Positions 1-64,000 of a DNA stretch of 64,000 nt are shown piece after piece. Source of the DNA: Watersipora subatra (lineage: Eukaryota; Bryozoa; Gymnolaemata; Cheilostomatida; Watersiporidae); NCBI RefSeq assembly GCF_963576615.1, contig NC_088714.1, forward strand, positions 35,195,143 to 35,259,142. The letters run 5' to 3'. Below the pieces are notes generated by a model, which saw only the letters and a program-made list of their open reading frames with translations, had not been told where the DNA came from and did not search any database. Numbering within the stretch: the first letter of the stretch is position 1; every line of letters starts with the position of its first letter. The translations under genes and the position numbers were made by a program.

Positions 1-3000
1 ACTACTGTAGCTGAGTATAAACAGTGTGGACTGTTTGAGACTCATTACATTTGATACAATTACTACTGTAGCTGAGTATAAACAGTGTGGACTGTTTGAG
101 ACTCATTACATTTGATACAATTACTACTGTAGCTGAGCATAAACAGTGTGGACTGTTTGAGACTCATTACATTTGATACAATTACTACTGTAGCTGAGTA
201 TAAACAGTGTGGACCGTTTGAGACTCATTACATTTGATACAATTACTACTGTAGCTGAGCATAAACAGTGTGGAGCGTTTGAGACTCATTACATTTGATA
301 CAATTACTACTGTAGCTGAGTATAAACAGTGTAGAGTGTTTGAGACTCATTACATTTGATACAATTACTACTGTAGCTGAGTATAAACAGTGTAGAGTGT
401 TTGAGACTCATTACATTTGATACAATTACTACTGTAGCTGAGTATAAACAGTGTGGAGTGTTTGAGACTCATTACATTTGATACAATTACTACTGTAGCT
501 GAGTATAAACAGTGTGGACTGTTTGAGGCTCATTACATTTGATACAATTACTACTGTAGCTGAGTATAAACAGTGTGGAGTGTTTGAGACTCATTACATT
601 TGATACAATTACTACTGTAGCTGAGTATAAACAGTGTAGAGTGTTTGAGACTCATTACATTTGATACAATTACTACTGTAGCTGAGTATAAACAGTGTGG
701 ACTGTTTGAGACTCATTACATTTGATACAATTACTACTGTAGCTGAGTATAAACAGTGTGGACTGTTTGAGACTCATTACATTTGATACAATTACTACTG
801 TAGCTGAGTATAAACAGTGTGGACTGTTTGAGACTCATTACATTTGATACAATTACTACTGTAGCTGAGCATAAACAGTGTGGACTGTTTGAGACTCATT
901 ACATTTGATACAATTACTACTGTAGCTGAGTATAAACAGTGTGGACTGTTTGAGACTCATTACATTTGATACAATTACTGCTGTAGCTGAGTATAAACAG
1001 TGTGGAGTGTTTGAGACTCATTACATTTGATACAATTACTACTGTAGCTGAGTATAAACAGTGTGGACTGTTTATGACTCATTACATTTGATACAATTAC
1101 TACTGTAGCTGAGTATAAACAGTGTGGACTGTTTGAGACTCATTACATTTGATACAATTACTACTGTAGCTGAGTATAAACAGTGTGGAGTGTTTGAGAC
1201 TCATTACATTTGATACAATTACTACTGTAGCTGAGTATAAACAGTGTAGAGTGTTTGAGACTTATTACATTTGATACAATTACTACTGTAGCTGAGTATA
1301 AACAGTGTGGACTGTTTGAGACTCATTACATTTGATACAATTACTACTGTAGCTGAGTATAAACAGTGTGGACCGTTTGAGACTTATTACATTTGATACA
1401 ATTACTACTGTAGCTGAGCATAAACAGTGTGGACTGTTTGAGACTCATTACATTTGATACAATTACTGCTGTAGCTGAGTATAAACAGTGTGGACTGTTT
1501 GAGACTCATTACATTTGATACAATTACTACTGTAGCTGAGTATAAACAGTGTGGAGTGTTTGAGACTCATTACATTTGATACAATTACTACTGTAGCTGA
1601 GTATAAACAGTGTGGAGTGTTTGAGACTCATTACATTTGATACAATTACTACTGTAGCTGAGTATAAACAGTGTGTAGTGTTTGAGACTCATTACATTTG
1701 ATACAATTACTACTGTAGCTGAGTATAAACAGTGTGGACTGTTTGAGACTCATTACATTTGATACAATTACTACTGTAGCTGAGCATAAACAGTGTGGAG
1801 TGTTTGAGACTCATTACATTTGATACAATTACTGCTGTAGCTGAGTATAAACAGTGTGGAGTGTTTGAGACTCATTACATTTGATACAATTACTACTGTA
1901 GCTGAGTATAAACAGTGTGGAGTGTTTGAGACTCATTACATTTGATACAATTACTACTGTAGCTGAGTATAAACAGTGTGTAGTGTTTGAGACTCATTAC
2001 ATTTGATACAATTACTACTGTAGCTGAGTATAAACAGTGTGGACTGTTTGAGACTCATTACATTTGATACAATTACTACTGTAGCTGAGCATAAACAGTG
2101 TGGAGTGTTTGAGACTCATTACATTTGATACAATTACTGCTGTAGCTGAGTATAAACAGTGTGGAGTGTTTGAGACTCATTACATTTGATACAATTACTG
2201 CTGTAGCTGAGTATAAACAGTGTGGACTGTTTGAGACTCATTACATTTGATACAATTACTGCTGTAGCTGAGTATAAACAGTGTGGAGTGTTTGAGACTC
2301 ATTACATTTGATACAATTACTACTGTAGCTGAGTATAAACAGTGTGGAGTGTTTGAGACTCATTACATTTGATACAATTACTACTGTAGCTGAGTATAAA
2401 CAGTGTGTAGTGTTTGAGACTCATTACATTTGATACAATTACTACTGTAGCTGAGTATAAACAGTGTGGACTGTTTGAGACTCATTACATTTGATACAAT
2501 TACTACTGTAGCTGAGCATAAACAGTGTGGAGTGTTTGAGACTCATTACATTTGATACAATTACTGCTGTAGCTGAGTATAAACAGTGTGGAGTGTTTGA
2601 GACTCATTACATTTGATACAATTACTACTGTAGCTGAGTATAAACAGTGTGGAGTGTTTGAGACTCATTACATTTGATACAATTACTACTGTAGCTGAGT
2701 ATAAACAGTGTGTAGTGTTTGAGACTCATTACATTTGATACAATTACTACTGTAGCTGAGTATAAACAGTGTGGACTGTTTGAGACTCATTACATTTGAT
2801 ACAATTACTACTGTAGCTGAGCATAAACAGTGTGGAGTGTTTGAGACTCATTACATTTGATACAATTACTGCTGTAGCTGAGTATAAACAGTTTGGAGTG
2901 TTTGAGACTCATTACATTTGATACAATTACTGCTGTAGCTGAGTATAAACAGTGTAGAGTGTTTGAGACTCATTACATTTGATACAATTACTGTTGTAGC

Positions 3001-3215
3001 TGAGTATAAACAGTGTGGAGTGTTTGAGACTCATTACATTTGATACAATTACTGCTGTAGCTGAGCATAAACAGTGTGGACTGTTTAAGACTCATTACAT
3101 TTGATACAATTACTACTGTAGCTGAGTATAAACAGTGTGGAGTGTTTGAGACTCATTACATTTGATACAATTACTACTGTAGCTGAGTATAAACAGTGTG
3201 GAGTGTTTGAGACTC
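1..3215. repeat. 61-bp satellite array, about 53 copies
   Basis: A head-to-tail array with a strict 61-bp period starts before the window and ends near 3215. The copies are very similar and differ at a few recurring positions: GAGTATAA/GAGCATAA, ACTACTGT/ACTGCTGT, and GTGGACTG/GTGGAGTG/GTAGAGTG/GTGTAGTG. These variants recur in order in the right half, giving a higher-order unit of five monomers (305 bp). No open frame or promoter is evident. It resembles a satellite or large minisatellite; a centromeric or subtelomeric role cannot be judged from here. Confidence 0.97.
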
Positions 3216-3586
3216 AAGACAAGCTTTAATCTAAATAATTAAAAAAAATTACCTTTTTGATCACAATAAATATTCATCGTAACCTGTTGAAACTCTGAAA
3301 ACATGCTGACATTCAAAGCGTAGAACCTGCATTTTATTAAACTCTCAAAGATATGATCAACCTCTGTATGTGAGCAAAGAGATTAATCATAATAGCTAAT
3401 ATGGCATATATACATAAATGACATTACTGATAGAGTTATCAGCCTACGTTGATAACTCGATTAGACATCCTTGTTTTGAGCTGGTTTGTACATGTAGTTT
3501 TTAATATTAAGGTATTTGTGTTATTATTATTATTGCTATTACTTTTATTTGTTCTCTCTGTGCTATTGAGGATGTGATATCGAGCT
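3216..3586. other. AT-rich spacer, no feature seen
   Basis: This is AT-rich unique-looking sequence between the 61-bp satellite and the 43-bp minisatellite. I see no exon, RNA gene or element end in it. A short (ATT)-like tract lies at 3518-3545. Confidence 0.6.
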
Positions 3587-3875
3587 GGCCACTGCATGTC
3601 TGACACACGTCTATATGTACATATATCTGCTATGGCCACTGCATGTCTGACACGTGTCTGTATGTATATCTGCTATGGCCACTGCATGTCTGGCACACGT
3701 CTATATGTATATCTGCTATGGCCACTGCATGTCTGACACGTGTCTATATGTATATCTGCTATGGCCACTGCATGTCTGACACACGTCTATATGTATATCT
3801 GCTATGGCCACTGCATGTCTGACACCTGTCTATACGTATATCTGCTATGGCCACTGCATGTCTGACACCTGTCTA
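3587..3875. repeat. 43-bp minisatellite, split by a transposon
   Basis: About seven copies of a 43-bp unit beginning GGCCACTGCATGTCTGACAC and ending TATATCTGCTAT. The last copy is cut at 3875 by the element at 3876-4991, and the rest of the same unit resumes at 4992 (TATATGTATATCTGCTATGG). The interruption lets the pre-insertion sequence be read directly from neighbouring units. Confidence 0.93.
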
Positions 3876-4991
3876 CCCTAGGACACTTTTATTTCGCTAG
3901 TATTTGGTTTCGCGAGTAGCACACAGAGTAATATTTCGCTGCAACTTAATTTCGCGGCTCTGATGAGTGCGAAAATATAGTGATGTGAAAATAAATGCAG
4001 TGGAAAAAACAGATTACATTCCTCAGGTCCAGTTTGCTAATAAGAAAAAAAATTCAATTTGGGACTAGTTCGTATTTGTAAACCGCAGGTTGAAATGTGT
4101 GGGTGAGATCGATAATTCAATTTGATCACTTGCTGCCATTTGTTTCTTGGACTATCAACGACGTCTAGGTCCCTCCCACCGTGACTTTCACAATCGAATC
4201 CCAAGAAGAAGAAAATAGATAGGTAACAACCAACTTCACAACCAAAACTGTATAACCCTTTCGCTGCCATAAACGCATTTATGCGTTTTCTAGAGGCCAC
4301 TGCCATAAACGCATTTCCTGACTTTCTCAGCAATTGCGTGGTAACCTGATTTTATTATTCGTTGACCACATAACCCACGGTCTTTAAAGCAATTTCAAAC
4401 TTTTGTTTGAGAATTTCTAATTTAAAAACGAACATTTTTCTGTAAGTTCATTAACTACGGAGTCATAAAACAGGTAATTAGCTGTTGATGACATTATAGC
4501 CAACGAATATTTAGATTTTCGTGATTATACAGATAATTAAAGTAGCAGCACTGTCTTTAATGTGTCTGTTCACAACCAAAACTGTATAATTTGGTTGGAC
4601 CTGGTGAGGGTTGATATTTTTTTTGGTTGGCAATAAAATTCATCATTACAATAATTATTCTTTAATTTTATGTCTTCACCTACCAGACTTTCATCCTCAT
4701 CAGTTACAAATTCCGTGACTAAACTGATATCATCTTAATTTGCTTTGCCATGCTGCTCAGTCGGTGTATTAGCTATGAGTTTACCAGAAATTTCCCATTG
4801 AGCCCAACCTCAGACGAAAATTGCCTGCATTTCTAGTATGAAGATTTTATTGTGGATATCAATGAACAAAGCTATTTAATTTCGCGTTTTCGCTCGTTCG
4901 TTATGATAGTTTAGCTCATGAAATTTTCGCGAGAGGATGACACCGCGAAAATGCGAAAGTTAGATGACGCGAATACATAAGTGTCCTAGGG
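3876..4991. mobile_element. Non-autonomous DNA transposon with TA target duplication
   Basis: The element is 1116 bp. The ends are inverted: CCCTAGGACACTT at the left, and AAGTGTCCTAGGG at the right. Each side is flanked by TA, and removing the element plus one TA restores an intact 43-bp repeat unit, so both ends and the 2-bp target duplication are secure. Both subterminal regions are studded with TTTCGC/GCGAAA motifs (for example 3892, 3907, 3934, 3951 and, inverted, 4924-4972). There is an internal 20-bp direct repeat (TCACAACCAAAACTGTATAA near 4236 and 4570). No transposase is recognisable. The TA duplication fits the Tc1/mariner group; the CCCTAG terminus recalls piggyBac, but that family uses TTAA. 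The superfamily is left open. Confidence 0.88.
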
Positions 4992-5013
4992 TATATGTAT
5001 ATCTGCTATGGTC

Positions 5014-5355
5014 AGAAAGACCCCTTGACTGAAATGATTGGTCTAGTAAGAGTAATTGTTCTTTACATTTAAAAGTAAAAATATTAGATACCAAGTTTCG
5101 AGATGCATTTTGTTATATATTATTAATATCGGTTTTGATTAAATATTATATAAGCTCTTTGTGATTGTCTTTAGATAAAAAAGTATTGGTGAAATCTACA
5201 TTAATCTGCACCTGGTAACTTATTTTTGATAAATTTACACCAGAAGATTTGAGTTTTATTGTCTATACTCGACATGTGCCAGTGGCTAGAGGTATTAAAA
5301 TGTGGGTCTTTATTTTTTTTGTATATGTATGAGACTGGAACACTTAATGAGGATA
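5014..5355. other. AT-rich spacer, no feature seen
   Basis: AT-rich sequence between the two DNA transposons. A 40-bp interval at 5175-5214 has an acceptor-like and a donor-like edge, but its reading phase does not fit the exon at 6618, so it is not called. Confidence 0.5.
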
Positions 5356-6601
5356 CAGTCGTACTTCGACTTACGAGCTTAATGCGTTCCGAGACTGAGC
5401 TCGTATGTCAATGTACTCGCATGTTGGTGCAATTTATTTATATATAGAACAATTAAATATATATTAATTGGTTTTCATACTCTGAAAAATGCAAATAAAA
5501 CACTCAAGACAAGATATTGTAACAGAAAAAACATGTTGGTTATTGTCCTAATTTACCACATGCTTTCAAAAAGCAACAAATAAAAAATAATGCAAATAAA
5601 TGTGATTAATTAAAATGTAAAATTAAATACATACAGTAGCAGCTAACGCTAGCATTTGCCAGAGAGGAAGATATAAGTGTTATCCTTCATTACAACAGTT
5701 GAATTTGATAAATTTGGATTTTATCAAAGTCTTAAAAAACAAACTTAAAAGCAAACCTAAAAGCAAACTTTCATTTTTAACTTAACGTAATTAAAATTTC
5801 TTCGTCGTTCATGGTTGGAAGTTTCTCGCTGGTTAGCTAATTTTTCCTTTGTTTCGCTTTCACGACTAGCCGGCCGTTTTAAGATAAACCTATCTAAGGA
5901 CGTTTACCTTTGTCACCCTTTCGACGTGTTGCGATTAGAACGAACACTGGTGTCGTCACAAAGGGTTAATGCACGATCACTAGCCAACTTGTCCGAAAGT
6001 CTATTTTTATAATTTTTATAGATAGCACCGGCCTTTTCACATAGGCCTTTTCGCCTTTTAACCACCGGCCTTTTCGTCTTTATTGAAACATCGTTTTAGT
6101 TACGCTGTCACCGGCCAATTGTTTGTCTTTTATCCGATGCCTGAGCAGTCTTTCCATCAGCGGTCGTGAAGATCGCTTCGTCATTTAGAAACTATGGTTA
6201 GTCCTTTTGCAAACTAAATGCCCTGAATATAACCCTTCAGTTTAATAATTGTGGATGTATTTCTGTCATATTGCTGAGCTAGCTCAATCACGCATACACA
6301 TTTCGCATATTTTACAATAGTTTTCCGTTTAATATCAATTGTTATCATTTGCTTTTTCTTTTCATTAACTTTCATTTTACTGGCAAACTTTCGGTCTACG
6401 CACCGTACTTTTAATTCACATAATTCTGCACTGAAAATTGTGCACAAAAAACACGGTACAAAAGTATAACCTGAGTAGTTGATAAATACAGAGTGATGCT
6501 GTTCTCATAAAACACCTCCGGCATACTTGGCAACTGACTAACGTGCTCGTATCTCAAACATTGCTCGTATGTTAGAGCAATCGTAAGTTGAAGTATTACT
6601 G
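5356..6601 (-). mobile_element. Tigger/pogo-like DNA transposon remnant
   Basis: The element is 1246 bp with inverted ends (left CAGTCGTACTTCGACTTACG; right, inverted, CAGTAATACTTCAACTTACG) and a TA on each side (5354-5355 and 6602-6603). The inverted similarity continues inward through copies of CTCGTATGT. The CAGT...TACTTCGACTTACGA type of terminus, the TA target and an internal CENP-B-type helix-turn-helix remnant on the minus strand all point to the Tigger/pogo branch of Tc1/mariner. The interior is decayed: the transposase frame is broken by stops and shifts between 6213 and 5800. The right end is only 16 bp from the exon beginning at 6618. Confidence 0.85.
6214..6447 (-). pseudogene. 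Tigger-like transposase fragment (N-terminal helix-turn-helix)
   Basis: The minus-strand frame encodes a stretch matching the start of the CENP-B N-terminal DNA-binding domain of pogo/Tigger transposases: an ITIDIKRKTIVKYAK helix, then VIELAQQYDRNTSTIIKLK. This is the expected pattern of basic lead-in, first helix, then turn and recognition helix. The frame ends at a stop at 6214. Further downstream on the same strand (about 6080-5800), transposase-like residues such as LCEKAGAIYKNYKN reappear in another frame. The DDE catalytic domain is not visible. It is a dead copy, lying inside a terminal-repeat-bounded element, which supports the assignment. Confidence 0.7.
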
Positions 6602-6617
6602 TATACTGCTTTTGTAG

Positions 6618-6787
6618 GTGAGCTTATGCGTATGTCTATAAACAGTATTGGTTGGGGTGATGTAGACCTGCCTGTAGAGCTGTGCTCCGTGTTGCAACTG
6701 CTCGAACAAGCCTTCCTCACCCACTGTTCTACAGCCCGGGGTGAGATGGCACGCAAGATCCAAACACTTAAACAAAGTGTCTTCAAG
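6618..6787 (+). CDS. Penultimate coding exon of an unidentified plus-strand gene
   Basis: The interval is bounded by an acceptor (TACTGCTTTTGTAG, ending 6617) and a donor (AAG|GTTTGT at 6788). Two bases complete a codon from an earlier exon, then 56 codons are open and end in phase 0. The peptide begins ELMRMSINSIGWGDVDLPVE and continues with a leucine-rich helical segment (LCSVLQLLEQAFLTHCSTAR), then a basic stretch (KIQTLKQSVFK). It joins in frame to the exon at 7176. Upstream exons are not found; they may lie beyond the two transposons or off the window. I do not recognise the family. The support is frame, splice sites and non-repetitive protein-like composition; there is no homology evidence. 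Confidence 0.6.
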
Positions 6788-7175
6788 GTTTGTTACATTC
6801 AGAGAAACCTTTCTACCAAGTTTAGATAGTAACAAAGTGTCCTCAGTGACATTTGTTTGAATCTATGTATTTCTTTTCAGTTCAATGGTTTTATTGATTT
6901 GGACATACTCCTACATCACATTTATATTAGTGCATTGATGCACTAGTGAGTGATTTTATTAACTTTGGCAATATATTAATGTATATATTATATAATATAT
7001 TAGGTGTATATAGTATACATCATATATATATAATATATTAAGCAAGCTTGGGTTGGCTTAATGAGACTATTAAAACTCATTACATGAAGAAAAACAACTT
7101 TCAGTATTAAATTAACAGCATCTTTTTATATCCACACAACGGTTCTCATATATACAAACATTTGTGGCCTTCTAG

Positions 7176-7307
7176 GTAGAGAATGCCTGCTACACGGTGA
7201 AGATTCGAGGCAGTGAGGTTCCAAAGCACATGCTGGCCCATTCAGTACAGACTAATGAAAAACACTTAGCTGGCGACGGCAGCCAGACTTCTGCTGATTG
7301 GTCGTGA
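7176..7307 (+). CDS. Terminal coding exon of the same plus-strand gene
   Basis: An acceptor (GGCCTTCTAG, ending 7175) opens a phase-0 frame of 43 codons that ends in TGA at 7305-7307. The peptide starts VENACYTVKIRGSEVPKHML and ends GDGSQTSADWS, a polar tail. Phase matches the donor of the exon at 6618-6787, giving a C-terminal piece of at least 99 residues. No domain is recognised and no AATAAA signal is seen close downstream, so the 3' end of the transcript is unknown. Confidence 0.6.
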   Translation, partial: VENACYTVKIRGSEVPKHMLAHSVQTNEKHLAGDGSQTSADWS

Positions 7308-7924
7308 TTGTAGTCAAGTTTCCATTGACTCATATTCAATTGTGAAAACATGCATTTCGTTTCATTTTGCCTACTCATTAATAGCTAGTGTATTTTGCTT
7401 TCATTTCTGTTAAATATGCCGCCTACACAATTCTACAGATGTTTATCTTGGTTCTATTTTCTAAGATATGGTCTGTGATGTCACTCGGCAACTCATCAAT
7501 CAATCGAGCGACCAAATAATCATCGGTTAAATTTAGTTCTGGTTGAATTGAGGTTCAGCTGGGTTGGCGCGCAGGCATCTTTTGCTGAGCCACAGGGAGT
7601 GCCAGCCGCTATTAAGTGTGTCCCGGTTGGCATTCTGCCCTGTTAGCGCCCTATTACTGGCTTCATCTTGCTGTGTGGGCCCAATTAGCTAGACAATATT
7701 ATAAACCTTTATGCATTAATATTTATATATATAACCAAATGAATTGTAATAAGCCCCGACAATGAGCAGCAGTTCACAACAGCTAGAATGAACGGCTCGT
7801 GTTGCTAGATTTTACCTTCTCTAAAGCATTCAAAATGACTCGGAAGTTGTCATTTTGTGTACGTATCATCTTGTCACTGTCTTCTTACCCTGTATTCCCA
7901 ACCAACTCGTAGATATCATCAACT
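7308..7924. other. Intergenic, no feature seen
   Basis: The stretch between the stop of the plus-strand gene and the tentative minus-strand exon holds no gene or repeat that I can support. The two gene ends converge here. Confidence 0.5.
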
Positions 7925-7977
7925 TCACTGCATTCTTAATTCTTTCCATAATAAGACGCGTGTCTGAATGTCTGGAG
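7925..7977 (-). CDS. Candidate terminal exon, minus strand
   Basis: On the minus strand an acceptor (TTTTTTACCAG) precedes 7977. Joined to the exon at 8636-8567 (one base carried over), the frame reads APDIQTRVLLWKELRMQ and stops at TGA 7927-7925. Phase agreement and protein-like composition are the only evidence. The same interval is also open on the plus strand (7855-8082), so the assignment is tentative. The family is unknown. Confidence 0.4.
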
Positions 7978-8566
7978 CTGGTAAAAAAGGATTGCATTGC
8001 GCTGGAATTGATCTACCATCTTTTGGCACGGCGAACCAACAATCTTACAACTGCACCCATCAGGTACCGCCTTAAAGGCTGAGTCATATTGAAGATGGTT
8101 ATTAAATCTGGTGATCCCTCATGACACACCAGATTGCCTGGCCACTAGTTAGATATTATAATAAACGAGTGTCACTGGGCAAAAGGAGCTTGATGCAAAA
8201 ATTCAGTACAGAACTGCAGTGATCAAACTTATGACTATTGTTTTGGTGTCTAAATGAGAATTTATACAACTTATGTATATGAATACTTTATACAACAAAG
8301 TTTAGTGATAATTTAATAAAACTAAAAGTTACATAAAGTGATCTTACAGCTAAATTCCTCTTTGGTTACTTAAAACTCTTTCATCCTTCCAATTAAGTTT
8401 GTAATAAACTAAAGCAGCAAGTTATGTTTGGCAACCTTCCTTTGTATGACTAAATATTTCATTCTTCTATCTACCCGACAGCTATATATCCTTGTTAGAT
8501 TTATTTCTGAGCTGCCTCAGTGTATGGACAAAATAAACTAGTTGTTTCTGTTTTACTTGCACTCAC

Positions 8567-8636
8567 CTGCGAAGTTTCCTCGATCTCCAAAAATGATCTT
8601 GATTTCTTGGAATGCTCGTTGCTTATCCCATTGTCC
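8567..8636 (-). CDS. Candidate internal exon, minus strand
   Basis: A 70-base interval is bounded by CAG (acceptor) before 8636 and CGCAG|GTGAGT (donor) after 8567. In the frame compatible with the next exon it encodes GQWDKQRAFQEIKIIFGDRG followed by NFA. A second frame is also open, which weakens the case. No upstream exon was found between here and 11423. It could be the 3' part of a small gene lying downstream of the LRR gene, or chance. Confidence 0.4.
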
Positions 8637-11423
8637 CTGACTTCAAAAAATGCAAAAGACTAGCTGAAGTTCATAGAAATCTCAATGAGTCATATTTTGG
8701 TGCAATGTGTGTAATATGGTGTAATATGACTCAAATTTAGTTGTTTAAAGTTTTATGCATCACATTGTGCTTTGGTATAATCGCAAAGCGCAATCTCTCA
8801 CTGGTTCCCATCTGAGTCCCAGCAGAAACCCTACAATTAGGGTAAACAGTAGACAAATCAATCAGATGTGCTATGGTTATGTAAGATTTGCACAGAATAC
8901 CGTGACAAACCGGTTAAAAATTCCTTGTTGATACGTATCTGGAAAATTTTAGTCATCTCTGCAGTGTACCAGTGTACTGATTGTCTTTTCTAAAAGATGG
9001 TCAATTGCTTAAACCTTTCGCATATTTACAAAATATTGCAGTTAGGAGTTGCTGAAAAAATAGTCGAAAAGTCTTGTAATTACAATTTTTTCTATTACAA
9101 ATTCTATCTGTGTTTTGAATATCATTGCAAAATTGTCTAAAAAAGTTTTTATCAAGGTCAACTCGACACAACGCTGCCTTGCACAACTAAATATATATAG
9201 ACCATACTTGGTAACTTCTATGAGTCATGTGACTATGTGATCATAAGGTAATGAATTTGCAGTTGCGCACCCAAGGGTAGCTATAGGGAAACAAACATGG
9301 AACTCTAGTAAATATGAAGACTATACAGCCGCTTAACTTGTAGAAATTAAGATTACTATATAGCAATAATAATAAATGTATATCATTGGAGGTCTGTCTT
9401 AGAGTATCTGGGCATATCTCTATTCTACTAGTTGTAAAGGTAATAGGTTTTTTCAACTTCGGCTCCTGTCTTTGCAAAAGTTATTGACTTTGATGACACC
9501 TCCTCAAAAATGTCTGTAGATGGCCATTAATATCATGTTCAGTAAGAGAGGAGTAGAGAAAGTCAGTTTTGAAGAAGTGGTAGCTTACTAGAACCAAACT
9601 ATCAGAAATGCAACATTTAAATCACCATCTCATACACAGAACAAGGCTTGTTTGTTCTCCGACAGCTAAAACTATAACACTTAGCATAGCTATTATAAAG
9701 TCACAAAAGCAGCACCAGAGGGTTAATATGTATCAACAGTCTATTAAAGTCATCCCTGACCAAATAAAGCTACCATTGAGGTAATGTTATTATTCTGAAC
9801 CAATGAGTCACAGCCTTCCTGTAACCATGGTGATAGAGTTGAGTTAGTCCGTTGGTCATACTGTTGATCTCAGCTCATAACATCTAATAATTATATAGAT
9901 TTTCTGATAACATTCCATACCTGATGAAGCATACATGTCTAATACTAGTTGTAGTTGGCTGCTGTGTTTTATACTTTTCATGTTATTATTAGGTATTAAA
10001 ACTGGCTAAAATACCAACAGCTTTCTTCCTCTGTTCTAAACTATTTCTGCAACCATCTGATAGGTTGCTCATCTTCTCTCTTCCAGATAGAAAATTTGAA
10101 TCAAATTTTAAACAAAAACATTATGATAGTTTTTCCTTTAATAAGTGGCTCCTTGCTCAAAACTGCACCAACTCATGATAGCTTTGTATTTGCTTTCAAA
10201 TAACTTAAAAATACCTATTTTACCAGCTGAGAGCATAATTTAAATATTAATGTCATTACGCTAACAAGAGCTACCCGCTTGACAGAAAGTTCTGGAATAG
10301 CATTTTGGATACAAACTTGAACGTAATTAGCTTTAGATAATTTTAATTCCACCCACACCAGCGTTATTTCTAACTGGTACTTGACTGAGTTGACCAATCA
10401 GATTGCTTGACTGAGTTGACCAATCAGCTTCAGTAAAGAAATGCTTTAGATTGTCTGACTAGCAGTAGAGTACTTTGTACACCGCTCATTGAAGTGAGTT
10501 CATATTATTCTGCTTGTCTCCTAAATGTTTTCATTTATGTATTTACCCTGTTGTCAACCTGTAAGAGTTGGTGTAAGAGGCAATGAGCTATTGAGATGAT
10601 GAGTCACTCTCCGTGTCACAAATAATATTTCTTTTTTGTTATTGCCATGAACAGAATATAAAAATGTGTATACTTTGTTTAGTTAATAAAATAAAACATT
10701 AATAATTTTCACAATAGCTGACCTTCCTTCCATGAGACAATGTTACGTTGTTACAATGTTACATTGAAGATTTGGCTTGTTAACATGTAGAGATGGGCAT
10801 ATTAGTAGGTCGATATGCTATTGGTTTTTTAGCTCAACTGCATAAAAGGACTATTTTCACTGCATAATCATGTAATCCAAGTTCTGTGAGAAAATCTTTA
10901 TGGGTCAAAGGAAGGCAAATGACACCACGATGGAAATATAAAAAGAATGCATAGCCTACTGTCAATATAATGGACTGTTTTTGCTGAGAGAGCCCGACTC
11001 CGAGACACTTAAACAATTATGCAAATAATAGTTGTGCTTGGACCATTCTTTGATTATTATGTAAATATGGAAAGTTGTTTTGTTTACAAATATTTCAGTA
11101 CAGAACAAATTTTCATACCACCCTATCTAAAATAAAACGTAATGATTTGAATCGAACCTATTCACCAATGTAACATAACCTCATGGAAAGCGAGCGATTG
11201 TGCCCATAAGTAGATTCTCTAAAGTACTTTACAATGGAATAAGAAAATTGAGCTGCCATGGAGGTTTAAGCAGTCATGAGTCCGCTGGTTCATCTTTGTC
11301 TCTCCAGCTATCTGGACTCGTCTGGTCTTGTCTAACCCTTGACCTCTAGAACACCCAAATCTCCGAAGGTTTGGAGTTATCTCCGAATAACTTATGTTTG
11401 TTCTCTCTTCCAGCTAGATATGA
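8637..11423. other. Long stretch without a supported gene
   Basis: This region lies downstream of the LRR-gene stop codon and should include its 3' UTR, but no clear AATAAA on the minus strand was found close to the stop. Open frames here are short and low-complexity. A 22-bp direct duplication containing GACTGAGTTGACCAATCAG occurs at 10380 and 10407. Nothing else is supportable. Confidence 0.5.
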
Positions 11424-11649
11424 TCATCCCAGCCCAAAGTTATCTGTTTCATTATATTCTGACTCATCCTTCTCTACGCTTGCTGTATAACTAACACTGT
11501 TTTTTATCATACTGGCATGAGACAACTTTGAAGCATTGCTGGCGACGGATGAACTGGATTTGAGAGAGGAGCCACCAGAACCTTGTGAAAATGTAGGGAT
11601 GTCTGGGAGCGCTCTCTTTACCACGGTTGGCGTCCGTGATCCAGATCTT
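11424..11649 (-). CDS. LRR gene exon 15 (C terminus)
   Basis: Residues 770-843, Ser-rich (GSGGSSLKSSSSVASNASKL), ending EYNETDNFGLG and TGA at 11426-11424. Acceptor TTTTTGTTCCAG. The Tyr in SEYNETD is a possible phosphorylation site (inference). Confidence 0.8.
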
Positions 11650-14600
11650 CTGGAACAAAAAGCAACCACTTGGAATGGCGCACAGTAAAGTACATGATTA
11701 CTAACCACTGCTAGTAATTAGCTCGGTTGTGACCAATCATCTCTAGAATATGACATTAGTAACGCTTCACAGAATGCGCCTCGTGAAAAACATGTTGTTC
11801 TGGCGTTCACATAGAGTTTCAACTGACTTGTTACAGTTGATTGACTAATATGGACCTCAAACAAATGAATTAGGTGAAGTTATACAATTTTAAAACAAAG
11901 TTATAACCTCTCAACCGATCAAGCTTTTGCTTCATAAGTTCTGTACTCGTGAACTGTATTCAAGCTTCTAGATTGGTGCGAGACATGATTAAATTTTGTA
12001 TTACAAGAAAAGAGGCAATACACACCTGCTGGACTTGTTCACACTTAGATGTGGAGACAGTCTTTTCTTTACTATCCCTGACTTGGCTCGTGTTCTATAT
12101 GGCGTGGTTCCATACGGTCGAGCATTACGTACTATTGGGCTATTCACATCGCCCATCTTTTTCCTCTCAGTAGCTTTGCGCTGGAGCACCACTTGTATTC
12201 TCTAGAATGTACAGGCAATCGGTCTTGATTAGCTTATATATTCTTAATTCAGAAATATGCTAAGCAATAAAAGCTTTAAATGTCAGCATCTTAAAAACTA
12301 TGTAAGAATGCTGCCAGACAAGAGAACAATACGAGTCTATTATGCTCGGTGATTACCAATCGGATACTATACATGTACTACTATTTGAGAACTATGTACT
12401 ATATGAGCAATGAACTACTTTTAACACATGTAATGAGCTGCGAATCAAAGTTTGAGTAGGTTGAGCAATGACCAAAGACCAAGCAATTAAAAAATTAGTC
12501 TAAAACTATCCCAAATTATTAGTAATATTCTGCAATTAATTTGTTAATCATTTGCTATAACTTATTGACAAATGGCAGAATCAACCCAAATCTGCCTAGA
12601 TTGAATTCTTAGTGTTTTGTTAGCTAATTGGTGAGAATAGGGGACGGTGTGGGTTGGTGCTTTTAAGAAGATGAAAAGAGCCAAGAATGAGACCTCAACA
12701 TGTATGAACATTAAACACAAGCAATCCTTCTGCCTTGTCAGTGGTTCTTAAAGGTTGACTTGCAACAAAATTCACATTACAGTTATTTGATATCAACAGA
12801 TTCACCATGTCTTACTCTGCTGTGTTGTAGGTGCCAAATCTGTGAAAATGTGATTACAAGCTCTTAAAAGCTCAAAAACGAACAGTTAATCGCAGCCATC
12901 ACAAAAACGCCGTTGTTGGGAATCTCTTTATTTCGATGATGTGCTCAAAAATTTTGGTTATTGTTTTGACATGTGATGTTATCACGTAAAATTAAAGGCC
13001 AATAAAAAGCTCAATATAAAACGTCTCGTAGCACTAGTTTACAAGAAACACTTCGGGTTCTACCGAAAAGCCCGTATCAAATATAGATGCTTGTTACTTT
13101 ACAGTTTTGTTTTAGCCAGGTCTAATCATCTAGTCGTAATCTGATCATGTGACCCATACTTCCTGCCAAATGGCGCGAACAACTTCTGCGGCATTTTTGA
13201 CGATCACAGGTGACCAACAGGCTCCTCGTGTTTATCAGTGGATGATATGCACTCCTTCGAACCAAGGTTAAAAAATTATATGAATATTCACGGTAGGTTT
13301 TGAGATATCAGTTTTGTTTTGAAACATCACTGTGTTCTTTGAACACAGTGATGTTAATATACAGTTCATTTTGTGCGCCAGTAAAATATATAAATCTTGA
13401 AAGTGAAATAATTATATTTTATTTTTGAATAAAGAAGAATTTGGTGAAAGCGCATATGAAACTGGTTCAGTACGTCCACCAAGGTTAAGAACCGATCCTT
13501 TAAATACAATAATTTAAAATAAACTAATTGCATCACTTCTAATGTTTCTGACATAGTACTGGCAGCACAGGTATATAATAATTATATAGGCCTACATATT
13601 ATATAATTATATATGCCTTTTAATTAATAATTGCTGAGCATAATTTATATTCTATTAAATATAGTAATAAAGATATATTTAACATGATTTAAATGTTTTT
13701 GCTTTGCAAAATGCTTGTAAAAAGATTGTTGTAATCTAAAGATTTAAGTTTATAATGAAAGCCTTACTAAAAGTATCAAACAAATTAAGGGTAACAGGGC
13801 TAACATCTCGGTAAACTATAGGAACCAGAAATAAATGTTTAAGTTTTACCTTGTGGCCAACCAATGAAAACATTCATAACTATTTATTAGCAAAATAAGC
13901 ATGGTCAATATATCTGACTATAGCCAACCTTGGCATATAGCCAACCTTGGCATATAGCCAACCTTGGCATATAACCAACCATGGCATATAGCCAACCTTG
14001 GCATATAGCCAACCTTGGCATATAACCAACTATGGCATATAGCCAACCTTGGCATATAGCCAACCTTGGCATATAACCAACCATGGCATATAGCCAACCT
14101 TGGCATATAGCCAACCTTGGCATATAGCCAACCTTGGCATATAGCCAACCTTGGCATATAGCCAACCTTGGCATATAACCAACTATGGCATATAGTCAAC
14201 CTTGGCATATAGCCAACCTTGGCATATAACCAACCATGGCATATAGCCAACCTTGGTATATAGCCAACCTTGGCATATAGCCAACCTTGGCATATAGCCA
14301 ACCTTGGCATATAGCCAACCTTGGCATATAACCAACCTTGGCATATAGCCAACCTTGGCATATAGCCAACCATGGCATATGCCAACCATGGCATGGTTGG
14401 CTATATGCCAAGGTTGGCTATATGCCAACCTTGGCATATAGCCAACCATGGCATATAGCCAACCTTGGCATATAGCCAACCTTGGCATATAGCCAACCAT
14501 GGCATATGAAATTAAAACTTTCCAATGCTGGAGCAGATATTCTTATTAAATTCTATCGTAGTGTATTTAAATTGGAGAGCTCCTAACAGCAATGACAAAT

Positions 14601-17600
14601 ACACCAAGTAATTACACATTGAATTTAAGTAAGTACAACATATAAACTTTGTAAAAACATAAATTTTATGCAAAATTAATAAAGTAGTAACCAATAAAAA
14701 GTTTCTTATTATTAATTGACTTTAGAGACTTGCCAAAGGAAGTTTATGCTTGGCAGAGTGTATGGTCAGTGGTAAAGTGAGTGATAGAAATACATGACAT
14801 AACTTATCATAACTTGCATTAAATATACTTTAGATTAATTTACCTTTTATGGTTTTTATAACTTAAGTTTTATTTTTTATTTCTGAAAGCTTTCTCCTAG
14901 TTACAAAATTTTAGTATTTAGAGAAAGTTTGGATGTCTTGCGTTAGAAATCTATTCAAACATTGGAAATCACTGTGTATGTCAAGATTAATATTTTCTAA
15001 AATTTTGATTTATATTTCAAAAAAGTTCTTGAGTAAAGATGACCAAAAGTTGAGGTTTTGCAGCAGAACAAAGGTTTCTGAAGAAAAGTTGGCCTCGGCA
15101 TGCTTATATTGCTTTACCTTGTTCCATTATAATGTTTATCTACATCGATTTTGACATTGACCTTGACCTTTAGCTGAATACAAGATGCCTAAGGTAAGAT
15201 TTGCTATGATAATTTCATGAAGAAAGGGCAAGCCTACTCACCGGAGGAAGTATATCTTCATCCACTAAATCAAGTAGATCTCCAGAATCCATCCTCTGCA
15301 CGGCCCCGCCACTTCTGTGTCTTCTTCTCTCCGGTGGCGAGGAGTTGAACTCAGTTTCACTAGGTCGTCTCCTCTCTATTTGGTGACTAGCGTAGCTGTA
15401 TATTGACATGGCTGTTGGTGAGTCTTCTCCAGAATTTTGCCTTACTGAGCCCCTAGCAATGTATGCAACAACGCATTACCTGACAGAAGTACATATGTAG
15501 TAGAATATTGTTTAGCCTGAGAGAATAAGATCTGAGCAGTTGAAGATAAAATACTAGGTTCAATGATAGAACCTTGCAACTTAGGACCATGTATGTTGCT
15601 AGCTGCCCTTTTCTCGGTTAGGTTTCCGAATAAAAAATTTACTTCCCCACGTTGCTATTTGCATACCCTGATTTCACTCACTAGTTATAAATCTGTTTAA
15701 AATGATTTGTTGAGGTGGGTTCTCTAATCCTTGAATTCAGGTTTTGATTATATTTTTGTAGCATCTACGGTGTATACAACTATGAACCATGTACTGTAAG
15801 TAGATTATGGACAATATCTACTGGATATACTAGTAAGTACTCTTTGCGGTAAGTACTTTATGGACAGTGTATACAAGTGCAGACTTTGCGTAGAAAGTGC
15901 ACACAAAGTATAAAAGCACCTAGTGTTTGTGATACCGTAAGTACATTATGAAAGGCGTTTACACTGTATGCAAGTACATGTATGTTACATATATAGAACA
16001 TATCATTTAATGTACTGGTTTAGGCTGCATTTCAATACAGATTAATTTAAACTTAACTATAAAATAGTAATAAACAATGAAAAAAGGAGAAATGGCTTAA
16101 TGATGATAACACGTGGCCCTCTGCAAAAATTGGACAGCTTTACAACCTACATTTATGTCAAAAACATATTGACAAATGCATACAAAATGAACACCACTCT
16201 GTTTGAAGCGATATAGAGCCTCTGAACCACCAGCAGAGTGGGTAGCAAAGTAGAGGCCCGTCATGCATCCAATGTTTTAGAACAGCTTATCAGCTGCTCT
16301 AAATGCTTCCTCAGTTAGTCCAGAATCAGTTTTAATCCTTTGCCCCCCCCCCCCCCTCGCAGTTTTTTCTCAAACAACTTTCATACTTTCATGCCCTACA
16401 CACCTTTCAACTCTGCAGCCCTTCTTAACTATTCTAATAGTTTAAAGCTTATAAATTCTGCTGCTAATATAATGATGTCAACTTACAGACATACTTACAG
16501 ACATACTTATAGACATAGCACAGATATGGTACACACTAATCCATATTGTCAGCAATACAACACACACTTGTCTCTGCATAGAGAGTATTTATCAACGATA
16601 GTGTTACATTAGCTAACTTTTTCTGTTTTTGTGTTTTCGATTTACAAATAGTTGTAGAATATATATATGCACATCTTAAACAATTCCACCTCATTTCAAA
16701 TGTTCTTCACCAAGTAGTTGGTGTAGTCTGTAAAAACATCCCATTTAGATTTGTTTGACTGGACAGTGTATTACCTTAGTCGATGATATTTTTTAGACCG
16801 ACGTCGGTTAATTTATACCTTCCCCTGTTGTTGCTATGCTCGGATCATTAATCCTAGACAGCAAAGCGTTCACTTCATAAGTCCAAATGGTCATAGACCA
16901 CCATGACGATTGACTACATACTGTCATAGACCACCATGACGATTGACAACATACTGTCATAGGCCACCATGACGATTGACTACATACTGTAGACCACCAT
17001 GACGATTGACTACATACTGTCATAGACCACCATGACGATTGACTACATACTGTCATAGACCGCCATGACGATTGACTACATACTGTCATAGACCACCATG
17101 ACGATTGACTACATACTACAAACTGTGGACTCACTGTGCAGGGCCCATGTATCTTGTCGCCAGCTCCTCTGGTTCATTAGGGACAGCATCTTTGAACTTT
17201 CGTCTTCCCATGAAAGGACTTTTTCCATTGGCTGTGCTGTATTGGCTGTAACCACTTGCCATGCTCAATGTATCCGCCGATTTCTGACCATATACCTTAT
17301 ACTTTTGTAGAGTGCCGTTTACTCCGATCTTGGGACTGGCACCACCTAATCTCCCGTCAACAGAGTCCAGGGTGTCTGTACTCCTCCGCAGCGCCCTGGG
17401 CAGACAGCAGAACAGCTAAATTGAGAATTTCTAGCAGTTTATTAAATGTTGAAAATTTGATTGCAATTCTATAGATCTGTTTAAAATGAGTGTTGTGGTT
17501 CGTTAATTAGTATGTACAGTGTATAGCAGGGCAGTTGCTCTACAGTAAGTACATTATGTACAGTGTATAACAGTGCAGTTGCTCTGCAGTAAGTACATTA

Positions 17601-20600
17601 TGTACAGTGTATAGCAGTGCAGTTGCTCTGCAGTAAGTACAGTATGTACAGTGTATAACAGTGCAGTTGCTCTACAGTAAGTACAGTATGTACAGTGTAT
17701 AGAAGTGCAGTTGCTCTACAGTAAGTACATTATGTACAGTGTATAGCAGGGCAGTTGCTCTGCAGTAAGTACATTATGTACAGTGTATAACAGTGCAGTT
17801 GCTCTGCAGTAAGTACATTATGTACAGTGTATAACAGTGCAGTTGCTCTACAGTAAGTACATTATGTACAGTGTATAGCAGTGCAGTTGCTCTACAGTAA
17901 GTACATTATGTACAGTGTATAACAGGGCAGTTGCTCTACAGTAAGTACATTATGTACAGTGTATAGCAGGGCAGTTGCTCTGCAGTAAGTACATTATGTA
18001 CAGTGTATAACAGTGCAGTTGCTCTGCAGTAAGTACATTATGTACAGTGTATAACAGTGCAGTTGCTCTGCAGTAAGTACATTATGTACAGTGTATAGCA
18101 GTGCAGTTGCTCTGCAGTAAGTACAGTATGTACAGTGTATAACAGTGCAGTTGCTCTACAGTAAGTACATTATGTACAGTGTATAGCAGGGTAGTTGCTC
18201 TGCAGTAAGTACAGTATGTACAGTGTATAACAGTGCAGTTGCTCTGCAGTAAGTACAGTATGTACAGTGTATAACAGGGTAGTTGCTCTACAGTAAGTAC
18301 AGTATGTACAGTGTATAGAAGTGCAGTTGGTCTACAGTAAGTACATTATGTACAGTGTATAGCAGTGCAGTTGCTCTACAGTAAGTACATTACAGGCAGT
18401 ATATACAGCGGGTGTTACAGATTATTATCAATGTAGAGATCAGCTGAATCATGGATTATTGCCTTTGTAGTCGCTATGTTTCTTACCCCATCTTTTTCTA
18501 CTTTTTTAGAAAGCTAAATACATTGTGAGTAGCAAATACGCACTGAAGTTGCATGGAGCCAAGCTTTTCCAGATCTCTTTGTTGGTGGTCCTCCAACCAC
18601 TTTTCATATGATCTGTATCTCCGCAGACACATGATGATAACCAAGACCAACAACAGCAGCGCCAAAACATATCCAAGGATCATCACTAGCTGCAACGCAA
18701 CAAATTTAGTATAGCATTTTGCTAACAAGTACAACCTTTTTATCCAAACTTATAAGTTTTAAAACTTTGAATGATTATAAATGGATTCTCACCAGCTCCG
18801 TACCCTGGAGGCCCTGAAAGTTGGCCCGTTCTGTGTTTCCGGTCACTCCTACAGTCGTCCCTCCTTCAACAACTCCAGTAGTCATTCCTGCATAGATTGT
18901 TTTATTACAAACAAGTTACAATTGAACTGACTTCTTAGTTCCCTTGAATACAACACATTTAAATATAATTCTGAGACAAACCCAGCTACGCCTGACTATT
19001 GAATGCATAATTCAAAAGAAACTCTACTTGCATCATCATTTTACAGTTGCTTACTTTTAGACTAATAAGCATGGCTTGTTTGACAGAGGGGAAAATTAAA
19101 GGTAAGCCGCCAATCTTTCCAAATCCATTCATTTTATTCATTTTATAATCAACCTGCCAATCGCATGTCAAATGCTGTAGACCTCTAGACCATGTTAGCT
19201 CTATTCATAATAAATTTGGTACTCTAAACCAATAATTCTTTAAATACTTGATAGAATTGACATAAATGCCTTCAAAATTGAAACAAAAAAATATTTACTA
19301 ATAGAAAATATCTGAATATTTGTGAATGGCTGAGCGTTTGAATATGTAAGTATATGCATATCTTAATAAATAACATTTTCAATATCTATACAGCATCTAT
19401 TTGCATCCAATGTTTTGACAAAACAGGATAGTATTGTGGGTACCTCTCTAAATGAATATTATTTTTCTATCGTCGCCTGACAAAATGTGCTGACCATGTG
19501 ATAATAAACAGCAAGCGATTGGCAAATTTAAATAAGCAAGCAAAATGATTAGCAAGTTTGTCAACCAAAATAAGTTTTCAAATCATTCAATCTGGAATTA
19601 GTCATCTGGCTTACCCGGAGGCTCAACAGGGCTTATGGTACAAAGTGTCTCAATGCTGGGGCAGGTTATTGGTGATGGGTAGGAGCTGAGGCTAACGTTT
19701 GTGTTGCAAGTTGGCTTGTCACAACAATCATTGTTGTTGTATATCACCTGACAGACAAAGTATCTACTTAATGTTTACACTTACAGAAAAGACTGACAGA
19801 CTTTTATTAATAAATGTATTGATAAGATATTTAAATTTTCTCACATTTTGATTTCGAAGCAAACCCAGAAATGATCTGAATTCACAACTATTTACAGTCT
19901 CAGCACGAATTCCTCTTGCGCATACAATCTTCAGAGTGGCTGGTAGCTCTGTGAAGGAGAGGCATGAGCTGAGCTGGTTGAACCTAACAAATATACACCG
20001 ACTAGCATTAGAGTCAACAAGTATCACCAAGGTCTTAAAAAGCTATGATTTAGCAAGCTGGAACAATAAGATATTTTAGAATAATGTTTGTTCACTGAGG
20101 CTATGACCCAGATATGGTAGTTTTGGCTTGAAATCAAAGTTGCTGCACTTTTTCTCTGCTCTAGCTATGAGTACAAAATGGTAAGTTCAATCTCCCATAC
20201 AGGAAGTGGACTGTTATAGATACCGCTCTACACTTGGCCTTACAGGAAGTAGACTGTTATAGATACAGCTCTACACTTGACCTTACAGGAAGTGGACTGT
20301 TATAGATACAGCTCTACACTTGGCCTTACAGGAAGTGGACTGTTATAGATACAGTTCTACACTTGGCCTTACAGGAAGTGGACTGTTATAGATACAGCTC
20401 TACACTTGGCCTTACAGGAAGTGGACTGTTATAGATACAGCTCTACACTTGGCCTTACTAAGGATCTCCAGAATAAGCCAGGCACGAATATTTAAATATC
20501 AAAGCAATATTTTATCTAGGGCAGAGATAACAAGCTTTGGTAGCTGTCCGCTAGTTTAAATAAAATAGGAATACAGTATCATTAACATTATTATTATTGC

Positions 20601-23600
20601 TAATATATTAATTATTATTGTAGCCATTATTGGTATTATCACTTCAATTATTAGTATTGTTATAAGTATCGATAGTATTAGTATTATTATTAGTATTAAA
20701 ACTAGAACTATTAATATTTGTACATATTATCATCGTTATTATTATTCTCACTATTTTTAATTTTTTATTATTATTTTAGCCATTCTCAGTATTATGAGTG
20801 CTAGTACTCTTGTTAGTACTAGTATTAATATTGTTGCTAGTTTTAGTATTAAACATATTTTTTGAGATAAGAGGGAAATATGAAACAAACTTTCTTGTAA
20901 CGCTTAGATCTAAAAGAAATGATACAATTTATGAATAAATGCATGTCCATAGACTTACTCATTTGTATCCGCTCCGCCATCCATCCTGAGTTCTTGCAGG
21001 GCAGGAGCTGATACAAAGTTAGCGAGGTTCTTTAGTTGATTTCCTCCGATATTTAACCTCTTCAACTTCTCAAGTATGATCGAGCTCGTTGACATGAAGT
21101 CTATCTGCTGCAGCTGATTGTTCTTGAGATTTATCTCCTCAACATTCGTGGTGCCTGAGAATGTTACATTGGAGAGCTCATTGAGGTGGTTGTCATGTAG
21201 GTCAAGGATTCTCAGTTTGCTCAAGTTTTGCAGATGCGTAGATACCTGTGAATAAGGATTGTTGCATTTGTTTTAACAGCAGCCAATTAAAAACCCTGAA
21301 CTTTTTTTTCTATACAGACAAGCAGAAATTTGTTTGGATCGAAAATTATCTGTATCTTGAAATTTGTTCCAAGATCTGCTTCGCATGTTGGAATGTTTTA
21401 GCAAATACTACTTAGGAATACACTGTACTGTTTCAATAACGTCCACAACTTGAAAATTTATTCTATTAATTCTTTAATAAATATTATTACATGTAATATT
21501 AAACTAGTACATTGTAAAAAGCTAAACATAAAAATTAAATTGGTAAACTAATAATTAGTAGAAAGCGTTTTATAGTTGATATACTTTAGAGATACGTATA
21601 GACGGAAGGATGTTTGGCAATACCTATGCGCAGAAGGAGAGGAGGGAGTAGGGTACACTGGCTAATTGACTCTAACTAATACTAGATGACATCTAAACCA
21701 ACTTATAGTTGGTTTAGATGTCATCTAGTTGCATCTACTGCATTGGTTATGTTATATTTTTACGTCTTATTTCAATGTGAATAGCCTCTTTAAGTTCGCT
21801 TACATTGTACCATAGGGGCAAGCACTTCAGTTGTGGACTCATACATTTGCTCTAACGTTATGTCGTATGTTAAGGGAACTGTACAACTCCATGAGTTCTC
21901 AAAAATAGATATCAATACAATCAATGAGGTTTCCTTAAAGGAGGTTTTACCGAACAGGATGTAGAAGTCCAATACTTTTGACCATAGCAGACATTCGGTA
22001 GTACACCATGTAGACCACAGCTACTAGCGATGATGTCAAAATAGGTTATGCACTCTCTGACTCATCTGTATGTCTGTATGTCTGTATGTCTCTTGGTCCA
22101 CTGCATGTGATGACTAAATTTATGTCAGTGTTGCGTTAGACTCAATGCGTAATGAATGATTTTCAAATATGTTAATTTTACAACGTCTCTATTAGTTGTT
22201 TGGAAAGCTGTATCAAGCTTATTATGGTAATGAGGCTACAATTAAAACGGAGCAATGGAAAAGTAGCGTGTAGCGAGTCTGCTCTTATAGAAGTGGTGCA
22301 TTTATACAGGAGTGGTGCAATTATATAAAAGTGGCGAGTAGCGAGTTTGCTCTTGTAACCCTTCCGCCATGCAATAATTTGTTAGCATCACGGGCTATCG
22401 CGTTCATTATACTAGACTACTAGAGACTACTCTTCGACTTGGGAATGTGCTGGAATGGCCCAGTGGCGGGGTGTCAGTCTATCAAACTAAGGCTTACTTA
22501 CTGGTAAGTAACTCTAGTCAGTCACTTGAGTCATACAAATATGGACTAAGTAGCAGGTGATGGGAAGCTAGTGATAAGCTCTATTAAGTCAGTTTTTCTA
22601 GAGAGGCTAAAACATCTATTCGCTAAAGCTGACCCTATCAGGTGTGGTTAGCAGGTCCGCTAGATACGATTGGCTGGTAGTTAATTTGGTACCTAGTGTG
22701 TACCCATACCTGCCAACTCTCACGCATTGCCCACTCTTGGGTTGGCAGGTCTGTGTGTACCTGAGAAGGTACTGCCGAGTCATTTGTACACAACTGAGTA
22801 CGCGAGTAGAAACTAGCACAACTGACTGTATCCACGGGGCAGGAACTGCAGCCAATAAATCAAGCATGAAATTACTATGTCACCTTTAGTACGTAGATGG
22901 TAGAGCGATTATTCAAAAACTGTCAAATGTTAATCGCAGTGTCTATGAACATGTATATCTATAGCTTTGCCTACTTGATTTCTCACCTCTGCTATGCCGC
23001 AGTCTGATATGTCCAGGGTTTCCAGATTATTCAAGTTACTAAATGAGCCGCTCTCTATCTGTAGGTCACCATTTCCTCTCAGGTACAATGACTTGACATT
23101 CTTCGCTACGCTGTAGAATAAAGTCTAACGCTAACACTCAGATATAACACTCAGATACTAATACTGGTACAATAATGCTAAAGCAATGTCAAATCTTAAA
23201 CAGATGGGCTTCTTCCGCTTTGAGATTTCCTTGGTTAATAAAAGCTCATGGTCAATCGTTTTTTGTGTTGTGGAGAGTTCGCTCAGTTTAATAGAAGTAA
23301 CCTAATAGAAGTACCCTTAATAGAAGGGTTAGTTAGAGGTGTGGCCATGAGTTAGAATTCTGTATAATGCAATATATTTCCAACATCCGCTGCGGTTTTC
23401 AACAGACGGACGGACACGAGTCTTATTATAGTAAAGATTTGATGCATCACCAAAGAAATACTGTGGCATAAACTAAATGCCTTTTCAGCCTATTACAGTC
23501 TTGCTAGCATTCACGAATCCATAACATAACACACTGGCTGACTTACCTTTGTCCAAGACTGGCTATTGTTTGAAGTCTATTGTTTTGGAGGTCTATGGTG

Positions 23601-26600
23601 AGAGAGCTTGGATTATTCAAAACTGGTCCTTGCGGATTAAAGGAAGTCAGGCGGTTGTTTTTCAAATCAAATGATTCAAGCAGACTGCTTGTCCTGAAAC
23701 ATATAAACTTGCTGTATAGAAGATTCCTGCTTGAAAGCAGGTTTTGGTAGAATGCCCGACAGATTAGTTAGCTCTTGAGGTTTTACGTGAGAAACGCTAG
23801 CCCTCTGAACACAAGAATCTCTCGAAGCGTCCGCCAATGGCAATTATGCGTTTTAGTACTTTTCTCAACAAAGTACATGTAACCTGCTTTTGAGCTCTTA
23901 AGGAAAAATAGAACAAAATATACGCAGTAAATAATGGTAATACTTATAAAAAACAACTTATAAAATGACAAACTCTTAACAATAACAACATTTAACTATT
24001 ATGGCAAGACTATTTAGGCGTTATTTATGTACATGTATATATAACTTGAGAAACAATATCTTCTTTATTATATGAAATATCTATTGAGCATCGAACTGGA
24101 TAAAAATCAGAACCACAAATAAAACATTTTTCTAATGAATGCTTAAAGAAGCTAGCTATATCAGCGTACAGAGTTTGTGATTCACTAAAAATCTGACTGA
24201 TGACAGGAAGGGTCGCATGGAGTGCCAACCTAGAACTACGAGTGTTTACTGATGCTATACAAGAGCTAGCCAAACTAGTTCATTGAAGACCTATTTCAAA
24301 CTCATGACCAAAATATTAGAGAACACGTATTTTATTAATGTACATGTACGCTGAGCACAACCATTCCATTGTTTATGCAAATATGCAAATTTAAGCTGCT
24401 ATTCGACAAACTATCTGAGATGACTAACTTTCATACTACCTGACCTACAGACTACATGATCAACGATGGCCAACGATTTGCTTAGTTCAATTCTATCCAG
24501 CTAGATTTCAATTTAAAAAAAATAGCAATGGTTAAAAAATCAGGTATAGGTTGCGTTTGAACTCCAGTATCCGTTTAACTAATTTAACGCATTTAATGCA
24601 ATTAACGTATTTAACACGTTTAACACATTTAACACATTTAACACAGCAAACAATCTTATGTGGAATGCTGTAAGATTTATGCAGTTTTATGGTTTTTGAT
24701 AGGCTGATTTGTTATTCAAGAGATTACAGAGACATATCTACAAGTCTCTAGCATACTTACAGTACATTCGTGACTCTAGTATACTTACAGTAAATTCGTG
24801 ACTCTAGTATACTTACAGTACATTTGTGATTCTAGTATACTTACAGTACATTTGTGACTCTAGTATACTTACAGTATATTCGTGACTCTAGTATACTTAC
24901 AGTATATTTGTGACTCTAGTATACTTACAGTATATTCGTGACTCTAGTATACTTACAGTACATTTGTGACTAGTATACTTACAGTACATTTGTGACTCTA
25001 GTATACTTACAGTACATTTGTGACTCTAGTATACTTACAGTATATTCGTGACTCTAGTATACTTACAGTACATTTGTGACTCTAGTATACTTACAGTATA
25101 TTCGTGACTCTAGTATACGTACAGTATATTCGTGACTCTAGTATACTTACAGTACATTTGTGACTCTAATATACTTACAGTACATTTGTGACTCTAGTAT
25201 ACTTACAGTACATTTGTGACTCTAGTATACTTACAGTACATTTGTGACTCTAGTATACTTACAGTACATTTGTGACTCTAATATACTTACAGTACATTTG
25301 TGACTCTAGTATACCTACAGTATATTTGTGACTCTAGTATACTTACAGTACATTTGTGACTCTAGTATACTTACAGTATATTCGTGACTCTAGTATACTT
25401 ACAGTACATTTGTGACTCTAGTATACTTACAGTATATTCGTGACTCTAGTATACGTACAGTATATTCGTGACTCTAGTATACTTACAGTATATTCGTGAC
25501 TCTAGTATACTTACAGTATATTCGTGACTCTAGTATACTTACAGTATATTTGTGACTCTAGTATACTTACAGTATATTCCTGACTCTAGTATACTTACAG
25601 TATATTTGTGGCTCTAGTATACTTACAGTACATTTGTTACTCTAGTATACTTACAGTACATTCGTGACTCAAGTATACTTACAGTGCATTTGTGACTCTA
25701 GTATACTTACAGTATATTTGTGACTCTAGTATACTTACAGTATATTTGTGACTCTAGTATACTTACAGTATATTCGTGACTCTAGTATACTTACAGTACA
25801 TTTGTGACTCTAGTATACTTACAGTATATTCGTGACTCTAGTATACGTACAGTATATTCGTGACTCTAGTATACTTACAGTACATTTGTGACTCTAATAT
25901 ACTTACAGTACATTTGTGACTCTAGTATACTTACAGTACATTTGTGACTCTAGTATACTTACAGTACATTTGTGACTCTAGTATACTTACAGTACATTTG
26001 TGACTCTAATATACTTACAGTACATTTGTGACTCTAGTATACCTACAGTATATTTGTGACTCTAGTATACTTACAGTACATTTGTGACTCTAGTATACTT
26101 ACAGTATATTCGTGACTCTAGTATACTTACAGTACATTTGTGACTCTAGTATACTTACAGTATATTCGTGACTCTAGTATACGTACAGTATATTCGTGAC
26201 TCTAGTATACTTACAGTATATTCGTGACTCTAGTATACTTACAGTATATTCGTGACTCTAGTATACTTACAGTATATTTGTGACTCTAGTATACTTACAG
26301 TATATTCCTGACTCTAGTATACTTACAGTATATTTGTGGCTCTAGTATACTTACAGTACATTTGTTACTCTAGTATACTTACAGTACATTCGTGACTCAA
26401 GTATACTTACAGTGCATTTGTGACTCTAGTATACTTACAGTATATTTGTGACTCTAGTATACTTACAGTATATTTGTGACTCTAGTATACTTACAGTACA
26501 TTTGTGACTCTAGTATACTTACAGTATATTTGTGACTCTAGTATACTTACAGTACATTTGTGACTCTAGTATACTTACAGTATATTTGTGACTCTAGTAT

Positions 26601-28823
26601 ACTTACAGTACATTTGTTACTCTAGTATACTTACAGTACATTCGTGACTCAAGTATGCTTACAGTGCATTTGTGACTCTAGTATACTTACAGTACATTTG
26701 TGACTGTGGTATACTTACAGTATATTCGTGACTCTAGTATACTTACAGTATATTCGTGACTCTAGTATACTTACAGTACATTTGTGACTTTAGTATACTT
26801 ACAGTGCATTTGTGACTAGTATACTTACAGAACATTTGTGACAAAGGAACTGACATCTGTCAACTCATTGTTTGATAAGTCAAGCTTTTCGAGTTTCTTA
26901 AATCTGTGGAGGCCAAGCACTGTTGTTAGACGGTTTCCGCTGAACAACAATTTTCTTACAGATGTGACAGCGCTATGCGAAGATAGGTCAAGGACACTAA
27001 GGCTATTTCCTTCAAAATTATACTCGTCAGGTCCAATGATCTCGCTGAACAGTGTAGGATCAATCAAGTTGATCGCATTATTCTGCATTCGAAGTGTCTT
27101 CAAATTAACCCATTCATTTCTACAATTCAATGTGTATACATGCATAACATTGGCCGTGGTGTTTTCTCATTTCTGAGGGAAAAGTAGATTAAAAACCATT
27201 AGCTGCTATGCATGTCACAAAATTATTTGACAAAAAAAAATGATACGCATTTATTTTACTGGAAAACTCTTCTTGTTTTATGTTATGGTACTAGAATTAG
27301 ACCTCCACATAATGCTATTCCTAAATTGTTTAATATTGTACAAATCTATCAGGTGAACTCTTCGGTGAACTTAAAACAACTTTTTAACTTCCAACAAAAT
27401 TCTCTGACTGAAGAAGTTATTATGAAGTTGGATGATGGCAGATATTTAACTATGCATTAGTCTCATAGCCAATCCAGCGTGAAAATATTTTCGTATTAAT
27501 GACCACAGCTATGCGTTGGATGTAGAGATTGTAAATATAGTGGCAGGTAGGTCTATAATATGAAAAACACACTCAGGTAGTAAAACAGTTTACAATGTAA
27601 AGATTCGAACGTGGTAGACGTGGTAGTAAATATGTTGAAAATAATTGGTAAGCCCACCCAGGTGGTAGTTATGCAGATAGTGAAAATATGTTAGATCCCG
27701 TAGATGGCAAACTCAAATGGTAAACAGACTCGCATGAGAGTGATAAAAAAGACACACTCGTATGACGGGCAAAATAACAATGTATAAACACTCTCTACAC
27801 TAGATTGTTACAAGGTATAAACACTCTCTACGCTAGATTGTTGGCTGGCGAGTACAAAGCCTACCCAAATCCGGTTGGTATTAGCTCATCGATTGAGGTG
27901 AGCTGGGGGTTGTTGGCTATCTCGAGGAGTCGGAGGGAATGAGAGACGGGGCTCACCAGTGACCCTAGATGAGAGTTCTGTAAGCCTGTGAGGCTGTTGA
28001 GGTAGAGATACTCTACTCCGTTAAGGTAATCACTGTTCAGGAAGTCTAGGTCGGTGATAACGCAGTTAGTTAATTGAATCCTTATTATCTATGAAATAAA
28101 ACACATCTACTAGTTATTTATACCTTGGCTAAGGCTATGAAAAAATATGTAATACAGATAGCTGGTTTATTTTAGATCATATGTTAACTTTAATTAATGT
28201 ACATTAATAAAACCCCTTTTTCATTGAGTGTGTCTGTTTGTTAATCTGTGTCAACAGAATGCGTTTCCATAATTTTTAGCCGATTTCATTCAAACTTCCT
28301 ACTCTTATGCCCTGCGCCTTCAATCAGGTCCCTGAAACTGTTCGGATTCAAAACTCTGTTTTGTTCGTGAGAACGAGCCTCTCAAACACTCACTCGCAGG
28401 CTGTCTGATTAAAGTGAGGGAAATCCCAGGCATCGACAAGCTCACTGCTAGTTGGACATAAAAACCTAAACAAGCAGAGATTAACGTCTGCAAATAAGTT
28501 TTCAGCTTCTTTTTACATATAAGAACTTCTAGAATTAAATAAATCTCATATGATAAGAATGTCATACACGTTACAAAAACTCATCCGCCACTGAAAGGGT
28601 CAATAACTAAGTCAATAACGAATCACAGTTTTTTTACCTTGCCAGCCTCTAGTCCACTGATACTATCATAGACAGAGTTATCTAATCCTGTTAAGTCGTC
28701 GTTATCGCAGTCAATGGAGTTACTCCCAACAGCTTCGGTAAAACAGCTAGGTATAGTTTGACTCCGTACTAACGATGTCAGGCTTAAACATATAACTCCG
28801 ACAATATAAATCCGCAGTGGCAT
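11424..28823 (-). CDS. LRR single-pass transmembrane protein gene (15 coding exons, 843 aa)
   Basis: Joining 15 minus-strand exons by GT-AG sites with agreeing phase throughout gives 2532 coding bases, an 843-residue protein ending in TGA. Seen in order: signal peptide (1-21, MPLRIYIVGVICLSLTSLVR), a short N-terminal cysteine pair (C27, C39), about 14 leucine-rich repeats (roughly 85-420; motifs such as LEKLDLSNNELTDV and LRILDLHDNHLNEL), a region with eight cysteines (427-502), a Gly/Thr-rich stalk, one transmembrane helix (543-564) and a tail of about 280 residues rich in Ser and Arg. There is no TIR, kinase, Ig or GPCR domain, so it is not a Toll receptor. By analogy with other LRR membrane proteins it would sit at the cell surface and bind a protein ligand or mediate adhesion; that is inference. 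The family is not identified. Confidence 0.88.
12026..12201 (-). CDS. LRR gene exon 14 (cytoplasmic)
   Basis: Residues 711-768, highly basic (QRKATERKKMGDV; TRAKSGIVKKRLSPHLSVNK). Acceptor GTACATTCTAG, donor CAGCAG|GTGTGT (phase 2). Confidence 0.75.
13323..13355. other. Perfect 15-bp inverted repeat, 3-base loop
   Basis: The arms AACATCACTGTGTTC (13323-13337) and its exact complement (13341-13355) are separated by TTT. It lies in intron 13 of the LRR gene. It could form a hairpin or cruciform; function unknown. Confidence 0.85.
13919..14508. repeat. 17-bp minisatellite, about 35 copies, with an inverted block
   Basis: The unit is close to AGCCAACCTTGGCATAT, with CCATGG and CTATGG variants. 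Near 14385-14440 a few units run in the opposite orientation, which makes a local palindrome. Because 17 is not a multiple of 3 and the unit lacks stops on the minus strand, all three minus frames read through; those frames are not genes. The array is in intron 13. Confidence 0.95.
15242..15395 (-). CDS. LRR gene exon 13 (cytoplasmic)
   Basis: Residues 660-710: a basic Ser/Arg block (SSPPERRRHRSGGAV) and an acidic leucine motif (SGDLLDLVDEDILPP). Acceptor TCAATATACAG, donor CTCCG|GTGAGT (phase 0). Confidence 0.78.
15770..15990. repeat. Degenerate relatives of the 44-bp repeat
   Basis: Several diverged copies of the GTAAGTAC...TTATG-ACAGTGTATA motif that makes up the 44-bp array at 17.5-18.4 kb. 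Spacing is irregular. It lies in intron 12 and may be an older or seed copy. Confidence 0.6.
16343..16356. repeat. Poly-C tract
   Basis: A run of 14 C in intron 12. It lies inside a short plus-strand open frame that is not considered coding. Confidence 0.9.
16891..17117. repeat. 33-bp minisatellite, about 7 copies
   Basis: The unit is close to CATAGACCACCATGACGATT + GACTACATACTGT, with one shortened copy near 16985. It lies in intron 12, starting about 20 bases past the exon-12 donor. The 33-bp length preserves frame, so the minus strand shows a repeated peptide that I treat as spurious. Confidence 0.93.
17135..17245 (-). CDS. LRR gene exon 12 (cytoplasmic)
   Basis: Residues 623-658 (SPFMGRRKFKDAVPNEPEEL then ATRYMGPA). 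Acceptor GTGGTTACAG, donor GCACA|GTGAGT (phase 2). The 33-bp minisatellite begins about 20 bases into the next intron. Confidence 0.72.
17303..17395 (-). CDS. LRR gene exon 11 (cytoplasmic)
   Basis: Residues 592-621 (ALRRSTDTLDSVDGRLGGAS, then PKIGVNGTLQ). Acceptor TCTGCCCAG, donor CAAAA|GTATAAG (phase 2). A stronger donor 10 bases on (AAG|GTATAT) would break phase with exon 12. Confidence 0.72.
17509..18394. repeat. 44-bp minisatellite, about 20 copies
   Basis: Each unit is close to GTACAGTGTATAGCAGTGCA followed by GTTGCTCTACAGTAAGTACATTAT. Variants alternate (TAACAG/TAGCAG/TAGAAG, CTACAG/CTGCAG). It lies in intron 10 of the LRR gene. Every unit contains CA|GTAAGTA on the plus strand, that is, antisense to the gene. 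Confidence 0.95.
18544..18689 (-). CDS. LRR gene exon 10 (transmembrane helix)
   Basis: Residues 543-590. VMILGYVLALLLLVLVIIMC is a clear single membrane span, followed by stop-transfer LRRYR. Acceptor GTTGCGTTGCAG. The donor CTTCA|GTGCGT is weak but is the one that gives the phase needed by exon 11. An in-frame extension past it would add a few residues. Confidence 0.85.
18793..18887 (-). CDS. LRR gene exon 9 (extracellular stalk)
   Basis: Residues 512-542, a Gly/Thr-rich linker (VVEGGTTVGVTGNTERANF) directly before the membrane segment. Acceptor CAATCTATGCAG, donor GAGCTG|GTGAGA. Confidence 0.8.
19615..19747 (-). CDS. LRR gene exon 8 (cysteine-rich cap, second part)
   Basis: Residues 467-510, with C474, C475, C480, C495 and C502 in a Pro/Ser/Thr-rich context (NDCCDKPTCNTNVSL). 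Acceptor TTTGTCTGTCAG, donor CTCCGG|GTAAGC (phase 1). Confidence 0.82.
19845..19983 (-). CDS. LRR gene exon 7 (cysteine-rich cap, first part)
   Basis: Residues 421-466, with C427, C441 and C453. It closes the LRR solenoid but does not match the usual LRR C-terminal cap spacing. Acceptor TATTTGTTAG, donor CAAAAT|GTGAGA. Confidence 0.8.
20197..20458. repeat. 43-bp minisatellite, about 6 copies
   Basis: The unit starts TACAGGAAGTGGACTGTTAT and ends CTCTACACTTGGCCT. The copies are nearly identical. It lies in intron 6 of the LRR gene. Confidence 0.93.
20580..20850. repeat. Degenerate (ATT/AGT) trinucleotide tract
   Basis: Imperfect runs of ATTATT, AGTATT and TAGT triplets extend over about 270 bp in intron 6. 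Low-complexity, no coding signal. Confidence 0.75.
20959..21245 (-). CDS. LRR gene exon 6
   Basis: Residues 325-419, four LRRs (LRILDLHDNHLNEL, VEEINLKNNQLQQI, LKRLNIGGNQLKNL, LQELRMDGG). There is a possible N-glycosylation site NVT. Acceptor CTTATTCACAG, donor AATGA|GTAAGT (phase 2). Confidence 0.92.
21681..21729. other. Perfect 22-bp inverted repeat, 5-base loop
   Basis: The arms at 21681-21702 and 21708-21729 are exact complements (left arm begins ACTAGATGACATC), with loop TTATA. It lies in intron 5 of the LRR gene, so its minus-strand form would be in the pre-mRNA. There is no TA-flanked or longer element around it that I can see. Confidence 0.88.
22987..23110 (-). CDS. LRR gene exon 5
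   Basis: Residues 284-324, two LRRs (VKSLYLRGNGDLQI, LETLDISDCGIAE). Acceptor TTATTCTACAG, donor GCAGAG|GTGAGA, ending in phase 0. Confidence 0.88.
23547..23693 (-). CDS. LRR gene exon 4
   Basis: Residues 235-282, two LRRs (LESFDLKNNRLTSF, SLTIDLQNNRLQTI). Acceptor TATGTTTCAG, donor CAAAG|GTAAGT, phase 2 on both sides. Confidence 0.9.
24577..24643. repeat. 10-bp repeat, about 6-7 copies
   Basis: Variants of ATTTAACACA / ATTTAACGC run head to tail. It lies in intron 3, upstream (in plus coordinates) of the 28-bp array. Confidence 0.75.
24747..26842 (-). repeat. 28-bp minisatellite built from the exon-3 splice donor
   Basis: There are about 74 head-to-tail copies. On the minus (gene) strand each reads close to GTCACAAATGTACT|GTAAGTATACTA + GA, that is, 14 bases like the end of exon 3 followed by a consensus 5' splice site. 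The first unit overlaps the last 14 coding bases of exon 3 (26829-26842), so the array probably expanded from the exon-intron junction. Nearly every unit keeps GTAAGTAT. A 728-bp block of 26 units is itself duplicated in tandem. Confidence 0.95.
26829..27119 (-). CDS. LRR gene exon 3
   Basis: Residues 138-233 with about four LRRs (LKTLRMQNNAINLI, LSVLDLSSHSAV, VRKLLFSGNRLTTV, LEKLDLSNNELTDV). The acceptor is TTGAATTGTAG; the donor is GTTCT|GTAAGTAT (phase 2). The last 14 coding bases and this donor form the first unit of the 28-bp array in the following intron. Reading past the donor meets TAA at once. Confidence 0.9.
27865..28088 (-). CDS. LRR gene exon 2
   Basis: Residues 63-136. The acceptor is TTTATTTCATAG and the donor is TTTGG|GTAGGC (phase 2). 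It carries early, irregular LRRs (VEYLYLNSLTGL; LRLLEIANNPQLTSI). Confidence 0.85.
28638..28823 (-). CDS. LRR gene exon 1 (signal peptide, N-cap)
   Basis: Residues 1-62. The start MPLRIYIVGVICL gives a hydrophobic signal peptide with likely cleavage after S21. C27 and C39 may form an N-terminal LRR cap. The exon ends phase 0 at GGCAAG|GTAAAA. Confidence 0.85.
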
Positions 28824-28855
28824 TTCAGAATATGCGTGCCTTCTCCAACAGCCAC
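28824..28855 (-). other. 5' UTR part of LRR-gene start exon
   Basis: An acceptor (CTTTTGATTTTAG, ending 28856) lies 32 bases before the ATG at 28823, so the start exon probably has an upstream non-coding exon. That exon is not located. The frame is open upstream to 29030, but only the ATG at 28823 gives an immediate signal peptide, which decides the start. Confidence 0.5.
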
Positions 28856-29544
28856 CTAAAATCAAAAGACTCCAGTTGGTGTTTTCAGATGAAGAGAGAG
28901 AGAGGGAAATGGTGTTCAGAAGGAGCCACAGGGCTGACTTTTGCTCATAAAGGCACAAGGCTGAGTCAGCGTGTGTAAGATCTCTTTGTGTCACACGATG
29001 ATAATAAGCAGCGACTACCATATGAGTCAACTGTCCAGGATATGCTGCAAGTCACATTCGGGAGAGATTTAGTATACAGTCGCACCCGCTTACATATACA
29101 GTAGCATTTATGACTATAGATACACACCATAGATACAGAAACATAAGTTGAGAAAGTTTCATCCTATTTAAAAATATATATTTATACAAAAATCGAGTTA
29201 TCTAAAGACGCCATTGTACGTTGTTATAAAACCTCCATCTATTTGACTTATAACAAAACTAGTAGTTGATAAGTCTGTTTACAAAAACATACCTTATTTT
29301 CAATATGCGATAAAATTTACTAGCACTATCTTTGTTGAATATAGTAAAAGTATCGTGATTGTATGAATTTATCTATTTCAGTACTTGCTATGTCTGATCA
29401 CCAATTTTTAGTAAGCAATAGGGAGATAGCGAGATTTTTCCAGAATTGTGCTTTCTGTTTACGCTTCGACAATTTAACCAATCAAATGAATTCTACACCG
29501 CTGTTACAAACAGAGCGTCAACATAACTTAAAAACAATGAGCTT

Positions 29545-29617
29545 CGCCCGAACAGGGACTCGAACCCTGGACCCTCAGATTAAAAGTCTGATGCTCTACC
29601 GACTGAGCTATCCGGGC
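29545..29617 (-). tRNA. tRNA-Lys (UUU)
   Basis: The minus strand folds into a complete cloverleaf. The 7-bp acceptor stem is GCCCGGA/TTCGGGC; a D arm GCTC-AGTCGGTA-GAGC carries box A. The anticodon stem TCAGA/TCTGA encloses loop CTTTTAA with anticodon TTT. The T arm CAGGG-TTCGAGT-CCCTG carries box B, and the discriminator is G. It is intronless and lacks an encoded CCA, as in eukaryotes. A TTTTT terminator follows about 10 bases downstream (near 29531-29535). It lies upstream of the LRR gene, on the same strand. Confidence 0.97.
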
Positions 29618-30949
29618 ACTCGATTTTCATCGGTGTTAAGACAAGAGCTATGCACAAATAGCTCCGCCCACTACACTTAACGTAAGAACAGATAAATCCA
29701 ACTGTGTGAAAGCAAGCGGCTTCAAATTGAATGTTATTTCCATTTGTCTTGAGCAAAAATAAGTTTAGTTCAGGTTACTAGAATGGCATGAGTTACTGGC
29801 TTACTGCAACAATAAAATCCATACACTCTTGCATGCAAATACCAATCTAATGTTACTCTTGTCCACCAATGTCCTTTACCAACTCAACAACATTGTAATT
29901 ATAACACACCTACATGAAGTTTGATCAATGATATACAGCCCCCCATACATGGGGCTGTATATCATTGGTTTGATTAAATTCTGACGACTGCTTAAAATGA
30001 AGCAAATGGTTTTCTTAAGGGTTTTATTTTACCCTATCCATTTTTTACTTAGAAAATTATACAATACAAAAGAAGAAGAGTCCCATTAGAATGAACTGTT
30101 AGTAGTGATTAGGAGTGCATAACATATACAGATATGATGTTTGGATGAGAATAAGTAATACCAAACAGCTATTCACAAATATGACTGGTCATTATATAAG
30201 CTCTCCAAGATGTTCTGCAGAATAAAGCAAAATAACTTGTCATTTTGGAAGCATAAGGCTTTGGAATAAATTTATTGAAACAAAAGTTTTTCAAACACAT
30301 TTATTATTTTTAAATTTCAAGTTGTAGCTCATTGTAATCTTGAGAAGACAATTACAAGTTTCAACTTTTTACCACTAATACTTTATGAATAAATAGACAG
30401 TTTTTATGAATAGTTTAAATTTGTGATCTCAAGGTTGCCAGTGTGAATGTGAAAGTCAAGAGAACATAAAAACATGTATTTACCATTTTTTTTGGTCAAT
30501 GGCATTGCTGACACAACTAATCACAGCCCAGAGGCTAAGATCTGAGTTGGTACTTGTAAAAGGCAAATACCAACAGCTACTTGATACTTAGGGATGTTTG
30601 CTATAAGCTCACTAGTAGAAGCTTGTTATATTTCAGTTAATATTGTTAAAATGGCTAAATTATGGAACATCAGAAGAATTTTTAAAATAAAAAATGAAGT
30701 CCGTTTAGAAACTAGAGAAATTATTAGAAACTAACAACAGTTATAAATGACTATTTATTAATTAGTGGATCCATTGATTCAGGAGGACAGCAATAACTAC
30801 AAGTACAACAGTTGGTAGCTAGAGTTCAAGAGTTCAAACTGCTTAGAGTTCTACTTAAAGTCTCTGACCTATTAGTTGATATATATAAATATAGGGTATA
30901 TATATAATAGAAAAAATATTAGGAGTAACGTAGATTTTTAATACAAGCG
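29618..30949. other. Intergenic, one hairpin, otherwise no feature seen
   Basis: AT-rich sequence between the tRNA gene and the retrotransposon. Apart from the palindrome at 29926-29967 and a TATATA tract near 30880-30910, I see no gene or RNA. Confidence 0.5.
29926..29967. repeat. Perfect 17-bp palindrome, MITE-like relic
   Basis: CAATGATATACAGCCCC and its exact complement flank an 8-base loop. The same terminus (AATGAYATACAGCCCCC) recurs at 62965-62985, and a similar inverted pair (AATGATATAGAGCCCCC ... GGGGGCTGTACACCATT) spans 59231-59311. This suggests a dispersed palindromic repeat family. Confidence 0.75.
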
Positions 30950-33900
30950 CTACAAATCTTTTTTGCGCGATGCACTCCTCAGGTGCGGTTTGTATATATA
31001 TATATAATTATATATAAATAAAATTGTTTCCTCACCCCAGTTAACCCGTATGGGTGGTAATTTCTGCTCTAACTCGGGTCTTCTACCAAAAACTTGGAGT
31101 TTGAGCACTCGCCTCAAGATCTTAGCTGTTCCCAATAGCGCACTTTTCTGCAACTCACCTGAGTTGATTGCTGTTGGTATTTGGGCAAGCCACATTTTAT
31201 GCGCCGGTGTTATTGCGCCCAGTGCCCCAATGACTACTGGGATTACAGTTGTTCTTGCATCCCAGCATTTTTCAATCTCTTCTCCTAGAGGGAGATATTT
31301 CTCTACCTTCTCTTTTTCTTTGCTGGCTATATTGTAGTCATTGGGTACTGCTATATCTATTATAGTAGCCCCCTTGTTCTCCTTGTCCATCACCACTATA
31401 TCTGGTTGGTTTGCTAGGACATGCTTGTCAGTCCGGATGTAGAAGTCCCAGAAAACCTTAGCGTGGTCATTTTCATTGACCTTACCAAGAGCTTCCCACC
31501 AGTGTTGTGGTTTATTAAGGCCATACTCATCACATAGACTTTTATACACAATACCTGCGACATGATTATGTCGCTCAGTGTATGCGTTTCCTGCTAGCTG
31601 CTTGCATCCACTGATGATGTGTTGGATGGTCTCAGGCGCATATTTGCACAGTCTGCATCTAGGATCGTCTCTAGTGTGATAGATTTTTGTTTGAAGTTGC
31701 CTTGTTGGGAGCACTTGCTCCTGGGCTGCCATGATTAGTGACTCTGTATTGGCCGTTAGGTTTCCTTTGTTCAGCCACATATATGTCTGGTGAAGATCGC
31801 CAACCTTAGATATTTGTCGGTGGTAAGCACCATGAAGAGGTTTCGTGTGCCAATCAATTTCCTCATCATCAGGGCGAAGCTCCATTGTAGGAGCAGCCGA
31901 TTGAAATTCAGCTAGCAACTTATCTGAAGTGGCCATGGAGGCTGCATAGGCTTTGATGCTTTGTTCTTCCTCTTTCACTGTCTGCTGTACACTTTTGAGT
32001 CTCCTACCGCCATCTTTCCTATCGAGATACAATCTAGTAGTATCAGATTTTGGGTGGAGTGCTCCATGCATGGTCAGCAGTTTACGAGTTGCTATATCTG
32101 TTTCCTTGATGGCTTCCTCAGTCCACTTTATTGTGCCTGCTGGATACCTTATTACTGGCAGTGCGTAGGTATTTATTGCCATGACTTGGTTCTTGGCATT
32201 GAGCTGGCTACGTAGGACCTGCCGAAGGTTTTTCTTGTATTCGGTAATGGCTTTGTGACGTACTTCGGCTTCGTGGTTGATGTTGCTTTGCATAATCCCC
32301 AAGTACTTGTACCCTTCTTCTATATCTTTGATGGTACCATTTGGCATTCTTAGGCCATCTGTGAGCATCGAATGGTCTTTCTTAAGAATCAGCCTTCCAC
32401 ATTTCTCAATACCGAAGGTCATTCCGATGTCTTTGCTGTATACCTGAGTGAGGTGTATTAGCGAATCAATGTCCCTTTCTTTGTTAGCGTACAGCTTGAT
32501 GTCATTCATGTAGAAGAGGTGGTTTATCTTGGTGTCACTCTTAAACTGGTACCCATATTGAGCCTTCTCCGGCATACTGCTTAGAGGGTTTAGGCATATG
32601 CAGAAGAGCAGCGGTGATAAGGAGTCACCTTGATAGATGCCTCACCTAATTTTTACACTCGCCAGCTTTTTGCCATTAGCCTCCAGTTCCGTCTTCCATT
32701 TGGTCATTGACATCTTGATGAATGCCACAAGAGCAGGGTAAACATTGTACATACTGAGGCACTCAAGTATCCAACTATGGGGAATTGAGTCATAGGCCTT
32801 TTTGTAGTCAATCCAAGCCATGGTAAGATTGGTATGCCTTCTCCTGCTGTCTTAACAGACCGTCCGATCCACCAGTAACTGATGTTTGGCTCCTCGGGTG
32901 TTGCGCCCAATTCCTTTCTGAGCACTGGTCATATAGTGACTCATGTGCTCTTCCAGTTTGTCTGCAACTATTCCTGAGACCAGTTTCCAGGTGGTGGGGC
33001 AAGCACGTTATTGGTTGATAGTTTTTGGGAATCGGCCCCTGCTTTGGATCTTTTATCAGAAGTACACTTCGTCCTTTGGTCAGCCATTCTGGATGGTCAC
33101 CTTATTCTATTAGGCATTCCATCTGCTTAGCCATCCTAGTGTGAAGTGATGTCAATTTCTTCAACCAGAAGGCTTGAATCATGTCATAGCCAGGTGCTGC
33201 CCAGTTCTTCATACGCTGCACTCTGCAATTGATGTCCACTTCGCTGATGGTGAGTCCTTGCTGAGCCACAGTGTGTTGATGGCTCTCTTTAAGCCTCTTC
33301 AGCCAGCTTGCAGTGGTGTTATGAGTAGTCTCTTTCTCCCAGATGTCTTTCCAGAACTTTGAAGTGCTGGATCGGGGAGGATCTGACATTGGCTTCTGCA
33401 GTTCACCTTTGAACTGGGAATACACACTAGATGGATTATTGATGAACAGTTCGTTCATTCTCTTGTTATCCCGCTCTTTGGTGTACCGCTTCAGTCGTGC
33501 CCAGAATGCTACTAGCTGCTGTTTGGCAGATTCTAGAGCTTCTATTGTGGCTTCCCTTTTTGGACGCTCCAAACTGTGGTTATATCTCTCACTGAGCCTA
33601 CTAGCTTTTTTGCGCAAGTCCTTGATCTTATTTTGTAGCCTCAGCTGCCAGGATGGAATGGCTTGAAGCCTTGTTGGCACTGGCTTAATACCCATATCCT
33701 CCAAGATGATGGTTGCTGTACTGTAGATTAGGGCATTAGTCTTACTGATCGATCCAGTTGAGATTGACTCCAGTGCCAAGTTAATGTCTTCTAACAGCTT
33801 CTTAGGAATGCTAACTCTTTGTAGTGGTACCCTGCTTCCATAATCATTAGCAGCTGGCATCTTGTTGATGATATTTTCCGCAAGCTTTTTCACCCTTGGG

Positions 33901-34317
33901 TCAAGGTCAAAGTGCATGTCTTCTTCAACCCGTTAGTCAACACAAGATTGTGTATGTGTGACAGTGTGTTGCTATGCACTCCTCGTTCGTCGAGGCTACT
34001 TGGGTGAACTGTTCCCTAATTTCATCTACCTCAAGTTCCGATATGGGGTGCCGTTTGATTATGTTACTCCTCTGAGCTACAAGCTGCTTAGCGGTTTGTG
34101 GCAATTCAGGGCGCATTTTTATCCACAATTGACGCATCCTTCCCATGTAGCCCCACTTTTGAAGTTCACTCATAAAGTAGCAATGCATGAGGTCCGTGTT
34201 ATCAGTTCGAGTCCATTTCATCCGTTTTGACCCAGTAGCCCATTTTTCACTGTCTTGTCCTGGTTCAGCTACAGGCAGCGCGGACCTTGTTTGACCGGGC
34301 TACGTCCGAGCCGGCAT
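30950..34317 (-). pseudogene. Decayed non-LTR retrotransposon ORF (RT plus restriction-like endonuclease)
   Basis: The minus strand carries a single retrotransposon ORF in pieces. In order: a lead segment from a likely ATG at 34317 (WTRTDNTDLMHCYF; stop codon in the first ten codons); a 5' region from 33917; RT motif WAAPGYDMIQAFWLKKL (near 33190-33140); RT motif A (AWIDYKKAYDS, near 32810); RT motif B (GIYQGDSLSPLLFC, near 32620); and an open 541-codon piece from 32575 with the catalytic YxDD changed to YMND (residues 22-25). The same piece has a CCHC finger (C307, C310, H319, C324) and a PD...D endonuclease core (P391-D392, D407). The finger plus PD-D core is the layout of R2/R4/NeSL-type elements, which cut DNA with a restriction-like endonuclease. 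Stops at 33104-33102 and 32644-32642 and frameshifts near 33935, 33000 and 32850 show it is dead. Confidence 0.88.
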
Positions 34318-34475
34318 GGCTTTGGTTATTGCACTCATCATAGAGGTTGTAGACGTTATACAAGCAAGGGTCTTGTCTAAGGACCACCAGAAAGGTGCAG
34401 TTGTTGGGGTTTGAACCTAGTACCTAATGATCACTGTCCCGATACCTTACCAACTGCGCTATTTGTCCTGTATAT
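34318..34475 (-). other. tRNA-derived (SINE-like) head at the 5' end of the retrotransposon
   Basis: On the minus strand the sequence has a box A (TAGCGCAGTTGGTAAGG, about 34462-34446) and a box B (GGTTCAAACCC, about 34418-34408) at tRNA-like spacing. It is followed by ACTGCACC and then sequence leading directly into the retrotransposon's first codons. It is not a functional tRNA: the stems are poor. It is either a SINE fused to, or inserted beside, the retrotransposon, or a 5' UTR with an internal pol III-type promoter. Confidence 0.6.
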
Positions 34476-34610
34476 ATATATATACATATATATATTATAT
34501 TATATATATTTATATTATATTAAATTATATATATAATAATATATTATAATATTATATATAAATACATAATATTATAATATATAGATATATTATATATATC
34601 ATCATTATAT
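34470..34610. repeat. (TA)n low-complexity tract
   Basis: About 140 bp of TATATA/TATTATA sequence separates the tRNA-like head from the Helitron 3' fragment. No further content. Confidence 0.85.
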
Positions 34611-34689
34611 AAAGCTGTTCGCTCACATACTGGCTAATATCGCGCAGGCTAATAGCGAAAAACCCTCACTACTTATCATTGTTTCTAAG

Positions 34690-34818
34690 ACAAAACACTT
34701 TTCTCATGATATGTAGTTTGAAAGTTAGAATGACAAATGTTGTTATATGTTAAATACAAATTGATTTTCTGTCTAAAGAATTTTCTATTACCCGGGCAAC
34801 GCCGGGTAGCACAGCTAG
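34690..34818 (+). mobile_element. Helitron 3' end fragment
   Basis: About 130 bp is nearly the same as the last 130 bp of the Helitron at 51127-51905 (both contain CACTTTTCTCATGATATGTA). It ends with a GC-rich hairpin (ACCCGGGCAACGCCGGGT) then CTAG followed by T, the standard Helitron 3' signature. No 5' end was identified; the fragment is truncated or shares only its 3' end with the other copy. Confidence 0.75.
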
Positions 34819-35276
34819 TATATATATATGGAATCATAAGGCAAAAATATTGTATAGACGTAAAGAGTGGTCTACAAACCCATGGTAATTATTTAATACA
34901 ATCACTTCCTGGTAAAAATCATCATCATTAAAAATTACTAACAAAACAATATGATAACCTTAGTAACTACAGTTACCTAAATAAATTCAGTGCATATTGT
35001 TGTTCTGATCTACAAGAAAGTGTAACATTACGATGTACTACATGCAGAGTTCTTACCTTCGAGGTGAACGTGTAAAATAAACGCTGAATCTAACTTATAT
35101 GAATTTAGCTTACTAAAAACATACTTGAAGAAAATTTCAGTATGTATTTTAGTAAAATTTTAGCTAAAATTTTATCACTTATCTGTTTGCGAACTCATTA
35201 ATACCAGAACGGATGACGCTGATCTAAGATTCAGCCACACTAGATCTAGATGTTCCATACTAGTTGGTGACTAGCA
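34819..35276. other. Intergenic, no feature seen
   Basis: AT-rich unique-looking sequence with no exon or element end that I can support. Confidence 0.5.
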
Positions 35277-36124
35277 GAAGGTGTAGTCAATGTAGTTGGA
35301 GTCTGGTATAAGGTGTAGTGGATGTAGCTGGTGTCTGGTATAAAGCGTAGTGGATGTAGCTGGTGTCTGGTATAAGGCGTAGTGGATATAGTTGGTGTCT
35401 GGTATAAGGTGGAGTGGATGTAGCTGGTGTCTGGTATAAGGTGTAGTGGATGTAGTTGGTGTCTGGTATAAGGTGTAGTGGATGTAGTTGGTGTCCGGTA
35501 TAAGGCATAGTGGATGTAGTTGGTATCTGGTATAAGGTGTAGTGGATGTAGTTGATGTCTAGTATAAGGTGTAGTGGATGTAGTTGGTGTCTGGTATAAG
35601 GTGCAGTGGATGTAGTTGGTGTCTGGTATAAGGTGTAGTGGATGTAGTTGGTGACTGGTATAAGGTGTAGTAGATGTAGTTGGTGTCTGGTATAAGGTGT
35701 AGTGGATGTAGTTGGTGTCCGGTATAAGGCATAGTGGATGTAGTTGGTATCTGATATAAGGTGTAGTGAATGTAGTTGGTGACTGGTATAAGGCGTAGTG
35801 GATGTAGTTGGTGTCTGGTATAAGGTGCAGTGGATGTAGTTGGTGTCTGGTATAAGGCATAGTGGATGTAGTTGGTGTCTGGTATAAGGTGGAGTGAATG
35901 TAGTTGGTGTCTAGTATAAGGTGTAGTGGATGTAGTTGGTGTCTGGTATAAGGTGCAGTGGATGTAGTTGGTGTCTGGTATAAGGTGCAGTGGATGTAGT
36001 TGGTGTCTGGTATAAGGTGTAGTGGATGTAGTTGGTGACTGGTATAAGGTGTAGTAGATGTAGTTGGTGTCTGGTATCAAGTGTAGTGGAAGTAGTTGGT
36101 GTCTGGTATAAGGTGGAGTGGATT
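35277..36124. repeat. 32-bp minisatellite, about 26 copies
   Basis: The unit is close to TGGTATAAGGTGTAGTGGAT + GTAGTTGGTGTC, with variants AAGGCATAG, AAGGTGCAG and TGACTGG. It has no stops on the minus strand, so long repetitive frames (over 200 codons, periodic in Tyr-Thr-His-Leu) appear there in more than one frame. I treat these as repeat read-through. Confidence 0.95.
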
Positions 36125-36808
36125 TTTCGTGGAATACTAGTTGGAATACTAGATTTAGTTTTAACTCTGACAAATTCACTCTATCTACATGTACATGTAT
36201 TTGTCTTCACTTCAAAACTGATCTAGTGATTAAGAGCGATGAGTTTCGAGGAAAACTGAAATTAGAACTAGTAATGAACTGGTAACTACTAGTAAGAAAA
36301 CCAATAAGCTGACTATATAGCCATAAAGGTTTTTTATTGGCCCAAAAATGAACATAACGAAAAGACATCAGCATGACGTCGTAAAGCTTGCAAAGGCCAC
36401 AGCTATTGGCCTTTGTTTCATAAGAGCTAGTAAAATAATTGATAAAAGATATATTAATAGTTGCAAAATAATACGAAGATTAATTAATTTACAAGTAAAT
36501 TCCCAGAAAGGGCTTCAGTCTATTATTAGGATAATATGGGTTATCGACGATATTTATGAAACATATATGTATGTTAAAGGCTATCATTGGTGTTAACCAA
36601 GGACAATGGTAAAGAGAGATTTTTTCATTTTTATACTACACAGGCATAATTTTAACTACATGTATGACTCTGTATACACACTTTTGTATACCATACAAGT
36701 AGTTTGATGAATATGCATTGTCTCTGCATCTCTCTAGAGTTATAGTTTGAGTATATCAATCATTATTATTGAGGTACTCAGTTGTTTCTAATCAGTTGGT
36801 TGATTAAC
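36125..36808. other. Intergenic, no feature seen
   Basis: No supportable gene or element between the 32-bp and 12-bp arrays. Confidence 0.5.
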
Positions 36809-37182
36809 AGTCTAACTCTCAGTCTAACTCTCAGTCTAACTCTCAGTCTAACTCTCAGTCTAACTCTCAGTCTAACTCTCAGTCTAACTCTCAGTCTAAC
36901 TCTCAGTCTAACTCTCAGTCTAACTCTCAGTCTAACTCTCAGTCTAACTCTCAGTCTAACTCTCAGTCTAACTCTCAGTCTAACTCTCAGTCTAACTCTC
37001 AGTCTAACTCTCAGTCTAACTCTCAGTCTAACTCTCAGTCTAACTCTCAGTCTAACTCTCAGTCTAACTCTCAGTCTAACTCTCAGTCTAACTCTCAGTT
37101 TAACTCTCAGTCTAACTCTCAGTCTAACTCTCAGTCTAACTCTCAGTCTAACTCTCAGTCTAACTCTCAGTCTAACTCTCAG
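36809..37182. repeat. 12-bp minisatellite, 31 copies
   Basis: Near-perfect repetition of AGTCTAACTCTC; one copy has TTTAAC near 37099. The 12-bp unit keeps frame on both strands, giving LTLS and RVRL peptides that are spurious. Confidence 0.97.
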
Positions 37183-38045
37183 AAAACAGACAAGTTTGGA
37201 AACCAAGTATTTTTAACGACCTGACGGAAGCAGCGAAGCACATGCGTGTGAAGTGTGGATGCAATCGATCAAAAAATGTGGAAATACAGAATGTTTGTAC
37301 AAACTAACAGACACATACATGCACGTGTGCCCATGCACGCATGCACACACACATGCATGCACATACAACAAAGTTTCAACAAGGGGCACACACCTTTGTC
37401 AACAAAGGGTTCATAAGGAAGTTACTGATATTGCCTGTCTGCGTGCTATTTGCACATTGCCCATAGCTTAATTGCTTATGTGAAAATGTTTCAGAATATT
37501 AGAAAACGATGTGATTAAAAAAGAAGTCTCAAGAAATTCACGCTCAAATTTAGGCTGAACAAAAATAAGAAGCCTAAGGCATAGCACAGAACTGTCAAAA
37601 ATCCTATTAAATGAAGAAAGCTTTGAAAAGTTGACTGAAAATTTTTTTATATAACTAATTCTTAATATGCTAAACTGGTGAGAGAAAGAAGAGTAATATA
37701 CTTTGAGTGTCTACGGATAGACCATCACTCACTATCATACAATAGATTTATTTTTATTCAACAATCGCTAACAAACTGTACGGTTGCTGCACGTGACTGG
37801 CATTGCATAACATCCAACTTTTGCCAATTATTCACAACATACCCTTGTTACCTTTGTTCAAGGTTAATGCAACAAACAGGTGCTGCTTTCCAGCTGAGAG
37901 TGGCTGAAATTTGATATACATGTAAGTGTTAATGGAATTTCTGTCGGGTACTGACCTGGCAAGATCATAGCGGAAGGCTGTCGCTGGCTAAAAGCAGTTT
38001 GCGTAACTGAGCCAGAAGGTGCAAGAGTCACTGTGGATAGCCAGG
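37183..38045. other. Intergenic with a short alternating purine-pyrimidine tract
   Basis: A CA/TG-rich tract with CACGTGTG and GCATGCAC motifs at about 37310-37365 could adopt Z-DNA. No exon or RNA gene seen in the rest. Confidence 0.5.
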
Positions 38046-38157
38046 CTGAGTGAAGGCGGAGTGAAGGCGGGGAGTGAAGGCGGGGAGTGAAGGCGGAGTG
38101 AAGGCGGGGAGTGAAGGCGGAGTGAAGGCGGGGAGTGAAGGCTGAGTGAAGGCGGAG
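38046..38157. repeat. 12-16-bp GA-rich repeat
   Basis: GAGTGAAGGCGG and GGGAGTGAAGGCGG units alternate for about 110 bp. Confidence 0.85.
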
Positions 38158-39721
38158 CTTCATAATTTGGTAAACAATGTACGTGAACAAGTACAACAAA
38201 TTAAGAAGCCCAGTGCTGGTTTTAAAAATATGATGTTTGCATTCGTCTCCATAAGTTCAATAAAACCGAATACTAGATCCATCTGGTTTTATGATGCCAA
38301 CAAACTAAGGACAGAAGAAATATTTTGATACGTTTTGGTAAATATAACATAAATTCTATAAAAAGTTGATGATTTCTTAACAGTTTTTAATGCAATGGCA
38401 AAATATAAAATATATGTGTCAAACAATACTTCATCTGTTTTGTATTTTGCCATCTCAGTAAACACTTTTTTAACAATATTGCAGCATCCAATCGCAGTAG
38501 TCTTGTGCCAAATCTTATAATCAAATGGTCACAGTAAATCCTATACTAAGAAAAAAGGACATTTTTAGGGGGCGATTCCTAACAGAAAGAAGATGTGGAA
38601 AAGAATATTACAAATAGTACAAAAAGTTATCACCCTTGATAGTGCCAAGGTTACAACTATTGAAGTGTTAGGGGGGGGGGGTAGTCACTAAACTGACAAC
38701 TGAATTCAGCATGACTAGCTTATGCAAGTGTTTGACTAGTGGTGGCACAGGCTAATGACAAACATGATTTATTGCTGTGAGCACTCTCTATTCAGTGTCC
38801 CCAGTTAATTTTATTGTTATGGTATTGTCTTCTCACTTGAAGCTTTTGCAGAAAATTGGTTAACATAGCTCAAAATTCATCCTAAAAACAAGTTCTGCTA
38901 GAATTAATTATGGTAATGGGTGAGTTGCAAATGTTCCTAACTGCTGAGGTATGCTATGCTAATGAATTTGAGCCCATGAAATAGCTTGTTATCTCAAAAT
39001 ATATCACATAACTATTGAAAAATTGCCAATACAAGCAAAGTTTATTACGATTTCATATTTAATTTTGTTTTTTATCAAACTTGTTCAAATATTACAATAA
39101 CCGCATGTTTAAAGCTGTCCAGTTTTAGCTGCACTATGAATATACAATGATGCATTTGTTTATAATCTCTGCTATTTATGCTTACCTATTCTAGGGAGCA
39201 GTATAATGTGTTATCGGCGTCGGTTAAATGCACCGGCTAAAAAGGGCAGACAGAGGGAGGCAACTCTGAATAAAGTTTGAAGTAAATTAAATTTGTAAAT
39301 TTTTGTCATTGTACAGTTTGCATTCATTATTAATTATCTTTGGCTCAGTTTGCATTCAGAATTCATTATCTTTGACTTAGTTTGCCTCCATGATTCATTA
39401 TCTTTGGTTTAATTGCATACTTTGAGGCGTGGGCGAAAATAAGTTGGGAATTGTTTTTCCCTGATCCTGCAAACGAGTAAACTCAACAGTGTAGTTTTGC
39501 ATTTTTAAAATTTTACTTCAAATTGCAACATTTTGGTCCCTTTGTGCGTAATAGGTTTTTAGTATAATTTCAAAGTTACAAATTGACTGGAGTATTAGCT
39601 CTAAGATATTACCGAAATACCGAAGGCACTTCTAATGGATCAAAAAATGAAAAATGGCTGCTGTTGGAACACTAGGTTTTAATGAGACTCTGATTGAAAT
39701 TTTTGGTAGCCAAGACTAGAC
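38158..39721. other. Intergenic, no feature seen
   Basis: About 1.5 kb of AT-rich sequence without a supported gene. A run of 10 or more G lies near 38671. At 39300-39420 the phrase TTTGCATTCA...ATTATCTTTG occurs three times, diverged. Confidence 0.5.
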
Positions 39722-39843
39722 TAGGTAGACGACGTAAATGAGGTAGACGACGTAAACGAAGTAGTCGCAGTAGACGAGGTAGTCGAGGTAGTCGAAGTAG
39801 TCGAAGTAGTCGAGGTAGTCGAGGTAGTCGAGGTAGTCAAGGT
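39722..39843. repeat. 9-bp repeat (GTAGTCGAG type)
   Basis: About 13 imperfect copies of GTAGTCGAG / GTAGACGAC. It reads as Leu-Asp-Tyr or Ser-Thr-Thr peptides on the minus strand because the unit is a multiple of three. Confidence 0.88.
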
Positions 39844-39917
39844 AGGCAAGACAAGAAAGCTTCTTATCCCCAGCAGCAAGAGATTTACAGTAAAAACTAG
39901 TTGTTTTTCTATTAATA

Positions 39918-40445
39918 ACAAGTATACACACTCTATACACACTCTATACACACTCTATACACACTCTATACACACTCTATACACACTCTATACACACTCT
40001 ATACACACTCTATACACACTCTATACACACTTTATACACACTCTATACACACTCTATACACACTCTATACACACTCTATACACACTCTATACACACTCTA
40101 TACACACTCTATACACACTCTATCAGACTCTATACACACTCTATCAGACTCTATACACAATCTATACACACTCTATACACACTCTATACACACTCTATAC
40201 ACACTCTATACACACTCTATACACACTCTATACACACTCTATACACACTCTATACACACTCTATACACACTCTATAAACACTCTATACACACTCTATACA
40301 CACTTTATACTCACTCTATACACACTCTATACACACTCTATACACACTCTATACACACTCTATACACACTCTATACACACTCTATACACACTCTATACAC
40401 ACTCTATACACACTCTATACACACTCTATACACACTCTATCAGAC
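39918..40445. repeat. 11-bp minisatellite, about 48 copies
   Basis: The unit is ACACTCTATAC, with occasional variants (ATCAGACTCT, TTTATAC). It ends abruptly at TATCAGACTC near 40445. Confidence 0.95.
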
Positions 40446-40583
40446 TCGGTGTACTGCAATTATTATGTGTTTTTAAATACCTCTAAAACAGCACTTTTTT
40501 GAAAAAGTGTGAAAAAAGCAGTTTATTTTATTTGGTTTATGTTGCTTTTCATTACGTTCTGCAAGCTTTGAACTTCAATTGTA

Positions 40584-41973
40584 TCTATATACCGGGTATA
40601 TAAATCTCAAAGCTTGTGTGTACTTTGGTTTGTCCAGCTATAACTATCACTAGAAATTCCACTGTCATACAGCCCACGACCAAAGAGATATTGGAAAAAA
40701 GAAAGGGTACTGATGGTTGAGAAATGCAATATTAGCAGTCAAATGGCACTGCAGTGCAATAGGATAACTGCAATGGTAGCTGTAATGTACTGGGTGTAGG
40801 TGTTATTATATACAACAAATAGCAATAATAAAAGGAAAAGATTATATGTTTATATCTCTCCCCCTGCAATAGGAGAAATGTAATATTGGCCAATACTAGA
40901 AGTAAAATGCACTGATATTATTAGAATAACCAATATTATTAATATAGTAATAATATAAAACCAATATACAATTTTGTTTACATTTAAAAACGTCATAGTT
41001 TTTATAATCTCATAAGTATAATCTCATAATCTTAAAATCTCATAAGAATCGTTAGCAAAAAATATCATCGTCATTTCCTTTACTTACACTGCGTTGTACA
41101 TCAGTTAGAATACCGAAGTACTCAAGAGTCTAAAATGTCAGTTACTTTGAAATCGACAAAAATGAAACGATTTCAGTACTCCTACGGTAATTACAGAAAC
41201 CTTCGACAATACTATAGACTGGTGAAATGTGCACGTTATTTTTTCGTGAAGTGCGCACGACTTTATCGTTCTATTCTCTGTCACTTGGCGTTTCAATTTC
41301 CGGTCTTAACTTTTATTAAACCAAGCTTTTCAAACGTTTTGTGGCGATTTTCGTCCAAATTAATCTGTCTATTTGTGTATAATCCGATCAGATGGGTTAG
41401 TTTTAGGAATTTGCGGTAACCTTTTAAAGGCTTGGTAACATATTTAAATAGGTTTATATGCATTTTGTATCATTATTATACTTAAACGACTTTATTGAAA
41501 AATAGTTAAATTTGTTGATAGGATTTCGTTGCAAGGGTTTGGTGATGGCTGTGAACGGATAATTTTTCGGGAGTTGTGTGTACATGTGCATTTATCATAA
41601 ATCTCCCAATCAATCGCTTCGCTCTTGTTTGGTCGTGGGAAAATGTTAAAAATAAGACTCTGTATTGCAGAAGATTTAATCTCGGAACCTCCCTATCGCC
41701 AGACAATTATTTGACCAATTGAACTACACTAGGTTGATGGATTCTTTGGGCGATATATGTCACTATGTGGGTGAAAATATGCATGACGCTCTCCGTTATG
41801 GCTTGATGTCATTTTATGCTTGCTCTCATGGCTCTTATTAGTAAGTTTACTAACTTGCTCAAATTAGCCATTTGCAATGTGCCAAGCTAATAGCAAGTGA
41901 TAGTCAACTACATTACCCATCACCATTTATAAGCTGAATTTTAATACCCATGCAACGCCAGGCATTCTATTAG
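40584..41973 (+). mobile_element. Helitron-like element carrying a dispersed segment
   Basis: The 5' end TCTATATACCGGGTATATAA, then ATCTCAAAGCTTGTGTG, resembles the 5' end of the Helitron at 51127 (TCTATATATATATATCCCAA, then AGTATGTGTGTG) and follows an A. The 3' end CCCATGCAACGCCAGGCATT + CTATTAG followed by T is a diverged form of the GC-hairpin plus CTAG terminus seen at 34818 and 51905. There is no Rep/helicase ORF, so it is non-autonomous. Its interior, about 40650-41640, recurs in reverse orientation at 61971-63271; that segment is edged by CCCACGACCAAA (40673) and TTTGGTCGTGGG (41628-41639). Confidence 0.65.
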
Positions 41974-42615
41974 TAATATACTATTTAAAAATCATATAAT
42001 ATTCAGCTCAAAAGGAATTGTGCTATTGTAAGTGTTTTGACAGTCTATGAAATGTTGTTAATATGGCCTAGGATCAGGAGGCCTACTTAGTGTACAATAC
42101 TAGGGTTCAAAGTATCAAGTTAATACCATAAGTATGATACAGCCATGCATGTTCTAAAACAACCTAAATGCTTTACAACTGAGTGATTCTGTGATGACGC
42201 AAATGTATCATGTAGCCTTGTGTTGCAATTTTCCATATCTGAAATATGACAGGTTACTCTTGAATAGCTAGCAGATAAATGCTGTCATTGGTCCAACCAG
42301 TTACGCCAACTATGCTAAGGTTGCTTCTCATTTTCTCAGCGAAGCTGTCGATAGGTTTGCGCTATCGAGGCCCTCTCTATTCATCTTAGTCTTTCATTTT
42401 TGCTTAACGAAAGTACAAAGGTTTTTGCAAGAGCTCCCTTTGGCTCTAGCTTTGAAGAAGCTGTTTTTCTACCAATCAGTCTCACCTTATGATTCTAACT
42501 ATATTTAAGGTCAAGGTTCTAGCTGTACCTGGGCCGCGCCATAACTTCTTTAGTGATTGGCTCAGGTTGTTACCACGCAATCCGTCCAAGATTCTGCAAA
42601 AACCTGTTCCAAAAG
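41974..42615. other. Intergenic, no feature seen
   Basis: Unique-looking sequence. No exon pair or RNA gene supported. Confidence 0.5.
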
Positions 42616-42829
42616 TTTGTGACAGTGCTATCAACCCCTGACCTGTTTGTGACAGTGCTATCAACCCCTGATCTGTTTGTGACAGTGCTATCAACCCCTG
42701 ACCTGTTTGTGACAGTGCTATCAACCCCTGACCTGTTTGTGACAGTGCTATCAACCCCTGACCTGTTTGTGACAGTGCTATCAACCCCTGACCTGTTTGT
42801 GACAGTGCTATCAACCCCTGACCTGTTTG
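42616..42829. repeat. 30-bp minisatellite, about 7 copies
   Basis: Nearly identical units of TTTGTGACAGTGCTATCAAC + CCCTGACCTG. The length is a multiple of three and stop-free in several frames, so both strands show repeated-peptide frames of 110-120 codons, judged spurious. Confidence 0.95.
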
Positions 42830-43208
42830 CGGCTTGTGCAATCATCTTCAGTCTTGTACGCCTTAATCTGCTACCTGCAGCCTTTTGCTTACTACACATA
42901 TTTTGATGCTAAAGAAAAGCAAAAACTGGAGGCAACGCAGAAGAGAGTTGTTCAAGGGCTTTTTCAAACTCTATGTGTGTACCCATATGTTATGTACAAG
43001 CATAACAAAATGTAAATAAAATATCTGATGTAAAATTGGTTACGCTTCATCCACTCATTTACTACACATATTCATAAACTTAGAGTTGTCTGCTACCAGT
43101 CATCTTCCACGTTATATGACTGCATGGCAATTGCTCATTTGAAACTAGCAAGATGCCTTCCCTCAAGTTAACACACCCGTCGTATAACATAGCTACCAGT
43201 ATTCTACA
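42830..43208. other. Intergenic, no feature seen
   Basis: Short unique spacer between two 30-bp arrays. Nothing supported. Confidence 0.5.
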
Positions 43209-43490
43209 TTATATGTTGCGCCTTATATTATAACTCGTTACCATTTTACAGCTTATATTATAACTCGTTACCATTTTACGCCTTATATTATAACTCGCTA
43301 CCATTTTACGCCTTATATTATAACTCGCTACCATTTTACGCCTTATATTATAACTCGTTACCATTTTACGCCTTATATTATAACTCGCTACCATTTTACA
43401 CCTTATATTATAACTCGCTACCATTTTACACCTTATATTATAACTCGCTACCATTTTACGCCTTATATTATAACTCGCTACCATTTTACA
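43209..43490. repeat. 30-bp minisatellite, about 9 copies
   Basis: The unit is close to TTATATTATAACTCGCTACC + ATTTTACGCC, differing at TTA/CTA and CGCC/CACC. It is unrelated to the other 30-bp array. Confidence 0.95.
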
Positions 43491-43589
43491 TTTGCTATAC
43501 AAATATACTACATAAACATTTTGCTAGTTGTTTTGATTAAGAGCAAGATGATTTTGGATAGCTGCCACAGAGGATTCCGTATTGAACGG

Positions 43590-43650
43590 ACGATGTCACA
43601 GTGGTTATAAAGGCAACTACTCTGACCTAGCCTCCAAACCCCACACTTAT
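43590..43650 (+). repeat. Possible tRNA-derived SINE relic
   Basis: GATGTCACAGTGGTTATAAA + GGC resembles a tRNA box A as seen in SINE heads, and CCAAACCCC about 45 bases on may be a degraded box B. No poly-A or target duplication was found. Weak call. Confidence 0.3.
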
Positions 43651-44175
43651 TGTATACATAGGCAAAAATGTTGAAAAGAGGCTGTTCTACATGATCTTGT
43701 CAAACGCTACAATAACAAAAACAACTTCCTGATCCCAATTTAATATCCGATTGTTGAGAAGACAATTCCGCAATGAAGATTCGCGCACACAAAGAATTAT
43801 AACAAGAAATCATATTTAATACCGAACAAACTATCACTCTTACAAACACTCTCCCTACCATGTTATCAGTGCGTCAAGACAGCAAGCACCTCCTAAAATT
43901 TCACCTTTAAAGAAACGCTGTCCACTGAATAGGAAATCTGACTGGTATTTGAGTGAATGTAAGCAGACAAATCGAAGCTGACTTGTACCCGACAGCAGAA
44001 CTACTGATAAGTCTTACAAGATAAGTAGAATTCATTTCTAGGTGACTGTGATGATGCATGAAAGTAAGGAGTTGACTGACTTTACTAGGATGAGATTGAG
44101 AGACTAATTGTAGAGTGTGCTATTCATCCGTATATGAGATATGGTCACTGCGTGTGAAATTATAAAAAGATCTCA

Positions 44176-44290
44176 GTGTTTGGATATGCATTGAATTCAG
44201 AAACATCTAATTTTATCAATATTTTGGTATTTTTTGACAAAAGCAGCAACTATCTGCTTGTTAATCTTCTGCTGAATTGATCATGCTATG
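44176..44290. repeat. Dispersed repeat, copy 1
   Basis: About 115 bp shares clear similarity with 55030-55150, including TTGACAAAAGCAGCAACTAT and CTTGTTAATCTTCTG, ending near GCTATGACCTTG. In the second copy the corresponding end is GCTACGATCTGA, where a 13-bp array has expanded. Confidence 0.75.
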
Positions 44291-44642
44291 ACCTTGTGTA
44301 ACAATGCTTATATTATATATTGGATTAATATATTACAATATATATATTATTATATATCAACTCTTTATGTTATATATGAGATATGCAGAATTGTCTATTA
44401 CATTAATGAAACTTGGATCTTATCAGGAGTTGTCTCCCAATTGTTTATCGAGCAGACTGTAAGACCTGAATGATTTGTGAACTAATACAAGTACGATTGG
44501 CACAGCTGAGTATGTTTTATATAGCTAGCGTTCTTGTTACAACATAGGCTGAGGCAGCGAGGGTGGACGACTCTAGAATATAGCCCCAAAGGAAACAATT
44601 CGTGCATGACAAATAGAAAAGAAGAGATCAGTTTTTTTACTT

Positions 44643-44648
44643 TTTATT
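44643..44648 (-). terminator. Poly(A) signal AATAAA of the small secreted-protein gene
   Basis: AATAAA on the minus strand, 280 bases past the TAG at 44928. It is the first canonical signal found in that direction. Confidence 0.5.
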
Positions 44649-44927
44649 GGCCAGAATTGCAAACAAACATTAAACATTGAAAATTGAAAAAATGTTTCAC
44701 TTTTTTCATTCGTATGGACTAGAAATAACAATAAAAATTGAACGGTAAGTAGTACATTTGCAAAAATAATTATTTTCAATAATATTTAATAAATAAGGAA
44801 AGGAACGCACGGAGTGAGAGAATGTCCAAGAGATATGTCAGATCCTGAGGCATTTAGCAAAGTATAAGAGGATTCTTTGGTAATTGCAAAACAACAATTG
44901 CTGAAAATCTAAAACTTAGGCTGAATA

Positions 44928-45040
44928 CTACGCGTCTTCATAGATAACGTCAACTTCTCTATCCTTCCACATTTTGTAATTGTCAGATGAAGCTTTGATT
45001 AGACTGTGGGAGGGTTTCCTTGGCTTAACTGATAAGAGAT
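44928..45040 (-). CDS. Secreted-protein gene exon 4 (terminal)
   Basis: Residues 112-147 (LLSVKPRKPSHSLIKASSDN ... VDVIYEDA), then TAG at 44930-44928. Acceptor CGTATTGCAG. Two bases complete the codon begun in the previous exon. Confidence 0.8.
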
Positions 45041-46675
45041 CTGCAATACGGTGATAAATCTTTGTAAAAGAAATTAAACGTATGATTTATACACTTGAAA
45101 TGTCAGGTGAAAGAGCACACCTTGGCTTACATTCATGTCTATATGATTCAAGCGAGACACATAAACAGGTTTGGAATGTAATGTAAAATAGTCTAACAGT
45201 TTTGTCACAGGAAAGAGGCAATTACCGCTACGGAGGGGGAGATATAGGCTTACCTTGTAGTATAATATCTATTGAAGAGGCATCTTCTATTTCACCCTTT
45301 AGAGAACGCAATAACTTGGCTTTAGAAGTTGTATCCTCTTGGCGTCTTAGAAAAGAAGAGGCTATGGCTTTGAACAGAGAGTCTGTATATCTAAAATATT
45401 ATTAAATTTCTATCAGTCTTGCTATAGAACGATTTCTTAAATGAGCTCATCCGAACAATTGTTGCTGCAAACTAACACTGAACAAGTAGGAAAGGAGTAA
45501 ACCCCAAACATGTGTCACCTTTAATGCGGTTCATTTCGATGTGGTCAAAGGTTGCTGCCCTATCAACTTTTATCCCTTATTATGTTGCGTACAAACACTT
45601 GAAAAATGCTGATTAAGAATGTCACATGACTCACACAAATTCCTCTGCTCATGGTATAGCATACAACCGGTGTCAGAATAGGAAAAGACAATTTGCTTGC
45701 TTGTCAAACATGAGCATAAATCGCTATGTGGTGTCATAAAGTGTAGAGACGCCTTGTTCATGTATCTAGTGTACCTCACACATGCTCTCTCTTGTCAACT
45801 TGCTAATTTGTTTAGTACATTTCTGCTGTTTGACAGACATTTAGCTCACCTGTTTAGCTCTGTTGCTCTATTTTTGGAGTATTCCTTGATTGATTTATCG
45901 AGTTGTTGGGAGCCACCTGAAGGCCTGTTTGGTTCTGGACTAACTTCCTCAGTACTCTGTTTTAGGTCAGCCTAAAACAATCAACTTTTAAATATAAGGG
46001 ACTACGAATATGCAAACACAGTTGTATTGTACCAATCAACAAGTGGTACTGTTTGCTATACAAACTGCTCTTAATATCTTCCGGTTTATGTTTATACATT
46101 TAATAATTACAGCCCTCTGGCAGATGGTTGACTATTTTATCTACGCTGTTGTACGCTTGCATTAATCATGAATATGTGAAACTGAGCTGATTTCATAAAT
46201 CCTCTACATAATAAATTTTACTACCAATGTTGAGTTGGTTTAAACTTACAATAGATCTTTTAGTGCCAAATCCCACAAACAATATTCACATGAAGCTTGA
46301 GATGATAAATATATTGTCATCATTAGTTTAATTGGCATCAGCGAGAAAAAACCTTGTGGAGTAAGTAGCCTTGAACTCGACAGTTGTTGATAAAATATTT
46401 GCCAAAAAATCAATCAAGTAAACTGATGCAAGAAAGGTTGTAAATCTATTAATTTCAATTCAAATGTCAAAAAAAGAGAAAACAAATTTTTTCTGAAATT
46501 TTTAATATTTTTTTTAAAACTGTCTAACACAACAAGAAAAATAATTTTAAATTGGAGAAGCACAGAATCACGTACGTACGTGTAGATAGCAACATATACT
46601 TACTCTGTTGATACTGAAGGCTTTCGCGGTAAAATACAGAGTGCTTGATAGCAACACAAGCTGTATGCTTCTCAT
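44928..46675 (-). CDS. Small secreted protein gene, possible peptide precursor (4 coding exons, 147 aa)
   Basis: Four minus-strand exons (46675-46604, 45971-45850, 45390-45254, 45040-44928) join in perfect phase to a 147-residue protein. It has a signal peptide (MRSIQLVLLSSTLYFTAKA), no cysteine, no membrane span after it, and many charged residues. Possible processing sites are RR at 80-81 and KPRK at 116-119, plus single basic sites before Y66. The segment from Y66 (YTDSLFKAIASSFLRR) is predicted amphipathic helix. The order signal exon, acidic/Pro exon, helical exon, basic-to-acidic tail is like a peptide-hormone precursor, though no known family is recognised. It has a TATA box, a 5' UTR exon and an AATAAA, so it is a complete gene in the window. 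It would be secreted; function unknown. Confidence 0.8.
45254..45390 (-). CDS. Secreted-protein gene exon 3
   Basis: Residues 66-110 (YTDSLFKAIASSFLRRQEDT ... GEIEDASSIDIILQ). Acceptor TAATAATATTTTAG, donor CTACAAG|GTAAGC (phase 1). Other frames of the exon contain stops. Confidence 0.82.
45850..45971 (-). CDS. Secreted-protein gene exon 2
   Basis: Residues 25-64 (ADLKQSTEEVSPEPNRPSGG, then SQQLDKSIKEYSKNRATELN), acidic then basic. Acceptor TTGATTGTTTTAG, donor CTAAACAG|GTGAGC (phase 2). Confidence 0.82.
46604..46675 (-). CDS. Secreted-protein gene exon 1 (signal peptide)
   Basis: Residues 1-24. The ATG at 46675 is the first in the exon, and the encoded hydrophobic run is a typical signal peptide. 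Donor CAACAGA|GTAAGT (phase 0). The exon starts at about 46718 after an acceptor (GGTTTTACAG), so 43 bases of it are 5' UTR. Confidence 0.82.
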
Positions 46676-46882
46676 CTTCTCTACTGTTATTTAGCTGTAT
46701 TGGTTAATCCACCGGCAGCTGTAAAACCAAATATACTTTGAGATGATCAGCAGTCAAATTTACTTTAGAGCAGCGTTAAACTACTGAAAATTGGCTAAAT
46801 AAATGCTGCAAGAATGTATATTTATCACAATGAATAGCCTGTTTCCACTTAATGATTATATTTTGATACAAAAGCAGCTTAC

Positions 46883-46958
46883 ATTGTAGGAATGTCTAAA
46901 TGAGGAAATAATCCAATAGCAAATCTGTTAGCATAAGCTTCTACGGACTCTGAGGAGA
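46883..46958 (-). other. Predicted 5' UTR exon of the secreted-protein gene
   Basis: It starts about 30 bases after the TATA box and ends at the donor CTACAAT|GTAAGC (46882-46881), which can splice to the acceptor before 46718. The start position is estimated from the TATA box. Confidence 0.5.
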
Positions 46959-46983
46959 TCTATACTAAGTTGGCAGGCTCCTG

Positions 46984-46993
46984 CCTTTATATA
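46984..46993 (-). promoter_or_regulatory. TATA box of the secreted-protein gene
   Basis: TATATAAAGG on the minus strand in a GC-richer setting (CTTGTTG before, CAGGAGCCTGCC after). It sits at the expected distance from the predicted first exon. Confidence 0.6.
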
Positions 46994-47796
46994 CAACAAG
47001 GCAATCTGCAGCGAGCAATGCTATTGGTTAACTGTTAATGACATTTTGTTGCAATACTGGCGTCTCGTCCCGCTGCCCGGTGGCTTCTATGAGAACCAGA
47101 ATAAAACGCATAAAGAGTTGATTATTCTCATCCATTGCTGCTGTCTAAATATAACGACAGCGACAGCGTCTGATGGCAGCTTGCGCGAATGCTGACACAT
47201 CCAAGCAGCTGGTCAAACTCTTTACACAATTTAAAAACAAAACAAGGATTGGACTCGAAGTTTAAGACAGAGCGAGACAGGTTAACGTTTGAATCATAGT
47301 TCATATAATATTGCAAAATTGGTGAATCTGCAAAGTTTGTGCGACGCAAACACTTTTTATGAGCCGATTGTTGTTCTATTAGTAAGTGTTTGATGGATGC
47401 GATGAACATGTTCATAAAAAATTAAAAATGATTCAGGTTTTCTTCATATTAAAACTATACATAATATTTGTAATGTTTACAAACTGATATCAATATATTT
47501 GGGTGACTAAAGATTTAGCTCTATAGACAGCTATTCCGAAAGACGTGTCAAAGATGCACACGAAGCTCTCCAAACAGCCAGTCAAAAAGCTCTGTGCATT
47601 GTTAAAAGCAATTGGAAAAAACCTTTTTGAACAAAAGAGTCTGAAAACAAAGCAAAGCAAATGTGCATAGAGCGATATGCTTAGACCTTTTGACAACTCA
47701 TACAGCTTTTCATGTATTCGTTGTCATTATAATATGTCTATGCGTGATCTTGTGGCTGTTATGATTGTTTTTGCTCCACTGTGAATGTTAGAGAAA
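46994..47796. other. Upstream region of the secreted-protein gene
   Basis: Contains no supported gene; it would hold upstream control sequence. A 95-codon minus-strand frame at 47128-47415 lacks splice or start support. Confidence 0.5.
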
Positions 47797-50700
47797 CCGT
47801 AACATATATACTTGTATACTTCAACCCTAACATATATACTTGTATACTTCAACCCTAACATATATACTTGTATACTTCAACCGTAGCATATATACTTGTA
47901 TACTTCAACCGTAACATATATATTTGTATACTTCAACCCTAACATATATACTTGTATACTTCAACCCTAACATATATACTTGTATACTTCAACCCTAACA
48001 TATATACTTGTATACTTCAACCGTAACATATATACTTGTATACTTCAACCCTAACATATATACTTGTATACTTCAACCGTAACATATATACTTATATACT
48101 TCAACCGTAACATATATACTTGTATACTTCAACCGTAACATATATATTTGTATACTTCAACCGTAACATATATACTTGTATACTTCAACCCTAACATATA
48201 TACTTATATACTTCAACCCTAACATATATATTTGTATACTTCAACCGTAACATATATACTTGTATACTTCAACCGTAACATATATACTTGTATACTTCAA
48301 CCCTAACATATATATTTGTATACTTCAACCGTAGCATATATACTTGTATACTTCAACCGTAACATATATATTTGTATACTTCAACCCTAACATATATACT
48401 TGTATACTTCAACCGTAACATATATATTTGTATACTTCAACCGTAGCATATATACTTGTATACTTCAACCCTAACATATATACTTGTATACTTCAACCCT
48501 AACATATATATTTGTATACTTCAACCGTAACATATATACTTGTATATTTCAACCGTAACATATATATTTGTATACTTCAACCCTAACATATATACTTGTA
48601 TACTTCAACCGTAACATATATACTTGTATACTTCAACCGTAACATATATACTTGTATACTTCAACCGTAACATATATACTTGTATACTTCAACCGTAACA
48701 TATATACTTGTATACTTCAACCGTAACATATATACTTGTATACTTCAACCCTAACATATATATTTGTATACTTCAACCGTAACATATATACTTATATACT
48801 TCAACCGTAACATATATACTTGTATACTTCAACCCTAACATATATACTTGTATACTTCAACCCTAACATATATATTTGTATACTTCAACCGTAACATATA
48901 TACTTATATACTTCAACCGTAACATATATACTTGTATACTTCAACCGTAACATATATACTTGTATACTTCAACCCTAACATATATACTTGTATACTTCAA
49001 CCCTAACATATATATTTGTATACTTCAACCGTAACATATATACTTATATACTTCAACCCTAACATATATACTTATATACTTCAACCGTAACATATATACT
49101 TGTATACTTCAACCGTAACATATATATTTGTATACTTCAACCCTAACATATATATTTGTATACTTCAACCCTAACATATATACTTGTATACTTCAACCCT
49201 AACATATATATTTGTATACTTCAACCGTAACATATATACTTGTATATTTCAACCGTAACATATATATTTGTATACTTCAACCCTAACATATATACTTGTA
49301 TACTTCAACCCTAACATATATATTTGTATACTTCAACCGTAACATATATACTTATATACTTCAACCGTAACATATATACTTGTATACTTCAACCCTAACA
49401 TATATATTTGTATACTTCAACCCTAACATATATACTTGTATACTTCAACCGTAACATATATATTTGTATACTTCAACCGTAGCATATATACTTGTATACT
49501 TCAACCGTAGCATATATACTTGTATACTTCAACCGTAACATATATATTTGTATACTTCAACCCTAACATATATACTTGTATACTTCAACCCTAACATATA
49601 TACTTGTATACTTCAACCGTAACATATATACTTGTATACTTCAACCGTAACATATATATTTGTATACTTCAACCGTAGCATATATACTTATATACTTCAA
49701 CCCTAACATATATACTTGTATACTTCAACCCTAACATATATACTTGTATACTTCAACCGTAACATATATACTTGTATACTTCAACCGTAACATATATATT
49801 TGTATACTTCAACCGTAGCATATATACTTATATACTTCAACCCTAACATATATACTTGTATACTTCAACCCTAACATATATACTTGTATACTTCAACCGT
49901 AACATATATATTTGTATACTTCAACCGTAACATATATACTTGTATACTTCAACCGTAACATATATACTTGTATACTTCAACCGTAACATATATACTTGTA
50001 TACTTCAACCGTAGCATATATACTTGTATACTTCAACCCTAACATATATACTTGTATACTTCAACCCTAACATATATACTTGTATACTTCAACCGTAACA
50101 TATATATTTGTATACTTCAACCGTAACATATATACTTGTATACTTCAACCGTAACATATATACTTGTATACTTCAACCGTAACATATATACTTGTATACT
50201 TCAACCCTAACATATATACTTGTATACTTCAACCCTAACATATATACTTGTATACTTCAACCGTAACATATATACTTGTATACTTCAACCGTAACATATA
50301 TACTTGTATACTTCAACCGTAACATATATACTTGTATACTTCAACCCTAACATATATACTTGTATACTTCAACCGTAACATATATACTTGTATACTTCAA
50401 CCGTAACATATATACTTGTATACTTCAACCCTAACATATATACTTGTATACTTCAACCGTAACATATATATTTGTATACTTCAACCGTAACATATATACT
50501 TGTATACTTCAACCGTAACATATATACTTGTATACTTCAACCGTAACATATATACTTGTATACTTCAACCGTAACATATATACTTGTATACTTCAACCGT
50601 AGCATATATACTTGTATACTTCAACCCTAACATATATACTTGTATACTTCAACCCTAACATATATACTTGTATACTTCAACCGTAACATATATATTTGTA

Positions 50701-51085
50701 TACTTCAACCGTAACATATATACTTGTATACTTCAACCGTAACATATATACTTGTATACTTCAACCGTAACATATATACTTGTATACTTCAACCCTAACA
50801 TATATACTTGTATACTTCAACCGTAACATATATACTTGTATACTTCAACCGTAACATATATACTTGTATACTTCAACCGTAACATATATACTTGTATACT
50901 TCAACCCTAACATATATACTTGTATACTTCAACCGTAACATATATACTTGTATACTTCAACCCTAACATATATACTTGTATATTTCAACCGTAACATATA
51001 TACTTGTATACTTCAACTGTAACATATATATTTGTATACTTCAACCCTAACATATATACTTGTATACTTCAACCCTAACATATAT
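47797..51085. repeat. 28-bp minisatellite, about 117 copies
   Basis: The unit is close to CCCTAACATATATACTTGTA + TACTTCAA. Variants are limited to CCCTAAC/CCGTAAC/CCGTAGC, ATACTT/ATATTT and GTATAC/ATATAC. Blocks of variants recur: a 140-bp (5-unit) block near 49676 and 49816, and a 588-bp (21-unit) block near 50011 and 50599. No open frame. It ends where AAATTGTAAC replaces the unit at 51086. Confidence 0.97.
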
Positions 51086-51126
51086 AAATTGTAACATCAT
51101 ACGACTTACAAGATATAATATTTCAA

Positions 51127-51905
51127 TCTATATATATATATCCCAAAGTATGTGTGTGGATATGTCTGTCATTCCGGCTACAGCGATTATTTTACCAATG
51201 CGGCCACGCGTTACGATGCCCCTGTGAAGAAATATTTTTCGTAAGATTCAATTACTATATCTGGGGTCAAGGCCAATTTTTCTCACGCAGACAATTATAT
51301 TGTGTCTGTGAGAAGAGCCTCGACATTCTCTCTTCGTTCAGTCAGACAAAGACAGTACGATATCTCATTTTTACAATTGTACCAGTATCGAGAGATACCA
51401 GTATCGTCGTAGTCAAAGTTTTGATGGATAACTTCTGGTAGAACTGTAACCTTTTTTATACGCACACACTTCTATGCAAGAGCTGTTATTATTAATTCTG
51501 CATATTCAGGATTTTTATTTTGTTTTCTTAGTTTGTATTAATTGTATCATTACCAAATCATCTTTCATTGTAATCGTAGCAAAACCGATTTAGTTTAGCT
51601 ATTACTTCCAACTATTTCACATTTACATCTAAACCTTGTTCTAGTCATTTTTTATTTTTTATTTATTTGACTTGCATGAAACATTTTCCTCATGATATGA
51701 CGTTTAAAAGTTGTTTGACAAAATTTGAAAACTTTTACAGCTGTTTTTATTTTTTCTCCTAATCTATTTTAATTACACAAAACACTTTTCTCATGATATG
51801 TAGTTTGAAAGTTAGAATGGCAAATGTTGTTATATGTTAAATACAAATCAATTTTCTGTCCAAAGAATTTTTTATTAATCAGGCAACGCCGGGTTGTACA
51901 GCTAG
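51127..51905 (+). mobile_element. Non-autonomous Helitron with both ends
   Basis: The 779-bp element begins TCTATATATATATATCCCAA after an A. It ends with a hairpin-like CAGGCAACGCCGGGT, then CAGCTAG before a T. This is the A^T insertion and TC...CTRR signature of Helitrons. It has no helicase or Rep domain. Its last 130 bp match 34690-34818, and it has a diverged relative at 40584-41973. An internal 95-codon frame (51154-51441) shows no family resemblance. Confidence 0.82.
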
Positions 51906-53760
51906 TATACAAATATAACCCAGTTGAATATAAAAGGTTAACACATAATTCCAACGTTATCTGGTAGAGGTTCTAAGAAAGAAGACAGAATATGAAAGCG
52001 GTATATAGCGATAAGACATGCTTACACCACGACACGATCTTGATAGAGCAGATGAGAGGCTTGCTGTTTATTAACTGGTAGATTAATTGTATTGATCACC
52101 AACCTTTTGTTGTATATACAGTTTCTATTAGCTAAGCTATATTTACCTGTTAGATGAATTTCCCACAGAACATTCGCGGTGGCTCGCTGTAAACACACAT
52201 AATTGTAAACACACGAGCCAGCGATGAGTAGAAAGTAACTATGACAATTTGTTTTTCAAAGTTTTTAAAAATGTTCACAGCTGTAATAAAGGAAGGCTGT
52301 TCAGATGCTGACAGAAACGACTCAATTCTTGAATTACTAAATAATACAAATAGTTAGTTTTGTATGATGAACACAAAGTTGCTATAATGTATGTATAATG
52401 TATGTAGTGAGCTGATAAACTAGTATCAATTACAACAGCTGTTTAAAGCTACGGCTTCTTAAAGATTCAAGCATATTATAAACATACCATTATAAAATTA
52501 TAAAATATTTTTTCAATAGTTTTAACTAAAATGATAATATTATCTGTCGCTCTTCGGCGAACTCAAAATATTTTACTGGAGTTTTGATAAAATGAAAAAT
52601 AACAACAATAGTAACATGAACATACCAACAGTAATTGTAATAATAACAAATGTGAAAAATTAAAAAAAAAGTCTTGTTAACTAACATGCAAATAATATAT
52701 AGACAACAGTAATATACAAAATTGCTGCTAGCTACTACTAATAATAATAGTAGCCCACGTTTGTAGTAATGATACGAGTAATTGAGCTATAATAAAAACA
52801 GCATAATAATAACATTAATAAGAATATAATTTTGTCTCTTTCAAGTTACATATCCTGACAAAGATTTACAAAAAGTTATTAAAGAAAACTATGAAGTTAC
52901 AAATAACAACAATCATAATAGCAATAATGCTACTAGCAATAACAAAATTGATAATCATGTGCCGAATAATAATAATGATTATGGTATTAATAACTAAGGT
53001 TATTATAATTATAATAAAATAATAATATTAATGACAATGAAAGAAAAACTCACAAGCGACGGTTATAATTATTTCAACGGAACAGAAAACTTGTTGCCTG
53101 AATCACGCATAGGACAAGAAAGCAGGGATACGTTGCTGACAATTATGTTTTATGTAAAATTTCAAAGTTGACATTATGAGGAAGGATTTAACAGCCGTTG
53201 ATATTACAGGCTTCAGCTATATGTCAGTTGTTAGGCTTTTAATCATGATAGTATTATCCAGTAACGAGCAATTACTTTATCATATCAGAGATGCAGATTC
53301 ATTGCTAATCATATAAAAAGCAGTTAATCACAGCACTAATTGCCACATGTTTAGCTCTCGAGGCAATTCTATGAATTCTGAGCTGTAATATTAGTTGATT
53401 CCCAGCGGAGTGTGGCTCAAGTCAATTGGTATCTTGTGATATTTGAAATCTGTCGTCTGCCACGACAGAGTAACTGTCCAGTCGTGCCTGGTTATAGCCG
53501 TTGCTTGTATTGCTTCTATTTTATCCATTATATCACTTTGTGGAATGAGTAGAGTGAAGCTGTTATTTATAGTATTTAAAACTTAAAGAAAAGAAGCACA
53601 AAATCGACAATCATTTATTAATGTTTTATGAGTACTAAATTTATTTTTAACGACAAACCGCCGTCATGTGTACTTCGTTCAATTTAAATGATCTTTAATT
53701 GTATTCAATGGCTCATGATGAGGAATGCTTATCCATTCATAAAAACTGTCAAGCGACATA
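51906..53760. other. Intergenic, AAT-rich, no gene seen
   Basis: Dense AATAATAAC-type low-complexity sequence runs through about 52560-53040. No exon, RNA gene or element end that I can support in the rest. Confidence 0.55.
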
Positions 53761-53825
53761 CTCAAAGCAGCACCTCAAAGCAGCACTTCAAAGCAGCACC
53801 TCAAAGCAGCGCCTCAAAGCAGCAC
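53761..53825. repeat. 13-bp repeat, 5 copies
   Basis: CTCAAAGCAGCAC repeated five times with two single-base changes; exactly 65 bp. Confidence 0.9.
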
Positions 53826-53894
53826 TGCTCCCATACTCAGACCCACTCAGCCACTGAGTTTCGCCCGAAATTACTCATTGTAGCGGTTCGAACA

Positions 53895-54578
53895 GTGTCA
53901 CTAAAGTGTATCACTAAAGTGTATCACTAAAGTGTATCACTAAAGTGTGTCACTAAAGTGCGTCACTAAAGTGCATCACTAAAGTGTATCACTAAAGTGC
54001 GTTACTAAAGTGCATCACTAAAGTGTATCACTAAAGTGTATCACTAAAGTGCGTTACTAAAGTGCATCACTAAAGTGTATCACTAAAGTGTATCACTAAA
54101 GTGCGTTACTAAAGTGTATCACTAAACTGTATCACTAAAGTGCATCACTAAAGTGTATCACTAAAGTGCGTTACTAAAGTGCATCACTAAAGTGTATCAC
54201 TAAAGTGTATCACTAAAGTGCGTTACTAAAGTGCATCACTAAAGTGTATCACTAAAGTGTATCACTAAAGTGCGTTACTAAAGTGTATCACTAAACTGTA
54301 TCACTAAAGTGCATCACTAAAGTGTATCACTAAAGTGCGTTACTAAAGTGTATCACTAAAGTGTGTCACTAAAGTGTGTCACTAAAGTGTGTCACTAAAG
54401 TGTGTCACTAAAGTGTGTCACTAAAGTTTGTCACTAAAGTGTATCACTAAATTGTATCACTAAAGTGCGTTACTAAAGTGTATCACTAAAGTGTGTCACT
54501 AAAGTGTATCACTAAAGTGTGTCACTAAAGTGTGTCACTAAAGTTTGTCACTAAAGTGTATCACTAAATTGTATCACT
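53895..54578. repeat. 13-bp minisatellite, about 52 copies, higher-order
   Basis: The unit is GTATCACTAAAGT with GTGTCAC, GCATCAC and GCGTTAC variants. In the middle, variants recur as a four-unit (52-bp) block: GCGTTAC-GCATCAC-GTATCAC-GTATCAC. A terminal block (GTTTGTCAC ... AATTGTATC) also appears twice. Confidence 0.95.
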
Positions 54579-55029
54579 GAAAGGTCACCGGATGAGTAGG
54601 TGGGCTTAACAATACATTTACCAATTTTATGAATAAACAAAATCTGAACAGATTACTGGATAAAAGAGACATTACTAATTTCTCTTACAACCGATGAAAC
54701 AATACGATATATCAGCGACATGCATAGAGACAGTCGGACAGGAAAGTGTAGAGGCAGCATAGAATATTGCTTCCAATCGATAAAACATTTTGCAAAATTG
54801 AGTTATTGCGAAATATCTGTTTATGATGGCGTCTCAAAAACACAATAATAACAACAATAACAATAATAAGAACAATAATAACAACACAATAAAATGTGTG
54901 AATCAATATCATGATTTGGAAAATTTTGTTTGTATTTAAAACTTGCCTAATTTCTAGCAATGCAAAACAAAGCGGTTCAAGTGTATCCTGTTTGTAAGTC
55001 ATATATAGGCGTTCTCTAGTAATATGTGA
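54579..55029. other. Intergenic, no gene seen
   Basis: Includes an AACAATAAT-rich tract near 54843-54895. The minus-strand frame across it (54712-55002) is Ile/Val-rich because of that tract and is not called. Confidence 0.5.
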
Positions 55030-55150
55030 AAAGGTTCTCAGCCTGAAAACACGTTGAATTCAAAAATATTTAATTTCATGAATAATTTGATATTTTTGAC
55101 AAAAGCAGCAACTATATATATACTTGTTAATCTTCTGTTGAATTCCTTAT
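55030..55150. repeat. Dispersed repeat, copy 2
   Basis: Similar to 44176-44290 in the same orientation (TTTTGACAAAAGCAGCAACT, CTTGTTAATCTTCTGTTGAA). Its right end runs straight into the 13-bp array. Confidence 0.75.
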
Positions 55151-55398
55151 GCTACGATCTGATGCTACGATCTGATGCTACGATCTGATGCTACGATCTG
55201 ATGCTACGATCTGATGCTACGATCTGATGCTACGATCTGATGCTACGATCTGATGCTACGATCTGATGCTACGATCTGATGCTACGATCTGATGCTACGA
55301 TCTGATGCTACGATCTGATGCTACGATCTGATGCTACGATCTGATGCTACGATCTGATGCTACGATCTGATGCTACGATCTGATGCTACGATCTGATG
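55150..55398. repeat. 13-bp minisatellite, about 19 copies
   Basis: Perfect or near-perfect TGCTACGATCTGA units. The founder unit appears to be the end of the dispersed repeat just to the left. Confidence 0.97.
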
Positions 55399-55939
55399 TG
55401 GCAAATGTGGCAAAAATGATGAACAAATTTTTATATTACAGAAATAAGTTTTGTAAATTTTCTCAATCATTTTAATTTTTTGGTGAAAAAAAGCTATTTA
55501 ATGGAGACCCTTAAAAGAAATATAATGGAATTTAATAGAAATAATTCTTTGATGGAAACTTCAAAGTCGTTGACAATTTTTGAAAATTTGTGCTAATTTC
55601 AGACTTTTTGGTGAGATTAGTCTTATTGTATACAAATCTCGCAAAGTGAACTATTTCAGACACTGAAGATTCACTCAGCAGTTTTACAGAAGCGTGTAAT
55701 AAATTTTGCTTCCAGTGAAATTAGTTTTTAGAACGACGGCGAACAATATACTGTACAAGTACTTTAGAATAATATAACACAAGTGACTTTTAGTATACCG
55801 GTACTAGTTCTATGGAAAAAGGAGAGAACTGTTTGGTAGAAATTAGTTCTCACCATATGCTAGCTCATATTTGTGTAAATGACAGTGGAAAAATTTAAAT
55901 GTTTACAACAATATAAAATAACTACAAAGCATTTTTATT
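55399..55939. other. Intergenic, no feature seen
   Basis: AT-rich sequence between the 13-bp array and the hAT element. Confidence 0.5.
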
Positions 55940-55947
55940 GTTTAAAG

Positions 55948-57291
55948 CAGGGGTTCCCAACCTGGGGTACAAGTACCCCAAGGGATACATTTTAAAAATC
56001 TAGGGGCTACAATACAAGTTATAAGCTTAATAAATTTTTGGTTTGTTTGGGTCTAATTATTAATAACTTTGCTGAAACCACTGCTATAGAGCTATTATTG
56101 GTATCATTCTAAAGCCAATTAGTTTTGCCATTCAGACAAACTTAGGCAAGCATCAGCTCTAAACACAAGGTTTTTCGTCAATTATGTCAAGATTGCAATA
56201 CAGACCATGAAAACCTCCTTTACTACACAGAAGTGAGATGGCTTTCTAAAGGCAATGTCCTGAATCGATTTGTGGGACTGATTGATGAGATTGCAACTTT
56301 CTTTGCTACATGACTTCTGAGAAAGCTTCAAGAATCAGTGAGAAGTTAAGGACTTCAAAATGGAAATGGAAAGCTGCATATCTGAGAGATATCTTCTTAA
56401 GATTAAACACTGTTAACACATACCTTCAAGAGAACTCTATCACTATAATTGATTTTACAGACGAGCTTAGAGCATTTATCATGAAACTAGAGATGTGGAG
56501 TAAGTCAATGCTGGATCATTTGATATGTTTGATAGCTTGTCAGAAGTATTGCCTTCCCGTGATTCAATTTCATTCATGAAATATCTGGTTGCAGACCCCC
56601 TCTCTCAGCTGGCTTGCTAGTTTCAACAATATTTTCCTGACTTAAATGACACAGATTTGAAGTTGGCTAGAAACCCATTTACGTTAAATGTAGCTGATAT
56701 TGATAGTGACATGCAAGAAGAGTTGATTGACCTTCTCAATGACTCTGGCGTAAATGATAGATTTGAAGATTGCGTTCTTAGCAAGTTCTGGTGCTCATTG
56801 ATAACATCCTAGTCCTACCCAAAGCTTTCAGAGGTAGCTTTAAAATTGTTGCTCATATTTCCTAGTAGTTATAAGTGTGAGCAAGTTTTTCTCACTTTTG
56901 TACATAAAAAGCAAATGTCGCTCACGACTAAATGTTGATGACGACCTCAGAGTTTCATTATCTGTTACTGAACTGAACATCAAACAGATCACTGATGCAA
57001 AGAAAGCACAGCCTTCTCATTAGACTGGCCAAAATAAAGTGGGAAAGTAACAAAACACTGCGACGTATAAAAATTGTGCCGCATAGTTATCATTATTTTA
57101 ATAAATAGCAATTTCATACCATACCACATTTCTTTACCTGTTTAAGTGACACATTTCAATAATGCACACATGTCATATTAATGAAGTTAGACCAATTATA
57201 CCCTTGATTGAACTGTGTTTTCCAAAGGGGTACATTTTTTGCAATATGATTCCTAAGGGGTACCTAGGCCAAAAAAGGTTGGGAACCTCTG
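55948..57291 (+). mobile_element. hAT transposon fossil with 8-bp target duplication
   Basis: The left end CAGGGGTTCCCAACCTGGGG and the right end, inverted, CAGAGGTTCCCAACCTTTTT are typical hAT (Charlie-like) terminal repeats. The element is flanked by a perfect 8-bp duplication GTTTAAAG (55940-55947 and 57292-57299), the hAT target size. It is 1344 bp, with transposase remains on the plus strand. The BED finger and N-terminal half are absent, so it is internally deleted. Confidence 0.93.
56170..57020 (+). pseudogene. hAT transposase remnant (C-terminal half)
   Basis: Broken plus-strand frames show the order of a ZBED5/Charlie-type transposase. First comes LLYYTEVRWLSKGNVLNRF (near 56210), the conserved region around the RW catalytic glutamate. 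Then a helical segment MTSEKASRISEKLRTSKWKW and LRDIFLRLNTVNTYLQ (56310-56579), then a stretch near 56800-56900 (YPKLSEVALKLLLIFPSSYK, then CEQVF) matching the hAT dimerisation motif. Stops and shifts separate the pieces; it cannot encode an active enzyme. Confidence 0.8.
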
Positions 57292-57299
57292 GTTTAAAG

Positions 57300-57715
57300 G
57301 AAGAAGTTGCTAGAGTAACGTCAAAGGTATTATTTTGCTGTATGAACTCGATGTTCAAATTTTAAAAAGCAAGATAATATATTGTAAGTAATATATAATA
57401 CATAACATATGCAATATCAAACTTGTGTTACTCCATGTTCGAAAGATTATATTTTCTCACGAACAAAGTGTGAGAGCATCAGGCACCATATTTTTGGAAT
57501 TTATTTTCAAAAGTTTTTAAAAATGTCATTGGAAATCATTCAAAACATAATAGATTGATTTCAAATTTAACATGACTGCCAATAAAAATGCTAAAAAGCC
57601 AGAGATGATGAATGTATAAAAGTATTTTATGATGATTGAACCTGCCAAATGCTCTTCAAGGCTTCAACTACATTTTCATGCATTCCGATGAATAGCTCTT
57701 GTTCTGATGAACAGA
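57300..57715. other. Intergenic, no feature seen
   Basis: Nothing supported between the hAT element and the 65-bp repeat. Confidence 0.5.
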
Positions 57716-57904
57716 CGCATGGTGTTGTTTTGATTGTGTTACAATATAACACCTGAAACCCTTACAACCATTGCTATAGACACATGGTGATGTTTTGATT
57801 GTGTTACAATATAACACCTGAAACCCTTACTACCATTGCTATAGACACATGGTGATGTTTTGATTGTGTTACAATATAACACCTGAAACCCTTACTACCA
57901 TTGT
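57716..57904. repeat. 65-bp tandem repeat, about 2.9 copies
   Basis: Near-identical units beginning ACACATGGTGATGTTTTGAT and ending CTTACTACCATTGCTATAG. Each contains TGTTACAATATAACA, a small palindrome. Confidence 0.9.
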
Positions 57905-59850
57905 AAAATATGCATCAACTATATCAAAAAACTGCAATGGCTTATGATGACTATTACTCTAATAAAATTAGGAACTTACCATAGCTAGATGCTTTTTTTA
58001 CTTGTTACACGTTAAATAAAATTACAGATAATCTACAAAAAAGTACACAACAAACTAAAAATACATAGATGTTACTGTAGGAATAGCCTAGCAAGAAGAA
58101 CAGTGGCTAAGGTCCTGTTACTAGCGGAGGCAACAAAACAACGCTCTAGCCACGAAACCAAGATCTGAGGCTAGAGGAAACGTTCATATGAAGAGACTTA
58201 GGAGATAGTTATAGGCTAAGTCACATGCAGTGTCTGCGCAGCAGCGTAGAGGGAGCTGTCTCAGTGGCTATCGGTCATTGACACTTGGGACAGTTCTAAA
58301 GACTACCGCTAGTAAAAATAATAAATGTCATTCTAGGTATAACTATCTCTTGGCTTTGGTCTTTGATGCTTTCTTTTGCAAATAGCTAAATATTTCAGAG
58401 TAGATGTACCTTAATAAATAGTAAAGACACCAGGAATAACCAGTGGAAATACCTATAACTTAAATAAATGGTAAAGATACATGTAATTAAAATGCATTGT
58501 AAGAATACTTATAACACGACTGTCGCTGGAATTTTTACCTTACCTAAAAAGCTTGTTGCGAGTCATATAATTGATATACAGAGAAAGGAAAGTGCTGGAG
58601 GAACATTCATGCAGAACAAATCGGTATAGCAAGTCATTGACACACCAAACAATTTAGATTTGGCGTGTCAATGTCTATGAGGGTGGTGATGACACTTCAT
58701 CCTTGTTTTAAAGATGTGGTTGCGTCAAATTTGAGTTGATTGTAAAAGAAAGTATTTTTCTTTGTCTATCAGTTGATATGTTGTTTGTTGTGTTAGAGGA
58801 TCTCATTGTCAAGATATTTGAAGATTAAAATCGAAAGAAATTGATCGCGGTAAAAACGCTCAGGACAAAAAAACATGCCCGGACTTGCCCAAAATGATGT
58901 AACGCTTGATACAACCTGTCTCTATCTCTCGTATCCACATCGGCTATTGCGATAAAAGTCTAGTTTTACACGGCTCTATTGGCATATATTTTATATTGTA
59001 TTTGCTCGTGTTGGCTAGAATAAAATTTTAAATCCAGCCACAGATACATTATTACCAATGTCTCAAACGCCTCCAACAAGGAAAATTAAAAACTTGTCAT
59101 ATTAGCTTCTTCTAAATGCTGTGTAAACATCTTCATACCGACTACTAATTCTACCGGTCTATGGTAATTCTGTCAAGCAAACTATGTAGAATAAGGTCTT
59201 TGTATCGGCACAGTTCTGCTGCTACCCACACTAATGATATAGAGCCCCCAAAAGCCCCGCCTACATGATGCCTGTCGCCTATCCTGGAGGAGGGGGCTGT
59301 ACACCATTGCCCACATCGAAAACTAGTTTCTTAATAAGTAAAATAGCAAACCGCGTCTATGAAAAGAATATGTGGCAAAACCAACTACATCTCTAAAAGT
59401 CATGTACATTGTATAGTCGACTGTCAACGTTATCGAGTCATTATTGGTATCAATGTGTAGAAAAAAATTCACTGGTCACATTTGATTAGTTGATTCAAGT
59501 ACTAAACAAATGGTCGAGTTATGCAAAAGTGCCTGTCCATGCAGCCTCTGATTGCACTTCATAAATCCATCTATCAGACAGTATTTCAGCACAGGTGTCA
59601 ACGGGGCTATGATGTATTCAATGTTCTGCAAACCATGTTTTGCATTATCTTCAACAATATTATTTTATTATATAATTTTACAAGCAAAAAAATTTTCATC
59701 TCGGCATAAAGCTTTTATTAAAAATATCCATCCAAGTCGTGGCCACTCACATAGTTTCAACTGATACAATAAGACAAATTTATCTACTGCAGCAAACTCA
59801 AACAAAACATCATGGTCTATGCAGCACACATTCAAGTCTCTCTTTCCCAT
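57905..59850. other. Intergenic, two inverted repeats, no gene seen
   Basis: CATTGACACACCAAA at 58634 and a near-complement TTTGGCGTGTCAATG at 58658 form a 15-bp hairpin with a 9-base loop and one wobble. The pair AATGATATAGAGCCCCC / GGGGGCTGTACACCATT spans 59231-59311 (see the palindrome at 29926). No gene supported. Confidence 0.5.
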
Positions 59851-59907
59851 TTATGGCAGTTTCCACACTGACAAAGCTGCTTCGTCTGGTGGGACCACAT
59901 AAACATC
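59851..59907 (-). CDS. Candidate second exon of a very short gene
   Basis: After an acceptor (GTTTTATTGATTACAG) the minus strand reads DVYVVPPDEAALSVWKLP then TAA (59853-59851). Joined in phase to ATG GAG at 60507-60502 this gives a 20-residue peptide. A minus-strand AATAAA lies at 59719-59714. It may be a micropeptide, a short upstream frame of a longer mRNA, or a non-coding RNA. Confidence 0.3.
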   Translation of the reverse strand, partial: DVYVVPPDEAALSVWKLP

Positions 59908-60501
59908 CTGTAATCAATAAAACAAATGCAATAAATATATGTCATTCATAGATATTTCATTCTAACACGTATTTATTGAAAGCTTTCAAATTGGTAGTTT
60001 GATAGATTGCGAGTGTAATTTTAAAAATGAATAAATGTTTCACAAAAGCATAAGTACGCCAAGCTAACGATTCGAAGCTTTGATTCTGGAAGTTAAAGAT
60101 GGGCATTGATCAATCGATTTTCTTCACTTACTACAAGTGAACATCTAAAGTCAAATCATAAATCTAATTTACTAGCTAAAACTGCTAAAAAAAATTTGAA
60201 GCAAATATAGCTAGGTGAAACGATAAAAAAATTATAAAACGATGATTGTGATAGCAAAAAGTTATAAATCAATTAATTAGTAAATGTATTCATGAGTACT
60301 AAAATCATTACCTTTAGTATAATCATCAATCTAAACCATTGTATTGCTAGATGCTATGGATTAAAAAAAAGCAGTCAAGAACTCACTGTACATATGTGTC
60401 TCGCACAGGAAATTACATTATAACCTCAGACAGGGAAATATAATCCGAATGTAAACTCAACAGTGTATCTAACGGATCCTCAAAGTAAAAGATAAATTTA
60501 C

Positions 60502-60735
60502 CTCCATTCTCCGATCTTCCTCCGTAGCACTTTAATCACCTAGTGCTCAGAAAACTCGGAGTCACCTTCGCAGTCACTTGGCAGTAATTTTTACAGTTCT
60601 GTTGCCCGTCAATAAAATGTGTCGATCGAATCATTCATTAAAGTAACGATGTTAATTAACTTAGTAAATATCCATGTTCATGCGATTTAATAATAGAGTA
60701 AAATCCCTAAATTTGAGATCACAGACAACGCGTTT
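60502..60735 (-). other. Candidate first exon (mostly 5' UTR)
   Basis: It begins about 30 bases after a TATA-like sequence, includes a GC-richer stretch (CGGAGGAAGATCGGAGA) and ends ATG GAG|GTAAAT at 60501. The start is an estimate. Confidence 0.35.
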
Positions 60736-60759
60736 TACGAGTGATAACATTTATTACGG

Positions 60760-60858
60760 CCTATATAAAAATTTCGTGCTGATTATTGGCTAATGAAGCG
60801 ACCTTATATTTATCGCTCGTGGGCTCTTTTTTCAGATGTATCACTAGTTACGTCACAA
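60760..60858 (-). promoter_or_regulatory. Candidate promoter: CRE, CCAAT and TATA in order
   Basis: Reading the minus strand: GTGACGTAA (60856-60848, CRE-like), GCCAAT (60789-60784), then TTTTATATAG (60770-60761). Order and spacing fit a promoter firing toward 60735. A plus-strand TATAAAA overlaps the same site, so direction is not certain. Confidence 0.4.
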
Positions 60859-61498
60859 ATGAAGCGCCCGCTGGAGTCTGAGCTTTTTAAAAGATGGTCT
60901 CATTCAAACGCATATACCTCTGGACAGGATTAGTCTACAAAGACAAAAAAGACATCAAATTGTAGCTGATGTTTTAGCCTTTTATTGGTCTTAATTTCAT
61001 TAAATCGACCTTTTTGACGCAACCATATCTTTAAGCTTTTTTTATAGAGCAAAAAGTTGAACTCACACAAGCCTGACCTTACCATCGATACACTTGGGCC
61101 ATTTAGCGTGATAAGCATACTCCCTAGTAATACAGGCTAAACACTATCGGCACATGTTCTGATATAGGCGCAGTCTAAAGAGGCTTTGTTCTCTGCAAAC
61201 TGCACTTTTTCGTAATGTTAATTTTAGCATTACGGCATGATGATTAAACACTTGCTTCACAAAGGAGTGTCTAAAATGATATTCCTGGCAAACTCCTGTA
61301 AACATTATCTATGACAAAAATTGTGTATAAATTAAAAAAACCAGATCTTGTCAGTTGGATCATGACTCTTCACTAAGTTGATATATTCTACTTGGCTGGG
61401 TGACTTTCCGCAATAAAACTCGAGTCTAAGAGAGTGGCTGATTTTAAAAAAAGAGCAGTTAGCACCTAGTTGGTAGTTGATAAGTTTAGTTCTCTAGT
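60859..61498. other. Intergenic, no feature seen
   Basis: No supported gene or repeat between the candidate promoter and the 34-bp array. Confidence 0.5.
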
Positions 61499-61970
61499 TA
61501 ACACTAGCGACAACAGCTATCTGGTAATTGGTTAACACTAGTGATAACAGCTATCTGGTAATTGGTTAACACTAGTGATAACAGCTATCTGGTAATTGGT
61601 CAACACTAATGACAACAGCTATCTGGTAGTTGGTTAACACTAATGACAACAGCTATCTGGTAATTGGTTAACACTAGTGATAACAGCTATCTGGTAATTG
61701 GTTAACACTAGTGATAACAGCTATCTGGTAATTGGTTAACACTAGTGATAACAGCTATCTGGTAATTGGTTAACACTAATGACAACAGCTATCTGGTAAT
61801 TGGTTAACACTAGCAACAACATTTATCTGGTAATTGGTTAGCACTAATGACAACAGCTATCTGGTAATTGGTTAACACTAGTAATAACAGCTATCTGGTA
61901 GTTGGTTAACACTAATGACACCAGCTATCTGGTAATTGGTTAACACTAGTGACAACAGCTATCTGGTAAT
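61499..61970. repeat. 34-bp minisatellite, about 14 copies
   Basis: Units of TAACACTAGTGATAACAGCT + ATCTGGTAATTGGT with GTGATAAC/ATGACAAC variants. The last unit is cut after CTGGTAAT at 61970, where CCCACGACCAAA begins. Confidence 0.94.
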
Positions 61971-63271
61971 CCCACGACCAAACACGAGCGAAGCGATTGT
62001 TTGGGAGCTTTATGATAAATGCATATGCGCACACAACTTCCCAAAAATTATCCATCAACAGCCGTTACCAAACCCTTGTACCAGAAATCCCATCAAAAAA
62101 TTTTACCATTTTTGTGTAGAGTCGTTCAAGTATAATAATGATACAAAACACATATAAACATATTTAAATATGTTACCAAGTCTTTGAAAAGATGATGCAA
62201 TATCCTAAAACTAACCCATCGGATCGGATTATACATACATAGACAGATTAATTTGGCCTACAATCGCCCTTAAAACTTGACAAACCTTTTTTAATCGAAA
62301 TTAAGACCGACCAACGAAACGCTGATAAGGCCGTGCAACAGAGAGTAGAACCATTGAGTCATGAGCATTTCACGAAAAAAATGTGCACATTTCACCAGTC
62401 TATGGCATTGTCCAATTGCCGAAGGTTTCTGTAATTAACGTTGAAGTACTGAAAAGTAATCGTTTCTTTTTTGCCGATTCTACTGGACTCTGACATTTCG
62501 GACACTTATAATGAGTACTTTGGTATTCCAACTGATGTCCAAAGCAGTGAAAGTAAAGGAAATGACGATGATATTTTTCTAACGATTCTTATAAGATTAT
62601 TACAATATTTAATTGTAAGAATAATTATTCGATTTTATAAGATTATTGAGATTTAGTTATAGGAATAATCATTTGAATTTACAAGATCGGAGTAAATAGT
62701 GACCGATGGTGTGCAATATGTTAATGTTATTATTTTCTAAAGATTTTGTTGATGATACTGCGGCTGTGCCCAATATTGCGGTACTGCCAAGCCGTTTTTA
62801 ATATCTGCGAAATTAAGTAATAGGCCTACATTTTCTTATAGATATACATCTATTTCTATGACAACTAGCTAAAATCTGTTTAGATTTTTAAATTCAGCAT
62901 AATCTTTTAGATATCAATACAGAAATCTAGATAAATATCACAACTTCTTGATATTGGTTGCTATGACCAATGACATACAGCCCCCCAGCCTGTGTATATT
63001 ACACAGGAGCTTGCCATTTTACTTCTAATATTACATTTCTCCTATTGCAGGGGAGACATATAAACATATAATCTTTTCTTTTCATTATTGCTGTTTGTTG
63101 TACATAATAACACCCAGTACATTACAGCTACCATTGCAGCTACCATTGCAGTTCTCATATTGCACTGCAGTGCCATTTGACTGCTAATATTGCATTTCTG
63201 AACCGGCAGACCTTTTCTTTTTCCATTATCACTTTGGTCGCGGGCTGTATGACAGGGGAACTTCTAGTAAA
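61971..63271 (-). mobile_element. Second, inverted copy of the segment inside the 40-kb Helitron
   Basis: It begins CCCACGACCAAACACGAGCG and has TTTGGTCGCGGG at 63233-63244. Reversed, it aligns collinearly with 40650-41639: for example TGCAATATTAGCAG, CATTTGACTG and CAATAGGAGAAATGTAA blocks occur in the same order. It is longer in the middle (about 62470-62960) than the other copy. Helitron ends are not seen here, so the CCCACGACC-bounded segment may be a mobile unit in its own right. It abuts the 34-bp array exactly. Confidence 0.6.
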
Positions 63272-63671
63272 GTAAATCTTCATAATAAATCACTGCATAT
63301 ATTTGATATGCTTTCCTAGTTGTCTACAGTTACTTAGTAGTTTACCTGTTGCTATTTACTAATGCTACCTGCGGCCTGTCACCATTTTCACTTAGCTGAC
63401 CCAAAAGTCCACAATGTGAAAAAAGAATTTTGGAGCACTCCCGTAGTGAGCCTTGCCTCGCTTGTCTAGCTTTTTTAGCTTAATCTAATTTGGATCCTTC
63501 GTTATCAAAATGGTCGACCAGTCCCAAGTATAGCAGTCTAGCCAAGTATCTGCTAACGGGTGCAGTCCCAAGCATGCTAATGATATATCTGACATTCACA
63601 ATTTTGCATTCTCAAGCACAAGAACCAGCCACACACAGGTTGTTAAATAGTGAAAAGTAACTTGCAACTGA
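63272..63671. other. Intergenic, no feature seen
   Basis: Unique-looking sequence before the terminal array. Nothing supported. Confidence 0.5.
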
Positions 63672-64000
63672 TGAGCCGTTTGTTAGAGAGAATGACCCCA
63701 GTGATTTGTTAGAGGGAATGGCCTCAGTGATTTGTTAGAGGGAATGACCTCAGTGATGTGTTAGAGAGAATGACCTCAGTGACTTGTTAGAGAGAATGAC
63801 CTCAGTGATTTGTTAGAGAGAATGACCTCAGTGATTTGTTAGAGAGAATGACCTCAGTGATTTGTTAGAGAGAATGACCCCAGTGATTTGTTAGAGAGAA
63901 TGACCTCAGTGATTTGTTTGAGAGAATGACCTCAGAGATTTGTTAGAGAGAATGACCTCAGTGATTTGTTAGAGAGAATGACCCCAGTGATTTGTTAGAG
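63672..64000. repeat. 26-bp minisatellite running off the right edge
   Basis: About 12.7 copies of GATTTGTTAGAGAGAATGAC + CTCAGT, with CCCCAGT and GAGGGAATG variants. It continues beyond the window. Confidence 0.95.

Follow-up and report, generated by a model that had tools for sequence, protein, structure and literature searches.

A junction-spanning 28-bp minisatellite with 75 donor-like units in intron 3 of a putative LRR receptor gene

The window, that is, the whole stretch of DNA that was analysed, is 64 000 bp long (positions 1-64000) and has a G+C content of 35.7%. Its minus strand carries what appears to be an invertebrate-like LRR receptor gene. Exon ends were chosen by eye and phases were checked afterwards; the gene model stops at exon 8 (Table 1). 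Exons 1 to 8 join in a single frame, and GT donors and AG acceptors are present at all modelled introns. The joined protein of 510 residues matched LRR_4 (2.8e-24) and LRR_8 (1.6e-21) in Pfam. Among solved structures, 222 distinct sequences were matched at E ≤ 0.001, the best being 7wrq_A (1.6e-20). A membrane-spanning stretch was recognized by eye near 18650, downstream of the modelled exons. Exon 3 ends in phase 2 (CT/GTAAGTAT, the slash marking the exon-intron boundary) and exon 4 starts in phase 2, a Leu codon being formed across the join. A preliminary description of this DNA had placed the end of exon 3 at the first unit of the array reported below. The splice phases within one open frame and the LRR domain matches support this position well, by sequence alone. 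When the host's own 784-Mb genome was searched for a paralogue of exon 3, only the self-match was found at E ≤ 0.001 (24 candidates scored), so a paralogue cannot settle the origin of the array.

Two neighbours of the gene were recorded, both on the minus strand. Frames resembling a non-LTR retroelement lie at 30950-34299; the largest matched RVT_1 (2.8e-8) and, weakly, zf-RVT, and two smaller frames gave no match. A tRNA-Lys gene (anticodon ttt) was predicted at 29544-29618 by ARAGORN and was also called as a tRNA by Rfam.

Table 1. Features of the putative LRR receptor gene and of its intronic array (positions in the window; the slash marks a splice junction).
Feature	Position	Strand	Description	Basis
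Exon 1	28638-28823	minus	Start codon and N-terminal stretch, signal-peptide-like by eye	
Exon 2	27865-28088	minus	LRR, weak alone (LRR_4 23.4 bits, under the Pfam cut-off)	
Exon 3	26829-27119	minus	LRR receptor gene, 291 nt, phase 2 end, CT/GTAAGT	Phases and LRR domain matches
Minisatellite	24746-26842	minus	28-bp minisatellite, 75 units, each with GTAAGTAT or a one-base variant	TRF and unit split
Unit 1	26817-26842	minus	Final 14 (13-14) bases of exon 3 and 12 intron bases; true donor TCT/GTAAGTAT	Unit split and gene model
Internal duplication	25016-26498	minus	755-bp stretch at 26498-25744 recurring unchanged at 25770-25016, shifted by 728 bp (26 units)	
Exon 4	23547-23693	minus	Acceptor CAG/GAC; CT + G gives Leu	Phases
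Exon 5	22987-23110	minus	LRR	
Exon 6	20959-21245	minus	LRR	
Exon 7	19845-19983	minus		Gene model
Exon 8	19615-19747	minus	Cys-rich, LRRCT-like by eye	

The minisatellite was delimited with TRF (period 28, 75.0 copies, 93% matches) and divided by a script into 75 units, all of 28 bp except units 1 and 67, which are 26 bp long. The unit consensus on the minus strand is GTCACAAATGTACT/GTAAGTATACTAGA. GT is present in 75 of the 75 units and GTAAGTAT in 68; the others carry GTACGTAT (four units), GTAGGTAT (two) or GTAAGCAT (one). GTAAGTAT occurs only three times elsewhere in the window, both strands pooled, so its clustering in the array is not due to chance. The array of junction-spanning units announced in the preliminary description is therefore real, with 75 units in place of about 74. 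Its first unit does overlap exon 3, whose last 13-14 bases lie inside it, and nearly all units do keep the intron half of the donor motif. Nineteen distinct unit types were found. Eight of them occur once, and seven of these eight are among the first seven or the last three units. The coordinates of the internal duplication were derived from index 344 in the array and the offset of 728. The 19 unit types, the exact 755-bp repeat and the singletons, mostly at the array ends, have the look of duplication and homogenization. The exact repeat suggests a recent change of length, as seen in one assembly; the number of units assembled here may thus be of recent date or not fully correct.

Only the first of the 75 donors keeps the frame open through exon 4. 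Reading past it had been said to meet TAA at once, and this is true: use of any of the other 74 donors (hereafter, decoys) leads to a stop after residue 234. It is not special, however, as any phase-2 GTAAGT donor does the same. That the stop is always the same follows directly from GTAA after a phase-2 exon end and gives no sign of design.

Donors were scored by a simple human weight matrix, against a background of 4039 GTs located on the same strand outside the array. With this matrix, the true donor TCT/GTAAGT scored 0.42 (93rd percentile of the background). The decoys scored 1.88 (67 units, 96.9th percentile), 1.46 (one), 0.17 (two) and -0.61 (four), so that, by the same matrix, 68 of the 74 outscore the true donor. 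The seven other donors of the gene scored 0.5 to 7.6 with it. The U1 duplex energy was -7.3 kcal/mol for both the true donor and the 67 top decoys, and -7.0, -4.3 and -3.1 kcal/mol for the variants. The motif of the array has a strong intron half and a poor exon half (TCT or ACT at -3 to -1), and the earlier wording of a "consensus" donor is accurate for the intron half but not for the exon half. Given the equal U1 energy and the lower score of the true donor, donor strength does not explain a correct choice. Use of the first donor, if real, would have to depend on order, exon size or accessibility.

Accessibility was estimated as the predicted chance that the donor hexamer is unpaired. For a folding window of 40 nt, it was 0.217 for the true donor (rank 1 of 75), while the other 74 averaged 0.020, a contrast to be read with the caveat that unit 1 is the edge of the array. 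Widening the folding window to 80, 150 and 240 nt gave 0.079, 0.022 and 0.037 for the true donor versus 0.022, 0.006 and 0.005 for the others (ranks 1, 2 and 1). Values for the other true donors of the gene ranged from 0.000 to 0.132. According to the predictions, 64 of the 74 repeated units can form a small hairpin of at least six pairs over the donor, and the true donor cannot. A fold at -2 kcal/mol or lower was predicted in 65 of these 74 units; unit 1 was at 0.0, as was unit 74. The greater openness of the true donor is likely due to the T at -3 of unit 1, which breaks the hairpin. In control computations, a fold as good as that of the repeated unit (-2.2 kcal/mol) was reached in 8-9% of cases when the exon half was shuffled and in 14-16% with random 10-mers, so the hairpin is a lead that is only suggestive, and not special by itself. 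A 194-nt stretch showed no extra folding stability compared with its shuffles (z 0.15).

Conservation of the donor was examined by counting distinct substitution states, deletions left out. Three were found in the eight donor columns and 15 in the 20 other columns. The donor columns were not significantly more conserved (binomial test, p 0.20; Fisher test on variable columns, 0.096; Fisher test on the hexamer only, 0.37). High retention of the donor is what a young homogenized array gives; these tests leave room for weak constraint on the donor columns.

The best explanation, and on balance a probable one, is that the array is a junction-spanning 'mirage' minisatellite, spread by unequal exchange, in which the first donor is normally used and the other 74 are mostly bystanders. 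We infer that 28 bp straddling the junction of exon 3 and intron 3 were duplicated in tandem, and that the copies then multiplied through unequal exchange, including one recent step of 728 bp. Splicing would normally pick the first donor, as it is the earliest to be transcribed, closes an exon of ordinary size (291 nt) and is the sole donor with an open frame. Occasional use of one of the others would give the same truncated product each time, with mRNA decay as the probable outcome. The array itself is most likely neutral. The anatomy, the frame, the stop and the internal duplication are read directly from the sequence, whereas the order of origin, the choice of donor, neutrality and decay are deduced. 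Seeding by the junction, as stated in the preliminary description, is still the simplest reading, and unit 1 does cover the exon end, but arrays with a GTAAGT core and different flanks exist at seven other loci.

These loci were found by searching the genome (784 Mb, 239 contigs) with 254 bp of the array and scoring the best candidates. At least 22 matches were obtained: 11 in the array itself (91-100% identical) and 11 at the seven other loci (70-73%). The arrays at these loci have periods of 26, 27, 28, 26, 27, 32 and 52. GTAAGT is present at all seven, CTGTAAGT at six (five or more times at five of them) and AGGTAAGT at none. By eye, the shared part is the same portion of the unit each time and the flanks differ. 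Presence of the unit in many unrelated places had been named earlier as a finding that would refute the preliminary interpretation. The outcome was mixed: among the candidates scored, close copies (at least 91%) occur at this locus only, and what the seven loci share is the GTAAGT core.

A pre-existing minisatellite core fits these seven loci as well as a seeding junction does. A core shared to a modest degree is thus possible, and no other reading competes more strongly with seeding. On this view, the array is one of a loose genomic set of minisatellites with a GTAAGTA-like core that reached the edge of the exon, where a unit became the donor. We consider this unlikely, although it deserves attention. 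It would account for the unusual T at -1 of the true donor. In the window, GTAAGT is present in 3 of 23 arrays (0.35 expected), two of them besides this array; 3 of 22 other array units resemble the unit at p ≤ 0.005 (200 shuffles) and 14 bases at 15789-15802 match the unit exactly. However, resemblance to the array was what picked out the seven loci, so their sharing is partly selected, and the edge of the repeat must land in the right phase without harm to the protein. A random sample also speaks against a widespread core. In 20 random 10-kb stretches (200 kb) drawn from positions 1-60 Mb of contigs C1-C10, 46 arrays made up 9.3% of the sequence, and GTAAGT was found in one of the 46 (0.77 expected), which is no enrichment of this donor word. 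AGGTAAG was found in two of the 46 (0.18 expected), a hint of enrichment in tiny numbers. In the sampled arrays with looser donor words, no clear exon end was seen by eye within an array.

Other arrays were noted in the course of this survey. The window holds 23 tandem arrays of at least three copies (23.8% of its length), or 27 (24.3%) by the rule used for the genome sample; large ones include a 61-bp unit in 53 copies (1-3216) and a 28-bp unit in 118 copies (47795-51086). This abundance of arrays, in the window and in the genome sample, is in favour of the mirage reading. A 44-bp array (17511-18392) carries GTAAGT in antisense to the LRR gene, with similar places at 15801-16000 (within a noted region, 15781-16000). 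This array and a 33-bp array (16890-17117) resembled nearby exon ends by eye and were considered as further mirages in the LRR gene. They were rejected because, once 18 arrays had been masked, scanning the window ranked neither junction among the seven best places for either unit. Seven of the 46 arrays in the sampled stretches (L016-L035) share the palindrome TTCGCGAA (0.11 expected), a candidate core of another minisatellite family. Prokaryote genomes and viral contigs contained no exact match to DNA patterns made from the unit, which is what an animal-type locus would lead one to expect.

The seven loci were also inspected for exons at the edge of the array. At L015, two downstream frames match MEKK4_N, which points to a MAP3K4-like gene. 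On the minus strand of this locus (2279-2956), an open frame at 2783-2956, with no Pfam match, runs into the first GTAAGT of the 52-bp array (2279-2831). L015 is thus a possible second mirage, although the following exon, judged by eye, is in a phase that does not fit. The array of L009 lies between exons of a TPR gene (PEX5-like by eye) and was rejected as a mirage, since by eye it is not at an exon edge. At L010-L014, no convincing exon was seen by eye at the array edge, where L013 has an open frame of 109 residues.

Use of the decoys was weighed as a further alternative to a mirage of bystanders. As with the repeat donors of IFI6, alternative donors would give extended forms of exon 3, all stopping after residue 234, and the length of the array would tune how much full-length receptor is made, by way of mRNA decay or of a short secreted form. 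The isoforms in 28-base steps and the tie between splicing and array length put forward in the preliminary description are conjectures of this kind. The decoys that outscore the true donor, the 67 that pair equally with U1 and the single identical truncation are in its favour. The donor columns, without significant selection, and the predicted lower accessibility of the decoys are not, and the mirages of amphioxus are reported not to disturb splicing (PMC3087553, PMC3902484). Such tuning is, in our judgement, unlikely. Improbable, too, is a model of self-masking decoys, in which the exon half (e.g. TATACT or TGTACT) would pair with AGTATA, place GTA in the loop and hide the donor from U1, the true donor staying open through its T at -3. 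The array would then be a tolerated or tuned series of closed donors that RNA-binding factors could open, and receptor output would track its length.

An assembly artefact affecting part of the array length, in which the assembler would have created the exact 755-bp copy (offset 728 bp), is very improbable: 755 bp without any difference would fit, but a recent duplication gives the same pattern, the contig is of chromosome size (66.3 Mb) and the anatomy of the junction is independent of length. A role of the array as a U1 snRNP sponge, or in protecting the intron against premature polyadenylation, is very improbable as well: the 68 units with eight-base intronic U1 complementarity in one intron would fit, but the pairing lacks the exon side and most sites are predicted to be buried in the RNA.

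The value of the locus is as a case on which ideas about donor choice can be tested. One predicted true donor competes here, in a natural experiment, with 74 near-identical donors behind it, and a simple sequence score ranks 68 of these higher. Donor use here would weigh position, transcription order and local RNA folding against donor strength.

For human IFI6 (6-16, G1P3), Turri et al. are reported to have found in 1995 that a minisatellite gives splice donors and several mRNAs. The IFI6 array consists of a 12-base unit in 26 copies and begins at an exon end; its units come close to the donor consensus in their exon half as well as in their intron half. The array described here is similar in that its minisatellite units carry splice donors. 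It differs in its exon half (ACT or TCT), which is off consensus, whereas the intron half matches. Two downstream repeat units of IFI6 are described as serving as donor sites (PMC4526556); these repeat donors are reported to be used, whereas any decoy here would lead to the early stop.

Tandem duplication of splice signals has been proposed as a source of new introns (Rogers, 1989; Zhuo et al., 2007), as discussed in PMC3087553. Splice signals are duplicated here as well, but no new intron is seen.

In amphioxus, 'mirages' are described as minisatellite-like duplications of intron-exon boundaries, with units of 10-72 bp in Adh3 (PMC3087553). The genes concerned are Adh3, the globins BflGb6 and BflGb9, troponin C and PGBD5 (PMC3087553, PMC3902484), the second source giving the same account for Adh and troponin C and adding PGBD5. 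The Adh3 data and RT-PCR on the globins are reported to suggest that regular splicing is unaffected, and the copies could act as cryptic sites (PMC3087553). Like these mirages, the unit found here spans an exon-intron boundary, as placed from the gene model, and its copies keep the splice signals. Unlike them, it is present in 75 units; BflGb6 is reported to have six and three in two haplotypes (PMC3087553). The array is best read as a putative new, long member of the mirage kind, which is known but rarely described. Should the host be something other than a cephalochordate, mirages would extend beyond the group for which the papers cited here describe them.
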